Virus record (IMG/VR): IMGVR_UViG_3300028562_000004
Location: 1-45,042 of that record
Strand: one strand, 5' to 3'
Source: a virus
Length of the DNA stretch: 45,042 nt
This document shows, in pieces, positions 1 to 45,042 of the stretch (the first letter of the stretch is position 1; each line of letters starts with the position of its first letter). A program made the translations under genes and the position numbers. The notes under the pieces were generated by a model. That model saw nothing but the letters and a program-made list of their open reading frames with translations, had not been told where the DNA came from and made no database searches.

Positions 1-158
1 GCCAGATCGTACAGATGCACGGTGATCTGATGGATCCGGTCCTTTGACCGCTTGAGTCCCATTGCCAGGCAGACTTGCAGGGGACTAAAACTGTCGCCTT
101 TGGGTTGAAGGCGTTGCAACGCCTTCAAGACTGCAGGCTTCGTGATCGTTGTTGTCAT
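1..158 (-). CDS. Partial winged-helix-like small protein (C-terminus beyond left edge)
   Basis: Open frame of 52 codons running off the left edge. It begins with MTTTITKPAVLKAL and its ATG overlaps the TGA of the next upstream gene (ATGA), which fixes the start. The visible part is helical and basic (ALQRLQ, then CLAMGLKRSKDRIHQ). This resembles the first helices of a winged-helix DNA-binding domain and is reminiscent of the protein at 10455-10871. Function is inferred only from this pattern; a basic helical hypothetical protein is equally possible. Confidence 0.55.
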   Translation of the reverse strand, partial: MTTTITKPAVLKALQRLQPKGDSFSPLQVCLAMGLKRSKDRIHQITVHLYDL

Positions 159-448
159 TTGGTCGGTGCCTGTTCTTTGGCTATGGCAACGGTTGGCTGG
201 ACGTCCGTGAGGACGATACATTTGGGGCGGTCGTGCATACGATCGTTCACGAACACCAGGAGTCCTTCCTTGTCATCTGGATGAACCGTGTACCACGAGC
301 CCGAACGACCCCGCTTGATCCTGACCGCGGGTACGTCGCTGTTCAGGAAGAAGTAGTGATCGTTTGGAACAAGGAACACGGTTCCTACAGGAGGACGCCG
401 GAGGGCCGCTGCGGCTGCGATCCTATTTACAGCTTGTGTGGGATCCAT
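155..448 (-). CDS. Hypothetical protein, 97 aa
   Basis: Not recognised. Begins MDPTQAVNRIAA, with alternating hydrophobic/polar segments (VGTVFLVPNDHYFFL, GLLVFV) suggesting a small beta-rich fold. No signal peptide, membrane helix or metal motif. It ends in an ATGA overlap with the next gene and is part of the leftward operon of small genes. Confidence 0.6.
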   Translation of the reverse strand: MDPTQAVNRIAAAAALRRPPVGTVFLVPNDHYFFLNSDVPAVRIKRGRSGSWYTVHPDDKEGLLVFVNDRMHDRPKCIVLTDVQPTVAIAKEQAPTK

Positions 449-449
449 C

Positions 450-743
450 TCAGCCCTTCTTGCGGACGCTGCGGATCAGCGCTTGCACAGTGGATTTGCC
501 ATCACCCAGGAGCAGATAGTGTCGCTTCGTGTCGACCCGAACCGCTCGTCCAGCACGGAGGACGAACACGAACAGATCCGGCACAAAGACCCGGGCCTTG
601 CCCAGCGTGTGTCGCACCTGACCCGAGTCAAAGGACTCGTACTTGAAGGCCCGGATCTCGGGCTCCTTGGTGGTGGGGACAGGGATCACGCCCCTGAACC
701 CGAGGGACTCGACGTAGTCGATGAAGGGTTGCTTTCTGCTCAC
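450..743 (-). CDS. Hypothetical protein, 97 aa
   Basis: Not recognised. The frame opens at a GTG at 752, but that codon overlaps the AGAAAGG ribosome-binding site. The in-frame GTG at 743 has the 8-base spacing seen at neighbouring genes, so it is the better start (SRKQPFIDYVESLGF follows). Small mixed alpha/beta protein with a basic C-terminus (VRKKG) and no recognisable motif. Confidence 0.6.
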   Translation of the reverse strand: MSRKQPFIDYVESLGFRGVIPVPTTKEPEIRAFKYESFDSGQVRHTLGKARVFVPDLFVFVLRAGRAVRVDTKRHYLLLGDGKSTVQALIRSVRKKG

Positions 744-779
744 TGGGATCACCTTTCTAGGTGCGTTGGTGTACCTGGA

Positions 780-1406
780 TCAGGCAGCTTGCGCCGCCTG
801 GATCATCGCCCCGATCTTGGTCTTGCTGAGTCCGGTCGCGGGCTTGGCCGGAGACGACCGCTTGCCAGGCACCATCTGGACGCGCTTCGACAGGTAGCGG
901 GTCCGGATCGCGGGCTTCATGTGCTTGATCTCATGCTCCAGCACGTAGCGGTCTGCGCACTCGTGCTTGCGCGCATAGTAGGCGAGCACGAATGCGTCGT
1001 CTTCGCCGTACTTGTTGACCCCGAAGCCAATACCACCAGACTGTGGACACGTGGGCCAGAAGGCGATCCAGCGCCAGTCCGGGTACTCGGCCATAACACC
1101 CTGACCGTTGACGCGGCGCCGGACAGCCAGGATGAGACGCACGCCGACAACGCCGCTCTGGTTGCGATGGGTCATACGTCCGTGCATCGACACGGGCTCG
1201 GGAAGGATGGCCAACTGCTCCTTGACCTTGGCCCGTGCCGCCTTGAGGCAACGGTTCCACGTGCCGAGCTGAGCCAGCGTGAAGTTGAACTGGTGAAGCT
1301 TGCGCTGCCGCGTGATGCGGACCATGAGACAGCGTTCCTTCTCGTTGACGGCGATATGGGGCTCAGAGCTGGGTACCGGGCCCGGGATCATGGTTCGTTG
1401 GGTCAT
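780..1406 (-). CDS. AP2/ERF-like DNA-binding domain protein, 208 aa
   Basis: Residues about 80-146 carry the pattern of phage AP2 domains: a NQSGVVGV strand, then WRWIAFWP, then FGVNKYGEDDAFVLAYYAR, equivalent to the SG(V/I)xGV...W.A.....FG....EEAA core. AP2 domains bind DNA and in phages often accompany HNH nucleases; no HNH motif is visible here, so this would be a stand-alone binder. The N-terminal 75 residues are basic and the C-terminus is Ala/Lys-rich. A strong AAGGAG site sits 5 bases before ATG 1406, which overlaps the stop of the upstream gene. The AP2 assignment is from pattern recognition and is moderately secure. Confidence 0.6.
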   Translation of the reverse strand: MTQRTMIPGPVPSSEPHIAVNEKERCLMVRITRQRKLHQFNFTLAQLGTWNRCLKAARAKVKEQLAILPEPVSMHGRMTHRNQSGVVGVRLILAVRRRVNGQGVMAEYPDWRWIAFWPTCPQSGGIGFGVNKYGEDDAFVLAYYARKHECADRYVLEHEIKHMKPAIRTRYLSKRVQMVPGKRSSPAKPATGLSKTKIGAMIQAAQAA

Positions 1407-1834
1407 GAGGACTCCTTGATGGATGGGTGCAGGTCAGAATAGGCTCTGTTGATGCGGTCACATGCCGACCGCATGTCCTTGAGACGGCGGGCGTCACGGC
1501 CGTCGTTCGGGTTCTCGAACAACCGCTGGACCAGCACGCCGTGGACGTACAGAGTGCTGTACCGGCCGACGGTCTTCACTACAGCGACCACAGGAAGGGC
1601 CAGACCTTGGTCGCGGACCACGGCCTTGTCTCGCCCGAGCCATTTGTCGATCTCGGGTTGACCGAGGATCTTGCGCCGGCGCTCGAGGCTGATCCCGGCT
1701 GCGATCTGCGCAGCCTGCACTTCAGGGTGGTGACCACGGAGGCGGACCTTGACGACGGCGCTCAGCTGACGAATCTGGGCCCCGACCGCCTCACGTTCTG
1801 CCGGACTCCAGCGTATCACTGGGTTTTTGGTCAT
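1403..1834 (-). CDS. Hypothetical protein, 143 aa
   Basis: The frame extends upstream to 2014, but the upstream part overlaps the well-supported gene at 1836-2270. The real start is the ATG at 1834 (MTKNPVIRWSP), preceded by GGAG and placed one base after the neighbour's TGA. The N-terminal half is helical and charged (AEREAVGAQIRQL, AAGISLERRRKIL), compatible with a helix-turn-helix. The C-terminal half has a strand-rich VVAVVKTVGRYSTLYV segment. Family not recognised. Confidence 0.6.
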   Translation of the reverse strand: MTKNPVIRWSPAEREAVGAQIRQLSAVVKVRLRGHHPEVQAAQIAAGISLERRRKILGQPEIDKWLGRDKAVVRDQGLALPVVAVVKTVGRYSTLYVHGVLVQRLFENPNDGRDARRLKDMRSACDRINRAYSDLHPSIKESS

Positions 1835-1835
1835 G

Positions 1836-2270
1836 TCAGCTCCAGTTGACTGGTGCAGTGTTGATGCGCTCGGCCACGATGTCCCACACGTCGGCCAGAC
1901 CGCCCAGGTAGGCGAGGTACGGCGTCTTGTAGAACTCGGAGTCGTAGTCGTCGCAGTCGCTTTCCTTGGACTGAACCACGTCCAGACGCCACGGCTTCTT
2001 GAAGCCCTTGCCATCGTTGGTGATCACGAGCTTGGACTCCCCGCCCTTGTAGCTGACCTTGATGGTCTTGCCGTCTGCACTGACCTTGAACTTGAAGGGC
2101 GTTACCACGCCCTCATACGGGATGTCGACCAGGCGCTTCACGGTCAAGGGCTTCGGTCGCTTCTCGAGGGCGAAGAGCTGGTGAGGATTCGTGGTCTTGG
2201 GGTTGGTGATGACGAGGGTCCCCTCGTTGGCGTGCTTCTTGGCGACTTGCTTCTTGGTCTTGCGGCTCAT
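1836..2270 (-). CDS. Small paralogous beta-rich protein, 144 aa
   Basis: Basic N-terminus (MSRKTKKQVAKKH), then a beta-rich core (FKFKVSADGKTIKVSYKG, KLVITNDG) and a C-terminal LAYLGGLADVWDI. The same core and ending occur in the next gene (2325-2810), and a weaker version in the proteins at 3928-4209 and 11134-11451, so this is one member of a duplicated family. Start chosen by AGAAAGG five bases before ATG 2270. Function unknown; a nucleic-acid or host-factor binding role is possible but nothing proves it. Confidence 0.65.
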   Translation of the reverse strand: MSRKTKKQVAKKHANEGTLVITNPKTTNPHQLFALEKRPKPLTVKRLVDIPYEGVVTPFKFKVSADGKTIKVSYKGGESKLVITNDGKGFKKPWRLDVVQSKESDCDDYDSEFYKTPYLAYLGGLADVWDIVAERINTAPVNWS

Positions 2271-2299
2271 GATGGCCTTTCTAGGCTATGGTGAGGAAG

Positions 2300-2313
2300 G
2301 GGCCCGAAGGCCC
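2300..2313 (-). terminator. UUCG-loop hairpin
   Basis: GGGCC-CGAA-GGCCC on the plus strand, read as a GC stem closed by a UUCG tetraloop in the minus-strand transcript. It lies between the gene ending at 2325 and the gene starting at 2270. No strong U tract follows, so it may be a weak terminator or an RNA-stability/processing hairpin. Confidence 0.5.
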
Positions 2314-2324
2314 GGACGATGGGA

Positions 2325-2810
2325 TCAGAGGCTGATGTCCCAGACGTCGCCGAGGGCGGACTTGTAGGCCGCGAACGGGCTCTTGTGGTAAGTCGGGTCC
2401 CAGCTGTCGCCCAGGGGATTCGTGCCCTTGTACGGGACGGTGACGCGCCACGGCTTCGTGGGGTGATCCGTCTTGGCGATGACGACCTTGTCATCAATGC
2501 CCTTGATGCTGACCTTGATGGTCTCGCCGTCAGTGGCAAGGCGGAATTTGACGTTGAATGCCGCGTCCTCGCTCTTGACGTACATGGGGCGGACGATGGT
2601 CAGGACGTCCGTGTACTTGCGCAGCGGGAAGACCTTGCCGGCAGGGATCGCCTTCTTGGGACCGGTGCCAGAGCGGCTCGTGCCGTACTTGAACTTCGGC
2701 ACCTTGGCCCCCTTCACCTCGACTGCCTTGCCACGGAGCACGATCTTGGTGACACGGGCCTTCCCGGTCTTGGCGTTCTTGGACTTGCGATGGGCGTTGG
2801 ACTTGGACAT
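2325..2810 (-). CDS. Small paralogous beta-rich protein, 161 aa
   Basis: Paralogue of the 1836-2270 product: basic N-terminus (MSKSNAHRKSKNAKTGK), core VKFRLATDGETIKVSIKG and KVVIAKTDH..KPWRV, ending AAYKSALGDVWDI. An upstream extension to 2864 exists, but AGAAAGG seven bases before the ATG at 2810 marks the true start. Same leader as its paralogue, so co-regulation by translation initiation is likely. Function unknown. Confidence 0.65.
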   Translation of the reverse strand: MSKSNAHRKSKNAKTGKARVTKIVLRGKAVEVKGAKVPKFKYGTSRSGTGPKKAIPAGKVFPLRKYTDVLTIVRPMYVKSEDAAFNVKFRLATDGETIKVSIKGIDDKVVIAKTDHPTKPWRVTVPYKGTNPLGDSWDPTYHKSPFAAYKSALGDVWDISL

Positions 2811-2869
2811 GATGTAGCCTTTCTGGGCTGGTTGAAACGGGATGTGACTGGGACAAAAGAGCAAGGGGT

Positions 2870-3133
2870 TCAGGAGGGCAAGATCGGGGCGCCCTCCAGG
2901 GTGTCGATCCGGATCATGGCGAAACCACCGCGCACCAGAGGCACGAATGCCCAGCGGTGGTAGGCCAATTCAGACGCCAAAACATGGAGCCAGGAGAAGT
3001 GCAGAAGGCTGTCTTCGTGCACTCCTATTTCAGCCAGGACACTGACAGTCTTCTCACTGATACGCCAGCGATTGCCCTTCGCTGCCAGAGCCATACGCAC
3101 CAGTTCGGCTGCTACCTCTGCAGGGGATTTCAT
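2870..3133 (-). CDS. Hypothetical protein, 87 aa
   Basis: Not recognised. Predominantly helical (AAELVRMALAAKG, LLHFSWLHVLASELAYHRW) with no extended membrane segment. AGGAAACACTC precedes ATG 3133. Part of the leftward run of small genes. Confidence 0.55.
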   Translation of the reverse strand: MKSPAEVAAELVRMALAAKGNRWRISEKTVSVLAEIGVHEDSLLHFSWLHVLASELAYHRWAFVPLVRGGFAMIRIDTLEGAPILPS

Positions 3134-3142
3134 GAGTGTTTC

Positions 3143-3460
3143 CTAGTGGGGAAGGATGAGGATGCCGTAGTATTCGAGCACGAGGATCACGGCGACGATG
3201 ATGAGGAGAGGTGTGAGGATGTAGTGTGTGACGACGGAGAGGTGGTCGATCTCCTTCTTGGAGAAGGCGGAGGCCGCCTCCTGGGCCTTCTTGGCATCAG
3301 CAGCCGCCCAGAGCGCTTTCACGTCCTCCAGTGAGTTGAACTGGTTGCACAGGGGACAGTGCTGTCCGATCGGCTGCCGATCCGCCCCGAGGACCGGAGA
3401 GTAGATGTGATCGCACTCGCCTTGGCCGTCCTTCGGGACGCGTCGTGGGTAGAACCTCAT
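3143..3460 (-). CDS. Membrane-anchored zinc-ribbon-like protein, 105 aa
   Basis: The N-terminal half holds a CDH pair followed about 18 residues later by CPLC, consistent with a zinc-binding ribbon in the cytoplasm. The last 30 residues contain one strongly hydrophobic helix (LTPLLIIVAVILVLEYYGILIL), so the protein is probably tail-anchored in the host inner membrane. An Ala/Lys-rich segment links the two. The ATG overlaps the upstream stop (ATGA). Specific function unknown; such small membrane proteins in phage accessory regions are often host-takeover factors, which is inference. Confidence 0.6.
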   Translation of the reverse strand: MRFYPRRVPKDGQGECDHIYSPVLGADRQPIGQHCPLCNQFNSLEDVKALWAAADAKKAQEAASAFSKKEIDHLSVVTHYILTPLLIIVAVILVLEYYGILILPH

Positions 3461-3840
3461 GCCCCCACCTTGACCTTTCCGTAGGCCGCCATTCGCGCCT
3501 TCAACTCCTCGATGGTGACCAGTCGGTAGAACGAGTCCTTCTGGAAGTCAGCGGTCGGCGCACTGAGGCCGTCCTTTGCGGGATCAGGAATCGCCATTGA
3601 CATCAGCGTCTTGGCGGTCAACGTTTTGGCAGTGAGGCGACGGCCACCACGCGACGTCACGTACAAGGCGTCCGAAAGACGGCACTTCCAGGCCACGTAG
3701 CGTGTGACCCGGCCTTCCTTGTACGTGCCGGCAACCAGCAGGACGCGGTCAGCCGAGGCCTCGGCTTTGGCGATGGCCTTCGGCGTGTGGACGAAGAGGA
3801 TCAGCTCGGTGACCGGGGTCATGTTGAGGGTGTGTTCCAT
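3457..3840 (-). CDS. Hypothetical protein, 127 aa
   Basis: Start at ATG 3840 (MEHTLNMTPVTEL) chosen over an in-frame start at 3885 because AAGGAG lies eight bases upstream. Beta-rich core (VLLVAGTYKEGRVTRYVAW) and a short internal repeat, LTAKT-LTAKT. C-terminus helical (YRLVTIEELKARMAAYG). Family not recognised; the core loosely resembles the small paralogous proteins nearby. Confidence 0.55.
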   Translation of the reverse strand: MEHTLNMTPVTELILFVHTPKAIAKAEASADRVLLVAGTYKEGRVTRYVAWKCRLSDALYVTSRGGRRLTAKTLTAKTLMSMAIPDPAKDGLSAPTADFQKDSFYRLVTIEELKARMAAYGKVKVGA

Positions 3841-3882
3841 GGGCGCTCCTTGGACGATGAAGATTCGGGGGCACAAACGGAT

Positions 3883-3902
3883 CAAGGCCCCGAAGGGCCT
3901 TG
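3883..3902 (-). terminator. UUCG-loop hairpin
   Basis: Perfect 8-bp stem (CAAGGCCC / GGGCCTTG) around CGAA, giving a UUCG tetraloop in the minus-strand RNA. It sits between the gene ending at 3928 and the gene starting at 3840. Downstream bases are only mildly U-rich, so termination strength is uncertain. Confidence 0.6.
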
Positions 3903-3927
3903 ATGGTGTTTCCAGCGTCGTGCGAGA

Positions 3928-4209
3928 TCAGTGGATCCAGTTCGCCTTGACGCTGCGCGAGTACGCGAGGTCGGCCGTCTTGGCCACGGACGTGACGGCG
4001 AGCGCCGGCTTCTTGGGATTCGGGCGGCAGACCGCGGTGAAGCCCTCGTCGGAGTTGCCGCTCACGATGATCTTCGGTAGACCCTTGCCCGTCACGATGA
4101 CGCGCTTCGGGCCGGCGACGAAGCGGATCGTCTGGACTTCGCCTTGGATCTTGACGAGAGCGCGAACGATGGCCTTGCCGGTCTTCGTGGTGTTGGATTG
4201 GTTTTGCAT
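3928..4209 (-). CDS. Small paralogous beta-rich protein, 93 aa
   Basis: Starts MQNQSNTTKTGKAIVRAL. Core IRFVAGPKRVIVTGKGLPKIIV matches KVRFVQDHKGVITVKTRGLPPIVI of the 11134-11451 product, and both end in a Tyr...Ala-x-x-Ala/Val...Trp pattern also seen in the pair at 1836-2810. AGAAAGG seven bases upstream, identical to the leaders of those paralogues, strongly supports independent initiation at 4209. However, the frame stays open upstream to 4824, so the same domain is also the C-terminus of a longer ORF. Confidence 0.65.
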   Translation of the reverse strand: MQNQSNTTKTGKAIVRALVKIQGEVQTIRFVAGPKRVIVTGKGLPKIIVSGNSDEGFTAVCRPNPKKPALAVTSVAKTADLAYSRSVKANWIH

Positions 4210-4824
4210 GATGGTGCCTTTCTGGGCAGTTGGGGTACGTGGTTTAACGGGGCTAGGTGCTGGCGCAACGGTACTGGAGCGTTTCCCGTCCAGGGTCTTG
4301 CCTTCACCACAACCCCATTTTACACCCGAATTCCGGCCCCCGGGGGACTGTTTTGGTCCTTTTTGGTCCCCGGGTGAGGCTTTTTGCACGTTTTTAGACG
4401 CTTTTGGGCCCTTTTTGGGGCCTGGGGCCGGTGCGCCGGGTCCTGCTCGGCCATTGGCGTCCCGGGCACGACGTTTGGCACCGTGCGCAGGCAGAGGTGG
4501 AAGTCCTGCCAGGATCCGCTGATGCTGGAGCCAGAATGGCAAGAACCGTTCATTGCACAGATCCTGGTCCTTGTGCTGGCGACCAATGGTAGCGACCCGG
4601 ACCAGGTTCTTGCCACCTAGTTCCCTCGTCACCTGACGAGCGGTTTTGCCGTCGAAGACCCACCACGTCGGACCGAGGGTCAGGCCTTCCATGGATTCGG
4701 CGATCAGCACCTTTGAACCCCTCTGGAGAAGGGGCCATATGTACGGGTCGACTATCGTAGCATTGAACCAGACGAGGGGCTTGAACTTATGGGAGTGAGA
4801 AGTCGCTGTCATCACCGCTTTCAT
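3928..4824 (-). CDS. Hypothetical protein reading through in frame into the paralogous domain, 298 aa
   Basis: GGGAGG precedes ATG 4824. Residues 1-115 form a distinct unrecognised domain (FKPLVWFNATIVDPYIWPLL, WWVFDGKTARQV, LCNERFLPFWLQ). Residues about 116-205 are low-complexity Gly/Pro/Lys/Ala, encoded by a palindrome-rich DNA element also present near 11.5 kb. The last 93 residues are the small paralogous protein, which has its own ribosome-binding site. No stop codon separates the parts, so either a true fusion is made or the first gene lost its stop. The first 38 bases overlap the end of the gene at 4787-5098. Confidence 0.55.
   Translation of the reverse strand: MKAVMTATSHSHKFKPLVWFNATIVDPYIWPLLQRGSKVLIAESMEGLTLGPTWWVFDGKTARQVTRELGGKNLVRVATIGRQHKDQDLCNERFLPFWLQHQRILAGLPPLPAHGAKRRARDANGRAGPGAPAPGPKKGPKASKNVQKASPGDQKGPKQSPGGRNSGVKWGCGEGKTLDGKRSSTVAPAPSPVKPRTPTAQKGTIMQNQSNTTKTGKAIVRALVKIQGEVQTIRFVAGPKRVIVTGKGLPKIIVSGNSDEGFTAVCRPNPKKPALAVTSVAKTADLAYSRSVKANWIH
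4281..4440 (-). repeat. Leader element A (repeated near 11.5 kb)
   Basis: About 47 bases (4281-4327) match 11482-11529 on the same strand: GTAAAATGGGG, then TG-GG-GA, a GCA tract, CCTGGACG, then AAAC. Each copy lies upstream of a gene of the same paralogous family. Next to it are G/C palindromes: CCCGGGGGAC...GTCCCCGGG around 4338-4376, and GGCCC-TTTTT-GGGGCC near 4409-4424. The decamer TTTTTGGTCC occurs in both copies. Probably a regulatory RNA/DNA element that happens to be open in the upstream reading frame here. Confidence 0.55.
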
Positions 4825-5098
4825 AGTCGCTTACCTCCCTTGTAGACTGCGAGTGCTGCCACGTGACGTAGTCTGCGTGAGTTTCCCAGGCGGCGGATTG
4901 CTGGTCCCACATCCTTTTGACTTCGCGGACCGACTCGGCTACGTCCTGACGCTGGCCGTCCACCGTGTAGATGATGGAGCGGACAGGGCCTGTGCTGTCG
5001 TCCACCGTGCGAGGTACGACCTTGGTGATGTGGGTTGGGTTGATGAGGACCAGACTACCGCGTGGGTCGCGCAGTTCAAGATTGGGGACTTGGTACAT
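4787..5098 (-). CDS. Hypothetical FlbD-like small protein, 103 aa
   Basis: The N-terminal 65 residues show the pattern of the small FlbD-like family: VLINPTHITKVV, a tight turn, IIYTVDGQ, then VAESVREVKRM. The C-terminal 35 residues are polar and acidic (SDYESGDDSDFSLP). TAGGAG precedes ATG 5098. In flagellated bacteria FlbD homologues are uncharacterised or regulatory; a phage role is unknown. The family link is pattern-based and tentative. Confidence 0.5.
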   Translation of the reverse strand: MYQVPNLELRDPRGSLVLINPTHITKVVPRTVDDSTGPVRSIIYTVDGQRQDVAESVREVKRMWDQQSAAWETHADYVTWQHSQSTREVSDYESGDDSDFSLP

Positions 5099-5106
5099 AG
5101 TTGCTC

Positions 5107-5259
5107 CTAGGAGACGGTGACGCGGGTAACGAGAGCGGCGGTTTCGAACTGCTTCCGGACCAGATCAACAGATTCGGTGACGATGATCTTCACCCCGCTT
5201 TCCATGCTGAGGATAGCGCCACCATCAGTACAGCGGTGCTCGAACTTGGGAATCATCAT
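5107..5259 (-). CDS. Hypothetical 50-aa protein
   Basis: Very short frame of 50 codons between the ligase and the 103-aa gene. It begins MMIPKFEHRC, contains SGVKIIVTESVDLVRKQFE and ends VTRVTVS. The VxES(V)xxV piece resembles the end of the FlbD-like core in the next gene, suggesting a related mini-fold. GAGGAA lies about nine bases upstream; the double ATG (5259/5256) leaves a one-codon ambiguity. It fills an otherwise empty gap, which supports it being real. Confidence 0.5.
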   Translation of the reverse strand: MMIPKFEHRCTDGGAILSMESGVKIIVTESVDLVRKQFETAALVTRVTVS

Positions 5260-5261
5260 GG

Positions 5262-7154
5262 TCAGAGTTCCTCGAAGGTGGTGGTACGAACGCCGCGGGC
5301 TGCAGCCTTGTCAATCTTGTCCTTGAACTTGACGGCACCATCCTTGTACAGCAGGATCGTGGTCTTGGCCCCCAAGTCAATGACCTTGGCGCCACGGGCT
5401 TTCACCGCGTCGGCGTGCTCGGTGCTGCGATAGCTGGTGAACGACACGAACTGGCCGGTAAGGTCACCTTTGACGACCGTGTCAACACCGGGCAACCGGC
5501 CGTCGACCTTCATGACGGTGGTGTAGAACTCGAGACGAGGCTTGAAGCGTGAGCAGCCCGCGCCGACCATCAGGGCTGTCCTGTCGCTGAAGCCCTTGAC
5601 GTCGTGGACCTTGAGCTGGACCTCGGTCTGGCCCTTCAAGATCAGCAGCTTCATGAGGCTGCCCATAGAGACCCCGGCCCCTTCGAGGATTTGCAGCTTC
5701 CGGTCACCCATGCCGCTCTTGAAGATGGACGACGCCACCATGAGTTGACGCATGGGAATCGTCTTACCCTTGAAGACCTTGTCGAACTCTTTGTGGATGT
5801 TGAGGGCCACCTTCGGCCCGAGGCCGGCTCGGTGCAGGTTGTCGGCCAGGGTGCCGGCCTTCCAGTCCTTGAGGTACCGGTCGACGCTGGAGAACTTGGG
5901 CAGCAGCTTCTCGATAGTCTTGCCGGCCAGCAGGTCGACACCCATCACGTCCATGAACTTGGCGATCTGCAGCGTGGTGATACGGCCGTCGGTGGCAGCG
6001 TCCACGATCGCGCCCTTGCGCTTGTCCACGAAGAAGAACTTGCCCTTCACGACGTATGGGATGGAGGGCAGAGCCACCGTCTTGGCCGGCTTGACGACCC
6101 CGACTACCTTCGGGATGACACCACCACTACGGACGACCTGGACCACGGCACCGACCCCGATCTTGCGGCTGGTCATCCACTCGGCGTTGTGAACCGTGGC
6201 GTGCTGGACCGTGACGCCGCCCATGCGTGTGGGCTCCAGCTTGATCTTGGGGTTGATGCGTCCGTGGCCCGAGATCTGGTAGATCACGTCCAGCACCTTG
6301 GCCTCGTGGGTATCGTCCCCGGTGTTGACCTTGAAGGCCCAGATGTCCTTGGGCTTGTCGTTGGTCGGGTAGTTCAAGTACCAGTCGGTCCGGCAGTAGA
6401 CCAGGCCGTCCATCTCGTAGTTGCTTTCCTTCTTGCGGGCAGCGAGGCGGGCCTCCATCTTGGCGGCAGTGAGGTTGGCTGAGGGCTGGACGCGGCGGAA
6501 GACCGTGTCGAAGCCCCAGCCGTCAGCCTGGGCCAGACCGGCCTTCATGCCGATGCCGTAGACGCCGAGGACCACGATGTCCACGTGCTTGAGGATCGGG
6601 TCCACCGTGCCGTCGCTCTTGCGATTCAGGACACCGGCCACGAGATTGCGGCTGTTGTCGTACTTGGGGGCGTACTTGGCCTGGAAAATTGCCTCCTTCA
6701 TGACCGCCTCGCAGCGGAGCACGACGTGGCCCTTGTACTTGATGGACTTGGGGATCCGGAGCTGCGGGATCAGGAAGCTGATGTCCTGGCCCACGATGCC
6801 GTTGCCACGCGTCGCAACCTGGACCGGGACGCCCTTGTCCATAACGATCTGCAGGGCCGAGCCGTCGAGCTTGTCCATCTCGAGTTGGGACAGGCCACCC
6901 TTCAGCTTCTTGGCCACGCCCTCTGGGTAGAACTTGTCGAGGCTTGGCATGTGCTCGACCAGCGTGACCTTGCGCTTCTTGCCGCCGACGACCTTGGCGC
7001 CGGTCTGGGCGAGTGGTGCCCATTTCGGATCTAGCTTGCGGATTGCGGCCTCCAGCTTGTCGAACTGCGCGTCGGTCATGCCGCTGGCCTTGCCATTGTG
7101 ATACGCGGCGTTGGCCTTCTGCCAGTTGGCCTTCATTTGGTCGAGGATGTTCAC
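5262..7154 (-). CDS. ligA: NAD-dependent DNA ligase, 630 aa
   Basis: Seals nicks using NAD+, joining Okazaki fragments and repair intermediates. Adenylation motif KLDG has its nucleophilic lysine at about residue 95, after the EHMPSLDKF strand that corresponds to the SLDNAF region of bacterial LigA. Later come EMDGLVY, the OB-fold signature (GAVVQVVRSGGVIPKV), helix-hairpin-helix-like segments, and a C-terminal BRCT-like domain (about 555-630). The four cysteines of the usual zinc finger are absent, and the protein is slightly shorter than bacterial LigA (about 670). The longer frame to 7325 is discounted: GTG 7154 follows GGAG and overlaps the upstream stop as GTGA. Confidence 0.93.
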   Translation of the reverse strand: MNILDQMKANWQKANAAYHNGKASGMTDAQFDKLEAAIRKLDPKWAPLAQTGAKVVGGKKRKVTLVEHMPSLDKFYPEGVAKKLKGGLSQLEMDKLDGSALQIVMDKGVPVQVATRGNGIVGQDISFLIPQLRIPKSIKYKGHVVLRCEAVMKEAIFQAKYAPKYDNSRNLVAGVLNRKSDGTVDPILKHVDIVVLGVYGIGMKAGLAQADGWGFDTVFRRVQPSANLTAAKMEARLAARKKESNYEMDGLVYCRTDWYLNYPTNDKPKDIWAFKVNTGDDTHEAKVLDVIYQISGHGRINPKIKLEPTRMGGVTVQHATVHNAEWMTSRKIGVGAVVQVVRSGGVIPKVVGVVKPAKTVALPSIPYVVKGKFFFVDKRKGAIVDAATDGRITTLQIAKFMDVMGVDLLAGKTIEKLLPKFSSVDRYLKDWKAGTLADNLHRAGLGPKVALNIHKEFDKVFKGKTIPMRQLMVASSIFKSGMGDRKLQILEGAGVSMGSLMKLLILKGQTEVQLKVHDVKGFSDRTALMVGAGCSRFKPRLEFYTTVMKVDGRLPGVDTVVKGDLTGQFVSFTSYRSTEHADAVKARGAKVIDLGAKTTILLYKDGAVKFKDKIDKAAARGVRTTTFEEL

Positions 7155-7495
7155 TTGAGTGCTCCAGAAGCCGGTGACGACACAGCGGCCGTGTAGGGTG
7201 CAGGGATGTGGGCTCCCGTCTTGTCGCTGGGATCGAGGCACGAGGCACCGACCACGGTGCTCGGGGCCGTACCGCTCACACCGTGAACCACGTCCTGGAT
7301 CGTGGTATACCCGTGGGCTTTGCACCAGCGATCTGCGTTGTAGTAGTCCTGCGCGTCAAAGTAATGGATCGGTGCCGAAGGCGACGACGGGTGGGACATG
7401 GCGCCTGTGGCCAGGATGGCGATCAGGGCGATGATGGCGAGGACGATGGAACCCATCACGATAATGCTGACGGCTTCCTTGGTGTCTTTGTTCAC
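7151..7495 (-). CDS. Membrane-anchored cysteine-pair protein, 114 aa
   Basis: N-terminal helix (ISIIVMGSIVLAIIALIAILATG) is a membrane anchor. The remaining segment would be periplasmic and holds two cysteines (WCKAHG and GASCLD) that could form a disulfide. It shares YNA...C..(A)G...VVGA(S/D)C(L/V)D with the next gene, so the two are paralogues. Starts at GTG 7495 after AAGGAATCAAC, the same leader as the paralogue. Function unknown; an envelope role such as superinfection exclusion is only a guess. Confidence 0.6.
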   Translation of the reverse strand: MNKDTKEAVSIIVMGSIVLAIIALIAILATGAMSHPSSPSAPIHYFDAQDYYNADRWCKAHGYTTIQDVVHGVSGTAPSTVVGASCLDPSDKTGAHIPAPYTAAVSSPASGALK

Positions 7496-7518
7496 GTTGA
7501 TTCCTTGGTTTGGAGGCT

Positions 7519-7791
7519 TTACTCGGAAACGCCCTGCACAGAAAGCAGGCTTCCGTCCGAATCCACGCAGTCGGCCCCGACGATCTGGGTCTCTTTGGTA
7601 CGTGCGTTGTAAGCAGTCCTCGGCTTGATCTTGAGTCCCGCCATCTTACAGAGACCGGTGTCTCTCGTTAGATCGGCCGCGTTGTACGCGGCGTGTGTAC
7701 GTGCCATGTTAGTTATGTTACACACAGCACCCATGATCAGGGCAACACTGACACAAAGGAGGATCGGGCCAGTGGATATATCGCGACTCAT
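7519..7791 (-). CDS. Membrane-anchored cysteine-pair protein, 90 aa
   Basis: Paralogue of the neighbouring 114-aa protein. N-terminal membrane helix (GPILLCVSVALIMGAVCNI), followed by AAYNAADL, a cysteine (GLCKMAG), then IVGADCVDSDG. AAGGAATCAAT precedes ATG 7791. Base composition is a little lower in GC than the neighbours. Probably exported with the cysteine pair in the periplasm; function unknown. Confidence 0.6.
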   Translation of the reverse strand: MSRDISTGPILLCVSVALIMGAVCNITNMARTHAAYNAADLTRDTGLCKMAGLKIKPRTAYNARTKETQIVGADCVDSDGSLLSVQGVSE

Positions 7792-7821
7792 ATTGATTCC
7801 TTGGTTGATTGGTTGATCGTA

Positions 7822-8166
7822 CTAGATGAATTTACGGTTGAGGACTTGACGTTTGGGCTTCTCGGGCTTGGCCTTGGTCACCATCTTGGCGTCCAGCAGC
7901 TCGTAGTCGAAGAGCTCGTCCCGAGGGCGTTCGGTGTAGACGACGAGGGCCTTTAGCGCCCCGCCGGCGTTCATGTAGCCGCATACGAGGCCGGGCTCCC
8001 ACATGCCCTTGAAGCCTTGGAGGCGGATCCTGCACACAGACCCCGCCTTTGGTCTGGTCTTGAGCTCGGCCGCTAGATCGCTAGGGAGGTCCGCCTTGTG
8101 CGCCTTGTAGGCGGCGAATCCTGCCCTCTCCTCGATGGCGGCAATGACCGTGCTCGGTTTCTGCAT
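7822..8166 (-). CDS. Hypothetical protein, 114 aa
   Basis: Not recognised. Helical N-terminus (AAIEERAGFAAYKAHKADL), then a beta-rich middle (GSVCRIRLQGFKGMWEPGLVCGYM, ALVVYTERP) resembling a small SH3-like barrel, and a basic tail (KAKPEKPKRQVLNRKFI). GGGAG is 10 bases before ATG 8166. Confidence 0.55.
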   Translation of the reverse strand: MQKPSTVIAAIEERAGFAAYKAHKADLPSDLAAELKTRPKAGSVCRIRLQGFKGMWEPGLVCGYMNAGGALKALVVYTERPRDELFDYELLDAKMVTKAKPEKPKRQVLNRKFI

Positions 8167-8173
8167 GTTGGGC

Positions 8174-8500
8174 CTACTCCCTGGACTTGGTGACCTTGAG
8201 TTTCGTGACGACAGAGCGGAGGTAGGGAACCTGCTTGCCGGCCTTGACGATGATGGCTTTGGCCTTCTCCTGATTCAGGTGCATCTGGTCGAAGGTCGAC
8301 AGCATGACCTGGAGGGGCGGGCCGTCCGGGTACTCGACCCAGGTCTTGCCCGGCGTGTAGAAGTCTACCAGGAAGCCCTTGAAGTTCCGCTCGTCGGCCT
8401 CCAGCCGGTTGACGAGGGACCGAGCGCGCTGGAGCCGGCGCTGGAGCCGCTCCAACTCCTGGGTCGCTGTCGCGGCCTTGTAAGTGAATCGCTTGCCCAT
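8174..8500 (-). CDS. Hypothetical coiled-coil protein, 108 aa
   Basis: Start at ATG 8500 (MGKRFTYK), preceded by AGGAGACCCAAC; an in-frame start at 8560 lacks such a site. Residues 10-40 (TQELERLQRRLQRARSLVNRLE) form a clear coiled coil, followed by a short beta segment (VEYPDGPPLQVML) and a basic C-terminus. Likely an oligomer; function unknown. Confidence 0.55.
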   Translation of the reverse strand: MGKRFTYKAATATQELERLQRRLQRARSLVNRLEADERNFKGFLVDFYTPGKTWVEYPDGPPLQVMLSTFDQMHLNQEKAKAIIVKAGKQVPYLRSVVTKLKVTKSRE

Positions 8501-8517
8501 GTTGGGTCTCCTGAAGT

Positions 8518-8790
8518 TCAGTCGTGCGGGTGGCGACCAGGGCGGGACCAGATGCTCCAACTCTTGACCAGCTCGAGCTTCTGATTTAGGAAGCCTTTGA
8601 GCTGGACAGCGGTCTCGGCGCTGATCATGGGCTCGACGTCCACGATGTGGAGATCGTCCAGGAGCGCGAGCTTGATGGCGGTGAGGTTGCCCGCCGGCCT
8701 GGCGCCGAACTGCTGAATGTGATTATAGCGCTCCTCGTAGCCCTCCATGGTCAGGCACTTAGGCTTCGCTGCGTTGGTGAGATCGACCAT
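8518..8790 (-). CDS. Hypothetical protein, 90 aa
   Basis: Start ATG 8790 (MVDLTNAAKPK) follows GAGAAAGG and lies one base after the upstream stop (TGACATG), giving translational coupling. Mostly helical (LTAIKLALLDDL, TAVQLKGFLNQKLELVKSW). Family not recognised. Confidence 0.5.
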   Translation of the reverse strand: MVDLTNAAKPKCLTMEGYEERYNHIQQFGARPAGNLTAIKLALLDDLHIVDVEPMISAETAVQLKGFLNQKLELVKSWSIWSRPGRHPHD

Positions 8791-8791
8791 G

Positions 8792-9193
8792 TCAGTCCCC
8801 TTTCTCGAGGTGGGTGGCGATGCGAATCGCCCGGGTCTTGAAAACCAGCGCGCGGACGACTGCGGTCTGGATGAAGTCGTACAAGGCTTTGGCCTCACGG
8901 CCTTTGCCGAAGTCCGAGCGCTCGTACTTGGCGAGCATCTGCAGGTGGGCCTTGGCATCTGGCAGGCGGGTGAAGAAGCCGGCCTCGAACAGCTGATCGA
9001 TGGGGACGACCAGGTCCACGTCGTGCTCGCTATTGCCGCTGCCACGGAGCCAGACCAGCTTGTCGTCGGGCGACGCCAAGTAGTAGAACTTGCCGGTCTG
9101 GATGTACTGGCGCTTCGGCTTCAAGGCCGCGTCACGCGTCGCGTTCTCGCCGTCGAGTGCATGGCCGAAGCCACCTCTGTAGATCTTCGTCAT
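8792..9193 (-). CDS. Hypothetical protein, 133 aa
   Basis: Not recognised. Contains a strand pair (GKFYYLASPDDKLVWLRG) and then VDLVVPIDQLFEAGFF, with a helical C-terminal half (AHLQMLAKYERSDFG, AVVRALVFKTRAIRIA). ATG 9193 overlaps the upstream TGA as ATGA. Confidence 0.55.
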   Translation of the reverse strand: MTKIYRGGFGHALDGENATRDAALKPKRQYIQTGKFYYLASPDDKLVWLRGSGNSEHDVDLVVPIDQLFEAGFFTRLPDAKAHLQMLAKYERSDFGKGREAKALYDFIQTAVVRALVFKTRAIRIATHLEKGD

Positions 9194-9585
9194 TCGAAGT
9201 CTCCTTCGTCGCGACGCTTGAGCTTGAGGCCCTTCATCGCCTTGACCGCATCTTTGTGGCGCTTGATCACCAGCCTCTTGGGACTGGGGACGGTGATGTA
9301 GCCGCCTTGGCCATCGTCCTCCTCCTCGAGCTCGGAGTCATCGTCATCCTCGCGGATCCTGAGGGCGTAGTTCACCACCCTCGTGGTCGGGTCGGCGATC
9401 CACTTCAAGTGACTGTGGTTGAACCAGGAACAGCCGTTGACGCTGTACTCGAGGCAGCCGGTGCCGGTGCTGACGCCGGTCACGATCAGGGCGTCACCGT
9501 TGTCGATCCACGATGCCCAAGTTGGGGACGCACGATTCGTGAGCGCCACCTCGGTACCGATGGCAAGGCTGATGGGTTTCTTCAT
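9190..9585 (-). CDS. Hypothetical protein with acidic linker, 131 aa
   Basis: The N-terminal 75 residues are beta-rich (IGTEVALTN, GDALIVTGVS, SWFNHSHLKWI), a small barrel-like fold. An acidic stretch (DDDDSELEEEDDG) links to a basic tail (KRLVIKRHKDAVKAMKGLKLKRRD). The opposite charges suggest regulated interaction with a partner or nucleic acid, which is inference. Leader contains the CAACCAACGAAAGAACCAAC sequence common to several minus-strand genes. Confidence 0.5.
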   Translation of the reverse strand: MKKPISLAIGTEVALTNRASPTWASWIDNGDALIVTGVSTGTGCLEYSVNGCSWFNHSHLKWIADPTTRVVNYALRIREDDDDSELEEEDDGQGGYITVPSPKRLVIKRHKDAVKAMKGLKLKRRDEGDFE

Positions 9586-9621
9586 GTTGGTTCTTTCGTT
9601 GGTTGATTGGGACGGGACGGC

Positions 9622-10128
9622 TCAGGCGCGGCCGAACTTCGAGGCCAGAGCCTGGATCTTCGAGTTGAGGCGCTCCATGTTGCGGATCTCCTCGGGGGTA
9701 GAGGTCCAGACCGGGGCCGGGGCAGCCGGATTGCGCTGGTCCACGCCTTGGATGCGACGGACGTGCTTGATCACGACGTCGAGGCCCGGGTTCGCGTTGG
9801 TGCCAGCCAAGTGGCGGAGGTTCCATTGCTTGAGCCAGATCAGCGTACCATCGGTCTGGGACCCGAAGCGGGTGGTCCACAGTTGGAGATCCCGTGACGT
9901 GACCTCGTACCATCCACCACCGATGTGCAGGACGTCGGCCTGGCGCTCGGCAGCGGCGCCGGCCCTCGAAGCACGGAAGGCCGCCATATCCTTGGCTCGT
10001 GCCTGAATCTTGAGGACGCTGTGCTTGATGCCGTGCGCCGGCTGGAACCAGTAGCGATAGCTGTTGGTCGCCGACTGGAAGTGAAGCTTCCTGGTCGTGG
10101 TGGCGAGGGCGGTTTGGATACTGTTCAT
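9622..10128 (-). CDS. Hypothetical protein, 168 aa
   Basis: Start at ATG 10128 (MNSIQTALATTTRKLHF), chosen over the in-frame 10167 because the latter lies in the CAACCAACC leader repeat. Contains a beta-rich centre (ADVLHIGGGWYEVTSRDLQLW, GTLIWLKQW) and an APAPVW linker before a helical C-terminus (MERLNSKIQALASKF). The ribosome-binding site is weak (ACGAG). Family not recognised. Confidence 0.5.
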   Translation of the reverse strand: MNSIQTALATTTRKLHFQSATNSYRYWFQPAHGIKHSVLKIQARAKDMAAFRASRAGAAAERQADVLHIGGGWYEVTSRDLQLWTTRFGSQTDGTLIWLKQWNLRHLAGTNANPGLDVVIKHVRRIQGVDQRNPAAPAPVWTSTPEEIRNMERLNSKIQALASKFGRA

Positions 10129-10191
10129 GGTTGACTCGTTGGTTGGTTGACTGGTAGAACGGGACACAAGTTGTGGAACGGGACAGAGGGG

Positions 10192-10455
10192 TCAGATGTC
10201 GTGGGTCGGCTTGAACAGCTTGCGGGCTTCCATGGCCAGATCGCACTGCATGTCGCTGCATCGGCCATCCAGCGTCCTGGATCCTCGCAAGTAACCCCAG
10301 ACCACGTCGAGGGTCTCGTTGATATAGCCCTCGTATGCAGTCCGATCCATTGGACGGGGGCTGACACCGAGTCGGTTGCAGTGCTCGATCACTGCCCCGG
10401 TCACGAACCAGAGGACATGCTTGGGTTCGATGTGAGACGTCGCGTACTTGGCCAT
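10192..10455 (-). CDS. Hypothetical protein, 87 aa
   Basis: ATG 10455 shares its A with the upstream TGA (TGATG) and has AAGGAG seven bases away, so it is preferred to the GTG three bases earlier. Helical protein (HVLWFVTGAVIEHCNRLG, INETLDVVWGYLRG) with three Cys (HCN, GRC, MQC). No recognised domain. The 63-base gap to its left (10129-10191) holds only a repeated GAACGGGACA. Confidence 0.5.
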   Translation of the reverse strand: MAKYATSHIEPKHVLWFVTGAVIEHCNRLGVSPRPMDRTAYEGYINETLDVVWGYLRGSRTLDGRCSDMQCDLAMEARKLFKPTHDI

Positions 10456-10871
10456 CACTGGGCTCCTTTGTTGCGGATGCGATCCGCGATTTCGTTGGCC
10501 TCGCGCAGTTCGGCGGCGAGGGAGCTGGTCCGCGGCTTGGTGTACTTCGTGCGCTTGGCACCGATCGGGACCACGGCGGTCCCACGACGGCGGCGGGGCT
10601 CGGTCTCGACCACCTTCTCCTCAACGATTCGCAAACGATCATCGAGGTCTGGGGTCGAGTACCACCAGAGCTTGCCGTCGCTGGCCATGCAATCCACCGC
10701 ATGGCGGTTCCTCAGATGGTGGAGGCTGGCCCCGACTTGGTTGGCGTTGACCTTGCCACCCAGACGCGTGATCAGCTGCCCTGCAGTGATGAAGTCGTCG
10801 GCGGCGACGAGGGCCTGGAGGACGAGGCTGACCTTGGTCGGCTCGCGATCGGCCTTCTTGTACTTGGACAT
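10455..10871 (-). CDS. Winged-helix DNA-binding protein, 138 aa
   Basis: Residues about 13-75 read as a winged helix: VSLVLQALVAADDFITAGQLITRLG (helices 1-2), ANQVGASLHHLRNRHAV (recognition helix), then the wing (CMASDGKLWWYSTP). A basic linker (EPRRRRG) leads to a helical tail. Likely a small transcriptional regulator of the phage or a host target; no partner is evident. Starts at ATG 10871. Confidence 0.55.
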   Translation of the reverse strand: MSKYKKADREPTKVSLVLQALVAADDFITAGQLITRLGGKVNANQVGASLHHLRNRHAVDCMASDGKLWWYSTPDLDDRLRIVEEKVVETEPRRRRGTAVVPIGAKRTKYTKPRTSSLAAELREANEIADRIRNKGAQ

Positions 10872-10874
10872 GAT

Positions 10875-11123
10875 TCAAGGCCCTCCATAGATCTTGTCTT
10901 CGGCTTCCCGCGCCATCCACAGGAAGAGCTCGCGGGCGACGGCGCGTTGACGCCGTCCTTGAAAGTCCTCCTCGCCGCGCATCACGGCCTTCTGCACCTT
11001 CTTGCCGATGCGGCGCTTGATGTCGATACGCGAGTTCGTGAGCCCGTAAGCCTTCTCCATCTGACGGTAGGTGCGGGTGCCAGCCTTCGGGCCGACGTTC
11101 CAGGGTTTAGGTTGCAGCTTCAT
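10875..11123 (-). CDS. Hypothetical basic helical protein, 82 aa
   Basis: ATG 11123 (MKLQPKPWNVGPKAGTR) follows AAGGAG by six bases; upstream extension is discounted. The sequence is helical and strongly basic (IDIKRRIGKKVQKAVMRG, RRQRAVARELFLWMAREAE), consistent with nucleic-acid binding. Not recognised. Confidence 0.5.
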   Translation of the reverse strand: MKLQPKPWNVGPKAGTRTYRQMEKAYGLTNSRIDIKRRIGKKVQKAVMRGEEDFQGRRQRAVARELFLWMAREAEDKIYGGP

Positions 11124-11133
11124 GATCGACTCC

Positions 11134-11451
11134 TTAGTTCCAAGCGCAGGCAACGGCCTGGCGGTAGACCGAGCGCGCATCCAGACCGAAGAAGCGGAAG
11201 GTGCCAACCTTGGCGGCGAAGCGAGCCGTGCCGTCGGGGCTGGCCGGGCGCGGCGCGATGACGATCGGTGGCAGACCGCGGGTCTTGACCGTGATGACGC
11301 CCTTGTGGTCTTGCACAAAGCGGACCTTCGTGATGCGGCCGTCCTTGAACTTGACGGTTCGCAGAAACTTGGTCGGCAGCTTGGACAGCGCTCTGGCGGC
11401 GAGGCTGATCAACGATGCTGCGAAGACTTGGGCCTGTGTCAGCGTTTGCAT
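11134..11451 (-). CDS. Small paralogous beta-rich protein, 105 aa
   Basis: Fourth member of the family seen at 1836-2270, 2325-2810 and 3928-4209. Shares VKF..G.I..VRFV...K.VI.V...GLP.IVI with the 93-aa protein and ends in a similar Tyr...Ala...Trp pattern. Its upstream DNA (11482-11529) also matches the leader of that gene, so gene and control element were duplicated together. Start ATG 11451 after AAGGAACCACC. Function unknown. Confidence 0.6.
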   Translation of the reverse strand: MQTLTQAQVFAASLISLAARALSKLPTKFLRTVKFKDGRITKVRFVQDHKGVITVKTRGLPPIVIAPRPASPDGTARFAAKVGTFRFFGLDARSVYRQAVACAWN

Positions 11452-11481
11452 GGTGGTTCCTTGGTTGGTTGGGCAATGGGG

Positions 11482-11530
11482 GTTTTGCGTCCAGGCTCGT
11501 GCCTGCCTCCCCGCACCCCCATTTTACCCC
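11482..11530 (-). repeat. Leader element B (repeated at 4281-4327)
   Basis: Second copy of the leader core: GGTAAAATGGGGG, TGCGGGGA, a GCAGGCAC tract, then CCTGGACG and AAAACC. It lies 31 bases before the start codon of the paralogous gene at 11451. Unlike copy A it is not in the frame of an annotated gene, which favours a nucleic-acid function. Confidence 0.55.
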
Positions 11531-11584
11531 CAAAAGGGACCAAAAAGTCCTGCCGGGAGGTAAAAACAGGACCAAAAAGAGGGC

Positions 11585-11630
11585 AAACCCGCTGTTTTTG
11601 CCTCAAAATGCAGCACAAAACAGCGGGTTT
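11585..11630 (-). terminator. Perfect 14-bp inverted repeat, probable terminator
   Basis: AAACCCGCTGTTTT and AAAACAGCGGGTTT are separated by 18 bases. In the minus-strand transcript the stem is followed by GCCCTCTTTTTGG, a U-rich run. It lies in the 281-base gene-free stretch 11452-11732, downstream of the gene ending at 11733. The rest of that stretch holds a smaller GTCCTG...CAGGAC hairpin (11547-11571) and leader element B; 11631-11732 shows nothing recognisable. Confidence 0.6.
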
Positions 11631-11732
11631 ACCCCTATACCAGTTACCCCTCATGGGTCCTGGTTGGATCACGGTTTGATCCTGTGCAGACGCTCCGCAT
11701 CGTCATGCAAACGGAGGTCAGCCCAGGCCCGG

Positions 11733-12389
11733 TCAGTTGGCGTGCGGCTTGAGGAAGGCGACGACCTTCTCGTTGTGCTGGAGTTCCTTCAGCATGTACT
11801 TGATCTCGGGCTTCGTGTACTGACCGCGGCTGCGGATGCGGTTCAGGGCCTCGATCGGCGCCTTGTCCTTGATGCTGGCCACGAACATGGTGAAGCCAGA
11901 TGACAGCGCGTTCGGCTTGTCGTCCTCGGCCCCGGCCACAGAAGCACCGGCGTTGATGTTGGTCAGCTCTTCGACGGTGATCACGTCGGCGCCAGAACCC
12001 TGGATAGTGCGGGCGGCAGTCGCGTCCTTGATCTGTTGTTCGCGCTCGTTGAGGCGGTCCTTCTCCTCCTGGGCGCCTTCCTGGGACAGGAGGGCCAGGG
12101 CGTAGTCCTCGGTGATTGGGATGATCAGGCCGCTGGCCACCGCGTTGCGGAACTCGGACGCTTCGAGGAGTTGACGACGCGGGACCTGCTCGGTCAGGCA
12201 GACCGGAAGCCACGATTGCGGCAGGTGCAGGTCGTCGGTCTTTGTGCCGTTCTGCTTGGGGATGCCGACGTGGACCTCGCCCTGGGCGCGGACCTTGGAA
12301 CTGGCGCTGCCATTCAGGGCCCAGATCGGGTCGGTGATGGTGCCGCGCTCGAGCTGGGCGATGGTGAGTGTGTTGTCGTTCTGAGCCAT
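11733..12389 (-). CDS. Hypothetical protein, 218 aa
   Basis: Start at ATG 12389 (MAQNDNTLTIAQLERG) behind CAGGAACACC. Contains a glutamate/lysine-rich helix (EEKDRLNEREQQIKDATAA), an Ala/Gly linker, and a helical C-terminus (APIEALNRIRSRGQYTKPEIKYMLKEL). No membrane segment or metal site. Family not recognised. Confidence 0.55.
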   Translation of the reverse strand: MAQNDNTLTIAQLERGTITDPIWALNGSASSKVRAQGEVHVGIPKQNGTKTDDLHLPQSWLPVCLTEQVPRRQLLEASEFRNAVASGLIIPITEDYALALLSQEGAQEEKDRLNEREQQIKDATAARTIQGSGADVITVEELTNINAGASVAGAEDDKPNALSSGFTMFVASIKDKAPIEALNRIRSRGQYTKPEIKYMLKELQHNEKVVAFLKPHAN

Positions 12390-12495
12390 GATGATGGTGT
12401 TCCTGGTGAATGCTCCTAGATGTGTAGGGAGCTGGAGGAGTGCAGTTGCCGATACGGTGCAGTGTTTTGTTGGAAGGCGCGTTGCCTTCTCGGAC

Positions 12496-12524
12496 GCGGC
12501 CGCTCGCTGATGAAGCGGCGGCCG
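12496..12524 (-). terminator. GC-rich inverted repeat
   Basis: GCGGCCG (12496-12502) and CGGCCG (12519-12524) flank a 16-base loop, giving a strong hairpin a few bases after the stop of the gene at 12532-12906. No clear U tract. The surrounding 142-base gap (12390-12531) contains nothing else recognised. Confidence 0.4.
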
Positions 12525-12531
12525 TCTTGTT

Positions 12532-12906
12532 CTAGGTCTGGGTCGTGCCGACGATGCCGCGCGCCACACGATCTGCGGACCTGGCTTCGAGAGCCTGAAG
12601 CGCCTGGTCCATCAGGGTGATGGCCTTCGCGTTGGCGTCGCTAGGAACGATGATGTTCTTGACACGGGTCCGGTCGATGCAGACGGCGAGCAGGTGCTCG
12701 ATGGTCACGCCGTTGGGCGGCTTCTCGGGAGTGATGGCGCCGTTCTGGAACAGGATCCTGGCAATGAGGTCGCGCTTGATACCAGGATCGTGTGGATCCT
12801 GAGACTGCACTCCACATACCAGGTAGCGATTGCCTGGAGGCCCACTGGTCTCGTTGTCAGCTGCGAAGATTGTGACGCCGTTCGGGTCGGTGTAGATGAC
12901 CCTCAT
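12532..12906 (-). CDS. Hypothetical protein, 124 aa
   Basis: Not recognised. N-terminal beta segments (MRVIYTDPNGVTIFAAD, NRYLVCGV), then helices (KRDLIARILFQNGAI, ITLMDQALQALEARSADRVARG). ATG 12906 overlaps the upstream stop as ATGA, so it is translationally coupled to the gene at 12903-13400. Confidence 0.5.
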   Translation of the reverse strand: MRVIYTDPNGVTIFAADNETSGPPGNRYLVCGVQSQDPHDPGIKRDLIARILFQNGAITPEKPPNGVTIEHLLAVCIDRTRVKNIIVPSDANAKAITLMDQALQALEARSADRVARGIVGTTQT

Positions 12907-13400
12907 TGATCGATCTCCGGATCCTCCACTGAGGACTTGCTCAGATCGATGATCTCGTCGTCCGGATGGTCGTACGAGTCAGCCACCTTGACTTCGGTGG
13001 CGGCGTCGGCTAGAGCATCCTTCAGTGCAGCCTCGATCTCGTCGTCGGGCTGCGAATTCTGGGCTTCCGCCTGCTCCTGAGCCACGGATGCGCGGCCGGC
13101 ACCGAATGCGTTGCTGTAGATGACAGATTGGAGGGAGGCGCGAACATGCTTGAGACAGGCGTCGAGGTCGTGTTCCACGATGGCCAGGTCTTCGTACACG
13201 ATCTTCGCGATCATGGAATCGGGTCCCTGAGCGCCACGCGGGCTCAGGCCGAGAGTGAGACCCTTGCCGGGCTCGAACCACGAGGCCAGCGCCAGGGGAT
13301 ACTTCGCGAGGAACGCGGCCTGCGCCGCAGGCCGCGCTTGTTGAGCTGCCTGTTGCTGAGCTTGTTCGGCGGTTTGATCTTGAGTCGATTCAGTGGTCAT
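12903..13400 (-). CDS. Hypothetical Gln/Ala-rich and acidic protein, 165 aa
   Basis: Start at ATG 13400 (MTTESTQDQTAEQ) behind CAGGAATACTGAAC; the frame opens at 13439 but without a ribosome-binding site. N-terminal 28 residues are Gln/Ala-rich, the middle is compact (ASWFEPGKGLTLGLSP, AIVEHDLDACLKHV), and the C-terminus is acidic (DDEIEAALKDALADAATE, DDEIIDLSKSS). A GTAAATA box lies 43 bases upstream. Function unknown. Confidence 0.55.
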   Translation of the reverse strand: MTTESTQDQTAEQAQQQAAQQARPAAQAAFLAKYPLALASWFEPGKGLTLGLSPRGAQGPDSMIAKIVYEDLAIVEHDLDACLKHVRASLQSVIYSNAFGAGRASVAQEQAEAQNSQPDDEIEAALKDALADAATEVKVADSYDHPDDEIIDLSKSSVEDPEIDQ

Positions 13401-13438
13401 GTTCAGTATTCCTGGGTTGTGGGTTGACGTTGGGGTCA

Positions 13439-13909
13439 CTACTTATTTACACTTTTCGCTCCGAGATCAAGAAGCGCTTGACGCCGATTCATGAGGATGA
13501 TGCCAAGATTGTTTTCGCCTTCACCATCGACCTGACCCCAGAATCGGTCGTCGTGTCGGTTGCCCTCGATCAGGATCGCGTTGTCGGTATCGACAAGCGC
13601 TTGTGCGAGCGGAGACTTGAGTACGAATTTGTGGTCAATGATAGCTTTCATGAAATGAAGTTTCCGCTGATCCCAGCCAGGACGGAGCGTCACACGATTA
13701 CCCATGCGCTTCGCATCACGCGCGTGTGGTGCCTCGAGACGGATGCGTTCTTGCTCACGCAACACGCTCGTCTTCATGGCCTGATACGCATGCTCACTGC
13801 TGGGCCAACGCAGAGCGCGGTACATCATGGGTCGCATGAAGAAGTTGGACAGGAATTCGTACTGGCCCTCGAACTGGAGGATGACGGGTCTTGCTGCGGA
13901 GTCGTTCAT
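13439..13909 (-). CDS. NADAR (YbiA-like) family protein, 156 aa
   Basis: Strong family pattern: FEGQYEFLSNFF, WPSSEHAYQAMKT, AKRMGNRVTLRPGW, LIEGNRHDDRFWG, then GENNLGIILMNRR. NADAR proteins are small N-glycosidases acting on riboflavin intermediates or ADP-ribose-linked substrates, and some act with DNA ADP-ribosylation systems (established family knowledge). In a phage this could reverse a host NAD/ADP-ribose-based defence or process a modified base; which one is inference. Length is typical. ATG 13909 overlaps the upstream stop. Its last codons (Val-Asn-Lys-stop) contain the GTAAATA box serving the next gene. Confidence 0.85.
   Translation of the reverse strand: MNDSAARPVILQFEGQYEFLSNFFMRPMMYRALRWPSSEHAYQAMKTSVLREQERIRLEAPHARDAKRMGNRVTLRPGWDQRKLHFMKAIIDHKFVLKSPLAQALVDTDNAILIEGNRHDDRFWGQVDGEGENNLGIILMNRRQALLDLGAKSVNK
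13444..13450 (-). promoter_or_regulatory. GTAAATA promoter-like box
   Basis: GTAAATAAG on the minus strand, 43 bases before ATG 13400. It matches boxes at 19534, 23089 and 31177 on the plus strand and resembles the core of T4-type late promoters (TATAAATA). It overlaps the end of the NADAR coding region. Confidence 0.45.
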
Positions 13910-14205
13910 TTGAAGCCATCCTGGGTGATGACAAGATTCTCGATGCGTTCGATCCGCATCGACTCTTGGATCTCAGCGCTCAGGTCTTGGACTGTGCTGA
14001 CGGCGAGCAGCGTGAATTCGATAGCCAGGGGGTAGTGAAGGTTATAGGCTCGTTGATGGGCGTGTAGAAAGCCGAGAGCCAGATCCAATCGCTTCTCGTT
14101 CAGATACGAGAAGGAGAGGAGCGTGTTCGTCACCGGGAAGGTCTCACCGCGGTTCATCATGGCGTTGCCGGGACCGCGCCATTCGTTGACCATGAGCAGG
14201 AGCAT
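13906..14205 (-). CDS. Hypothetical protein, 99 aa
   Basis: Not recognised. Helical (LDLALGFLHAHQRAYNLHYPLAIEFTLLAV), with a polar C-terminus. Start could be ATG 14205 (MLLLMVNEW) or the ATG four codons later; neither has a good ribosome-binding site, so coupling to the helicase stop at 14215 is likely. Ends in an ATGA overlap with the NADAR gene. Confidence 0.5.
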   Translation of the reverse strand: MLLLMVNEWRGPGNAMMNRGETFPVTNTLLSFSYLNEKRLDLALGFLHAHQRAYNLHYPLAIEFTLLAVSTVQDLSAEIQESMRIERIENLVITQDGFK

Positions 14206-14214
14206 GATGGGGTC

Positions 14215-15870
14215 TCAGAAGGTGTAGAGGGCCTTGGTCGGCCTCGTGGTGAGGACGTAGAGCGCACGATACGCTTCGCGCTCGTCTGGGTTGGCAAGCA
14301 CGTCGCTCTGGTCGACGAAGATGCGTTCCAGGGTGGATCCCTGGAGACGGTGCGAAGTCAAACAAAATCCGTGTCGGATCTGATGGAACTGATTCTTCAG
14401 GTTCCAGAAGCGCTGCCACAGCAGCTTCCGCTCGTGCGACTCGCACTTGGAAGCCCTATTGGCACGGCGGCTGAGGATCTCGTTCAGGTGCGACTGGTCC
14501 TTCGGCACGTAGAGCACGATCTTGCTATCGTACAGCGTGATGGCACGCGCCTCGATGGGACCTTCCTCGATCTCGAACGTGCGGTCCTCGATCGAGCGGA
14601 TCTGGAACTCCTCGTCGGTGAAAGCGATGACGCGCTTCTCGCTGTCCGTGATGGGAGCCGCCATCATGATCAGGTCCCCAGGCGCGTACTCACCTTCGAG
14701 CCCCAGGTTCTTGCGGATCCAGTCGTTGTACTGCTTGACCGTCTTGTTCCGCCAGCATCCGACCTTCGTGGTCTTCCAGTCGTCGATGGTCAAACCCTTC
14801 ATCATATCCATCATCTGTCGGCGCGGCATGACGAACACGCCTTCCTTCCCATCGTTGTCATCCTTGATGGGGGACGTGCCGTACTTCTTGAGCTTGAGGC
14901 GACTGCGGATCTTGATCGAGAGAGCCAAGAGCTGGTTGTCGAACCGCTTCACCTCAGTGAGGAGGGCGCGGTAGTGACGCTCGGCGAATGACCAGACGAC
15001 GGAGCGGCTCTCCTTCACAGGATTGAGCTGCGCAGGATCGCCCACGAAGATCACACGCCAACCGTGGTTGTCGGCCAGATCCTTGAGCAGGTCGGCCATG
15101 AAACGGGGGATCATGCCTGCCTCGTCGATCACGATGATCGGCTTCGGGCCAAGCTGCGGTGTGCGTCCGCTCTTCGACAGCACCTGCTTGTCGTCTTCCT
15201 CGACCATGCGGAGGCCAAGCAGGCTGTAGGTGGTACGGCACTGCTCGCCGATGAAGTCGGACAGAACCTTCGTCGCCTTGTTCGTCGGAGCCGTGAAGTA
15301 GAGGTTGTACGCCGTCAGCTCGTGCAGCTTCTTCATGAGGAAGCTCTTGCCGGTGCCGGCAAAGCCTTTTAGCACGAAGAACGGGTAGTCGTCCTTGAGC
15401 CAGACGATCAGCTTGTCCCACGCATCAGATTGGCCCTGCGTCATCACGATCGGCGGCGGGCTCTTCACGACTTTGCGACCTTGGCCCGCCAGCAATTCGT
15501 CAAGCGTCGGGTCGCGTTCAGGAAGGTCACCGTCTAGTGTCTTGGCGACCAGGCGTTGGATCAGGCCAGGAGGTGCGATCTTGGAGGTCCAACCGCTGTC
15601 CTCGGTGACGGCACCGTACTCGGCGTCGGCTCGGCTCTGCTTCAGGTCAGTGTGCTCCTTGACGAGCCGGTCTTCCATCAGGGCATCGAGCTGGGCCGCC
15701 ATGCGATGGGGCTTGCGCGTGACGAAGCCTGGGCCCTTCGACTCGTGAGCCAGCACGTCCATCACGTGTTGGATCGTTGGCATGTCGTGCGCGACCCACG
15801 CCTCCGTCAGCAGACGGAGGAGTGTGCTCGGTTCACGTAGGAGCGACCTCGGTTTGGGTTGCGGACTCAT
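14215..15870 (-). CDS. SF1 DNA helicase, Dda/RecD-like, 551 aa
   Basis: ATP-driven 5'-3' helicase of the phage Dda/RecD2 type, expected at replication forks and in recombination. Walker A GFAGTGKS at 169-176, motif Ia APTNKAT, Walker B VIDEA at 247-251, motif III GDPAQL at 277-282, and the C-terminal UvrD-like motifs TSHRLQGSTLERIFVD and ALYVLTTRPTKALY. The first 140 residues are extra; the FVTRKPHRMAAQLDALMEDRLV segment looks like a small winged helix. Length exceeds T4 Dda (439) because of this extension. Its start overlaps the end of the upstream gene by 38 bases. Confidence 0.9.
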   Translation of the reverse strand: MSPQPKPRSLLREPSTLLRLLTEAWVAHDMPTIQHVMDVLAHESKGPGFVTRKPHRMAAQLDALMEDRLVKEHTDLKQSRADAEYGAVTEDSGWTSKIAPPGLIQRLVAKTLDGDLPERDPTLDELLAGQGRKVVKSPPPIVMTQGQSDAWDKLIVWLKDDYPFFVLKGFAGTGKSFLMKKLHELTAYNLYFTAPTNKATKVLSDFIGEQCRTTYSLLGLRMVEEDDKQVLSKSGRTPQLGPKPIIVIDEAGMIPRFMADLLKDLADNHGWRVIFVGDPAQLNPVKESRSVVWSFAERHYRALLTEVKRFDNQLLALSIKIRSRLKLKKYGTSPIKDDNDGKEGVFVMPRRQMMDMMKGLTIDDWKTTKVGCWRNKTVKQYNDWIRKNLGLEGEYAPGDLIMMAAPITDSEKRVIAFTDEEFQIRSIEDRTFEIEEGPIEARAITLYDSKIVLYVPKDQSHLNEILSRRANRASKCESHERKLLWQRFWNLKNQFHQIRHGFCLTSHRLQGSTLERIFVDQSDVLANPDEREAYRALYVLTTRPTKALYTF

Positions 15871-16423
15871 GGGACCTCAAGGGAAGAATGTAGAGCATGC
15901 GATGCAGTGGCAGCAGCAGATCGGCGGCCAGCTTGCGAGGCGAGTACGCTAGGCCGAAGCCAGCGACGATGAGGGGCACGGTGGGATACCGCTCGTGTAG
16001 ATCGCGGACCTTGTCTTTCTGCACGCGGCTGGCCTTGACGCCGATGCCGGTGGCGACCACGAGCGTGGGCTCGATCTCGCGCTTCGCGCGTGGAACCGGG
16101 CCTGGGACGGCGCCGGTGTAGCGGTCGGGCTTGTCATCCCACATCGACAGCCACAGCACCTCGTGATGAGGACCATGATCGATGTGCTGATTCACGAGCC
16201 AAGCCGCCACGTAGTCGGCGTGGAACTGATCCCACGCAGTGACCATGAAGCGGACAGGCCCGTGCGGGTTGGAGCGCCAGTCGGCCAGACCCTGGAGCTG
16301 GATCGCCGCGTCGTCTCCATCCTTGTCGGAGGGACGCCACTTGAAGACCCCTTGTCGGAAGACAGGGCCAGGCACAACATGTCGCATCGCGTGCCTATCG
16401 ACGTTGAACAGGATGGATTGCAC
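15833..16423 (-). CDS. Hypothetical protein, 196 aa
   Basis: GTG start at 16423, eight bases after GAGGAA. Alternating strands and helices (VRFMVTAWDQFHADYVAAWLV, PTLVVATGIGVKASRV, VPLIVAGFGLAYSPRKLAADLLLPL) suggest an alpha/beta fold. The last segment is reminiscent of the end of loader-type ATPases, but no Walker motif exists, so this is weak. Placed between two helicases, so a replication accessory role is plausible by context only. Confidence 0.5.
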   Translation of the reverse strand: MQSILFNVDRHAMRHVVPGPVFRQGVFKWRPSDKDGDDAAIQLQGLADWRSNPHGPVRFMVTAWDQFHADYVAAWLVNQHIDHGPHHEVLWLSMWDDKPDRYTGAVPGPVPRAKREIEPTLVVATGIGVKASRVQKDKVRDLHERYPTVPLIVAGFGLAYSPRKLAADLLLPLHRMLYILPLRSHESATQTEVAPT

Positions 16424-16425
16424 GG

Positions 16426-16737
16426 TCAGTCTTCCTCGTCTTCATAAAGGCTCGGGCAATGCTTGAGGATAATCCTGTTGACGCCGCTGCGACGATGCGT
16501 CTTGACGAGATCAGCCAAAAACTTCTCCTGGTCACGTCTCTCTTCGGTTCCTGTGTCATAAGGACCGAAGACATAGCAGGCCGCACTAAGGATCCGGTTG
16601 ATCAGGGGGTCCATGTCGTACGAGGGCGCCATCTCCATGTAGTCGTGCTCGGTCTCTAGGTTTCCTCCAGATTCTTGAAGATCAAGGAGTAGTTGGAAAA
16701 CACTGTCCCGCGAGGGACGGGTAGGTTGCTTAGGCAT
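16426..16737 (-). CDS. Hypothetical protein, 103 aa
   Basis: ATG 16737 lies two bases after the TAA of the large helicase gene, with no ribosome-binding site, so translation probably relies on coupling. Helical N-terminus (SVFQLLLDLQESG), central LINRILSAACYVFGPYDTG, acidic end (YEDEED). Not recognised. Confidence 0.5.
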   Translation of the reverse strand: MPKQPTRPSRDSVFQLLLDLQESGGNLETEHDYMEMAPSYDMDPLINRILSAACYVFGPYDTGTEERRDQEKFLADLVKTHRRSGVNRIILKHCPSLYEDEED

Positions 16738-16739
16738 AT

Positions 16740-19007
16740 TTACTGTTTCGTGATCGAGGCGCTGGCCCGTAGCTTGGCCAGGGTCGTCTCGTGTTTCTTG
16801 ACCGTGGCCACGATGCGGGCGGAGTCGGGATTGACCACGAGGCGACGTTTCGCCTGCACGATCAGGTTGAGGACGGAGCGGATTTCCTTGGACTGGTCTG
16901 GGATATACTTGCGTGTGGCCTTCTTGACCGCGGCGATGCGGCGTGCCTCGTCCTCAGGGTCCACCGTCTTGCTGTGACGCAGAGGGGTCAGGGTCGGCAC
17001 GCACCAGACCTTGAACGGCTCGCACTTGATCTTCTTGGCCAGGAGGTGGGCACCCGTCATGTACGGAACGATCATGAGGACGGGGCCCACACCATCGGGA
17101 TCACGCAGGTTGGTTCGGTACAGGGTCTGGACCAGGTTCTCGATCGAGTGGTCTTGGTCCACGTCGTACTTCGGGATCAGGCCAGCGTACACACGGATGA
17201 GACCAGGGTCCGGGTTCAGCGCTGCGAGGTGAGTGAACCCGCGTCGATTGCTGTACTTGTTGATGCCGTGAAGCTGCGGAGTCCGAGGCACGGTGAACAC
17301 CACCTCAGGCCGACCACTGAACAGGATGTTGCTCAATCGCTGTGGCCAGACGTCACCCATGCGGTCCGCCTCCTGCAGGGTCTCGGCGTCCTCGGCGTCG
17401 GAGCCTGAGTAGTCGTGGTTCCGCCCGTGCTTTGAGACGAAGTGTCCGTAGGCCACGATCCGGTAGATGATGCCCAGGTAGTGGATGCCGTTCGGCGCCC
17501 AGGTTCGACCGTGGGTCTCCTCGCCCTTGCGTGGAGCGTTCAGAGTCAGCAGTGACAGAGGGTGATACCCCATGTTCGGCTGCCCCTTGGACCAACCCAC
17601 GAAGATCTTGGCTGCCTGCCAGATTAGCACCCACAGAGGTGGCACCGTGAACTTCTTGAGCTCGGCCTCCAGCTCTGGATGAGCGGGCATCACATGCTTG
17701 TCCGCGGCCAACCGAGACAAGACTTCACCTATGGGCATCTGTGGGCTCAGCTTGCCTTGGATCTGGGCAGCGAGCTTGGTCGGGATCACCATGCCGAAGT
17801 CCAGAAGTGCTCGGGTCAGGTTGCGCTGAGTCGCCTCGCCGTCCATGTTGGTCGGGGGCTTGAGGAGTGGTGCCACGACCAGGCGTTTCGATGCCGCAGC
17901 CCGCAAGCGCGCATCCCGTTCGGAGATCGACTTGATAGATGGTGTGTCCTTCGACTTGGAGTGCTTCTGCAAGTCAATGAAGACGTGTCCGTCCTCCCTC
18001 AAGAAGTGGAACATCTGACTGTCTCGGAAGAACGCCGAGGTCAGGATCACACGACCGTAGCCATCGAACAGGCTCGTCGGCTTCTGGACCAGGTACAGGA
18101 GCACGTTCCGCTCGGCGCGGTCGATCATGTCCTCCGGGTTGAAGTTTGACAGCAGGAACATTGCACCCCGGCCTTCGGAGGCCGCAGCCTTCTCGAACTG
18201 GCTTCGGATGTCCCTGACCTGGGCAGGCAGCAGAGTGAGCGACGGCACCTGGAAGCGCTGCTTGAACTCGTCGGCGCTCTTGAGAGTGGCCACCTGGCCG
18301 AGGGTCCATTGTGACATGGTCAATCCCTTGAGCAGCGGCGTCGACTTGGCCTTCACAACCTCTATGTCCATGAGATCCAGCAACAGCAACCGCATGTACG
18401 AGTTCTTCAGCACCATGCGCTTCGATGACAGGACGCACTTGCGCGCCTCGTCGAAGATGATCTCCATCTTCTTGAGTAGGTCGAAGCTTGAGTCAGCCTC
18501 GTCGAACCTGCGGACCCGGACGAAGGACTCGTGGGTCGTCATGATGAGAGAGCCGAACGGGACCGGGCCCTCCAGGCTGTGGAAAAAGCCTCGCGTGTAC
18601 TTCCTGGACCTGTAGTCGTCGCGGCTGGTGATGCCGAACAGGTAGTTCAGTGCGAAGGATGGTGGGTCAGAGATGACCTGGTACTGGAGATGGCGAGTCT
18701 CATCCTTCTTTGGCTTGAACACCCGCTCCACCGAGTTTGGGTTCGCGACGACGAACGTGTTGGCGATGGCCCTGGCCTTGGCCCGCGCCCATGCCTTTGG
18801 CTTGAGATCCAACTCATCTTCAAGCCTGACCAACACGCGGGCGTAGGCCTCACGGATCAGGGCCACGGTCGGAGCGACGTAGACGAGGATGATCCTTGGG
18901 TCGTCGGTCATCAGTAGCTTGACCGCACGCGACACGAAGTACTCGGTCTTCCCCGCGCCGGGCATTGCGTCGATGTAGTAGAACTTCCTCTTCTTGATTT
19001 CTTCCAT
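16740..19007 (-). CDS. SF2-like helicase/ATPase, 755 aa
   Basis: Walker A MPGAGKT sits at residues 15-21, immediately after the start, as in phage origin-binding-type and DEAD-like helicases. Walker B is IIFDEAR, motif III-like LTSAFF, and a C-terminal QTLYRTNLR resembles motif VI (Q..R..R). The body is otherwise poorly conserved. First gene of the leftward arm, directly facing the structured 19.0-19.6 kb region, which fits a replication-initiation role (inference). The ATG at 19007 with GGAG nine bases before is preferred to the GTG at 19022. Confidence 0.7.
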   Translation of the reverse strand: MEEIKKRKFYYIDAMPGAGKTEYFVSRAVKLLMTDDPRIILVYVAPTVALIREAYARVLVRLEDELDLKPKAWARAKARAIANTFVVANPNSVERVFKPKKDETRHLQYQVISDPPSFALNYLFGITSRDDYRSRKYTRGFFHSLEGPVPFGSLIMTTHESFVRVRRFDEADSSFDLLKKMEIIFDEARKCVLSSKRMVLKNSYMRLLLLDLMDIEVVKAKSTPLLKGLTMSQWTLGQVATLKSADEFKQRFQVPSLTLLPAQVRDIRSQFEKAAASEGRGAMFLLSNFNPEDMIDRAERNVLLYLVQKPTSLFDGYGRVILTSAFFRDSQMFHFLREDGHVFIDLQKHSKSKDTPSIKSISERDARLRAAASKRLVVAPLLKPPTNMDGEATQRNLTRALLDFGMVIPTKLAAQIQGKLSPQMPIGEVLSRLAADKHVMPAHPELEAELKKFTVPPLWVLIWQAAKIFVGWSKGQPNMGYHPLSLLTLNAPRKGEETHGRTWAPNGIHYLGIIYRIVAYGHFVSKHGRNHDYSGSDAEDAETLQEADRMGDVWPQRLSNILFSGRPEVVFTVPRTPQLHGINKYSNRRGFTHLAALNPDPGLIRVYAGLIPKYDVDQDHSIENLVQTLYRTNLRDPDGVGPVLMIVPYMTGAHLLAKKIKCEPFKVWCVPTLTPLRHSKTVDPEDEARRIAAVKKATRKYIPDQSKEIRSVLNLIVQAKRRLVVNPDSARIVATVKKHETTLAKLRASASITKQ

Positions 19008-19080
19008 GATGGTGGTCTCCACTCGTTGCCCTGTCTTTAAGGTTTGTCATGATGGGCGGTTGAATCTATAAGCCGATCAT

Positions 19081-19223
19081 GGATGTATGTTTTGTGATGT
19101 AGGTTTGGGCTGTACACGATGATGACAAAGTACATCCTTCCAGGGGGTTTTATACGACCCCGAACCCCAAACATACATCCATCATCACCCTTTATATAAG
19201 ACCCTCATGTAGGATGTATGTTT
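19081..19223. repeat. Iterons GGATGTATGTTT (three copies)
   Basis: Exact 12-base copies at 19081-19092 and 19212-19223 on the plus strand, and an exact inverted copy (AAACATACATCC) at 19169-19180. The first and inverted copies extend to ATSATGGATGTATGTTT. Shorter relatives occur at 19097-19109 (GATGTAGGTTTGG) and 19461-19470. Pattern fits binding sites for an initiator or repressor. Confidence 0.7.
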
Positions 19224-19346
19224 GGCACGAGGCGCGAAGCGCCAAGTGTCGTCGGGTGGAGCGTCAGCGACACCCGACCCCGAATGACAGATGACACAGG
19301 GGCGCCAGCGTAGCCTGGCGGCTGGATGAGCGGAGCGAGTCCAGCC
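19224..19346. repeat. Array of four abutting hairpins with GNA/GNNA loops
   Basis: H1 19224-19250: GGCAC/GTGTC, a GA/AA internal loop, GGCGC-GAA-GCGCC. H2 19251-19278: GTCGGGTG/CACCCGAC, tandem GA/GA, GC-GTCA-GC. H3 19303-19320: CGCCAG/CTGGCG around CGTAGC. H4 19320-19346: GGCTGGA/TCCAGCC, T/G, tandem GA/GA, GC-GGA-GC. H1 abuts H2 and H3 abuts H4. GC-GNA-GC minihairpins are known to be unusually stable in single-stranded DNA. Confidence 0.75.
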
Positions 19347-19366
19347 TGTCGTGACACGGAAGACAG

Positions 19367-19395
19367 CCCTCGTACTAGGTCTTACCCTCGTACTA
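19367..19395. repeat. Direct repeat CCCTCGTACTA
   Basis: Two exact 11-base copies at 19367-19377 and 19385-19395; the 7-base core CGTACTA recurs inverted as TAGTACG at 19484-19490. Could be a second class of protein-binding site in the control region. Confidence 0.55.
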
Positions 19396-19533
19396 CATCA
19401 CTGGTATTTGAGGGCCGGTCTTCAGGTCACTGTCTACGACAGGTCGTGAGAGCTGCACGACATGTAGGTTTCCAACTTGGGACTAGTACGATTGCGCCGC
19501 GCACCGGGCCCGCCGCCGACCGCGGCCCGAACC

Positions 19534-19540
19534 GTAAATA
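19534..19540 (+). promoter_or_regulatory. GTAAATA promoter-like box
   Basis: ACCGTAAATAGTGG, ending 36 bases before ATG 19577. Same box and similar spacing as at 23089 and 31177. Immediately followed by the hairpin at 19541-19557. Confidence 0.5.
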
Positions 19541-19557
19541 GTGGACAGCTAGTCCAC
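19541..19557 (+). promoter_or_regulatory. 5' leader hairpin
   Basis: Perfect GTGGAC-AGCTA-GTCCAC hairpin directly after the GTAAATA box. If transcription starts about there, it would cap the 5' end of the mRNA and may stabilise it. Confidence 0.45.
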
Positions 19558-19576
19558 CAACAACCCAAGGTTTCAC

Positions 19577-20236
19577 ATGTCCGATCCCGCAATCATGGCC
19601 GCCAACAACACGATCCTCAACGCCAACGACTTCGACATCCAGCTCTTCGTCGTCGATGGCAACGGTGTGCCGACCCGTGAGCTCAAGGAGCTGGGCTCCC
19701 TGGTCTCCGACTGGGCCTACGTCCTGGCGCCGAATCCGTTCGAGGACGACGAGGAGACCGAGTACGACTTCGGTGAAGACGAGGAAGACGCCCTTAGCCT
19801 GGGCCTCGATCATCCCGACTCGGAGGCCGAGGAAGAAGACGCTGACGAGGAGGACAGCGGTGAAGTGGGAGACGAAGGCGTGGACGCCAGCCTCGAGCCG
19901 TACCGCGAACTCCAGCTGACCCACGCGATGACCGGCGCCGCCTTCCAAGAGGTGATGCACCATGTCTATCGTCGGAAAGAGCAGCCCGCGGTCTCGGTCT
20001 CTATCACCTACTACTCGGCCGTCGACGGTGTGCGCCACCCCATCTTCCGCCACATCTTCATGGGCGACATCTTCATGCGTGATGACCTCAGCGGTTCGCA
20101 CGCCGACAAGACCCGTCTCACTATGACCACGAACATGGACGTGTTCGGCTCGGAGACCTACGTCGACCCGACCGATGGCGTCGAGCAGGTGATGGCCCGT
20201 CTGGCACAGGAACACTCGGCATCGAGCGTCCACTGA
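19577..20236 (+). CDS. Hypothetical acidic protein, 219 aa
   Basis: First gene of the rightward arm, with its own GTAAATA box and CCAAGG ribosome-binding site. Residues 55-108 are extremely acidic (DDEETEYDFGEDEEDA, EEEDADEEDSGEVGDEG) and separate an N-terminal beta domain from a C-terminal domain (FQEVMHHVYRR, SVSITYYSAVDG, ADKTRLTMTTNMDVFGS). Acidic inserts can mimic DNA or bind basic partners. Not recognised; a structural or replication-accessory role cannot be separated. Confidence 0.6.
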   Translation: MSDPAIMAANNTILNANDFDIQLFVVDGNGVPTRELKELGSLVSDWAYVLAPNPFEDDEETEYDFGEDEEDALSLGLDHPDSEAEEEDADEEDSGEVGDEGVDASLEPYRELQLTHAMTGAAFQEVMHHVYRRKEQPAVSVSITYYSAVDGVRHPIFRHIFMGDIFMRDDLSGSHADKTRLTMTTNMDVFGSETYVDPTDGVEQVMARLAQEHSASSVH

Positions 20237-20237
20237 C

Positions 20238-21251
20238 ATGATCGTTTCAATCGGCGATCTCCACTTGACGGATTCCGTCGGCAAGGGCGGCCTCAGTGCT
20301 TACCTCGAAGAACCGGACGCGATGGTCGCCGATCTGGTGATCGACCAGCCGCTTAGGTACGCGCGCAAACATGGCGTCCGTGACATCGTGCTGCTCGGCG
20401 ATCTGTGCGAGAATCCTCGCATGAGCTATCAGGCGCAGCTCGCGCTGGACCGCATCATCAGCACACGGTACGACAGCAAGTCGCTGTTCCGGTTCCACAT
20501 CTACCCGGGCAACCACGACCTGTTCGACACGAACCCCGAAGCCGGTCACAGCCTCCAGGTGCTCGAGTTATGGAAGCGGCCGAACGTCGTGCTCTACACC
20601 GAGGTGACCGACGTTGAGATCGGGGGCCATCCGGTCCGCTTCCTGCCCTGGCCTCACCAGAACTTCCACAAGGGGCGTCTCAACTTCGCTCACGTCGACG
20701 TTCACGGCTCGAAGACTGACAGCGGTCGTCTCAACGACAAGGACGGCATGTCGACGTCCAAGGCGCACTGCGTGATCGGCCACATTCACACGATGCAGCG
20801 GATCAGGAACAGCTTCTACCCCGGCACCACGTACCAGACCAACTTCGGCGAGTCGGGGGACAAGTTCTTTGCCCACATCACCAACGACGACGGCTGGAAC
20901 GTGGAGATGGTTCCCATACGCCCGACGTACCGCCTTCATACCATCACCGTCGAGTCGAAGGCTGACCTGAAGTTGATCCCAGCTTCCCCTCAGGATCTGG
21001 TGAAGCTGATCATCAGAGGCAAGATCAATGCCAGCGACTACCAACATCTGACCGTGGTCAAGACGCTGGCCGTCAAATCTGAGGCCGAAGCAGCGCTGGC
21101 CCAGGTAGAGGAGCTGAGTCAGGGCTCGGCTGTCGAGGTTAGCACCGACGAGTTCTTCGAAAACTGGATGGCCGCCCAGTCCAAGCCACAAGAGCTGAAG
21201 GACAAGGCGACGGCCCTCCGCAAACGTCTTCTTCAAGGAGTTGCCAAATGA
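20238..21251 (+). CDS. Mre11/SbcD-type metallophosphoesterase, 337 aa
   Basis: Nuclease subunit of the SbcCD/gp46-gp47 type that processes DNA ends and hairpins. Metal ligands in order: D7 and H9 (GDLHL), D55 (LLGDL), N92-H93 (PGNHD), then H181-x-H183 region (IGHIHTM). Length matches T4 gp47 (339). Its usual ATPase partner (SbcC/gp46) is not visible in the window and may lie outside. ATG 20238 is one base after the previous stop, and the end overlaps the next gene (ATGATG). Location beside hairpin-rich DNA is notable because SbcCD enzymes cut hairpins. Confidence 0.88.
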   Translation: MIVSIGDLHLTDSVGKGGLSAYLEEPDAMVADLVIDQPLRYARKHGVRDIVLLGDLCENPRMSYQAQLALDRIISTRYDSKSLFRFHIYPGNHDLFDTNPEAGHSLQVLELWKRPNVVLYTEVTDVEIGGHPVRFLPWPHQNFHKGRLNFAHVDVHGSKTDSGRLNDKDGMSTSKAHCVIGHIHTMQRIRNSFYPGTTYQTNFGESGDKFFAHITNDDGWNVEMVPIRPTYRLHTITVESKADLKLIPASPQDLVKLIIRGKINASDYQHLTVVKTLAVKSEAEAALAQVEELSQGSAVEVSTDEFFENWMAAQSKPQELKDKATALRKRLLQGVAK

Positions 21252-21556
21252 TGGACAAGCAACAGCTTCTGGCCTTCATCCAGTCCCTGCCCGATGACTT
21301 GGTGGTCCGAGACTTCGACATCCGTGAGTGGCAGCGTCACGAGTCATCGTGGACCCCGACCGATCGCGTCACCGAGTACGGCCGCGTCCACACACGCAGT
21401 GTTGACAACCTGCTGACCATGAAGCTCGACTTCAAGGCCAACTACAGCGGCGAGTTCTGGGCCCGCCTCGACATGCTCGATCACGTCGAGACCGCCCACA
21501 ACTACCACTGCACCAATCCCGGAACTCACGGAGGCCTCACGTGCCCATCCTCATAA
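21248..21556 (+). CDS. Hypothetical protein, 102 aa
   Basis: ATG 21248, seven bases after AAGGAG, overlapping the nuclease stop. Helical N-terminus (MMDKQQLLAFIQSLPDDL), central SVDNLLTMKLDFKANYSGEFWARLDM, C-terminal HxC...C pair. Not recognised; co-translated with the nuclease. Confidence 0.55.
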   Translation: MMDKQQLLAFIQSLPDDLVVRDFDIREWQRHESSWTPTDRVTEYGRVHTRSVDNLLTMKLDFKANYSGEFWARLDMLDHVETAHNYHCTNPGTHGGLTCPSS

Positions 21557-21795
21557 GCTACAAGCTCTGCCGCCTCAGCCCAAAGTGGAAGCCTGGGCAA
21601 AAGCGGGCTCGCACCGTCCTCTTCACCGACATTAGCCTCGACCTGCTTCGTGAGAAGCGTAAGAAGACCCGGGTCGAGACCGGCATCTACGAGGTGGGTC
21701 CGGACCATATCTGGAAGTTCGTCGAGGGTGTGGACGTGACCAAGGCCCCTGTCATCGCACCCGCGCCCAACCCCGAAGGAGCCCCTCATGGCTAA
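21541..21795 (+). CDS. Hypothetical protein, 84 aa
   Basis: GTG start at 21541, six bases after GGAGG and inside the end of the previous gene. Basic (KWKPGQKRARTVLF, LLREKRKKTRVE) with a Pro/Ala-rich tail. Not recognised. Confidence 0.5.
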   Translation: MPILISYKLCRLSPKWKPGQKRARTVLFTDISLDLLREKRKKTRVETGIYEVGPDHIWKFVEGVDVTKAPVIAPAPNPEGAPHG

Positions 21796-22609
21796 GTCCC
21801 ATCTCGTGCCCAAGCTCAAAGTCAACAGCCTGATCACCACAGGTGGCACGCTGATTCATCTCACCTACGACCTGCTGACCAACAAACTACTGTCCAGACA
21901 CGTGCCGTACAGACTCTGTGACTACAGTCCCGGCGTCCACTCGTGGCCACGCCGCCTCGCCTACGGACACCGCCGTGTCGACGGTCAATGGTTTGCCAGG
22001 GTCATGAAGATCGAGCGCCTCGGTCAGATCGAGCTGCAGACCACCAAGACCGGCCGCTTCCTCCACGTCTACACGGTGCACGACCGCTACCTGCTGGACT
22101 TGGCCCAGCTCTGGAAGCAGGTCGCTCGTCAGCTGGTGAAACAGGCGGCGCAGCAGTCGGCAATGGCCATGATGGCGATGCCGGGTCTGCGACGCGGTCC
22201 GACCCAGGAGCCGGGCAAGGCAGGAGCCGGGCAAGGCAGGAGGTGTACGATGAGCGAAGACTTCGACAAGCCAAAGACCACCATGTACCTGGTGACCGAA
22301 GGTGCAGGGCTGGGTCACCCGGTCCTCGTCAACGAGGCTGACCTGAAAGAGATGGAGGACAAGCCCCTCTTGCAGCAGGGGAAGCTACTCTGGGCGCGCC
22401 ATCCTACGGCGAGCCAAGGTTTCCCTGTTCCGTTCAGGTACCTCAAGCCGACCAAGCTCGAAGCCATCACGACCCAGATCCGCCTCTGGCAGAGCGCGCA
22501 AGACTTCTTTGCCCACCAGAGCGCCCAGACGGCGAGCAAGATCGTGGTTGCCCTTGAGATGATCGACTCCGAGGCCCAGGCCCTCTCCAGAATCGAGGAC
22601 CCAGCATGA
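21788..22609 (+). CDS. In-frame fusion of two hypothetical proteins, 273 aa
   Basis: ATG 21788 opens a frame that continues through a second gene start without a stop. Residues 1-136 are one unit (GGTLIHLTYDLLTNKLL, a Gln/Met/Ala-rich segment AAQQSAMAMMAMPG). Residues 137-154 are encoded by a perfect 16-bp tandem duplication (22205-22236). From residue 155 the sequence is the downstream protein starting MSEDFDKP. Removing one repeat unit restores a TGA that overlaps the downstream ATG. Neither half is recognised. Confidence 0.6.
   Translation: MAKSHLVPKLKVNSLITTGGTLIHLTYDLLTNKLLSRHVPYRLCDYSPGVHSWPRRLAYGHRRVDGQWFARVMKIERLGQIELQTTKTGRFLHVYTVHDRYLLDLAQLWKQVARQLVKQAAQQSAMAMMAMPGLRRGPTQEPGKAGAGQGRRCTMSEDFDKPKTTMYLVTEGAGLGHPVLVNEADLKEMEDKPLLQQGKLLWARHPTASQGFPVPFRYLKPTKLEAITTQIRLWQSAQDFFAHQSAQTASKIVVALEMIDSEAQALSRIEDPA
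22205..22236 (+). repeat. 16-bp tandem duplication
   Basis: CAGGAGCCGGGCAAGG occurs twice head to tail, followed by CAGGAGG, which is the ribosome-binding site of the next gene. Sixteen is not a multiple of three, so the duplication shifts the frame and hides the ancestral stop. Confidence 0.9.
22250..22609 (+). CDS. Hypothetical protein with internal start, 119 aa
   Basis: ATG 22250 (MSEDFDKPKTTMYLVTEG) follows AGGAGGTGTACG, a very strong ribosome-binding site, so it is probably still made on its own as well as in the fusion. Beta-rich start, then FPVPFRYLKPTKLEAITTQ and a helical end (TASKIVVALEMIDSEAQALSRI). Overlaps the next gene as ATGA. Not recognised. Confidence 0.6.
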   Translation: MSEDFDKPKTTMYLVTEGAGLGHPVLVNEADLKEMEDKPLLQQGKLLWARHPTASQGFPVPFRYLKPTKLEAITTQIRLWQSAQDFFAHQSAQTASKIVVALEMIDSEAQALSRIEDPA

Positions 22610-22866
22610 AGCACGTCAAGCCCCTCGTGCACGTTACTGAGATCGACCACTCAGTGCTGGAGTGGGTGCCAGAGAGCCGAACCTCGAAGGAGGCCCGTCA
22701 GCGAAGTCTTGAGCGCGCGGCCCAGGATCACTCGGCTATGCTGGGAACCCTCAAAGTTGACTTGAGTCCACCCCAACTGACCTGGGCCGAGGTCCGTGCC
22801 AAGCAGATGTTGGACTACCGGACCCTAGCTCACCTGATTGACTTGTGTAAGGAGCAACAATCATGA
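22606..22866 (+). CDS. Hypothetical protein, 86 aa
   Basis: ATGA overlap on both sides, so tightly coupled. Helical (TSKEARQRSLERAAQDHSAML, WAEVRAKQMLDYRTLAHLIDL). Not recognised. Confidence 0.55.
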   Translation: MKHVKPLVHVTEIDHSVLEWVPESRTSKEARQRSLERAAQDHSAMLGTLKVDLSPPQLTWAEVRAKQMLDYRTLAHLIDLCKEQQS

Positions 22867-23096
22867 CCTGGTGCATTGCCGTGAAGGCAGACATCGTGGT
22901 CCCGGTCTGCCCTCTCAAGCCCGGCCGCTGCATGTGGCAGCACCGCGAGACCCACGCCTGCGTCCATACTGCTGAGGAGATGACGCTTCAGCAATGGTGC
23001 GCCCACGTCGGTCTCAAGGGTCACCCGACCGAGGAGCAGGTGGGCCGCTTCATGCTCCGTCTGAGGAAGGACCTCAAGGAGGCGGACGGTAAATAG
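22863..23096 (+). CDS. Small Cys/His-rich protein, 77 aa
   Basis: Contains VCPLKPGRCMWQHRETHACVH, a C-x6-C-x3-H-x5-C-x-H arrangement that could bind one zinc ion, followed by helices (MTLQQWCAHVG, QVGRFMLRLRKDL). Its last codons (Gly-Lys-stop) include the GTAAATA box of the polymerase gene. Function unknown; possible DNA- or RNA-binding zinc protein. Confidence 0.55.
   Translation: MTWCIAVKADIVVPVCPLKPGRCMWQHRETHACVHTAEEMTLQQWCAHVGLKGHPTEEQVGRFMLRLRKDLKEADGK
23089..23095 (+). promoter_or_regulatory. GTAAATA promoter-like box upstream of polymerase
   Basis: ACGGTAAATAGAGG, ending 32 bases before ATG 23128 and overlapping the previous gene's stop codon. Same box as at 19534 and 31177. Confidence 0.5.
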
Positions 23097-23127
23097 AGGC
23101 CAAGCCCTAGGCACCACCAGGATACTC

Positions 23128-26100
23128 ATGCTCAACAAGACCATCACCTACGACGACGGCAACCAGCGCAGCTGGAAGCTGACGTTCCCGATCGACAACG
23201 ATTGGGCCAACCAGAAGCGCCGGGTCCTCGTCATTCTGCAGTCGGTAGACGGGCGCGACATCAAGGCTGGAAAAATCCTTGGTGACCAAGGAGTCCGGAC
23301 GGCCTTCGTCGAGAGCTACAAGTACGCCCGACGCATCGCCAACCAGCACCTAGGCGACAAGGACCTCCGTGAGAACGGCCTGTGCGTTGTCAACCACCAA
23401 AGCTTCCGCCACTTGCACCTGAAGGGTACCCCGAAAGCCGAGGCCGAGTCGGAGTTCCGGGCCCGTACCCTCGCCATCATCAAGAAGCTGAACCCGACCC
23501 ACATCCTGTTCAGCGGCAATCTCAACGTCCTGTACCCGATGCCCTTCGCCCAGCTGAAGAACGGCTGGGTCCACAAGATCGACGGCCGAACCGTCACCTC
23601 GACGGTTGACTTTAGCCACCTGCTGGAGAAGCAGGGTCAGTACGCCAACCTCCTTGGCTTCTGGTGCCGCCACTTCGCAGCCCTGCTCACTGGTGAGACT
23701 CCACATTCGCTGGCCACGTTGGAGCCCAAGCCTCGGTACGTCAACACGATGGCCCGCTTTCGCGAGATGATGGCGGGCTTTGATCGCGCCAGTGAGGTGG
23801 CCTTGGACACCGAGGCGAAGAGCCTGGCCGTCAACAAGAATCCGGTCTACACCATGCAGATGGCGTTCGACCACACGCCCGATGTCGGGTACGTGCTGCC
23901 GATCGATCACCCGCATGAAAAGAACCCATTCACGCCCGAGGAACGGCTGATCATCAAGCGCGAGCTGCGCCGCCGCTTCGGCAACCCGAAGGCCAAGCAG
24001 CTCCTTATCACCTTCAACGGCATCTTCGACCTGCGCCTCATCCGCAAGAACCTGCGGCTGCCCATCATCTACATGCCGGTCTGGGAGTGCATGGCAGGCG
24101 AGCACTTGCTGGATGAGAATGCCTCGTCCCTCACCGGCATCGGGGTCAAGGAAGGTGGCATCAGCCCAAATGGACTGGCCGGCGTGCTGCTCCAGTACGG
24201 CAACGACTTCTACATCCGAGGCGACCTCACCTTTTCCAAGAAGGATCGCGAGACCGTTGGCTCGGTCGACCCTGGCGACAAGGGGTTCCTCAAGTACGCG
24301 TCGATGGACGTGGTCGGCCTCATCGGTATCAAGGCCAGCCAGCTTGCCCGCTCGCGCTTCCAGCACATCATGGGCAAGAGCTACACGCCGTTCTTCAAGG
24401 CGCACATGATGCACCAGATGAGCGACACGGTCCATCAGCTCAGTCACCTGAAGGAGGCCGGCTCGCTGGTCAACAAGCGATACCTGCGGTCGCTCATGCA
24501 GCCTGACTCGGTCCTCGCCAAAGCCATCAAGGAGCTGAACACCGAGTTCAAAGCCTTCCCCGAGGTACAAGAGGCGAACAAGCAACTGCTCGCCGAGTCC
24601 GGCTTCAAAGCCAAGGATCTGTTCTCCACCTTCGGCGCCGGTGCGGCCGCCAACGCCAAGAAGGGGAGCAAGCAATGGATGTTCAGCTTCAACAAGGCTG
24701 CCCACAAGATCAAGCTATTCCTCACGATCATGGGCCTGGAGGCGGTGGACACCACCGACACCGGAGCCCCGTCCATCAACAAGGCGTTCATCGAAACGTA
24801 CAAGGACCGCAACTTCCTGGTCGCCAAGTTCGGCGAGTACCAGCAGGCTACCAAGCTCCTCTCGACCTATGTCAAGGGCTGGTACAAGGTCATCAGCCGC
24901 ACGGTCGATGGCACGTACGATGATCACCTGAGGTCGGACGTCGTGTTCTTCCCGGTGGACACGGGTCGCCTTGCCTCGCGTAGTCCCAATCTGCAGAACA
25001 TCCCGGCCCGCGGCAAGCTCAGCAAGATCATCAAGGAAATGTTCATCGCGCCGGACGGGCACCTGCTGATCCGGTTCGACTACAACGCCCACGAAGTGCG
25101 TGGCTGGTCGATTGTCAGCGGCGACATGGCACTGGCGGAGACTTTCCGAATAGGACAGCAGCTACGACAGCAGTTCATAAAGCTTCACCCTTCAAGGCCG
25201 CTCGGTGAACGTCCCAAGACCGATGCCGAATTTGGTAAGCTCCCAAAGCGCGTACAGGCAACCTGGAAACTTATAGACCGATTGAAGAAAGAAGGCGATA
25301 GCCATATCAGAAATGTCTTTGTCTTCTTTGGTAAGTGGGTTGAGAAGAGTGATCCTTTGCGTGAGGCCATCAAGAAGGTTGTCTTTGGCACGTTGTACGG
25401 TAAGAGCGCCGAAACATTGGGCCACGATACCAAGGAAGCTGAACTCAATGTCCTTAAGGAAAAGATGGGTGTCGCCTACAAGGCGGGAGATAAGCTGGCC
25501 CTGGCCAAGCTCGAGATCCAGTACAAGAAGCTGATCGAGGCCGATCGTACTGCCTACGCGACTGGCATTATCGACAAGATGTTTGCCTCGTTTAAAGCTG
25601 GCAAGCGCTGGATCGACAAGATGAAGAAGCTGGCCGAGGACGAGCAGTACGTCTACAGCCCTATCGGTCGCATCCGGCACCTGTACGCCACCATGACCAA
25701 GGACAAGCAGATCGTCAACCGTCAGGTCCGCCGCGGCATGAACGCGCCTATCCAGGGCTTCGCCTCGGAGATCGCGGTCAAGGCCAGCCGTCTGGTCATG
25801 AGGAGCTACTACTTGAACCTCAAGCGAATCAAGGCCATCATGGACTACGACCTGAAGGCCAAGTTCGGCATCCGCTTCAACCGCATCGTCCACGATGCCT
25901 CGTACTTCACCGTGCCCTACGAGATGGTGCTGCCCTTCCTCCACATGCTCCAGTACGACATGACGTACGGGATCACCAAGGCTTACAAACAGCAGTTCGG
26001 CTTCGACTTCACGGTCGAGCCCGAGATCGAGATGGAAATCGGCGTCAAGGACACCGAGAGCCACAAGTGGGGATGGGCCCTGCCCGAACTGCTGGGCATC

Positions 26101-26370
26101 CTCGAGAAGGCTGTGGACAAGGGCATCGGTGACAAGCTCCTATCAGAGCCGAAGTCCGTCATCATGGGCAAGATCCTGGGCCCGTGGCGCAACGATGAGT
26201 GCCTAAAGCTGCTGAACGAGAAGTGGCCGCTGCTCAACGTTGACCTCGAGTCCGAGATCAAGGAGGCCCTGGCCGCCTACGATGTCGACACCGGGGCTCG
26301 GGCGAAGGCTGCTCGCGTGGCTGCCGCTGCTCTGAAGAAGGCCAGCACCAAGACCAAGGAGACCGCATGA
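23128..26370 (+). CDS. DNA polymerase I-type replicative polymerase with N-terminal UDG-like domain, 1080 aa
   Basis: Family A polymerase. Residues 30-185 resemble a degenerate uracil-DNA-glycosylase-like domain (VLVILQSVDGRDIKAG, VNHQSFR, HILFSGNLNVLYP) as described for SPO1-type polymerases. 3'-5' exonuclease: D227/E229 (LDTEA), N297/D301 (FNGIFDL), Y390/D394 (YASMD). Polymerase motif A FDYNAHEVRGW (D651), motif B about 745-765 (REAIKKVVFGTLYG), motif C IVHDASYF (D923, with Ala replacing the usual Glu of HDE). About 140 residues longer than E. coli Pol I. A tract around 25141-25500 is clearly lower in GC than the rest. Ends in an ATGA overlap. Confidence 0.93.
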   Translation: MLNKTITYDDGNQRSWKLTFPIDNDWANQKRRVLVILQSVDGRDIKAGKILGDQGVRTAFVESYKYARRIANQHLGDKDLRENGLCVVNHQSFRHLHLKGTPKAEAESEFRARTLAIIKKLNPTHILFSGNLNVLYPMPFAQLKNGWVHKIDGRTVTSTVDFSHLLEKQGQYANLLGFWCRHFAALLTGETPHSLATLEPKPRYVNTMARFREMMAGFDRASEVALDTEAKSLAVNKNPVYTMQMAFDHTPDVGYVLPIDHPHEKNPFTPEERLIIKRELRRRFGNPKAKQLLITFNGIFDLRLIRKNLRLPIIYMPVWECMAGEHLLDENASSLTGIGVKEGGISPNGLAGVLLQYGNDFYIRGDLTFSKKDRETVGSVDPGDKGFLKYASMDVVGLIGIKASQLARSRFQHIMGKSYTPFFKAHMMHQMSDTVHQLSHLKEAGSLVNKRYLRSLMQPDSVLAKAIKELNTEFKAFPEVQEANKQLLAESGFKAKDLFSTFGAGAAANAKKGSKQWMFSFNKAAHKIKLFLTIMGLEAVDTTDTGAPSINKAFIETYKDRNFLVAKFGEYQQATKLLSTYVKGWYKVISRTVDGTYDDHLRSDVVFFPVDTGRLASRSPNLQNIPARGKLSKIIKEMFIAPDGHLLIRFDYNAHEVRGWSIVSGDMALAETFRIGQQLRQQFIKLHPSRPLGERPKTDAEFGKLPKRVQATWKLIDRLKKEGDSHIRNVFVFFGKWVEKSDPLREAIKKVVFGTLYGKSAETLGHDTKEAELNVLKEKMGVAYKAGDKLALAKLEIQYKKLIEADRTAYATGIIDKMFASFKAGKRWIDKMKKLAEDEQYVYSPIGRIRHLYATMTKDKQIVNRQVRRGMNAPIQGFASEIAVKASRLVMRSYYLNLKRIKAIMDYDLKAKFGIRFNRIVHDASYFTVPYEMVLPFLHMLQYDMTYGITKAYKQQFGFDFTVEPEIEMEIGVKDTESHKWGWALPELLGILEKAVDKGIGDKLLSEPKSVIMGKILGPWRNDECLKLLNEKWPLLNVDLESEIKEALAAYDVDTGARAKAARVAAAALKKASTKTKETA

Positions 26371-26774
26371 AAGTCCGTCATCTCAAGCACCGCCTCGCCC
26401 ACCGGCAGTCCCGGTGGTGCGTTGGACAGACCAAGGTCTACAGCCAGATCGGCCTCGGAGTCGCCGAACAGATCGTTCCGATCGAGCCCGTCGCCCTCCA
26501 CACGCTGCTCATGACCAGCGATCTGGGCAACATCTACCGCAACACGGTCTACCCGACGCAGGCCGACATCAACTTGCAAGCCGCGAAGGACGCGATCCTC
26601 GGCGTCGGTCCTCCGATTGACCTCATGGTTAGCGAGGACGACATGCGCCGTGCACGCGAGTTCGCTGGCTTCGCCCCTTCCTGCCCTCGTCCCAGTATGC
26701 AGGACATGCTGGACGGCGAAGCCGAGGATCGGTACATTGCGGTGCTGGACCACCGGCACGAGCGGGGTGGCTGA
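26367..26774 (+). CDS. Hypothetical protein, 135 aa
   Basis: ATGA overlap with the polymerase stop. Basic start (MKVRHLKHRLAHRQSRW), then VALHTLLMTSDLGNIYRNTVYPTQADINLQAAKDAIL, a helical middle with an acidic C-terminal half. Position directly after the polymerase suggests an accessory role, by context only. Not recognised. Confidence 0.5.
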   Translation: MKVRHLKHRLAHRQSRWCVGQTKVYSQIGLGVAEQIVPIEPVALHTLLMTSDLGNIYRNTVYPTQADINLQAAKDAILGVGPPIDLMVSEDDMRRAREFAGFAPSCPRPSMQDMLDGEAEDRYIAVLDHRHERGG

Positions 26775-26914
26775 TGGGCCCGCCCTCAGACGACTCGACC
26801 CCAACCACGGTCACTCACCAGAACAGCGGGCCGCCGCCTGATCCCAGGAACAGGAAGCAGCGGCGTGCCGACGCGAAGGCTGCTAGACGTAAACCCAAGA
26901 GGAAGACCAAATGA
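26774..26914 (+). CDS. Small basic protein, 46 aa
   Basis: Frame joined to its neighbours by TGATG at 26774 and ATGA at 26911, which supports it being real. N-terminal half is Ser/Thr/Pro-rich (MGPPSDDSTPTTV), C-terminal half is very basic (RKQRRADAKAARRKPKRKTK), like a nucleic-acid-binding tail. Function unknown. Confidence 0.55.
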   Translation: MGPPSDDSTPTTVTHQNSGPPPDPRNRKQRRADAKAARRKPKRKTK

Positions 26915-27528
26915 AGTTCTTCGGCTACATGAGTCTTGGAGGTGGCCCAGAGCTCGACTTCGGCATCGGCCACACTCACGAGGGTCAGCCGGTCGGCCCT
27001 CACCGTGGCCGCTGGCGCATGGCCACCGACCTGAAGGACACGACGCTGTCCATCCCATCACGGGACAAGCAGCTCCAGGTCTTCTACAGCCGTGGCATCG
27101 AGCATCTAGCACCGCGCCTTGCCCAGCTCGACTCGGAGGACGGACCGAACTACAAGGCCAAGCTCCAGTCCGTGCTGAACGGAACGTACGAGCTTCAGTC
27201 TGTGGTCGGTGCTGTAAATACCATCAGCACCAGCAGTCACCACACGCTGACGCTGTTCTCAAACGACATGGACTGGCCCCTACACATCATCGGCCTGTTC
27301 GACGTCCAGCATAAGACTACCTACCTGTTCTGGTCGACCAACCCCAGCCTCATCATGAGCGTGCTCGACGTTCATCCCTTGCGCTTCCTGATCTACCGCT
27401 TCCCGACGGCTGGTCTCGTGTTCCTGCGGACCGAGGTCCTCTGCTCGCAGTGGCGCAGCTGGATGCGCAAGTCCGAGTTCTCGGCACTCCTGCCCTTCAA
27501 CGCGCTGGAACGCCGCCTCTTCAACTGA
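26911..27528 (+). CDS. Hypothetical protein, 205 aa
   Basis: Mixed alpha/beta protein (MKFFGYMSLGGGPELDFGIG, HTLTLFSNDMDWPLHIIGLF, LRFLIYRFPTAGLVFLRTEV), without a classical membrane helix. A GTAAATA string at 27214 is inside the coding region and is not taken as a promoter. Sits between polymerase and primase. Not recognised. Confidence 0.5.
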   Translation: MKFFGYMSLGGGPELDFGIGHTHEGQPVGPHRGRWRMATDLKDTTLSIPSRDKQLQVFYSRGIEHLAPRLAQLDSEDGPNYKAKLQSVLNGTYELQSVVGAVNTISTSSHHTLTLFSNDMDWPLHIIGLFDVQHKTTYLFWSTNPSLIMSVLDVHPLRFLIYRFPTAGLVFLRTEVLCSQWRSWMRKSEFSALLPFNALERRLFN

Positions 27529-27538
27529 CCAACACCTC

Positions 27539-28519
27539 ATGGACCAACGCAAGCTCGATCACGTGATCCAACAGCTGGACTACTTCGGCGGGCCCAAGAA
27601 GCGTCTCAACTCGGCTTCGACCTTCGTCGCCTGTCCTTTCCACAGCGAGCGCACCCCATCCTTCCGCGTCTTCCACAGTAGCACGAGCAACAGTCCGGGC
27701 TATGGAAAATGTTATGGCTGCGGTCAGGTCGCGACGTGGGACGAGCTGGCCCCAAAGCTCGGCCTCAAGCCCTACACCTGGGCCAAGCCTGTGACGCAGT
27801 ACGCGGCGCCACTGCGCGCGAAGGACGAGACGCCTGAAGAGGCGGTGCTCAAGTTCAGCCCCATCCCCAAGGGCAAGGTCTGGCGCCAGATCAAGACCAA
27901 CTTCCTGGTCAGCCTAGGGTGCAAGAAGGTACGGGTCCTGTACGATGGGTTCAGGCCGGGCCCCGTCATGCTCTACTTTCCCGTCATGATCAAGGGCGAG
28001 GAGCGCGGCTATATACGGGCACGGCTCAAGAAGGTGGATGGCAAGCCCTCGTACCTGAACAAGAGCGGTGGCTGGTCCAAGGACTACGGTCTGTTCCTTT
28101 ATGACCAGGCCGTGGCCCTCATGCATGAGAAGGGGATCAAGACGCTGGTCCTGGTCGAGGGCCCACGTGACGCCCTTCGGCTGATGAGCCTGGGCATCCC
28201 TGCCATCGCCATCCTTGGCACCCAGTCCTGGTCCAAGCGCAAGAGCCGCATGATCGAGCTGACGGGCGCGCGCCGGGTTGTCCTATGCATGGATGGCGAC
28301 GACGCAGGACTGGCCGCCATCGAGTTGATCAAGCCACTGCTTGTCGACTACGTGCGAGTCCGCACATTCAGCCTCACGGGCCCCGACAGCCCGTACTGGC
28401 GCTACCGCAACGAAGACGAGCCAACCAAAGCCATGAAGGCGGCTGGTTCTGAGGGCTGGGATCCTGGCAACATGCCACTGAAGAAGGTCAAGGAGTTGAA
28501 AGCTCTAATCGGCCTCTAA
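27539..28519 (+). CDS. DnaG-type DNA primase, 326 aa
   Basis: Synthesises RNA primers for the lagging strand. The zinc-binding module has C32, H35, C58 and C61 (CPFH...CYGC), as in the CHC2 zinc finger. The Toprim domain carries the conserved glutamate E207 (LVLVEGPRDAL) and the DGDDAG acidic pair D252/D254. It is shorter than bacterial DnaG (about 580) and lacks a helicase-interaction domain, so it resembles compact phage primases. No strong ribosome-binding site precedes ATG 27539. Confidence 0.88.
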   Translation: MDQRKLDHVIQQLDYFGGPKKRLNSASTFVACPFHSERTPSFRVFHSSTSNSPGYGKCYGCGQVATWDELAPKLGLKPYTWAKPVTQYAAPLRAKDETPEEAVLKFSPIPKGKVWRQIKTNFLVSLGCKKVRVLYDGFRPGPVMLYFPVMIKGEERGYIRARLKKVDGKPSYLNKSGGWSKDYGLFLYDQAVALMHEKGIKTLVLVEGPRDALRLMSLGIPAIAILGTQSWSKRKSRMIELTGARRVVLCMDGDDAGLAAIELIKPLLVDYVRVRTFSLTGPDSPYWRYRNEDEPTKAMKAAGSEGWDPGNMPLKKVKELKALIGL

Positions 28520-28534
28520 ACAACCGGAGTTAAT

Positions 28535-29614
28535 ATGAGCAAGATCAAGACCGCAGAAGAGCTGACGGTGGACAACCTGATCTGCCGGCACTACGCAGGC
28601 AGCCGGTCCTACGGCACGAGCCTGCCGACCAGCGACGTGGACATCCGGGGCCTGTTCGTGGCCGACCCGATCCACGTCCGCACCCCATTCTTCCCAATCC
28701 GCGAGGCCAATCTCGCTGCCGAGCAGGACACCGTCCTGTACGAGCTGAGCCAGTTCATGGACTTGGCGCTGAAGTGCAACCCGAACGTGATCGAGACGCT
28801 ATGGGTCGACCAGAGTGACGTCATCGTCGACAGCCCGGCCTACCAGATGCTTCGCGCCGCTGCACCGCTGCTCCTTAGCAAGAAGATCGCCTTCACGACG
28901 AGCGGCTACGCCCTGTCGCAGCTGAAGCGCATCAAGGGCCACAACCGCTGGATCGCCAACCCGCAGCCAGAGCGCCGGCCACAGGAGCGCGATCACGTGT
29001 CCATGATCCATAACTTCACGACCACCAAGATCTTGAAGTTCAACATCGAGGACTGGAACGAGGGTCACCGTCTCGTACCCTTTGGCCACAACGTGTTCGG
29101 CCTGTACAAATTCGAAGGTGAGCGCCGCTGCGACCAACCCCATCGCCTGTACGACGGCGTTGGTGTCCTGATCACCGACTATGACGGCAAGGTCCACGAG
29201 CTCCCGGCTCCTCTGATGCTGGTCCAGTTCCACAAGCAGCAACACGACGAGGCGTCCACCGTCTGGGAGAACTACTGGCGCTGGAAGCGTGAGCGCAATG
29301 CCACACGCTCGGCGTTGGAAGAGGCCCACGGCTACGACACGAAGCATGCTATGCACCTGGTCCGCCTGCTTCGTATGGGCGCCGAAGCATTGGAGACCGG
29401 CGTGGTCAACGTGCGGCGTGCCGACGCCGAGGAACTCCTGGCCATCCGCAACGGTAAGTGGACCTACAACGAGGTGGTCCAGTACGCGGACCACATGGAT
29501 GCCCACATCCAACAGTCGCTTTATCCAAAGAGCGATCTTCGCAAGGCCCCAGACATCAAGATGGCCGCCCGTCTGATGCTTGAAATCCAGGACATGATGT
29601 GGAGCCGGACATGA
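28535..29614 (+). CDS. Predicted nucleotidyltransferase (RlaP/YcgL-like), 359 aa
   Basis: Polymerase-beta-superfamily signature at residues 21-40: AGSRSYGT then SDVDIRG (catalytic D34 and D36). The C-terminal KHAMHLVRLLRMGAEALETG is the characteristic helical part of this family. Homologues are often linked to RNA ligases in repair cassettes (established association); no RNA ligase is seen here. Substrate unknown. CGGAG precedes ATG 28535. Confidence 0.8.
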   Translation: MSKIKTAEELTVDNLICRHYAGSRSYGTSLPTSDVDIRGLFVADPIHVRTPFFPIREANLAAEQDTVLYELSQFMDLALKCNPNVIETLWVDQSDVIVDSPAYQMLRAAAPLLLSKKIAFTTSGYALSQLKRIKGHNRWIANPQPERRPQERDHVSMIHNFTTTKILKFNIEDWNEGHRLVPFGHNVFGLYKFEGERRCDQPHRLYDGVGVLITDYDGKVHELPAPLMLVQFHKQQHDEASTVWENYWRWKRERNATRSALEEAHGYDTKHAMHLVRLLRMGAEALETGVVNVRRADAEELLAIRNGKWTYNEVVQYADHMDAHIQQSLYPKSDLRKAPDIKMAARLMLEIQDMMWSRT

Positions 29615-29910
29615 GCGGGTCAACACCAGGAATGGCCGTGAAACTGACCGCACGACAGATTGGTGAGTTCGAGAGCCGAGATTTCCTTGGCGAGGACACA
29701 TGGAAGAGATGGAAACTCGACTACGACAACTGCATGGCTTGGCGCAAAACCCTCAATGGCAAACCGGATGATTACGATCGTCTGCTCATCCGCCTTAACC
29801 ATGATGCACTGGAGTTGTACGGATCTAATCTGTTCCATAGCGTCTCCCTGGCCAAGGAAGACATGTGTGCCTGCACACACTGCGGTCAGAATCGAAAGAC
29901 CAAATCATGA
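29611..29910 (+). CDS. Hypothetical protein, 99 aa
   Basis: Start ATG 29611 overlaps the upstream stop as ATGA. Helical (MAVKLTARQIGEF, RLLIRLNHDALELYG) and ends in MCACTHCGQNRKTKS, whose cysteines could chelate a metal together with the His. GC is somewhat lower than its neighbours. Not recognised. Confidence 0.5.
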   Translation: MSGSTPGMAVKLTARQIGEFESRDFLGEDTWKRWKLDYDNCMAWRKTLNGKPDDYDRLLIRLNHDALELYGSNLFHSVSLAKEDMCACTHCGQNRKTKS

Positions 29911-30332
29911 ACGACCTCATCCCCATCCCTCCGTCGCAACCCACCGTTGGCCAGACCACGACCGCGCTAGTGCCACGCACTCACATCGTCAACCCTGTCG
30001 AACCCAAGGGCGACGTGTTCCGCCTCTGGATCAATGGCGAGGTCGAGGAAGAGAAGCTGTGGGCCATAATGGAACAGTACCCAAACATCTGCCACGAGGC
30101 CAAGGTGATCGAGCACTACACGACGGTCACTTTCCTAGGCGGCCGCCCTGACAACGTGTGGATCAGCTCGCTGGTCAGCCCGCAGGTCTTCGTGCTCCAA
30201 GGCGATGCCAAGGCCAGCATCCTCTACACGAACAGCGACCTGAACGACGAGCAGAAGCGCAAGCTCAAGGACTTCTTGGCCAAGGTCAACATGCTCCGCA
30301 TCGGCTTTCGCGGTTACTACAACCCGCGCTAG
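29907..30332 (+). CDS. Hypothetical protein, 141 aa
   Basis: Start ATG 29907 in an ATGA overlap. Pro-rich N-terminus, then a compact alpha/beta region (RLWINGEVEEEKLWAIMEQY, TVTFLGGRPDNVWISSLVSPQ, QKRKLKDFLAKVNMLRIGF). Not recognised. Confidence 0.5.
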   Translation: MNDLIPIPPSQPTVGQTTTALVPRTHIVNPVEPKGDVFRLWINGEVEEEKLWAIMEQYPNICHEAKVIEHYTTVTFLGGRPDNVWISSLVSPQVFVLQGDAKASILYTNSDLNDEQKRKLKDFLAKVNMLRIGFRGYYNPR

Positions 30333-30344
30333 TTTGGAACCACC

Positions 30345-31169
30345 ATGCACTGGATCCTACAGAACAACCTCTTCCACGAGAAGGCATACCAGACGCTTCT
30401 CGACACGCTTCAGCATCTGGACTTGCCGTATTCGGTTCACAAGGTCATACCTTTCATCGGCGAGTTGACCGAGCCCGAGGCCCCGAAGGTCGACGGTCCA
30501 GTCATCTGCATGGGCTCGTATTCGCTACGGCACGCTGCCTGCAAGCACGGTTGGATTCCAGGAGTCTTCGATCTCGAGCCCTTTGACTTCCAGGTCCAGC
30601 TCAAGCATTGGGGATCCGAGATGTTCAATGCCGACTCGGTTGTTACACGCTTCGCCGACGTGTCCTGGCCTGATGACGCTGAACGCATGTTCATGCGCCC
30701 GACTGCTGATTCCAAAGTCTTCGCAGGCAATGTCTTCGAGCGTGCTGACTTCTTGGAATGGCACCGAAAGGTCTGTGTCCTCGAAGAAGACTTCGGCAAC
30801 TCCCTGACCAAGGACACCCTGGTTCAAGTGGCAGATCCGAAGCACATCTTCGCCGAGTACAGGTTCTGGATCGTCAAGGGCAAGATCGTTAGCGCTAGCC
30901 TGTACAAGCGCGGCCACACCGTCGTCTACTCGGCCTTCGTCGACGAGCGCGTGCATCAGTACGTGCGCGACCGCATTGCTGAGTGGTGTCCCGCCGAGGC
31001 GTTCTGCATCGATGTCGCTGAGCATGTGCCGGCCAACGGCTACTTCGTCGACGACAAGGAGCAGTTTCCGCACATCAAGATCATGGAGATCGGCACGCTC
31101 AATAGCTGTGGCTTCTACGCGTGTGACATTACGAAGCTCGTCAACGCGCTCGAGACAGCATTCGGTTGA
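30345..31169 (+). CDS. ATP-grasp protein (DUF4343/R2K-like), 274 aa
   Basis: Contains FMRPTADSKVFAG, EYRFWIVKGKIVSAS, FCIDVAE and KIMEIGTLNSCGFYACD, the core pattern of the phage-enriched R2K branch of ATP-grasp enzymes, which form C-N or C-O bonds using ATP. Predicted functions for this branch include peptide or small-molecule ligation to proteins or modified bases; the substrate here is unknown. Its position 1.4 kb before the hypermodification-type gene makes a role in base or protein modification worth testing. GGAACC precedes ATG 30345. Confidence 0.7.
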   Translation: MHWILQNNLFHEKAYQTLLDTLQHLDLPYSVHKVIPFIGELTEPEAPKVDGPVICMGSYSLRHAACKHGWIPGVFDLEPFDFQVQLKHWGSEMFNADSVVTRFADVSWPDDAERMFMRPTADSKVFAGNVFERADFLEWHRKVCVLEEDFGNSLTKDTLVQVADPKHIFAEYRFWIVKGKIVSASLYKRGHTVVYSAFVDERVHQYVRDRIAEWCPAEAFCIDVAEHVPANGYFVDDKEQFPHIKIMEIGTLNSCGFYACDITKLVNALETAFG

Positions 31170-31176
31170 CAGAACC

Positions 31177-31183
31177 GTAAATA
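31177..31183 (+). promoter_or_regulatory. GTAAATA promoter-like box
   Basis: ACCGTAAATAAGGG in the 60-base gap 31170-31229, ending 46 bases before ATG 31230. One of four similar boxes. Confidence 0.5.
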
Positions 31184-31229
31184 AGGGCTGCCGCCCCCGC
31201 ATCCTCCCACCTCCTTTGAAGGAATTCCC

Positions 31230-31946
31230 ATGTCGAGTCCGACTCCCAAGCCCTACCCGCTGCTGTCCGCGGAGCAGATGGCGCACGTCCTGCGCCTGAC
31301 CAGCCCCCACAGCTTCAGCTTCAACATCCGTCGCATGAACGCGATGTACAAGCTCCCGATCAACACCGAGCCGTCGCTCTACAAGCTGCACAAGCCGAAC
31401 GGCGAACCCGAGTCGGCGGTCCAGCGCATGACCGGCTTCCTGAAGACGTTGCAAGACGAGTGCGACGAAGGCCATGAGATCATGGCCCGTCTGCTGATCA
31501 TCCAATCCCGTGACAATGAGCGTAAGTACGACAAGGCTGACGTCGTGAGTGCTGACAGCCTGGCTCGCGAAGCACTGCTGGACTGCGGCGGCCGTGACAT
31601 GGCTCAAGACAAGGTGACCAAGGTCTTCGAGTTCTCCGACCTCGCCTTGCACGACCTGGAAGAAGCCAAGAAGGACGTCCTCACCGACATCACCGACTGG
31701 CTCGGCGACATCATGGTCTACTGCCGCAGCGAAGGCATGAAGTTCGGTCTCCCCATCGAGAACGGCCTCGAAGCCATCATGGGCAGCAACATGACGAAGC
31801 TCGGTCCAGATGGTATACCCAAGCATGACGCGAACGGCAAGTTCTTGAAAGACATGTCTTCGTTTATTCCACCAGAGCCGGCCTTGAAGACGACACTCTG
31901 GGGGAACGCGAGCGGCTTGGTCTCTGCTGAAACTCCCAAGGAATGA
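31230..31946 (+). CDS. MazG-like nucleotide pyrophosphohydrolase, 238 aa
   Basis: All-alpha NTP pyrophosphohydrolase that hydrolyses (d)NTPs to monophosphates. The metal-binding pattern begins at QDECDEGHE (E77, E80, E83) and continues in DITDWLGDIMVY (D157, D160). The distinctive SNMTKLGPDGIPKHDANGKFLK region (186-207) is typical of phage/PRA-PH-like members. The 60-residue N-terminal extension is unusual. Could cleanse or reshape the dNTP pool, for example by removing an unmodified nucleotide, which fits the base-modification genes nearby (inference). Confidence 0.8.
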   Translation: MSSPTPKPYPLLSAEQMAHVLRLTSPHSFSFNIRRMNAMYKLPINTEPSLYKLHKPNGEPESAVQRMTGFLKTLQDECDEGHEIMARLLIIQSRDNERKYDKADVVSADSLAREALLDCGGRDMAQDKVTKVFEFSDLALHDLEEAKKDVLTDITDWLGDIMVYCRSEGMKFGLPIENGLEAIMGSNMTKLGPDGIPKHDANGKFLKDMSSFIPPEPALKTTLWGNASGLVSAETPKE

Positions 31947-32299
31947 ACGTGATCACCATCTCGACAACGATCAGTCATGGAGCCGACAAGGACTCCGTCA
32001 TGAAGCATGCGGAGCAGCTTCTCCTGCACGCAGGCACAATGACTTCTGACTGGCATAAAGTCACAGGATCTCGCGAGGTCAGAACGGTTTTCCCAACAGA
32101 AGATCAGAAGATGCTGGCCAAGGCGCAGGCCACGATCGGCAAGACCGAATCGGGCGCCAAGCTGCAGAACCACGGTGAGCCGAGTTCGATCTCGCACCTG
32201 ACGACCGGACAGCCAGACAGCGGTAACCACCCGTACTCGAAGATCGACCAGCTGGAAGACACGGGGCCTGGCACCGGCGCCGAGTCCGACGTCCTCTGA
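31943..32299 (+). CDS. Hypothetical protein, 118 aa
   Basis: ATG 31943 overlaps the previous stop; the GTG at 31949, six bases after AAGGA, is an alternative start. N-terminus beta (VITISTTISHGADKDSV), then helical, with a polar Gly/Ser/Thr-rich C-terminus. Lower GC at its start. Not recognised. Confidence 0.5.
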   Translation: MNVITISTTISHGADKDSVMKHAEQLLLHAGTMTSDWHKVTGSREVRTVFPTEDQKMLAKAQATIGKTESGAKLQNHGEPSSISHLTTGQPDSGNHPYSKIDQLEDTGPGTGAESDVL

Positions 32300-32309
32300 C
32301 CTGCACCGC

Positions 32310-32343
32310 ACGGGCTGTCCCCCTTAATCGGGTCACAGCCCGT
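32310..32343 (+). terminator. Perfect 9-bp hairpin
   Basis: ACGGGCTGT and ACAGCCCGT flank a 16-base loop just after the stop at 32299. No U tract follows, so it may be an attenuator, or a factor-assisted terminator. Confidence 0.5.
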
Positions 32344-32370
32344 TCCCGAATTCAAGAACCAGGAGCCGAC

Positions 32371-32565
32371 ATGGCTGGACAAAGACTCGAATACACCATC
32401 GTCTGGGCCAGTTGGCTCGACGAGCTGGCATCTGCTGTTAACGACCACATCTCCCGTGGTTGGGAGCCACTAGGCGGCCCTGGCACCACCCCTGATCCTG
32501 AGAGCTACGACGTCTTTCAAGCACTGACCCGAAAGGTCCCCGATGAAAACGCAAACGCAAGCTGA
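32371..32565 (+). CDS. DUF1737-like small protein, 64 aa
   Basis: Pattern EYTIVWASWLDELASAVNDHISRGWEPLGG...VFQALTRK matches the DUF1737 family found in phages and bacteria; function unknown. AGGAGCCGAC precedes ATG 32371. Overlaps the next gene by 23 bases. Confidence 0.65.
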   Translation: MAGQRLEYTIVWASWLDELASAVNDHISRGWEPLGGPGTTPDPESYDVFQALTRKVPDENANAS

Positions 32566-33535
32566 GCTGGTCCCCGCATTCGAAGGTCTCTGCTGCGACT
32601 GGACGAGCACCAAGTACAAGGATCGCCTGCGCGCCGCCGCCCGCTTCTGCGCCGAGCGCCACATGATCTACGTGCGTCGACGTGAGGGACAACCATCCCC
32701 ATGGACGAAGGATCCGATCCTTCGTTCGTCCAGGTTTTGCAACGTGTATAGAGAAATCGACAAGGTTACTCTTGAGATCATGGATCAGTGGCTGAAGCCG
32801 CAGCTGACAGGAAACAACCCGGCCATCGCTGCGCTGGTCGGCCGCGTCATCAATCATCCTCCAACATTGAATGCTATGAGGGCCGTTGGAATCGATTTCC
32901 GTGTTGGCAGTGGCCAAGCCAAAGCATGGAAGCTGTTCCAGTCTATCGTGGTCAAGAAAGGCAAAGAGGGGAAATTGGTTACGGGCGCTTACGTCGTGAA
33001 CACCGTCTTCCCTCGTCATCATGAAAAGATCACTGGGTCGAAGGCTGACTACCTTGCAAACTTCTTCTTGCCGGAGGTATGGTCACATAGGGAACAGCTG
33101 GACGAAGCCCTGAGCGCCGGCACCTACCGAGGGATGCTCGACGCGTACCGCAAGGTTCACGGCGTCGGCCTCTTCATCGCGAACCAGGCAGCATGTGACC
33201 TGACGTACACCAGTCTTCTGCGCAAGGCCAAGGACATCAACGAAATTTGGTCGCCGGGTCCCGGGACTGCGGCTGGTATCCGCCGCATCGTCAATGACTA
33301 CAGCCTTGCACAAGGCTCAGTCGCAATGGACAAGGTGCTTACGCAGTACGCACAGGATCTGAATCACGAGTTGTCACATCACCGGCTCTGGTCCACGTCA
33401 ACCAAGGACATGCACACGCACCTAGTACCCTTGTCGAATCCTAACGCGAGCTCTAGCTTGTGCGAAATCTCCAAGCACTTTGGGATGGCTATGGGCGAAC
33501 GGGATCGGTTGAAGAACAGCTACAAGGCGAGCTGA
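32543..33535 (+). CDS. Helical DNA hypermodification-family protein (HMUDK_hel / alpha-GPT-PPlase superfamily), 330 aa
   Basis: Residues 38-80 show ERHMIYVRRREGQPSPW, then TKDPIL..SRFCNVYREIDKVT, the hallmark of the helical domain shared by phage 5-hydroxymethyl-dU DNA kinases and alpha-glutamyl/putrescinyl-thymine pyrophosphorylase-type enzymes. In phages such as phiW-14 and SP10 these proteins activate 5-hmdU in DNA and attach an amino acid or polyamine (established). There is no P-loop in this protein, but an APS-kinase-like P-loop protein lies at 40378. All-helical throughout; length is typical. Exact step (kinase partner or amino acid:DNA transferase) cannot be decided by eye. Confidence 0.72.
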   Translation: MKTQTQAELVPAFEGLCCDWTSTKYKDRLRAAARFCAERHMIYVRRREGQPSPWTKDPILRSSRFCNVYREIDKVTLEIMDQWLKPQLTGNNPAIAALVGRVINHPPTLNAMRAVGIDFRVGSGQAKAWKLFQSIVVKKGKEGKLVTGAYVVNTVFPRHHEKITGSKADYLANFFLPEVWSHREQLDEALSAGTYRGMLDAYRKVHGVGLFIANQAACDLTYTSLLRKAKDINEIWSPGPGTAAGIRRIVNDYSLAQGSVAMDKVLTQYAQDLNHELSHHRLWSTSTKDMHTHLVPLSNPNASSSLCEISKHFGMAMGERDRLKNSYKAS

Positions 33536-33537
33536 TC

Positions 33538-33875
33538 ATGGCACTCAACCAGATCGCTCGCGTACGCGGCGTGCTCAAGTGCTACTGCCGCTACGAGTGC
33601 CGCAAGTGCGGTGGCACGCAGGCCGGTGAGAGCTTCGAGGTGCAGATCTATACACACGATGCGACCTCAATCCTCGGCCCGAGTTCTACGACCGGGTCGC
33701 TGAGTGCCTGGAGCGCGTGGGCCTGCCCGTCGAGATCAAGAGCGAGCACTACGAGGGCCCAATGGCTCCGGATGTCATCGTGACCGAGACGGTCTACACA
33801 GAGGGCCACACCTACGTCGGTGATCGACTGGTCGACCACATCGGTGACGATGCTGACTACTGGCAAATGGGCTGA
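33538..33875 (+). CDS. Zinc-ribbon-like protein with apparent -1 frameshift
   Basis: Frame 1 from ATG 33538 (MALNQIARVRGVLKCYC) gives CYC..ECRKCGG, a four-cysteine zinc ribbon, and stays coherent to about 33650, then degenerates to Ser/Arg-rich sequence and stops at 33783. The -1 frame from about 33640 reads as a normal protein (PEFYDRVAECLERVGLPVEI, then APDVIVTETV, VGDRLVDHIGDDADYWQMG) to the TGA at 33873. The two halves together make a sensible protein of about 112 residues. No classical slippery heptamer was seen, so this is a broken gene, a sequence error or an unusual recoding site. Confidence 0.55.
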
Positions 33876-33890
33876 GCCCAGGAGAACGAA

Positions 33891-34619
33891 ATGGAATACA
33901 CCGAACAGCAGCTCAAGAACATCGCCACGTCCGAAGAGCTGACCAAGAAGCTGGCTGACGAGGTGCTGACGTGGCTGAAGATCACGTTCGACTCGCAGTC
34001 GATCCTTCCTCGCATCTTGGCACCACTGACCCACCCGAAGCAGCAATGCTGGGAAAACCAGGGTGCCGAGTTCACCATCAATCTGGCGCCGGCCGATCCG
34101 TCCGTCGGCACGATGGTCGAGCAACTGATCACCGCCTTCGAGTCCCTGATCGTGGTGGGTGAGCGCAAGGCCCTCGAACGGCTACGACGCAAGGACCGCA
34201 CATTGACCGAGGCCGTTTTCAGTCATCAGTTGATGCACGACCTGATCGCGTTGTCAACGGCCCCGCACTCCGTCCTCTTGCCGAAACCCCAATTCTTGAT
34301 CGGCTCCCAGTTCTGGGGAGATCTGGTTGGGTCCAGGGACTCGAATAGCCACACGACCGTTGAATCGGACTACTCAAAAGTCCTCCAAGGCAGGCTCGGC
34401 TCCTACGATGGGGCCGACATCCACAGCGATTGCCACCGGCATCCTGAGCACCGAGTCCTCGCCCACAATGAGGCCCTGTTCGTGACCGACACGTACCGGA
34501 CCGGTGTCTACAGCGCGGCCTTCAGTGTCGAGACGCTGGCGCCCGGCCTATTCGAGCTTAAGAGCGAGATCGGTTGGGAAGTCGACTCTCATCAGGCCAT
34601 GTTCATCACGCTGGCTTGA
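33891..34619 (+). CDS. Hypothetical protein, 242 aa
   Basis: CAGGAGAACGAA precedes ATG 33891. Helical N-terminus (EQQLKNIATSEELTKKLADEVLTWLKI), then AEFTINLAPADPSVGTMVEQLITAFESLIVVGERKAL, and a beta-rich C-terminus. Not recognised. Confidence 0.5.
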   Translation: MEYTEQQLKNIATSEELTKKLADEVLTWLKITFDSQSILPRILAPLTHPKQQCWENQGAEFTINLAPADPSVGTMVEQLITAFESLIVVGERKALERLRRKDRTLTEAVFSHQLMHDLIALSTAPHSVLLPKPQFLIGSQFWGDLVGSRDSNSHTTVESDYSKVLQGRLGSYDGADIHSDCHRHPEHRVLAHNEALFVTDTYRTGVYSAAFSVETLAPGLFELKSEIGWEVDSHQAMFITLA

Positions 34620-34621
34620 TC

Positions 34622-35128
34622 ATGGTACGCTCCCATCATTTCGCGCGCTTCGTAGAGTGGAAGGACCGGCAAGCGTTCTTCGGCGTCATCACCGAGATGC
34701 GGCACCACATGATCCGCAGCGGTGACTTTGACATCAAGGCTCTGCGCGCCCGCCTTCTCGCCGATACGCATCCGAGCTCTTATTCACGGATCCACGGCAT
34801 CTACCTTGGTAGTCACGTCTTCGAGGAGGTGATCGAACGCCGCTTCGCCAACGAGATGGAGCACCAACACAGTCTGAGCCGTGAGCCCGGTGCTCGATGC
34901 CCGATCTGCTTCTTCACTGCGTGGAGGAGCAAGGCCCAGCGCACCGTCATCTCCTACGAGTGCGACCTGACAGATGCGTACTACAGCCGGGCTTTCATAC
35001 TGGAGTGGCTGACCGAAGCCGACGTCCTCCTCACCCAGCTGGAGCAGAACCTGCTGTGGAACAAGCGATACGGCCGGGCTCCAGGCTGTAAAGAATCGAA
35101 ACTGCGCCACGTCGGCCGCTACCGATAA
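34622..35128 (+). CDS. Hypothetical protein, 168 aa
   Basis: Start ATG 34622 (MVRSHHFARFVEWKDRQAF), two bases after the upstream stop; the longer frame from 34574 overlaps the previous gene. Mostly helical and His/Arg-rich, with a CPIC pair in the middle and a basic C-terminus. Not recognised. Confidence 0.5.
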   Translation: MVRSHHFARFVEWKDRQAFFGVITEMRHHMIRSGDFDIKALRARLLADTHPSSYSRIHGIYLGSHVFEEVIERRFANEMEHQHSLSREPGARCPICFFTAWRSKAQRTVISYECDLTDAYYSRAFILEWLTEADVLLTQLEQNLLWNKRYGRAPGCKESKLRHVGRYR

Positions 35129-35138
35129 AGAGACCCTC

Positions 35139-36581
35139 ATGAAGATCTTGTTCACCATCCTTGAAATCCTAGACTACGGCGGCATCACGGCCGACCTGGA
35201 GCTCAAGTGCCGCGGTCTCAAGGAGGCAGGTCACGAGGTCAAGGTCGTGATCCTCCGCCGAGCCAAGGCACCGCATTCCATCCGCAAGACCCTGATCGAA
35301 GGTGGGCCTGCCGGCACCTACCCCTCGTCTTTTGGCACCTACAAGGGTCGCCAGATCATGGCGAACACCGAGAAGGGCTGGTACTGGCTCCCCGTCCTCG
35401 GCTACGACAGCGACGAAGGGATGGCGAACTGGAAGCGCATTGCCAACAAGTTCGACATGATCTTCCACGAGATCCCCGGCCCGAACCCTGACCCGGCTGG
35501 CCGTTGGCTCGAGCTCTACGACGTGAAGCCGCCGCAGATCATGATCGCCCACGACGCGCACTTCCGCGAGATGTACCCCCACATGATCGATGTGGCGCCG
35601 AAGCTCAAAGGCATCGCCTGCACGACCCCGGCCGGCTATATCGGTCTCGAGTGGATGCCGACGTATCGCGCCTTCATCGGGGCACCGCATCCCGTGCTGG
35701 ACTGGGACTCGATGCCCAGGTGGAACCAGCGCAAGCCCGTGGGCGTCGCCGCCCACATGTGGAAGGCGTGGAAGCACCAGGACATGGTGGTCCAAGCGGC
35801 ACCGCACCTGACCAAGTCCAAGGTCATCATGACAGGCGACGGCATCGAGCGCCGCTACATGATGAGTAAGGATAAGTGCCCCAAGGAGTTCAAGGGGGTC
35901 TGGAAGCGCGGGCTCGACAGCGGGAACATGGCGTACAAGGGTCTGCTGACCCCAGACCGCCTGTTCTCCATCTACCAGCGCAGCCGCGTCATGGTCGACA
36001 TGTCGTGGAGCGACAAGTTCAACGGGCTTGGCAACCACTTCAACCGCTCGATCATCGAGGGCTACAATAACGGCGTGGTCCCCATCTGCGTCGGCATGAA
36101 CATGAAGGACGACAACACCCAGCGTCGTCTGTTCAAGGGCGGAGTCACGCACGTCGAGGTGCCACACACCATCACCCCGAAGGAACTGGCCGAGGTGATT
36201 GACGAGACGTGCCACATGCACCGCGACGACGCGATGGAGATGGTGACCAGGGGGCGCAAAATGCTGATGAAGTACTTCGCCTACAGCACGACGGCCACGC
36301 AGTTCATCGACCTCGGCCGGCAGAAACCCTGTGGTGTCTACCCAAAACTGGAACTGGGCAAGGCCAACCTCATCATCGCCGAAGCCCGCGATATGAAGCT
36401 GGCGAACAAGCCCACGGCCACGATCAAGGCCATGATCGTCAAGAAGCTACGTGAGCGCGAGGAGCGCATCGCCAAGAAGAACGGTGTGAAGGCTCCTCCC
36501 AAGAAGAAGGTGATGCGCGGTTACAATCCGCTGACCGCCAAGAAGGCGGCAGCCAAAGCCAAAGCCAAGGCCCAGAGATGA
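35139..36581 (+). CDS. GT-B glycosyltransferase with lysine/alanine-rich tail, 480 aa
   Basis: GT4-like layout: N-terminal Rossmann start MKILFTILEILDYGGITADLE, central donor-binding region (KPVGVAAHMWKAWKHQDMVVQAAPHL, VIMTGDG), then MAYKGLLTPDRLFSIYQRSRVMVDMSW and NRSIIEGYNNGVVPICVG, where the E of SIIEGYN corresponds to the donor-sugar acidic residue. The last 50 residues are strongly basic (REREERIAKKNG, then KKAAAKAKAKAQR), like a histone-H1 tail, suggesting that the acceptor is or is close to DNA. Sugar donor and acceptor are not known. Within 1-2.5 kb of UDP-galactopyranose mutase, so UDP-galactofuranose is a candidate donor. Confidence 0.75.
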   Translation: MKILFTILEILDYGGITADLELKCRGLKEAGHEVKVVILRRAKAPHSIRKTLIEGGPAGTYPSSFGTYKGRQIMANTEKGWYWLPVLGYDSDEGMANWKRIANKFDMIFHEIPGPNPDPAGRWLELYDVKPPQIMIAHDAHFREMYPHMIDVAPKLKGIACTTPAGYIGLEWMPTYRAFIGAPHPVLDWDSMPRWNQRKPVGVAAHMWKAWKHQDMVVQAAPHLTKSKVIMTGDGIERRYMMSKDKCPKEFKGVWKRGLDSGNMAYKGLLTPDRLFSIYQRSRVMVDMSWSDKFNGLGNHFNRSIIEGYNNGVVPICVGMNMKDDNTQRRLFKGGVTHVEVPHTITPKELAEVIDETCHMHRDDAMEMVTRGRKMLMKYFAYSTTATQFIDLGRQKPCGVYPKLELGKANLIIAEARDMKLANKPTATIKAMIVKKLREREERIAKKNGVKAPPKKKVMRGYNPLTAKKAAAKAKAKAQR

Positions 36582-36862
36582 GACCCCCGCAGGATCACGA
36601 GCAGAAGTTCTACTATGGCCGAGGGTGTTCTGCACCTCAACTAGAAGGTGCCATGGCGATCCACACATGGACAGTCGGTCACTCCACTTGCATCATCGAA
36701 CTAAACGCCGGCATCAGTCGGGGTGACATCGGTCGGGTGAGCTGGCTGGACAAGCGTCCTGGCTCCAGCCAGGAGTGGGTTACGGTCTTCGACGAGAAGA
36801 CCATGGAGCGCCTTTCCATCACGTACGACGACCCTCGCTTTACGCCGAAGGACTCTGTATGA
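36578..36862 (+). CDS. Hypothetical protein, 94 aa
   Basis: ATGA overlap with the glycosyltransferase. A later in-frame ATG at 36653 has an AGAAGG site and may be the main start (MAIHTWTVGHSTCII). Beta-rich throughout. Not recognised. Confidence 0.5.
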   Translation: MRPPQDHEQKFYYGRGCSAPQLEGAMAIHTWTVGHSTCIIELNAGISRGDIGRVSWLDKRPGSSQEWVTVFDEKTMERLSITYDDPRFTPKDSV

Positions 36863-37113
36863 GCCGCCGCACTCAGCAAGAGATCGAGAACCGCCAGGAG
36901 TCACTGGCGGCCCAGGTCGAGAACGCGAAGCTGTCCTGCGCGAAGACCGCGCTGGCTAACCCCTTCGTCTACCACGAGGGCGTGAACCTTAGCAACGCTC
37001 GTGCTGCTCTGGTCAAGGCCCAGCACGAGCTGAACGTGGCTCAGGCGGCATGGGATCGCCTCATTGCTCCGGCCAAGGGCTGGGCACCCGACCCCTTCAA
37101 GGAGAAGAAATGA
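36859..37113 (+). CDS. Hypothetical coiled-coil protein, 84 aa
   Basis: Start ATG 36859 in an ATGA overlap (MSRRTQQEIENRQESLAAQ). Long helix with heptad-like hydrophobics (SNARAALVKAQHELNVAQAA) and basic C-terminus. Ends in AAGGAG, the ribosome-binding site of the next gene. Not recognised. Confidence 0.5.
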   Translation: MSRRTQQEIENRQESLAAQVENAKLSCAKTALANPFVYHEGVNLSNARAALVKAQHELNVAQAAWDRLIAPAKGWAPDPFKEKK

Positions 37114-37553
37114 CCGTCATCGCGTGGGATGGCCGCTCGCTGGCAGCGGACAAGCGTATGTGCAGTGGGAATGCCATCTACACAGTGTCCAAGCTCACAA
37201 GGCATGGCCACTACTTGATTGGGGGTGCTGGCACTGCTGCGACGGAGCTTCAACTCATGGAGTGGTTCAAGTCAGGGGCCGATCCGGCGACATTTCCTGA
37301 GGCATGTCGAAGCTACGACTATACTGGTCGCCTCCTTGTAGTCAACACCAAAGATGGGAGTGCGATGCGATTCGACAGCGGACCATATCCACTCAAGCTC
37401 GACCGAGGCCCAGCCGCCATAGGGTGCGGAGATGAGGGCGCCATGATTGCCATGGCCTGTGGCAAGACGGCTGAGGAAGCTGTAAAGATCGTATCTCAGT
37501 TCAACTCTATGTGTGGCAACGGCGTAGACGTCCTCCACGCTTTCGAAGGATAG
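37110..37553 (+). CDS. Ntn-hydrolase / proteasome-like (HslV-type) peptidase, 147 aa
   Basis: Begins MTVIAWDGRSLAADKRM: Thr2 would be the N-terminal nucleophile after Met removal, followed by the DG..LAAD turn typical of HslV and 20S beta subunits. Further on comes GHYLIGGAGTAATELQLMEWF and GDEGAMIAMACGKTAEEAVKIVSQF, matching the family's later helices. Phages carry such stand-alone proteasome-like proteins of unknown substrate. Length (147) is slightly shorter than HslV (about 175). ATGA overlap with the previous gene. Confidence 0.72.
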   Translation: MTVIAWDGRSLAADKRMCSGNAIYTVSKLTRHGHYLIGGAGTAATELQLMEWFKSGADPATFPEACRSYDYTGRLLVVNTKDGSAMRFDSGPYPLKLDRGPAAIGCGDEGAMIAMACGKTAEEAVKIVSQFNSMCGNGVDVLHAFEG

Positions 37554-37554
37554 C

Positions 37555-38706
37555 ATGAAAATCGCCGTTATCGGCGCCGGCTTCTACGGCGCGACCCTAG
37601 CCCGTCTCGTTGCCGAAGCCGGGCACGAAGTCATGGTCTACGAGGCGGAGTCGTCGATCGGTGGCAACGCCAAGTCCCACTTCGATCCTAGGATCGGCAC
37701 TCATGTCTCGGACTACGGTGCCCACATATTCCACACGAACAGCGACCGCGTGTGGGACTTCGTGTCTCGCTTCGCCACCTTCAACGGCTACCGGCATTAC
37801 GTCAAGGGTTGGACTGGTACGAAGATGGTGGACCTGCCGTTCAACCTCAGCCTCTTCTCCCAGGTCCTGGGTATCACCACGCCTGCCGAGGCCCACACCT
37901 ACTTCAACCGCCTGGCCAGCCTCCAGAAAGAGAGCTATCGGCACGACGTGTCGACGGTCGAGGGCTGGTGTCTGGCCAACATCGGACCCGACCTCTACGA
38001 GACGGTGGTCAAGGACTACACGGAGAAGCAGTGGGGGCGTGCCTGCTCCGACCTCCCGGCCTCGATCATCCAGCGCCTCCCGATCCGTTTCACGTACGAC
38101 AACACGTACTTCCACAATGCGAAGTACCAGGGGATGCCTCTCAACGGTTACTCCAACATCATGGAGCAGATACTGAACCATCCATCCATCGTGGTGGTCA
38201 AGGACGCCGACGTTGGGCTTACCAATCTCTCGCTGATCGAAAAGAACGTCGACCGCGTGTTCTTCTCGGGTCCGGTCGACCGTCTATTCTCCTACGAAGA
38301 GGGTGTTCTGTCGTACAGGGGTCTTCGCTTTGAAGACGTCCTCGTCCCAAAGAGCGCGTCGCAAGGGGCGCCGGTGATCAACAACGTCGGTCGTGTAGTT
38401 CCTGGCATCGCACGGAGTGGCAGTACTCGAACCATCGAGCACAGTCTGTTCTACCCTGAGGCCCGCACCGAGAACCAGACGCGCACGCTGCTGACCCGCG
38501 AGTACCCAGCTCAGTGGGCACCTGGTGACAGGCCGTACTATCCGATCCGTGACGAGCAGAATCTTGCCCTGCACGAGCGGTACACCAAATTGTTGGATCA
38601 TCACCACCCGAAGGTCCGCCTCGGTGGACGCCTCGGGACCTATATGTACCTGGACATCGATCAAGCGGTTGGGCAGGCGATGTCCCACGCCAAGGAATTC
38701 CAATGA
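37555..38706 (+). CDS. glf: UDP-galactopyranose mutase, 383 aa
   Basis: Flavoenzyme converting UDP-galactopyranose to UDP-galactofuranose. FAD-binding IGAGFYGA at the N-terminus, then DYGAHIFHT, FNLSLFSQV, YTEKQWG, FTYDNTYFHNAKYQGMP, all characteristic of UGM; the C-terminus has the flavin/substrate region LGGRLGTYMYLDID. Full length (E. coli Glf is 367). Overlaps the sulfotransferase by four bases, so they form one transcription unit. Indicates that the phage makes a galactofuranose-containing product, on DNA, virion protein or host glycan. Confidence 0.92.
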   Translation: MKIAVIGAGFYGATLARLVAEAGHEVMVYEAESSIGGNAKSHFDPRIGTHVSDYGAHIFHTNSDRVWDFVSRFATFNGYRHYVKGWTGTKMVDLPFNLSLFSQVLGITTPAEAHTYFNRLASLQKESYRHDVSTVEGWCLANIGPDLYETVVKDYTEKQWGRACSDLPASIIQRLPIRFTYDNTYFHNAKYQGMPLNGYSNIMEQILNHPSIVVVKDADVGLTNLSLIEKNVDRVFFSGPVDRLFSYEEGVLSYRGLRFEDVLVPKSASQGAPVINNVGRVVPGIARSGSTRTIEHSLFYPEARTENQTRTLLTREYPAQWAPGDRPYYPIRDEQNLALHERYTKLLDHHHPKVRLGGRLGTYMYLDIDQAVGQAMSHAKEFQ

Positions 38707-39491
38707 TCATCAGCCAACGCCACGAGCTGGCTTTCGTACACAACCCTAAAGTGGGCGGCACGTCCATCCGCCAAGCCATCGGCCACCTCCACGACGGGCC
38801 CATCCCGTTCTGGCACCAGGACTGGGACCCGAACAGCGATCGCGTCGTCGATCTGGCCCATCTCACGGTCGACCAGTGGGACGACCCCGATGTGATCCCG
38901 GCCAACTACTTCACGTTCGGCTTCGTGCGGAACCCGTACACACGCTTCTGGTCGGCATTGAACGAATTCCTGCGCCGGCACGGCCAGTACATGCCGATCA
39001 CCAAGGATAACATCTCCATGATGCTGACGCCGGCCAACATCCGGTACGACTGGCGCTTCGTCCACTTCTGTCCGCAGCACGCGTTCTTCTACCAGGGCAA
39101 CCGCTGCCGCGTTGACTTCATCGGTCGTCAGGAACGGATGGAGCGCGACTGGGCTGCCGTCGCCGCGTTGACCGGCAACGTGATGCCAGCAGCGCTGCCC
39201 GAAGAGAAGGCCCGCGCCACCACGGCCGATCTGTACGACCCGGACCTCAAAGACCAGGCGTTTGTCCAGAATCTGATCAACCGGCTGTATCTCAAGGACT
39301 TCCAGCTGTTCGGTTATGACATGGTCGGCAACCTCGGCATCCGTGACGTACACGCTGATCGCATCGAAGTGATTCACAATCCGCTCCTCGTGCCGTGGTT
39401 CCACGGTCAAGAGCTCGGCGCCCTCTCATTCACGCCTGGTGAACGCAAGTCCCTGGAGGCACAACGTGCAACTATTCATCCTCAGTCGTGA
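38703..39491 (+). CDS. PAPS-dependent sulfotransferase, 262 aa
   Basis: Transfers sulfate from PAPS to a hydroxyl, usually of a carbohydrate. The 5'-phosphosulfate loop is FVHNPKVGGTSI at 11-22 and the 3'-phosphate-binding motif is FVRNPYTRFWSAL at about 74-86, with VDFIGRQERMERDW later, as in sulfotransferase-2-type enzymes. Such genes are uncommon in phages. Adjacent to UDP-galactopyranose mutase upstream and a glycosyltransferase downstream, so the acceptor is probably the same sugar. ATGA overlap with the mutase stop. Confidence 0.82.
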   Translation: MIISQRHELAFVHNPKVGGTSIRQAIGHLHDGPIPFWHQDWDPNSDRVVDLAHLTVDQWDDPDVIPANYFTFGFVRNPYTRFWSALNEFLRRHGQYMPITKDNISMMLTPANIRYDWRFVHFCPQHAFFYQGNRCRVDFIGRQERMERDWAAVAALTGNVMPAALPEEKARATTADLYDPDLKDQAFVQNLINRLYLKDFQLFGYDMVGNLGIRDVHADRIEVIHNPLLVPWFHGQELGALSFTPGERKSLEAQRATIHPQS

Positions 39492-40377
39492 CCGTTGGGA
39501 CTACAGTCCCACCGTCGACACGATGCCAGCCGAGGCCATGACCTTCGTGACCGTCATGGTGCCGAAGGACCAGTACAAGCAGTACCGTGCGAGCCCCAAC
39601 TTCAAGGGCCTGACCATCGAGTGCTGGCCCGACTACGTGGACTGCGTGCCTAAGAAGCGGCGCTATCTCTACGAGAAGGTGAAGGGTGCGTACATGGTGA
39701 TCGACGACGATCTTGGTATCCAGGTCTGGTCGAGCAGGGATCAGAAGTACGTGCCGGCCAACTCGAAGCCCACGTTGTTCATGTCGAAGCTGGATCGCAT
39801 GTGGGATCGCCTCGACACCGCCGACATCGGCACCGTCGGCGCCACCAACACCTTCATGGCGAGCAAGCGCATCAAGGAGAACGGTGGCCAGACGGTGTGG
39901 CCTGGTCTCGTTCCCTTCTGCTTCGCTGGCTTCGGCGCCGACCGACCCAAGATCAAGTGGCGTACCTTCTTCTTCACCGACATCGCTATGCCGATGCAAA
40001 TCATGAAGCAAGGTGGCACCTCGGTCACTGACTTTAGCATCGCCTACTCGATGCGGAACAACAAGAAGCTCCAGACTACTGGCACCAGCGTCTACCGCGA
40101 CGAGGCGACGATCAAGTACAGTGCACTGGCCTTGGCGAAGACGGTGCCCGGCCACGTCTTCGGCCTGAAAGATACTGGCAACAACGGCGGAGGCTGGTCG
40201 CTGCAGAAGACGTTCACCAGGCCGAACCTCAGTCGTAGCAACCAGTGGATCTCCGGATTTCTAGACCAGGAGGGACTAACCCATGTTCCACGTACTGTGG
40301 ACCTGACGTTGAAAACGCCGATGGCCGAGCTTTTCGCGAACTATAAAGAGAGTTGGGAACAAGCCCAGGAGGACTAG
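39466..40377 (+). CDS. GT-A glycosyltransferase, TET-associated-glycosyltransferase-like, 303 aa
   Basis: Begins with GTG 39466 seven bases after GGAGG (MQLFILSRDRWDYSPTVDTM). Followed by FVTVMVPKDQYKQYR, KKRRYLYEKVKGAYMVIDDD (D80-D82 is the metal-binding DxD), and TDIAMPMQIMKQGG. This order resembles TAGT enzymes, predicted to glycosylate hydroxymethyl-pyrimidines in phage DNA; the match is by pattern and is not certain. It overlaps the sulfotransferase by 26 bases and precedes the kinase and thymidylate-synthase-like genes, a context that fits DNA-base glycosylation. Confidence 0.65.
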   Translation: MQLFILSRDRWDYSPTVDTMPAEAMTFVTVMVPKDQYKQYRASPNFKGLTIECWPDYVDCVPKKRRYLYEKVKGAYMVIDDDLGIQVWSSRDQKYVPANSKPTLFMSKLDRMWDRLDTADIGTVGATNTFMASKRIKENGGQTVWPGLVPFCFAGFGADRPKIKWRTFFFTDIAMPMQIMKQGGTSVTDFSIAYSMRNNKKLQTTGTSVYRDEATIKYSALALAKTVPGHVFGLKDTGNNGGGWSLQKTFTRPNLSRSNQWISGFLDQEGLTHVPRTVDLTLKTPMAELFANYKESWEQAQED

Positions 40378-40986
40378 ATGCACAACGGATTCAGCGGCAC
40401 GTCGGCAGACGATCTGCCACCCAAAAGCCCCAGCCACGCTGGCCAAGAACGAATGCATGTGACGACCACTGTCATGGCTCCGGCCATCGTGATCCGCGGT
40501 CTTCCAGGCGTTGGCAAGACTACGCTGGCAAACGAGATCGTCCGTCAATTGAGGCGCGGTAGCTGCTCGATCGTCTACCCAGCATTCCACATCAACGCCG
40601 ACGTGGTGCGGGCCAGGCTCAACAGCGACCTGGGCTTCAGTCCCGCTGCCAGAGTGGAAAACGCACGCCGTATTGGCGCCGTGGCGGCAATGGCCCGTAT
40701 CAACGTCTGCGCACCTGTCATCGACTTCGTCATGCCTACCGGCGAGACGCTCGATGCGTTCACCGATGGCTTCGGCGGGAAGGAGTTCTCTGTCTTCACG
40801 CTGAACGGGCCTGCCGATTTCGAGACCCGCTTCGCCGACACCGGCAAGTTGTTCGAGACCGACCCCGTGACTCGTAGTACAAGGCACGGCCCAGCCGACC
40901 ATCGTCAGTTCTACTCCCTCCAACCCTTCGGCCGCGGCGATGTTCAACTCATCGCTGAGACCATCATCCAGCAGGTGTTCAAATGA
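40378..40986 (+). CDS. APS-kinase-like P-loop kinase, 202 aa
   Basis: Walker A GLPGVGKT at 41-48. The sequence HINADVVRARLNSDLGFS (71-88), then RVENARRIGAVAAMARI, closely follows APS kinase (CysC: DGDNVR..LN.DLGFS..DR.EN.RR...VA). The C-terminal half differs from CysC. Two readings: it makes PAPS for the sulfotransferase two genes upstream, or it is a base/nucleotide kinase of the 5-hmdU type feeding the enzyme at 32543. The N-terminal 33 residues are an extra flexible tail. GGAGG precedes ATG 40378; overlaps the next gene as ATGA. Confidence 0.8.
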   Translation: MHNGFSGTSADDLPPKSPSHAGQERMHVTTTVMAPAIVIRGLPGVGKTTLANEIVRQLRRGSCSIVYPAFHINADVVRARLNSDLGFSPAARVENARRIGAVAAMARINVCAPVIDFVMPTGETLDAFTDGFGGKEFSVFTLNGPADFETRFADTGKLFETDPVTRSTRHGPADHRQFYSLQPFGRGDVQLIAETIIQQVFK

Positions 40987-42131
40987 GCCAAGCTACCGTT
41001 CTCGCCATCGCCCCGACCTCCGGTGCCGATTCCGCCCTCCGCCAAGCTGTCGAGATGGCGATCCAAGGTCGTCACACGATCGACATGCCGAGCCGCAACG
41101 GCCCGGTGCGCCGCTTCAACCGCCCGGTCGTCACGTGCTGGACCAACCCGGTGGATCGCATCGTCTGGTCGAAGACGCGCGACGTCAACCCGTTTCTGCA
41201 CTTCATCGAAGCGGCGTGGATGCTTGCCGGCCGCAACGACGTGGAACTCGCGGCGTACCTCGCCCCGAACATGAAGAACTACAGCGACGACGGCGAGACG
41301 CTGCACGGTGCCTACGGCTTCCGTTGGCGCGAGTGGTTCGGCTTCGATCAGCTGACGGCCCTGATCGGCGAGCTGAAGTCCAACCGCGAGACCAGGCGCT
41401 GCGTCCTGCAGATGTGGGACGGCCACGACGATCTGGGCACTGCGCTCAAGGGAGGACGCGATCTTCCTTGCAATACCGCGATCTACTTCGATCCGTGCGG
41501 CGACGAGCTGAACATGACTGTGACCTGCCGCAGTAACGACGCGGTCTGGGGCTGCTACGGCGCCAACGTGGTCCACATGTCGATCCTCCACGAGTACGTG
41601 GCGGCCGTCACCGGCTTCAAGCTCGGCACCTACTACCAGATGTCGAACAACCTCCACTTCTACCTGGAAAACGATGTCACGAAGCGGGTGATGGACTACG
41701 AGAACGCGGACAACGACGTGCTCTCCAAGTGGGACCCGACGAACGCTGAGCAGCTCGGCAGTCCAGCCTTCCTCACCAGCTACGGATTCCCGGCATTCGG
41801 CGGCGAAACGCTGTTCCATGATCTGAACCCCGACCTCAGCGACGAGGTACTGGCTGACGCGCTGAACGACGCGTGCTCCACCTTCGTGGGCAAGGAGCTG
41901 GTCGGCATCAGCGACGGCGAGACCCACTACTTCAACGTCCTGCACGCGATGATGGACGGCTTCACCATCTACAGGACGCAGGGTGCGAACGCCGGCGCCG
42001 AGTACCTCGAGAGCTGTATGGTCCACAGCCAGTGGATCCTGTCGGCCATCCTGTGGCTCAAGCGTCGTCCCAGCTACAAGGTGCCCGTGACCAGTGACAC
42101 GAGCGGCAACCAGCCTGTGACGGGGGCGTGA
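40983..42131 (+). CDS. Thymidylate-synthase-fold enzyme, candidate dUMP hydroxymethylase, 382 aa
   Basis: Nucleotide-binding and catalytic parts are recognisable: RFNRP...DRIVWSKTRDVNPF, LHGAYGFRWR, the catalytic cysteine C163 in DLPCNT, RSND (R183, S184, D186) and a GAN Asn (N195) that would read the pyrimidine as uracil rather than cytosine. LPCN in place of the LPPCH of classic ThyA occurs in pyrimidine hydroxymethylases. Longer than ThyA (264) with inserts and a C-terminal extension. Predicted to make 5-hydroxymethyl-dUMP or dTMP; the former fits the modification genes nearby but is inference. Confidence 0.82.
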   Translation: MSQATVLAIAPTSGADSALRQAVEMAIQGRHTIDMPSRNGPVRRFNRPVVTCWTNPVDRIVWSKTRDVNPFLHFIEAAWMLAGRNDVELAAYLAPNMKNYSDDGETLHGAYGFRWREWFGFDQLTALIGELKSNRETRRCVLQMWDGHDDLGTALKGGRDLPCNTAIYFDPCGDELNMTVTCRSNDAVWGCYGANVVHMSILHEYVAAVTGFKLGTYYQMSNNLHFYLENDVTKRVMDYENADNDVLSKWDPTNAEQLGSPAFLTSYGFPAFGGETLFHDLNPDLSDEVLADALNDACSTFVGKELVGISDGETHYFNVLHAMMDGFTIYRTQGANAGAEYLESCMVHSQWILSAILWLKRRPSYKVPVTSDTSGNQPVTGA

Positions 42132-42478
42132 TGGACACAGCCCATACACGCAAGGTCATTGCCATCACGGTTGGTGATGAGAACTACGAACCCACAAGCG
42201 AGGAGTTGCAGAACATAGTCGAGATGTTCATGAACGCTAAACTCGATCCAGCCGGTGGATTCATCAGTGTCAAATTTCCGTACCGTGCCCGCATTCTTAA
42301 CATCACTGGCAACGAGGCTGTCGTGGCATCAACAGGCTGGCTATCTGACGACGACATCAAGGCGTGTGTCAGCGCCTACACCCAAGTCTCTCTGAATAAC
42401 CTCTTCAACGCACATCCGGAGATCGACGGTGTGGCTGCCTTCAGGGCTGAGCTTGACAAGCGCATGAACCAGGACTAG
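42131..42478 (+). CDS. Hypothetical protein, 115 aa
   Basis: ATG 42131 overlaps the previous TGA as TGATG; a GTG one codon upstream is an alternative. Alpha/beta (VIAITVGDENYEPTSEELQ, FISVKFPYRARILNITG, AAFRAELDKRMNQD). Lower GC than its neighbours, perhaps recently acquired. Not recognised. Confidence 0.5.
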   Translation: MDTAHTRKVIAITVGDENYEPTSEELQNIVEMFMNAKLDPAGGFISVKFPYRARILNITGNEAVVASTGWLSDDDIKACVSAYTQVSLNNLFNAHPEIDGVAAFRAELDKRMNQD

Positions 42479-42481
42479 GCA

Positions 42482-43120
42482 ATGGATCCCTACAAGGTAC
42501 TCGATGTCGAGCCGACTGCTACGATCGAGGAGATACGGCTCGCCTACAAGCGGCTTGCCCGTCAGTTCCATCCTGACGTGAGTACCGAGCCCGACCACGA
42601 ACAGCGCATAAAAGAGATCAACGCAGCCTGGGAAATCCTCGGATCGGAAGATCGGAGAGCCAAGTTCGACTCGACCGGAAGCACGGGCCAGGAGAGGACA
42701 ATCGATGAGGAGGCACTCGATCATCTGACCCGACTTCTTGCCTCGGCCTTGGACAATAACGTACCTGATCCTGTTGAGGCGGCAAACCACCTGATCGTGA
42801 TCAACCTTGCGCAGTCGCACGAATGCACCGCCAACTTGAAGAAGAGAATGGTGGCGCTCGAGGCCTACTCCAGAAGGATCAGGTCCAAGACCAAGGGTGA
42901 TCAGCACGTTGTGGCGGCCCTGATAGCGGATCGGATCAAGGTTTGTCAGAAAGGACTGGAGCAGAACGCTCGTGGTCGAGAAGTTCTGACCCATGCCCAA
43001 CTGTTGCTGACCGATCTCGAGTTTGTTGCCGACACGGTTGTAAACCCTGAGTCGACAATCATCTCCTCCATCGCGTTCAATCCTCAGATCTTCACCATCC
43101 GTTACTCGAACACCAAATGA
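42482..43120 (+). CDS. J-domain (DnaJ-like) co-chaperone, 212 aa
   Basis: N-terminal J domain: MDPYKVLDVEPTATIEEIRLAYKRLARQFHPDV, with HPD at 29-31, then INAAWEILGSEDRRAKFD. J domains stimulate Hsp70 (DnaK) ATPase. The Gly/Phe, zinc and C-terminal domains of DnaJ are missing; the rest is helical and unrecognised. It probably recruits host DnaK for phage replication-complex or virion work, as lambda P/DnaJ precedents suggest (inference). Lower GC than its neighbours. Confidence 0.82.
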   Translation: MDPYKVLDVEPTATIEEIRLAYKRLARQFHPDVSTEPDHEQRIKEINAAWEILGSEDRRAKFDSTGSTGQERTIDEEALDHLTRLLASALDNNVPDPVEAANHLIVINLAQSHECTANLKKRMVALEAYSRRIRSKTKGDQHVVAALIADRIKVCQKGLEQNARGREVLTHAQLLLTDLEFVADTVVNPESTIISSIAFNPQIFTIRYSNTK

Positions 43121-43139
43121 ATAGCAAGGACTGACCAAT

Positions 43140-43772
43140 ATGGATCCCGCATTCACCCTACTCCTGCACGGGGTGGAGACCAAACGTTTCCACACCGTGG
43201 CAACCATCCGCAACGAGACGGTCGGTCATCACCATGGACTGGTCGTCGGCCTCATGGCCATTGCCTACCCATCCATCCGTGCCGACGTGATGCGCTACGC
43301 CGCGCTGCACGATCTGGCCGAGCACGTGACTGGCGATCCGCCGTCAACGGTCAAGCGAGCGCATCCAGAGGTCAAGACAGCATTCGATCTGCTGGAAGAA
43401 AGCGTGTATCGTCAGGCGACGATCGAGATGCCTATCCTCTCGCGATTCGAACACGTCGCATTCAAGCGCTGTGACAACGTGGCCGGCATGATGAGTTGTC
43501 TCAGGGAGTACATGCTTGGGAACACGCCGATTCTCGAGCAGTTCCGGAACTTCCTTTCGTACTACACGTTGCAGCGCGAGGGTGTGACACAAGAGCTGAC
43601 TCTACTCGCGATGAAGGACTACTGGGCCCCATACCTCCAGGGTAACTTGCTGCTCGACAAGCTGGTGTCCGACATGGACCTGAGTGTTGGCGGCAATGGC
43701 TACGCCGAACACTGGACCCCAGCCGTCGCTAGAAAGATGGAAGAGCGCCGCACTGGAATCAGGTTGCTGTGA
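43140..43772 (+). CDS. HD-domain (YfbR-like) nucleotide phosphohydrolase, 210 aa
   Basis: RFHTVATIRNETVGHHHGLVVGL, then AALHDLAEHVTGDPP: R16/H18, H30 area, HD at 57-58, E61 and D66 match the YfbR/5'-nucleotidase branch that also includes the phage dATP triphosphohydrolase DatZ. These enzymes dephosphorylate (d)NMPs or dNTPs. In a hypermodifying phage the natural role would be removing dTTP or dTMP, or an equivalent, so that the modified precursor is used (inference). AAGGACTGACCAAT precedes ATG 43140. Confidence 0.75.
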   Translation: MDPAFTLLLHGVETKRFHTVATIRNETVGHHHGLVVGLMAIAYPSIRADVMRYAALHDLAEHVTGDPPSTVKRAHPEVKTAFDLLEESVYRQATIEMPILSRFEHVAFKRCDNVAGMMSCLREYMLGNTPILEQFRNFLSYYTLQREGVTQELTLLAMKDYWAPYLQGNLLLDKLVSDMDLSVGGNGYAEHWTPAVARKMEERRTGIRLL

Positions 43773-43786
43773 TAACAAGGAACACC

Positions 43787-44077
43787 ATGAGCTGCGAATG
43801 CTACCCGCCTCTGAGGCCGATGTCTTCAGCACCGAAAGATGGTACTCCCATCCTGGCTTCATTTCCTACTAGTGACCACCCAAGATCAGACTTCGGTAGG
43901 AACGACGTGCGTGTTATCAGGTGGTCAGGATGGGGCGGTGGAGTCTGGGACAATGACAGCGGGCATCATCTCAGTGGTGAAGATCCAATCGGTTGGCGCC
44001 CACTTCCGCCTGCTGAAGTGGGCTACTGGCAAATATCCGCCGACAGTCCCTACACGAAGACTTGGGTCAAGACCTGA
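43787..44077 (+). CDS. DUF551-like small protein, 96 aa
   Basis: ATG 43787 after AAGGAACACC is preferred to the upstream in-frame GTG. The pattern MSSAPKDGTPILASF, VRVIRWSGWGGG, PIGWRPLPPAE is the DUF551-type short domain common in phages, of unknown function. Cys-containing start (MSCECYPPL). Confidence 0.6.
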   Translation: MSCECYPPLRPMSSAPKDGTPILASFPTSDHPRSDFGRNDVRVIRWSGWGGGVWDNDSGHHLSGEDPIGWRPLPPAEVGYWQISADSPYTKTWVKT

Positions 44078-44086
44078 GCACAACGG

Positions 44087-44119
44087 AACGGCACCCATCG
44101 TGATTGATGAGGTGCCGTT
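44087..44119 (+). terminator. 9-bp hairpin after the DUF551-like gene
   Basis: AACGGCACC and GGTGCCGTT flank a 15-base loop, followed by GTTCGTCTTGG, a mild U-rich tail. It separates the operon from the last gene. A second short GGGG-AAT-CCCC hairpin lies at about 44133-44143. Confidence 0.6.
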
Positions 44120-44174
44120 GTTCGTCTTGGGACCGGGGAATCCCCAATTTTATGCCAACGTGCAAGGACCCAAG

Positions 44175-45042
44175 ATGGAAAACGAACTCCAAGTCTACAA
44201 GCTGAGTGCCAGTCAGCTAACCAATCTGCTGCAGATCCTCGGTGCTCTCGTGGCCGACTACATCTCGAACCCAAATGGGCCGATGGACGCGAGTCTTCGG
44301 CCCTATGTCAGGACTGTCCTCGACTGGAAAGCCCTTCCGGGACTCAAGCCAGCGATTGCGGCCTGCATAAAGGGTGGGGACAAGCTGGAAGCGCTGGTCG
44401 AGCTCGGCAACGAGCTGAAGGCGGCGATGCCCGGCTTCAAGAACAACCGTGCCTTCACGACGCCCGAGCTGACGATGCTTCGCGCGCTCCGTGTCTACTT
44501 GAGCACCGACAGCGAGCCGGCCCTCAACTACATCCGCAAGAACGCGAGTGTGTTCGGATCACCAGAGCTCGCCGCCGTCTTCCTGCCTCCGATCCCGAAG
44601 GCGGACAACAAGGCGCTGCGTCGTGCCGTCCAGTCGCTCGTCGGCCGTGACGGTACTCACCTGACGAAGACCGAGTCGGACATGCTGAAGGAGACGAACC
44701 CCGATCAGCACGGGAAGTACGTCCAGCTGCGCAAGGCCCACAACGCCGAGTTCAAGGCCACGGTCACGACCTACGTCCGTCAGTCGGGTAAGGACAAGGT
44801 CCCGTATCAGCAGCTCTACAAGTACATCGTGGGACAGGGTTTCACCCACTCACTGGTTCCCGGCTTCACTGGACTTGTGGACGACCAGGGGAACTGGTAC
44901 ACCGACAAGGGCGAGAAGATCGGTGGCGTCCCCAACCTGCAGACCTACACGCACGTCGTCATGAACGACGGCAAGGATCCGGAAGCCAACTGGGTCTTCA
45001 AGGCGTTCAAGGCTGACGGCGGTTACGCCTACGCATATACGG
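44175..45042 (+). CDS. Large hypothetical protein, partial (runs off the right edge)
   Basis: ATG 44175 (MENELQVYKLSASQLTNLL) follows AAGGACCCAAG, and the frame stays open for 289 codons to the edge. Helical first half (LVADYISNPNGPMDASL, ELKAAMPGFKNN, ALRVYLSTDSEPALNYI), then a mixed region (FTHSLVPGFTGLVDDQGNWYTDKGEKIGG, MNDGKDPEANWVFKAF). Steady codon use and no stop show it is real. Family not recognised from the visible part. Confidence 0.7.
   Translation, partial: MENELQVYKLSASQLTNLLQILGALVADYISNPNGPMDASLRPYVRTVLDWKALPGLKPAIAACIKGGDKLEALVELGNELKAAMPGFKNNRAFTTPELTMLRALRVYLSTDSEPALNYIRKNASVFGSPELAAVFLPPIPKADNKALRRAVQSLVGRDGTHLTKTESDMLKETNPDQHGKYVQLRKAHNAEFKATVTTYVRQSGKDKVPYQQLYKYIVGQGFTHSLVPGFTGLVDDQGNWYTDKGEKIGGVPNLQTYTHVVMNDGKDPEANWVFKAFKADGGYAYAYT

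What the first reader, a model, noticed from the sequence alone, without database searches (positions are those of the whole stretch)
19224..19346. Four abutting hairpins capped by GNA or GNNA minihairpins
H1-H4 have different stems, yet all end in GC-G(N)NA-GC-like caps (GAA, GTCA, GTA, GGA), and two carry symmetric tandem GA/GA mismatches just below. Stem sequences differ while the cap is conserved, which points to selection on structure. GC-GNA-GC loops are extraordinarily stable in single-stranded DNA and are used in phage N4 single-stranded promoters and some origins. Here they sit at the strand switch next to a helicase gene.
Basis: partly seen in the sequence, partly recalled or inferred. 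Interest (0 to 1): 0.75.

Follow-up and report, generated by a model that had tools for sequence, protein, structure and literature searches.

The report
Conserved hairpin array beside phage helicase
A giant-phage genome carries a row of small DNA hairpins with an unusually stable tip next to a helicase gene; unrelated hairpins with the same tip sit beside the same helicase gene in many distant giant phages, so the array is real and selected, and it looks most like the place where the phage starts copying its DNA.

Summary
Four + strand hairpins (19224-19346) are capped GC-GAA-GC, GA-GC-GTCA-GC-GA, GC-GTA-GC and GA-GC-GGA-GC-GA, and this is the densest such cluster in the window. The window is a fragment of a jumbo phage related to BcepSauron/BcepSaruman and Motura. 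The strand-switch helicase beside the array belongs to a family (PHROG 2467) found in at least 14 other jumbo-phage-like genomes. In 16 of 18 noncoding regions at this helicase there are hairpins with GN(N)A loops: 41 seen, 3.5 expected, shuffle maximum 9. Every other loop class is near background, and other intergenic regions of BcepSauron show no excess. Stems differ completely between lineages. BcepSauron has two paralogous helicases, each with its own array; one homologous hairpin has swapped a GCGA for a GAA loop, and Sauron/Saruman show one compensatory stem change. Caps occur on both strands (18:23 relative to the helicase), often as ++ -- arrays, usually near a 10-22 bp inverted repeat around an AT-richer core. 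N4-type promoters are unlikely: no vRNAP gene was found and half the triloops have a pyrimidine centre. Best explanation (about 0.5): a helicase-linked, single-strand-structured replication initiation site. GC-skew evidence is mixed; no function was tested.

The parts
16740..19022 (-). SF2 helicase gene (760 aa; DEAR box, PHROG 2467), the conserved neighbour of the array
   Evidence: Pfam DEAD 1.9e-6; phrog_2467 in 11 of 11 family members; homologous over N- and C-terminal parts to BcepSaruman DEAD helicase; model resembles XPD/DinG helicases weakly
19081..19094 (+). iteron-like repeat GGATGTATGTTTTG
   Evidence: one of only 4 matches (up to 3 mismatches) to GGATGTATGTTTGG in the 45 kb window, all in this intergenic region; the count alone is not above chance (14 of 100 shuffles)
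19095..19108 (+). iteron-like repeat TGATGTAGGTTTGG, in tandem with the previous one (14-bp spacing)
19167..19180 (-). left arm of perfect 14-bp inverted repeat (CCAAACATACATCC on +)
   Evidence: best inverted repeat of the intergenic region, score 14, largest of 10 shuffles 9
19181..19211 (.). core between the arms, 65% A+T, contains TTTATATAA: candidate melting element (function inferred)
19212..19225 (+). right arm of the inverted repeat (GGATGTATGTTTGG), overlaps the first two bases of H1
19224..19250 (+). H1: GGCAC[ga]GGCGC(GAA)GCGCC[aa]GTGTC
19251..19278 (+). H2: GTCGGGTG[ga]GC(GTCA)GC[ga]CACCCGAC
19303..19320 (+). H3: CGCCAGC(GTA)GC[c]TGGCG
19320..19346 (+). H4: GGCTGGAT[ga]GC(GGA)GC[ga]GTCCAGCC
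19577..20236 (+). acidic protein of unknown function (219 aa), first gene of the rightward unit
   Evidence: no family and no match in phages
20238..21251 (+). SbcD-like nuclease subunit
   Evidence: phrog_100 3.3e-32; about 40-41% identical to BcepSaruman/BcepSauron/Motura
23128..26370 (+). family A DNA polymerase with 3'-5' exonuclease
27539..28519 (+). DnaG-type primase (zinc ribbon + Toprim)

Best explanation
The array is the single-strand-structured part of a replication initiation site that belongs with the adjacent SF2 helicase. Proposed working: (1) an initiator binds the repeats and inverted repeat (19081-19108, 19167-19225) and, with negative supercoiling, opens the AT-richer core; (2) the exposed strand folds into hairpins whose GC-G(N)NA-GC tips, with sheared G-A pairs, resist being melted and coated by SSB; (3) the tips and purine-mismatch collars, not the stem sequence, are the recognition feature on which the adjacent helicase (and then the phage primase) is loaded; (4) forks leave along the two divergent gene blocks. 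Shown here: the hairpins, cap conservation across lineages, linkage to one helicase family, use of both strands, and inverted repeats. Inferred: melting, ssDNA extrusion, helicase/primase recognition and origin activity.
For: (a) Noncoding regions at this helicase in 17 loci (18 regions): 41 GN(N)A-capped hairpins against 3.5 in shuffles (max 9 of 100), in 16 of 18 regions against 3.0 (max 7); other loop classes 3-9; 4.3 per kb against 0.65 per kb genome-wide. In BcepSauron, 25 other intergenic regions (8.0 kb) hold 5, the two helicase regions (1.1 kb) hold 7. (b) In whole-genome scans the top cluster is this locus in the window, BcepSauron (both top clusters) and Xhv12; it ranks second in the probable RSL1 genome. 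(c) Two BcepSauron-type helicase paralogues (38% identical), each with an array; a homologous hairpin carries GCGA in one array and GAA in the other. (d) Saruman/Sauron: T-A to G-C compensatory change, loops GCA/GTA and GCGA/GTGA. (e) Caps on both strands, 18 and 23 relative to the helicase, with ++ -- arrays in BcepSauron, the probable RSL1 and L073. (f) Inverted repeats beating all shuffles tried in the window, BcepSauron (both), Saruman, Xhv12, Motura, L021, L022, L023 and L028. (g) The locus sits at a GC-skew turn in the window, three close contigs, the probable RSL1 and BcepSauron. (h) Polymerase, primase, SbcD and Dda-like helicase genes lie close by.
Against: No origin activity was measured. 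GC skew is a maximum at most of these loci, which by bacterial convention would mark a terminus; it is near a minimum at BcepSauron cluster 1, and Motura and Xhv12 give no clear turn there. Skew is confounded with gene direction in the window. All four window hairpins are on one strand, unlike the symmetric arrays. BcepSauron has a second array at its convergent strand switch. No known initiator domain was found in the helicase, and distant helicase relatives in bacterial contigs lack clustered hairpins upstream.
Confidence: 0.5

Rival explanations
1. Replication terminus, fork barrier, genome-end or recombination site: the hairpins are cruciform or ssDNA structures where forks stop, or a substrate for the phage SbcCD-like nuclease or resolvases.
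For: The array is at a cumulative GC-skew maximum in the window, G002-G004, the probable RSL1 and BcepSauron cluster 2, the last at the convergent switch. The sbcD gene lies close to the array in the window and appears to in three close contigs.
Against: BcepSauron cluster 1 and the window lie at divergent switches; sbcD is not always adjacent (Motura, Xhv12). Opposing forks would not explain the tight linkage to one helicase gene or the inverted repeat with core.
Confidence: 0.17
2. RNA-level element: a structured leader of the rightward (acidic protein/SbcD) transcript or a small RNA, with GNA and tandem GA motifs folding in RNA.
For: In the window all caps are on the strand that would be the leader of the acidic protein gene. 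Tandem GA pairs are also stable in RNA (general knowledge).
Against: Caps occur on both strands (18:23), with ++ -- symmetry. No Rfam match even at E of 1. In BcepSauron a promoter-like site reads away from the array on the side of the divergent gene, and a plausible one lies between array and helicase (read by eye), so the array may be untranscribed. GNA triloop stability is a DNA property in the literature found.
Confidence: 0.12
3. Single-stranded hairpin promoters as in phage N4, read by an unknown phage or virion RNA polymerase.
For: The cap GC-GRA-GC is the N4 promoter loop, where G and A form a sheared pair and stems are largely free as long as they pair. Arrays stand at divergent gene starts.
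Against: No N4 mini-vRNAP homologue in 10 related records while N4 itself was found; no CDS long enough for an N4-type 3500-aa vRNAP in annotated BcepSauron or Motura. 18 of 36 triloops have a pyrimidine centre and 5 loops are tetraloops; N4 needs a purine at -11. BcepSauron cluster 2 has caps on both strands between co-directional genes.
Confidence: 0.08
4. Selfish or mobile DNA: REP-like or MITE-like hairpin repeats that spread next to the helicase gene.
For: BcepSauron's two arrays share sequence (GGGAATGCGTGTCGCT...), so they derive from one another or a common source.
Against: No further clusters elsewhere in the genomes; stems are unrelated between lineages, whereas mobile repeats keep sequence; each array goes with its own helicase paralogue.
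Confidence: 0.05

Closest known systems
Phage N4 early promoters (extruded hairpins read by virion RNA polymerase; PMC4496689)
   Same: GC-G-N-A-GC tip with a sheared G-A pair, stem sequence largely free, sits at regulatory sites; supercoil-driven extrusion is established there
   Different: No vRNAP gene found; loops include GTA, GCA and GNNA; several hairpins in arrays on both strands; linked to a helicase gene and inverted repeats rather than to early transcription starts
RSF1010 ssiA/ssiB single-strand initiation sites and RepB' primase (PMC4434180)
   Same: ssDNA hairpins, one per strand, in a replication origin; BcepSauron, L073 and probable-RSL1 arrays also use both strands in opposed order
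   Different: Several hairpins per array, conserved tip rather than conserved 40-nt sequence; phage primase is DnaG-like; the window has all four on one strand; no priming activity shown
Iteron-type theta origins of plasmids and phages (general knowledge)
   Same: repeats in tandem and inverted order, AT-richer core, gene for a replication protein next door, strand switch
   Different: no Rep/DnaA-type initiator recognised; hairpin array is an extra element
d(GCGNAGC) extraordinarily stable DNA minihairpins (in vitro literature, found through)
   Same: identical tip sequence
   Different: described there as synthetic oligonucleotides, not as a conserved genomic array

Membership tests
N4-type ssDNA hairpin promoter | encoded N4-like virion RNA polymerase | tested here: not met
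   mini-vRNAP (1106 aa) against 10 related records: no match; N4 control found. The window's own genome is incomplete (a 52 kb overlapping contig was searched)
N4-type ssDNA hairpin promoter | three-base loop G-purine-A closed by GC pairs | tested here: not met
   window loops GAA, GTCA, GTA, GGA; over all loci 18 of 36 triloops have a pyrimidine centre; purine need from PMC4496689
N4-type ssDNA hairpin promoter | transcription starts a fixed distance from the hairpin | not testable with these tools
   needs RNA 5'-end mapping
RSF1010-type ssi origin | hairpin initiation site on each strand, opposed | tested here: inconclusive
   met in BcepSauron, L073 and probable RSL1 (++ --), not met in the window (all four on +)
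RSF1010-type ssi origin | RepB'-type archaeo-eukaryotic primase | tested here: inconclusive
   the window primase is DnaG-like (zinc ribbon + Toprim); not every window gene was scanned and the genome is a fragment
RSF1010-type ssi origin | priming on ssDNA carrying the site | not testable with these tools
   biochemistry needed
Iteron-type theta origin | repeated initiator sites flanking an AT-rich melting region | tested here: met
   14-bp perfect inverted repeat around a 65% A+T core plus two further copies in tandem; initiator binding not shown
Iteron-type theta origin | replication-strand skew turns at the site | tested here: inconclusive
   turn present in the window clade, probable RSL1 and BcepSauron, sign not uniform; unclear in Motura and Xhv12
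Iteron-type theta origin | replication starts there | not testable with these tools
   needs read-depth or nascent-strand mapping

The most novel reading that the evidence does not exclude
An undescribed kind of phage replication start: a dedicated SF2 helicase paired with an array of ssDNA hairpins read by their GC-G(N)NA-GC tips rather than by sequence, shared by jumbo phages of Burkholderia, Achromobacter, Xanthomonas, Erwinia and probably Ralstonia and duplicated as a module in Sarumanvirus.
Probability: 0.4. Interest if true: 0.82.

Novelty: new variant of a known kind. Interest (0 to 1): 0.7.

Why it matters
Where and how these jumbo phages start copying their DNA appears undescribed in the papers I could search. 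A recurrent helicase-plus-hairpin module gives a precise, testable candidate in culturable phages (BcepSauron, Motura, PhiXhv). It would also be a natural case in which the very stable d(GCGNAGC) tip, known mainly from synthetic DNA and N4 promoters, is kept by selection while stems drift freely, i.e. recognition of a DNA shape instead of a sequence.

Tried and rejected
Chance in GC-rich DNA: rejected by shuffles, loop-class controls and other intergenic regions. Known RNA family or riboswitch: no Rfam match. Terminators: no T tracts, none found in the window region. tRNA: none. N4-like promoter: no vRNAP. DNA-level relatives for direct covariation of H1-H4: none apart from an identical contig. 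Whole-genome GC skew as proof of an origin: mixed signs. Helicase as a UL9-like origin-binding protein: no Pfam Herpes_ori_bp hit; fold search gives XPD/DinG-like SF2 helicases with low TM-scores (about 0.33) from a pLDDT 71 model, so the subfamily is uncertain. Bacterial-genome relatives of the helicase (Belnapia, Hyphomicrobiales MAG) have no clustered caps upstream. An apparent three-cap cluster in the probable RSL1 genome at 5.6 kb looks like coding sequence and was taken as chance.

Full report
CHECKING THE OBSERVATION. The sequence at 19224-19346 (+) holds the four hairpins as described: H1 GGCAC[ga]GGCGC(GAA)GCGCC[aa]GTGTC, H2 GTCGGGTG[ga]GC(GTCA)GC[ga]CACCCGAC, H3 CGCCAGC(GTA)GC[c]TGGCG, H4 GGCTGGAT[ga]GC(GGA)GC[ga]GTCCAGCC. 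They form two touching pairs with a 24-nt gap between H2 and H3. Single-strand DNA folding forms all four and each folds alone, although the predicted H3 fold opens the tip to a 6-nt loop. An automatic scan of the window and its 16.6 kb continuation for G(N)NA-capped hairpins returns this place as the top cluster.

WHAT GENOME THIS IS. The window is a 45 kb virus record; an overlapping 52 kb contig (IMGVR_UViG_3300029954_000016) is identical over the stretches compared. Its DNA polymerase is 42-45% identical to those of Achromobacter phage Motura and Burkholderia phages BcepSauron/BcepSaruman, its SbcD-like protein about 40-41%: it is a fragment of a jumbo phage. The gene left of the array is an SF2 helicase (PF00270, PHROG 2467), the genes to the right are an acidic protein and SbcD, followed by polymerase and a DnaG-like primase. 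Genes point away from the array on both sides (inferred) and the cumulative GC skew has its maximum there.

THE SAME THING IN RELATIVES. In BcepSauron the homologous helicase (the near-identical Saruman protein is 23-28% identical to the window protein by segments) also has a large upstream intergenic region at the strand switch, with hairpins CGTGC(GCA)GCACG and GCATGGA[ga]GC(GCA)GC[ga]TCCATGC on one strand and GCGTG[ga]GC(GCGA)GC[ga]CACGC and GGGC(GCA)GCCC on the other. A scan of the whole 262 kb genome finds just one other cluster, upstream of a second helicase that is 38% identical to the Saruman form of the first. The two arrays share sequence, yet one homologous hairpin carries a GCGA loop in one and GAA in the other. 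BcepSaruman has one compensatory stem change (T-A to G-C) and loop changes GCA to GTA and GCGA to GTGA, all at N positions; one neighbouring pair became A.G.

Searching with helicase alignments gave further loci: L020-L022 (40-42% identical, same sbcD / acidic protein / array / helicase order as far as ORFs show), L023, L025, L026, L028, L029, L073, L074, and L087, whose 231,255-bp length suggests Ralstonia phage RSL1 (name from memory, not verified by a tool). All have G(N)NA-capped hairpins in the noncoding DNA beside the helicase. L073 has the array about 1 kb downstream of the helicase instead of upstream, as a near-perfect mirror: +TCGCC(GAA)GGCGA, +AAGGGTG[gga]GC(GAA)GC[gaa]CACCCTT, a 22-bp inverted repeat around a pyrimidine-rich core, then -GGTGACGA[gga]GC(GAA)GC[gaa]TCGTCACC and -CGCC(GAA)GGCG. 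In PhiXhv-16/Ep032 the strict test finds none, though by eye there is an AATGG..GGCC(GGA)GGCC..CCATT hairpin.

STATISTICS. Over 18 noncoding regions (9.6 kb), hairpins with a GN(N)A loop on two G/C closing pairs and further stem number 41, against a shuffle mean of 3.5 and maximum of 9 in 100; 16 of 18 regions have at least one against 3.0 (maximum 7). Other loop classes number 3-9, near the shuffled values computed for four of them. A stricter earlier test on 13 regions gave 17 against 2.2, maximum 8. The genome-wide density is 0.65 per kb against 4.3 per kb here. Twenty-five other BcepSauron intergenic regions show no GNA excess (5 in 8.0 kb, against 7 in the 1.1 kb of the two helicase regions). 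Of about 18 exact GAGCGNAGCGA sites in the records searched plus the window, 9 are in these helicase regions (my tally). The regions were chosen by the helicase, not by the hairpins, except the window itself (4 of 41) and the displaced L073 region (3 of 41), which was found through its caps.

OTHER CONSERVED PARTS. Most regions carry a 10-15 bp inverted repeat (22 bp in L073) around a core of about 20-55 bp (longer in L073), with lineage-specific sequence but near-perfectly matching arms. In the window it is CCAAACATACATCC-31-GGATGTATGTTTGG with a core containing TTTATATAA, plus two further copies in tandem; the probable RSL1 has GGTTTATGTACC..GGTACATAAACC with a third copy at the helicase start. 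Inverted repeats better than every shuffle tried were found in the window, BcepSauron 1 and 2, Saruman, Xhv12, Motura, L021, L022, L023 and L028; not in L020, L029, L026 or Xhv16 (only ten shuffles each).

HOW IT MOST LIKELY WORKS. The conserved features are tip and mismatch collar, single-strand polarity (a GNA loop on one strand is TNC on the other), use of both strands (18:23), frequent ++ -- layout, repeats with an AT-richer core, and linkage to one helicase family, kept even when the helicase is duplicated. This fits a replication initiation site in which repeats position an initiator, the core opens, and the exposed strands fold into hairpins that guide loading of the helicase and primase. 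In the ++ -- layout, synthesis on each hairpin strand would run outwards. Each of these steps is inference. The GC-skew turn agrees in position, but its sign varies: a maximum in the window clade, probable RSL1 and BcepSauron 2, near the minimum at BcepSauron 1, and no clear turn in Motura or Xhv12. A terminus or barrier therefore remains the main rival.

WHY NOT N4 PROMOTERS. N4 vRNAP reads a G-purine-A loop on extruded template hairpins (PMC4496689). The mini-vRNAP has no homologue in ten related records, half of the triloops here have a pyrimidine centre and five loops are tetraloops. The resemblance of the tip is real, but membership fails two tested features.

NOVELTY. Papers found describe GNA minihairpins as oligonucleotides and N4 promoters, RSF1010 ssi hairpins, and none a hairpin array at a jumbo-phage helicase (open-access full text only, titles and abstracts read). 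I rate it a new variant of a known kind: structure-read single-stranded DNA control sites.

Noticed in passing
window 32543-33535 and 40983-42131: 5-hmdU DNA kinase helical-domain protein (PF18723, 1.7e-31) together with a thymidylate-synthase-like gene: the phage may carry hypermodified thymine in its DNA.
   Followed up: no
window 37555-38706 and 38703-39491: UDP-galactopyranose mutase (PF03275) directly followed by a sulfotransferase (PF03567): unusual sugar-modifying genes for a phage.
   Followed up: no
window 28535-29614: RlaP family (RNA repair pathway nucleotidyltransferase-like) gene next to the primase.
   Followed up: no
L014 35909-36319 (BcepSauron 235.9-236.3 kb): BcepSauron has a second helicase paralogue with its own array at the convergent strand switch, where cumulative GC skew peaks; the first is near the skew minimum, so the two modules lie almost opposite each other on the map.
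   Followed up: partly
L073 5740-6744: An ORF of about 335 aa, GIY-YIG-like by eye, lies between the helicase and the displaced array; it may have separated them.
   Followed up: no
L016 and L017 (PhiXhv-12, PhiXhv-16): Repeats TGTTAGAAATCGAACTCCTAAAG and GATTTTACTGTAACG..TGGCGTGTCTA recur in these intergenic regions, perhaps further iteron-like or promoter repeats.
   Followed up: no

Follow-up and report, generated by a model that had tools for sequence, protein, structure and literature searches.

A predicted 5-hmdU hypermodification cassette with UDP-galactopyranose mutase and sulfotransferase genes in a jumbo phage

In the account of PMC6449724, the DNA of phages M6/YuA (Pseudomonas), MW2 (Bordetella), ViI (Salmonella) and PhiW-14 (Delftia) is presumed to carry 5-hmdU that is decorated after replication. 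Bacillus phage SP-15 contains a sugar- and phosphate-substituted dihydroxypentyl uracil, which derives from clustered carbohydrate-metabolism genes of the phage (PMC5977210). The window treated here, meaning the whole 45,042-nt stretch of DNA that was analysed (IMGVR_UViG_3300028562_000004), is part of the larger genome of an uncultivated jumbo phage; since it is only a fragment, genes missing from it may be encoded elsewhere. An initial annotation had placed in it a 5-hmdU hypermodification cassette with an unusual addition, a UDP-galactopyranose mutase (UGM) and a sulfotransferase. Every ORF that it named is present, at the same position or a few codons away. Profile matches of the HMUDK_hel, synthase-fold and YfbR-like HD proteins support the cassette, as those to PF03275 and PF03567 support the addition, and the set can be described as a cassette for 5-hmdU-based hypermodification of DNA, to which enzymes of the nucleotide pool and this UGM/sulfotransferase pair belong:

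31230..31946, + strand, MazG-like nucleotide pyrophosphohydrolase, weak and peripheral (phrog_671, 1.5e-10 over 143-218)
32543..33535, + strand, HMUDK_hel (5-hmdU DNA kinase helical-domain family) protein, 330 aa (PF18723, E=1.7e-31; phrog_2396, 1e-45)
35139..36581, + strand, GT-B-like glycosyltransferase, 480 aa (PF13524, 0.0021, below cut-off)
37555..38706, + strand, UGM (PF03275, 3.3e-55)
38703..39491, + strand, PAPS-type sulfotransferase, Sulfotransfer_2 (PF03567, 1.9e-15; phrog_3347, 4.4e-18)
39466..40377, alternative GTG start 39439, + strand, TAGT-like GT-A glycosyltransferase with DDD motif (phrog_842, 4.5e-16)
40378..40986, possible later start 40474, + strand, APS-kinase-like P-loop kinase (PF01583, 5.5e-13)
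40983..42131, + strand, dUMP-hydroxymethylase-type thymidylate synthase-fold enzyme (phrog_5131, 3.7e-93; PF00303, 8e-19; LPCN Cys163, Asn195)
43140..43772, + strand, HD phosphohydrolase, YfbR-like (PF12917, 1.2e-7)

Taken together, these genes may produce phage DNA with 5-hydroxymethyl-uracil bearing a sulfated sugar (partly) in place of thymine, a reading to which we assign a probability of about 0.5. What the analysis shows is homology, sequence motifs, an operon-like layout of the genes and their conserved occurrence together; every catalytic step, the DNA acceptor, the identity of the sugar and its sulfation are inferred.

The predicted 5-hmdU core

The protein encoded at 32543 scores 110 bits against the Pfam profile PF18723 (cut-off 25), in agreement with its earlier assignment to the helical 5-hmdU-kinase family, and its relatives are found in YuA (gp14), MW2, Bhz59 and PhiW-14 (gp72); a PDB search gave no useful match. 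HMUDK_hel is a core component common to 5-hmdU hypermodification systems. The alternative label, an aGPT-PPlase-type amino-acid transferase, is not supported: the amino acid:DNA transferase of YuA belongs to a different family, PF18724, which is lacking in the window and its cassette relatives.

The synthase-fold enzyme has the LPCN site and uracil-type Asn that had been noted for it, and this catalytic Cys and Asn are invariant in the synthase alignment. It is of the dUMP-hydroxymethylase type by sequence, nearest to the dUMP hydroxymethyltransferases of Mesyanzhinovviridae and to the hydroxymethylase MilA, its top match in the PDB (1.3e-16); identity is 40-42% with MW2 and 50% over 58% with PaMx11. 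One could suppose instead that it is an ordinary thymidylate synthase with unrelated neighbours, the common fold and the invariant Cys/Asn being compatible with dTMP synthesis as well, but the canonical synthase of Motura is distant (23% identity; PF00303 at 1.5e-80 versus 8e-19 here) and HMUDK_hel stands alongside the synthase in 9/9 of the cassettes described below, which makes this supposition very improbable.

The HD phosphohydrolase was correctly recognised from the start; it is homologous to the HD protein adjoining the synthase in MW2, Bhz59 and YuA, and may control the dNMP pool. The MazG-like assignment at 31230 stands on phrog_671, with no match in Pfam.

Predicted glycosyltransferase, sugar-supply and sulfation genes

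The product of 39466 is predicted to be a DNA-base glycosyltransferase. Its PHROG match is to beta-glucosyl-HMC-alpha-glucosyltransferase, and its homologs, at 18-35% identity, share an IDDDL motif in which D81 and D82 are invariant in the alignment. The TAGT label given it earlier holds for the PHROG match and the DDD motif but not for the Pfam profile: against PF20691 (TAGT) it reaches 21.0 bits, under the cut-off of 27.5, and paralogs in L020, L022 and L023 exceed that cut-off. A low-confidence AlphaFold model (pLDDT 58) has phiRSL1 TAGT-family proteins as its top viral matches in Foldseek, a resemblance at family level only, and no convincing match among PDB structures, where a search with the protein likewise yielded nothing useful.

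The UGM scores 187 bits against PF03275 and 276.7 bits against TIGR00031, slightly under the cut-off of 303.75. The GT-B-like protein has no match among 50,697 phage records; its orthologs in L021, L025 and L100, 48-53% identical, adjoin the UGM/sulfotransferase pair.

The sulfotransferase (58.2 bits against PF03567, cut-off 22) has galactose-3-O-sulfotransferase, phrog_3347, as its nearest named PHROG. Its 5'-PSB and 3'-PB motifs read HNPKVGGTS and VRNPYTRF, and the PAPS motif residues HNPK..GT and VR.P..R are invariant across six homologs; a PDB search gave nothing useful, and the AlphaFold model (pLDDT 45) was unusable.

The gene at 40378 does encode a P-loop kinase as annotated, and no other small kinase of this kind was found across 61.5 kb, but the role of 5-hmdU kinase was rejected, since it matches the APS-kinase family PF01583 (49.6 bits, cut-off 21.1, over the N-terminal half only, 36-124) and, unlike the kinases of MW2, YuA and Bhz59, not PF18748 (5-hmdU kinase). 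Every clear match that it has in the PDB is to an APS kinase, the best at 1.9e-8; against the NCBI APS-kinase equivalog TIGR00455 it scores 47.9 bits, far under the cut-off of 138.7. The family has >400 viral relatives, is common in phages that have no such cassette and is often fused to an NMNAT-like domain, and the idea that it is specific to sulfation cassettes was discarded for that abundance. This wide distribution speaks against a sulfated-sugar decoration, as do the low TIGR00455 score of the 40378 protein, the sub-cut-off TAGT match and the poor structure models.

Recurrence of the gene set in other phages

Scanning IMG/VR with one protein at a time recovered nothing beyond the near-identical contig, and alignments were used as queries instead. 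The synthase, HMUDK_hel, one or more TAGTs, Sulfotransfer_2 and the APS-kinase-like gene were found within about 11 kb in nine distinct contigs: window/3300029954_000016; L020, L021, L022, L023 and L025, from the HMUDK_hel scan; and L100, L103 and L108, from the sulfotransferase scan. Because the same five components recur in nine distinct phage contigs, their clustering is beyond chance. The proteins are typically 30-50% identical to those of the window, gene orders differ, and the sugar supply is modular: UGM and GT-B accompany the set in the window, L021, L025 and L100, and an APH-like kinase with an NTP-transferase in RSL1, L020, L022, L023 and L108. L103 is by all signs Ralstonia phage phiRSL1 (RSL1, Mieseafarmvirus); this phage is cultivated, and the idea of a sulfated sugar is therefore testable. 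The phiRSL1 dUMP hydroxymethyltransferase has already been placed near one Mesyanzhinovviridae clade (PMC11946847), and no report of phiRSL1 DNA modification was found in the literature searched.

Sulfotransfer_2 is present in 6/6 of the closest HMUDK_hel contigs versus 0/39 of the others, and the APS-kinase-like gene goes with it (Fisher p=9e-7, uncorrected for kinship). Across 45 HMUDK_hel phage contigs the kinase or amino-acid transferase (PF18748/PF18724) and TAGT never occur together (p=0.0024). PF18748 is present in MW2, YuA and Bhz59 and PF18724 in YuA. Neither was found in the six closest contigs or L024; PF18748 is missing from all seven contigs searched whole, and gave no match in the window, the near-identical contig G001 or five cassette relatives searched whole. 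A thymine hypermodification with amino acids or polyamines as in M6, ViI and PhiW-14, the core idea of the initial annotation, would fit the synthase, HMUDK_hel and HD protein, its kinase and transferase being encoded outside the sequenced fragment, and the HMUDK_hel of PhiW-14 itself has no adjoining annotated kinase. The mutual exclusion just described tells against it, however, as does the absence of both families from whole-searched relatives of 217, 249 and 172 kb, and it is held to be improbable. The absence of PF18748 and PF18724 from the window and these relatives suggests that the decoration is probably not of the M6/ViI amino-acid type; the sugar branch, with TAGT and sulfotransferase, fits better, and by its predicted proteins the window belongs to that branch, with sulfation added.

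The sulfotransferase is mostly specific to modification cassettes, lying at most about 11 kb from the synthase, HMUDK_hel and TAGT in 9/13 contigs found with its profile. Among the rest, L099 and L101 have a UGM-sulfotransferase pair and no HMUDK_hel, and the whole 230 kb of L101 holds no homolog of the synthase, TAGT or APS-kinase-like protein; L104 (62 kb) and L110 (5 kb), also without HMUDK_hel, may be fragments. Rhodobacteraceae genomes likewise have UGM adjoining a sulfotransferase with modification genes not nearby. Such pairs count against a sulfated DNA sugar, and are what would be expected if TAGT glycosylated 5-hmdU while UGM, GT-B and sulfotransferase decorated another glycan, either host O-antigen or capsule (superinfection exclusion) or a virion glycoprotein; glycosyltransferase clusters of jumbo cyanophages have been interpreted as modifiers of surface polysaccharide (PMC7824862). 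We regard such a division of labour as unlikely, given that the 9/13 association spans two unrelated sugar-supply variants and that L024 has a sulfotransferase of a second family in such a setting. There HMUDK_hel, the APS-kinase-like gene, a different sulfotransferase (PF13469-like), the synthase and HD follow in a row; in the HMUDK_hel tree L024 falls elsewhere, and a scan for its type of sulfotransferase recovered only L024 itself.

By analogy with the phosphorylated 5-hmdU of M6/ViI, sulfate, or phosphate from the 40378 enzyme, might also be put directly on the 5-hydroxymethyl as a leaving group, for which the HMUDK_hel machinery would swap in another nucleophile. The 7/7 whole-searched contigs without PF18748, with an APS-kinase-like gene and sulfotransferase in its stead, are in keeping with this, as is the position of both genes in L024, directly between HMUDK_hel and the synthase. 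Yet no amino acid:DNA transferase was found, in the cassettes the sulfotransferase adjoins genes for a glycosyltransferase or UGM, and its nearest named PHROG acts on galactose, so that little weight is given to a leaving group.

Proposed pathway and comparison with described systems

If a sulfated sugar is indeed attached to 5-hmdU, the 40983 enzyme would hydroxymethylate dUMP, the HD and MazG-like enzymes would cut down competing nucleotides, and 5-hmdUTP would be polymerised into DNA. After replication the TAGT-like protein, possibly with the GT-B protein, would transfer a sugar onto the 5-hydroxymethyl group, UDP-galactofuranose being supplied by UGM; the sulfotransferase would then place sulfate from PAPS on the sugar, and the APS-kinase-like protein could carry out the last step of PAPS synthesis. 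HMUDK_hel, a frequent partner in such systems, presumably recognises or presents 5-hmdU in DNA. More tentatively, at somewhat less than even odds, the product would be a sulfate ester on phage DNA, 5-hydroxymethyl-uracil with a sulfated sugar (galactofuranose here, another in phiRSL1), and the first sulfated nucleobase in DNA. The literature search turned up no paper linking a phage sulfotransferase with DNA modification, and as far as found such a decoration is apparently unreported. If correct, sulfation and probably furanose sugars would join known DNA-base chemistry, 5-hmdU phages would split into two exclusive branches sharing HMUDK_hel, one using a kinase and amino-acid transfer and the other glycosyltransfer, and DNA-acting sulfotransferases and glycosyltransferases would become available as tools. 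A bulky, negatively charged sulfated base could stop restriction and Cas nucleases.

Like M6/YuA, MW2, ViI and PhiW-14, the window has a dUMP hydroxymethyltransferase, an HMUDK_hel protein and an HD nucleotidase; unlike them it lacks PF18748 and PF18724 and has TAGT, GT-B, UGM, a sulfotransferase and an APS-kinase-like protein, and no homologs of the YuA radical-SAM and PLP enzymes were found in it. With phage TAGT and beta-glucosyl-HMC glycosyltransferases the 39466 protein shares family relation, the DDD motif and a presumed sugar transfer to a 5-hydroxymethyl-pyrimidine in DNA; it differs from the characterised enzymes, whose substrates are to our knowledge 5-hmC, in falling below the Pfam cut-off and in the 5-hmdU proposed as its acceptor. 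Phage phiRSL1 carries the same five-component cassette as the window, but with an APH-like kinase, an NTP-transferase and three TAGTs in place of UGM and GT-B. SP-15 differs in that its enzymes are of the ThyX type, with a UDP-glucose dehydrogenase/glycerophosphotransferase set alongside, and the passages on it mention no sulfotransferase or HMUDK_hel. What the window would share with SP-15 is a sugar-bearing uracil derivative in place of thymine, made by clustered carbohydrate-metabolism genes of the phage (PMC5977210).

Genes of the region and its phage setting

The window, a 45,042-base IMG/VR virus record, is a jumbo-phage fragment whose DNA polymerase shows 45% identity to that of Burkholderia phages BcepSauron and BcepSaruman and 42% to that of Achromobacter phage Motura. 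IMGVR_UViG_3300029954_000016 overlaps it at 99.97% identity and reaches 16.5 kb further right, encoding topoisomerase I, a NUDIX protein and ribonucleotide reductase there. In these related phages, the locus 3' of the polymerase seems to be a site where DNA-modification systems are exchanged. Downstream of the polymerase, Motura encodes a thymidylate synthase of the canonical type plus a 7-deazaguanine cassette (QueC, QueE, TGT-like, GTP cyclohydrolase; 15298-23200), and BcepSauron a ThyX-family enzyme (30478-31398).

Profile searches bear out the genes listed by the initial annotation for a thymine/uracil DNA-hypermodification region at 32543-43772, with clear family matches for most. The helical protein at 32543 is HMUDK_hel (PF18723), 37555 encodes UDP-galactopyranose mutase (UGM), 38703 a sulfotransferase and 43140 a YfbR-like HD phosphohydrolase. 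The TAGT-like glycosyltransferase at 39466 has phrog_842 (4.5e-16) and homologs in its favor, though its Pfam match is sub-threshold; the MazG-like label at 31230 comes from a single PHROG match. The thymidylate-synthase fold of the 40983 product is confirmed; among solved structures it matches the hydroxymethylase MilA best, and Asn195 occupies the position of a MilA aspartate, fitting a uracil substrate. Among phage proteins it is most similar to dUMP hydroxymethyltransferases of Mesyanzhinovviridae, and it is distant from Motura's canonical synthase.

Other genes in and near the region
28535-29614 and 30345-31169: RlaP-type nucleotidyltransferase and R2K-clade ATP-grasp protein (PF10127 2e-12; PF14243 9e-12), close to each other, upstream of the cassette
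33891-34619: HK97-fold capsid-like protein, 242 aa (NF042927 1.3e-6; phrog_2522 major head protein 5e-6), matching the C-terminal part of these families and oddly located between HMUDK_hel and the glycosyltransferases
37110-37553: HslV-family/proteasome-like peptidase (phrog_1040 4e-29), immediately upstream of the UGM gene

Kinase and helical protein

In MW2, YuA and Bhz59 the 5-hmdU DNA kinase belongs to PF18748, its gene lying immediately upstream of HMUDK_hel. The P-loop kinase at 40378, which might be read as such a kinase, falls outside that family and matches APS kinase (PF01583, 5.5e-13), as do all its clear PDB matches, though it scores well under the NCBI APS-kinase cut-off. It keeps the motif RLNSDLGFSPAARVENARR. 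In the Penicillium enzyme, R66, F75 and R80 contact APS; their counterparts are invariant in six members of this APS-kinase-like family, and among these the N83 equivalent is conserved only in the window protein. A widespread phage protein (L133-L212) fuses an APS-kinase-like domain to an NMNAT-like one (GRYQPWHEGH, ISAT motifs); in Stenotrophomonas phage Bhz60 the fusion gene adjoins a NADAR gene.

Reading the helical protein as an aGPT-PPlase-type amino-acid transferase is not supported either: in YuA, gp10 (PF18724) is the amino acid:DNA transferase and gp14, a separate protein, is HMUDK_hel, so HMUDK_hel by itself need not mean amino-acid transfer.

Distribution among HMUDK_hel phages

An IMG/VR profile scan with HMUDK_hel gave 80 loci; 46 records, amounting to 45 distinct contigs, were searched over their full length. 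Only the six closest contigs (window, L020, L021, L022, L023, L025) contain Sulfotransfer_2; the remaining 39 lack it. The APS-kinase-like gene is found in the same six and L024, and also in G027 (as a strong, full-length APS-kinase match) and G019 (a long way from HMUDK_hel). PF18748 (9 of 45) and PF18724 (8 of 45) have largely overlapping distributions, and both are absent from the six sulfotransferase contigs and L024. TAGT, in 17 contigs by Pfam, with the window/L025 type added by homology, never accompanies either (Fisher p=0.0024, ignoring kinship), so that HMUDK_hel phages seem split into an amino-acid and a sugar branch, the window lying in the latter. In a broader group (L092, L048, L064 and similar), HMUDK_hel, TAGT and hydroxymethylase occur together, with kinase, amino-acid transferase and sulfotransferase all missing; these phages may carry plain glycosylated 5-hmdU.

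Scanning with a sulfotransferase alignment revealed further full cassettes in L100, L103 and L108. Components are constant across cassettes, while gene order and sugar-supply genes vary.

Gene orders (hel, HMUDK_hel; GTB, GT-B-like glycosyltransferase; ST, sulfotransferase; APSK, APS-kinase-like; TS, hydroxymethylase-type synthase; APH, APH-like kinase; NTPt, NTP-transferase)
Window: hel..GTB..UGM-ST-TAGT-APSK-TS..HD
L021: UGM-ST-GTB-TAGT-APSK-hel-TS
L025 and L100: APSK-UGM-ST-GTB-TAGT-hel-TS
L103: APSK-TAGT-APH-NTPt-TAGT-TAGT-ST-hel-TS
L020, L022, L023, L108: similar to L103

The L021 hydroxymethylase gene (10928-12988) is interrupted by an HNH-domain intein (PF14890 1.2e-15, PF13392). L103 is taken to be Ralstonia phage phiRSL1: its TAGT ORFs of 255 and 302 aa equal in length phiRSL1 B2ZYD7 and B2ZYD6, the top structural matches of the window TAGT. 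Eight of the nine cassette contigs group in a single clade (100/100) of the HMUDK_hel tree, L108 being a long branch outside it, beside another. L024, whose APS-kinase-like gene is accompanied by a sulfotransferase of another type (PF13469, 24.4 vs 27 bits), sits in the amino-acid part of the tree, and the pairing of these genes may therefore have arisen twice.

The predicted product and known systems

Gene context and family assignment suggest that sulfate would be placed on the sugar, not the base, since the sulfotransferase genes border glycosyltransferase or UGM genes, the sulfotransferase PHROG is galactose-3-O-sulfotransferase, and UGM and sulfotransferase genes are adjacent in Rhodobacteraceae. 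That the window region yields phage DNA with 5-hmdU bearing a sulfated sugar we put at only about even odds (roughly 0.5), chiefly because the UGM-sulfotransferase module also occurs without 5-hmdU genes, in the Rhodobacteraceae pairs and in a 230-kb relative (L101, or G048), which retains this pair alone (109536-111594) and has no HMUDK_hel, synthase, TAGT or APS-kinase-like gene.

The literature searched gave no report that ties phage sulfotransferases to the modification of DNA. Among 50,697 phage records, a collection from which phiRSL1 was not retrievable, the sulfotransferase has no homolog. Viewed as a system, the cassette is a novel form of 5-hmdU hypermodification, and the chemistry predicted for the window cassette would itself be new.
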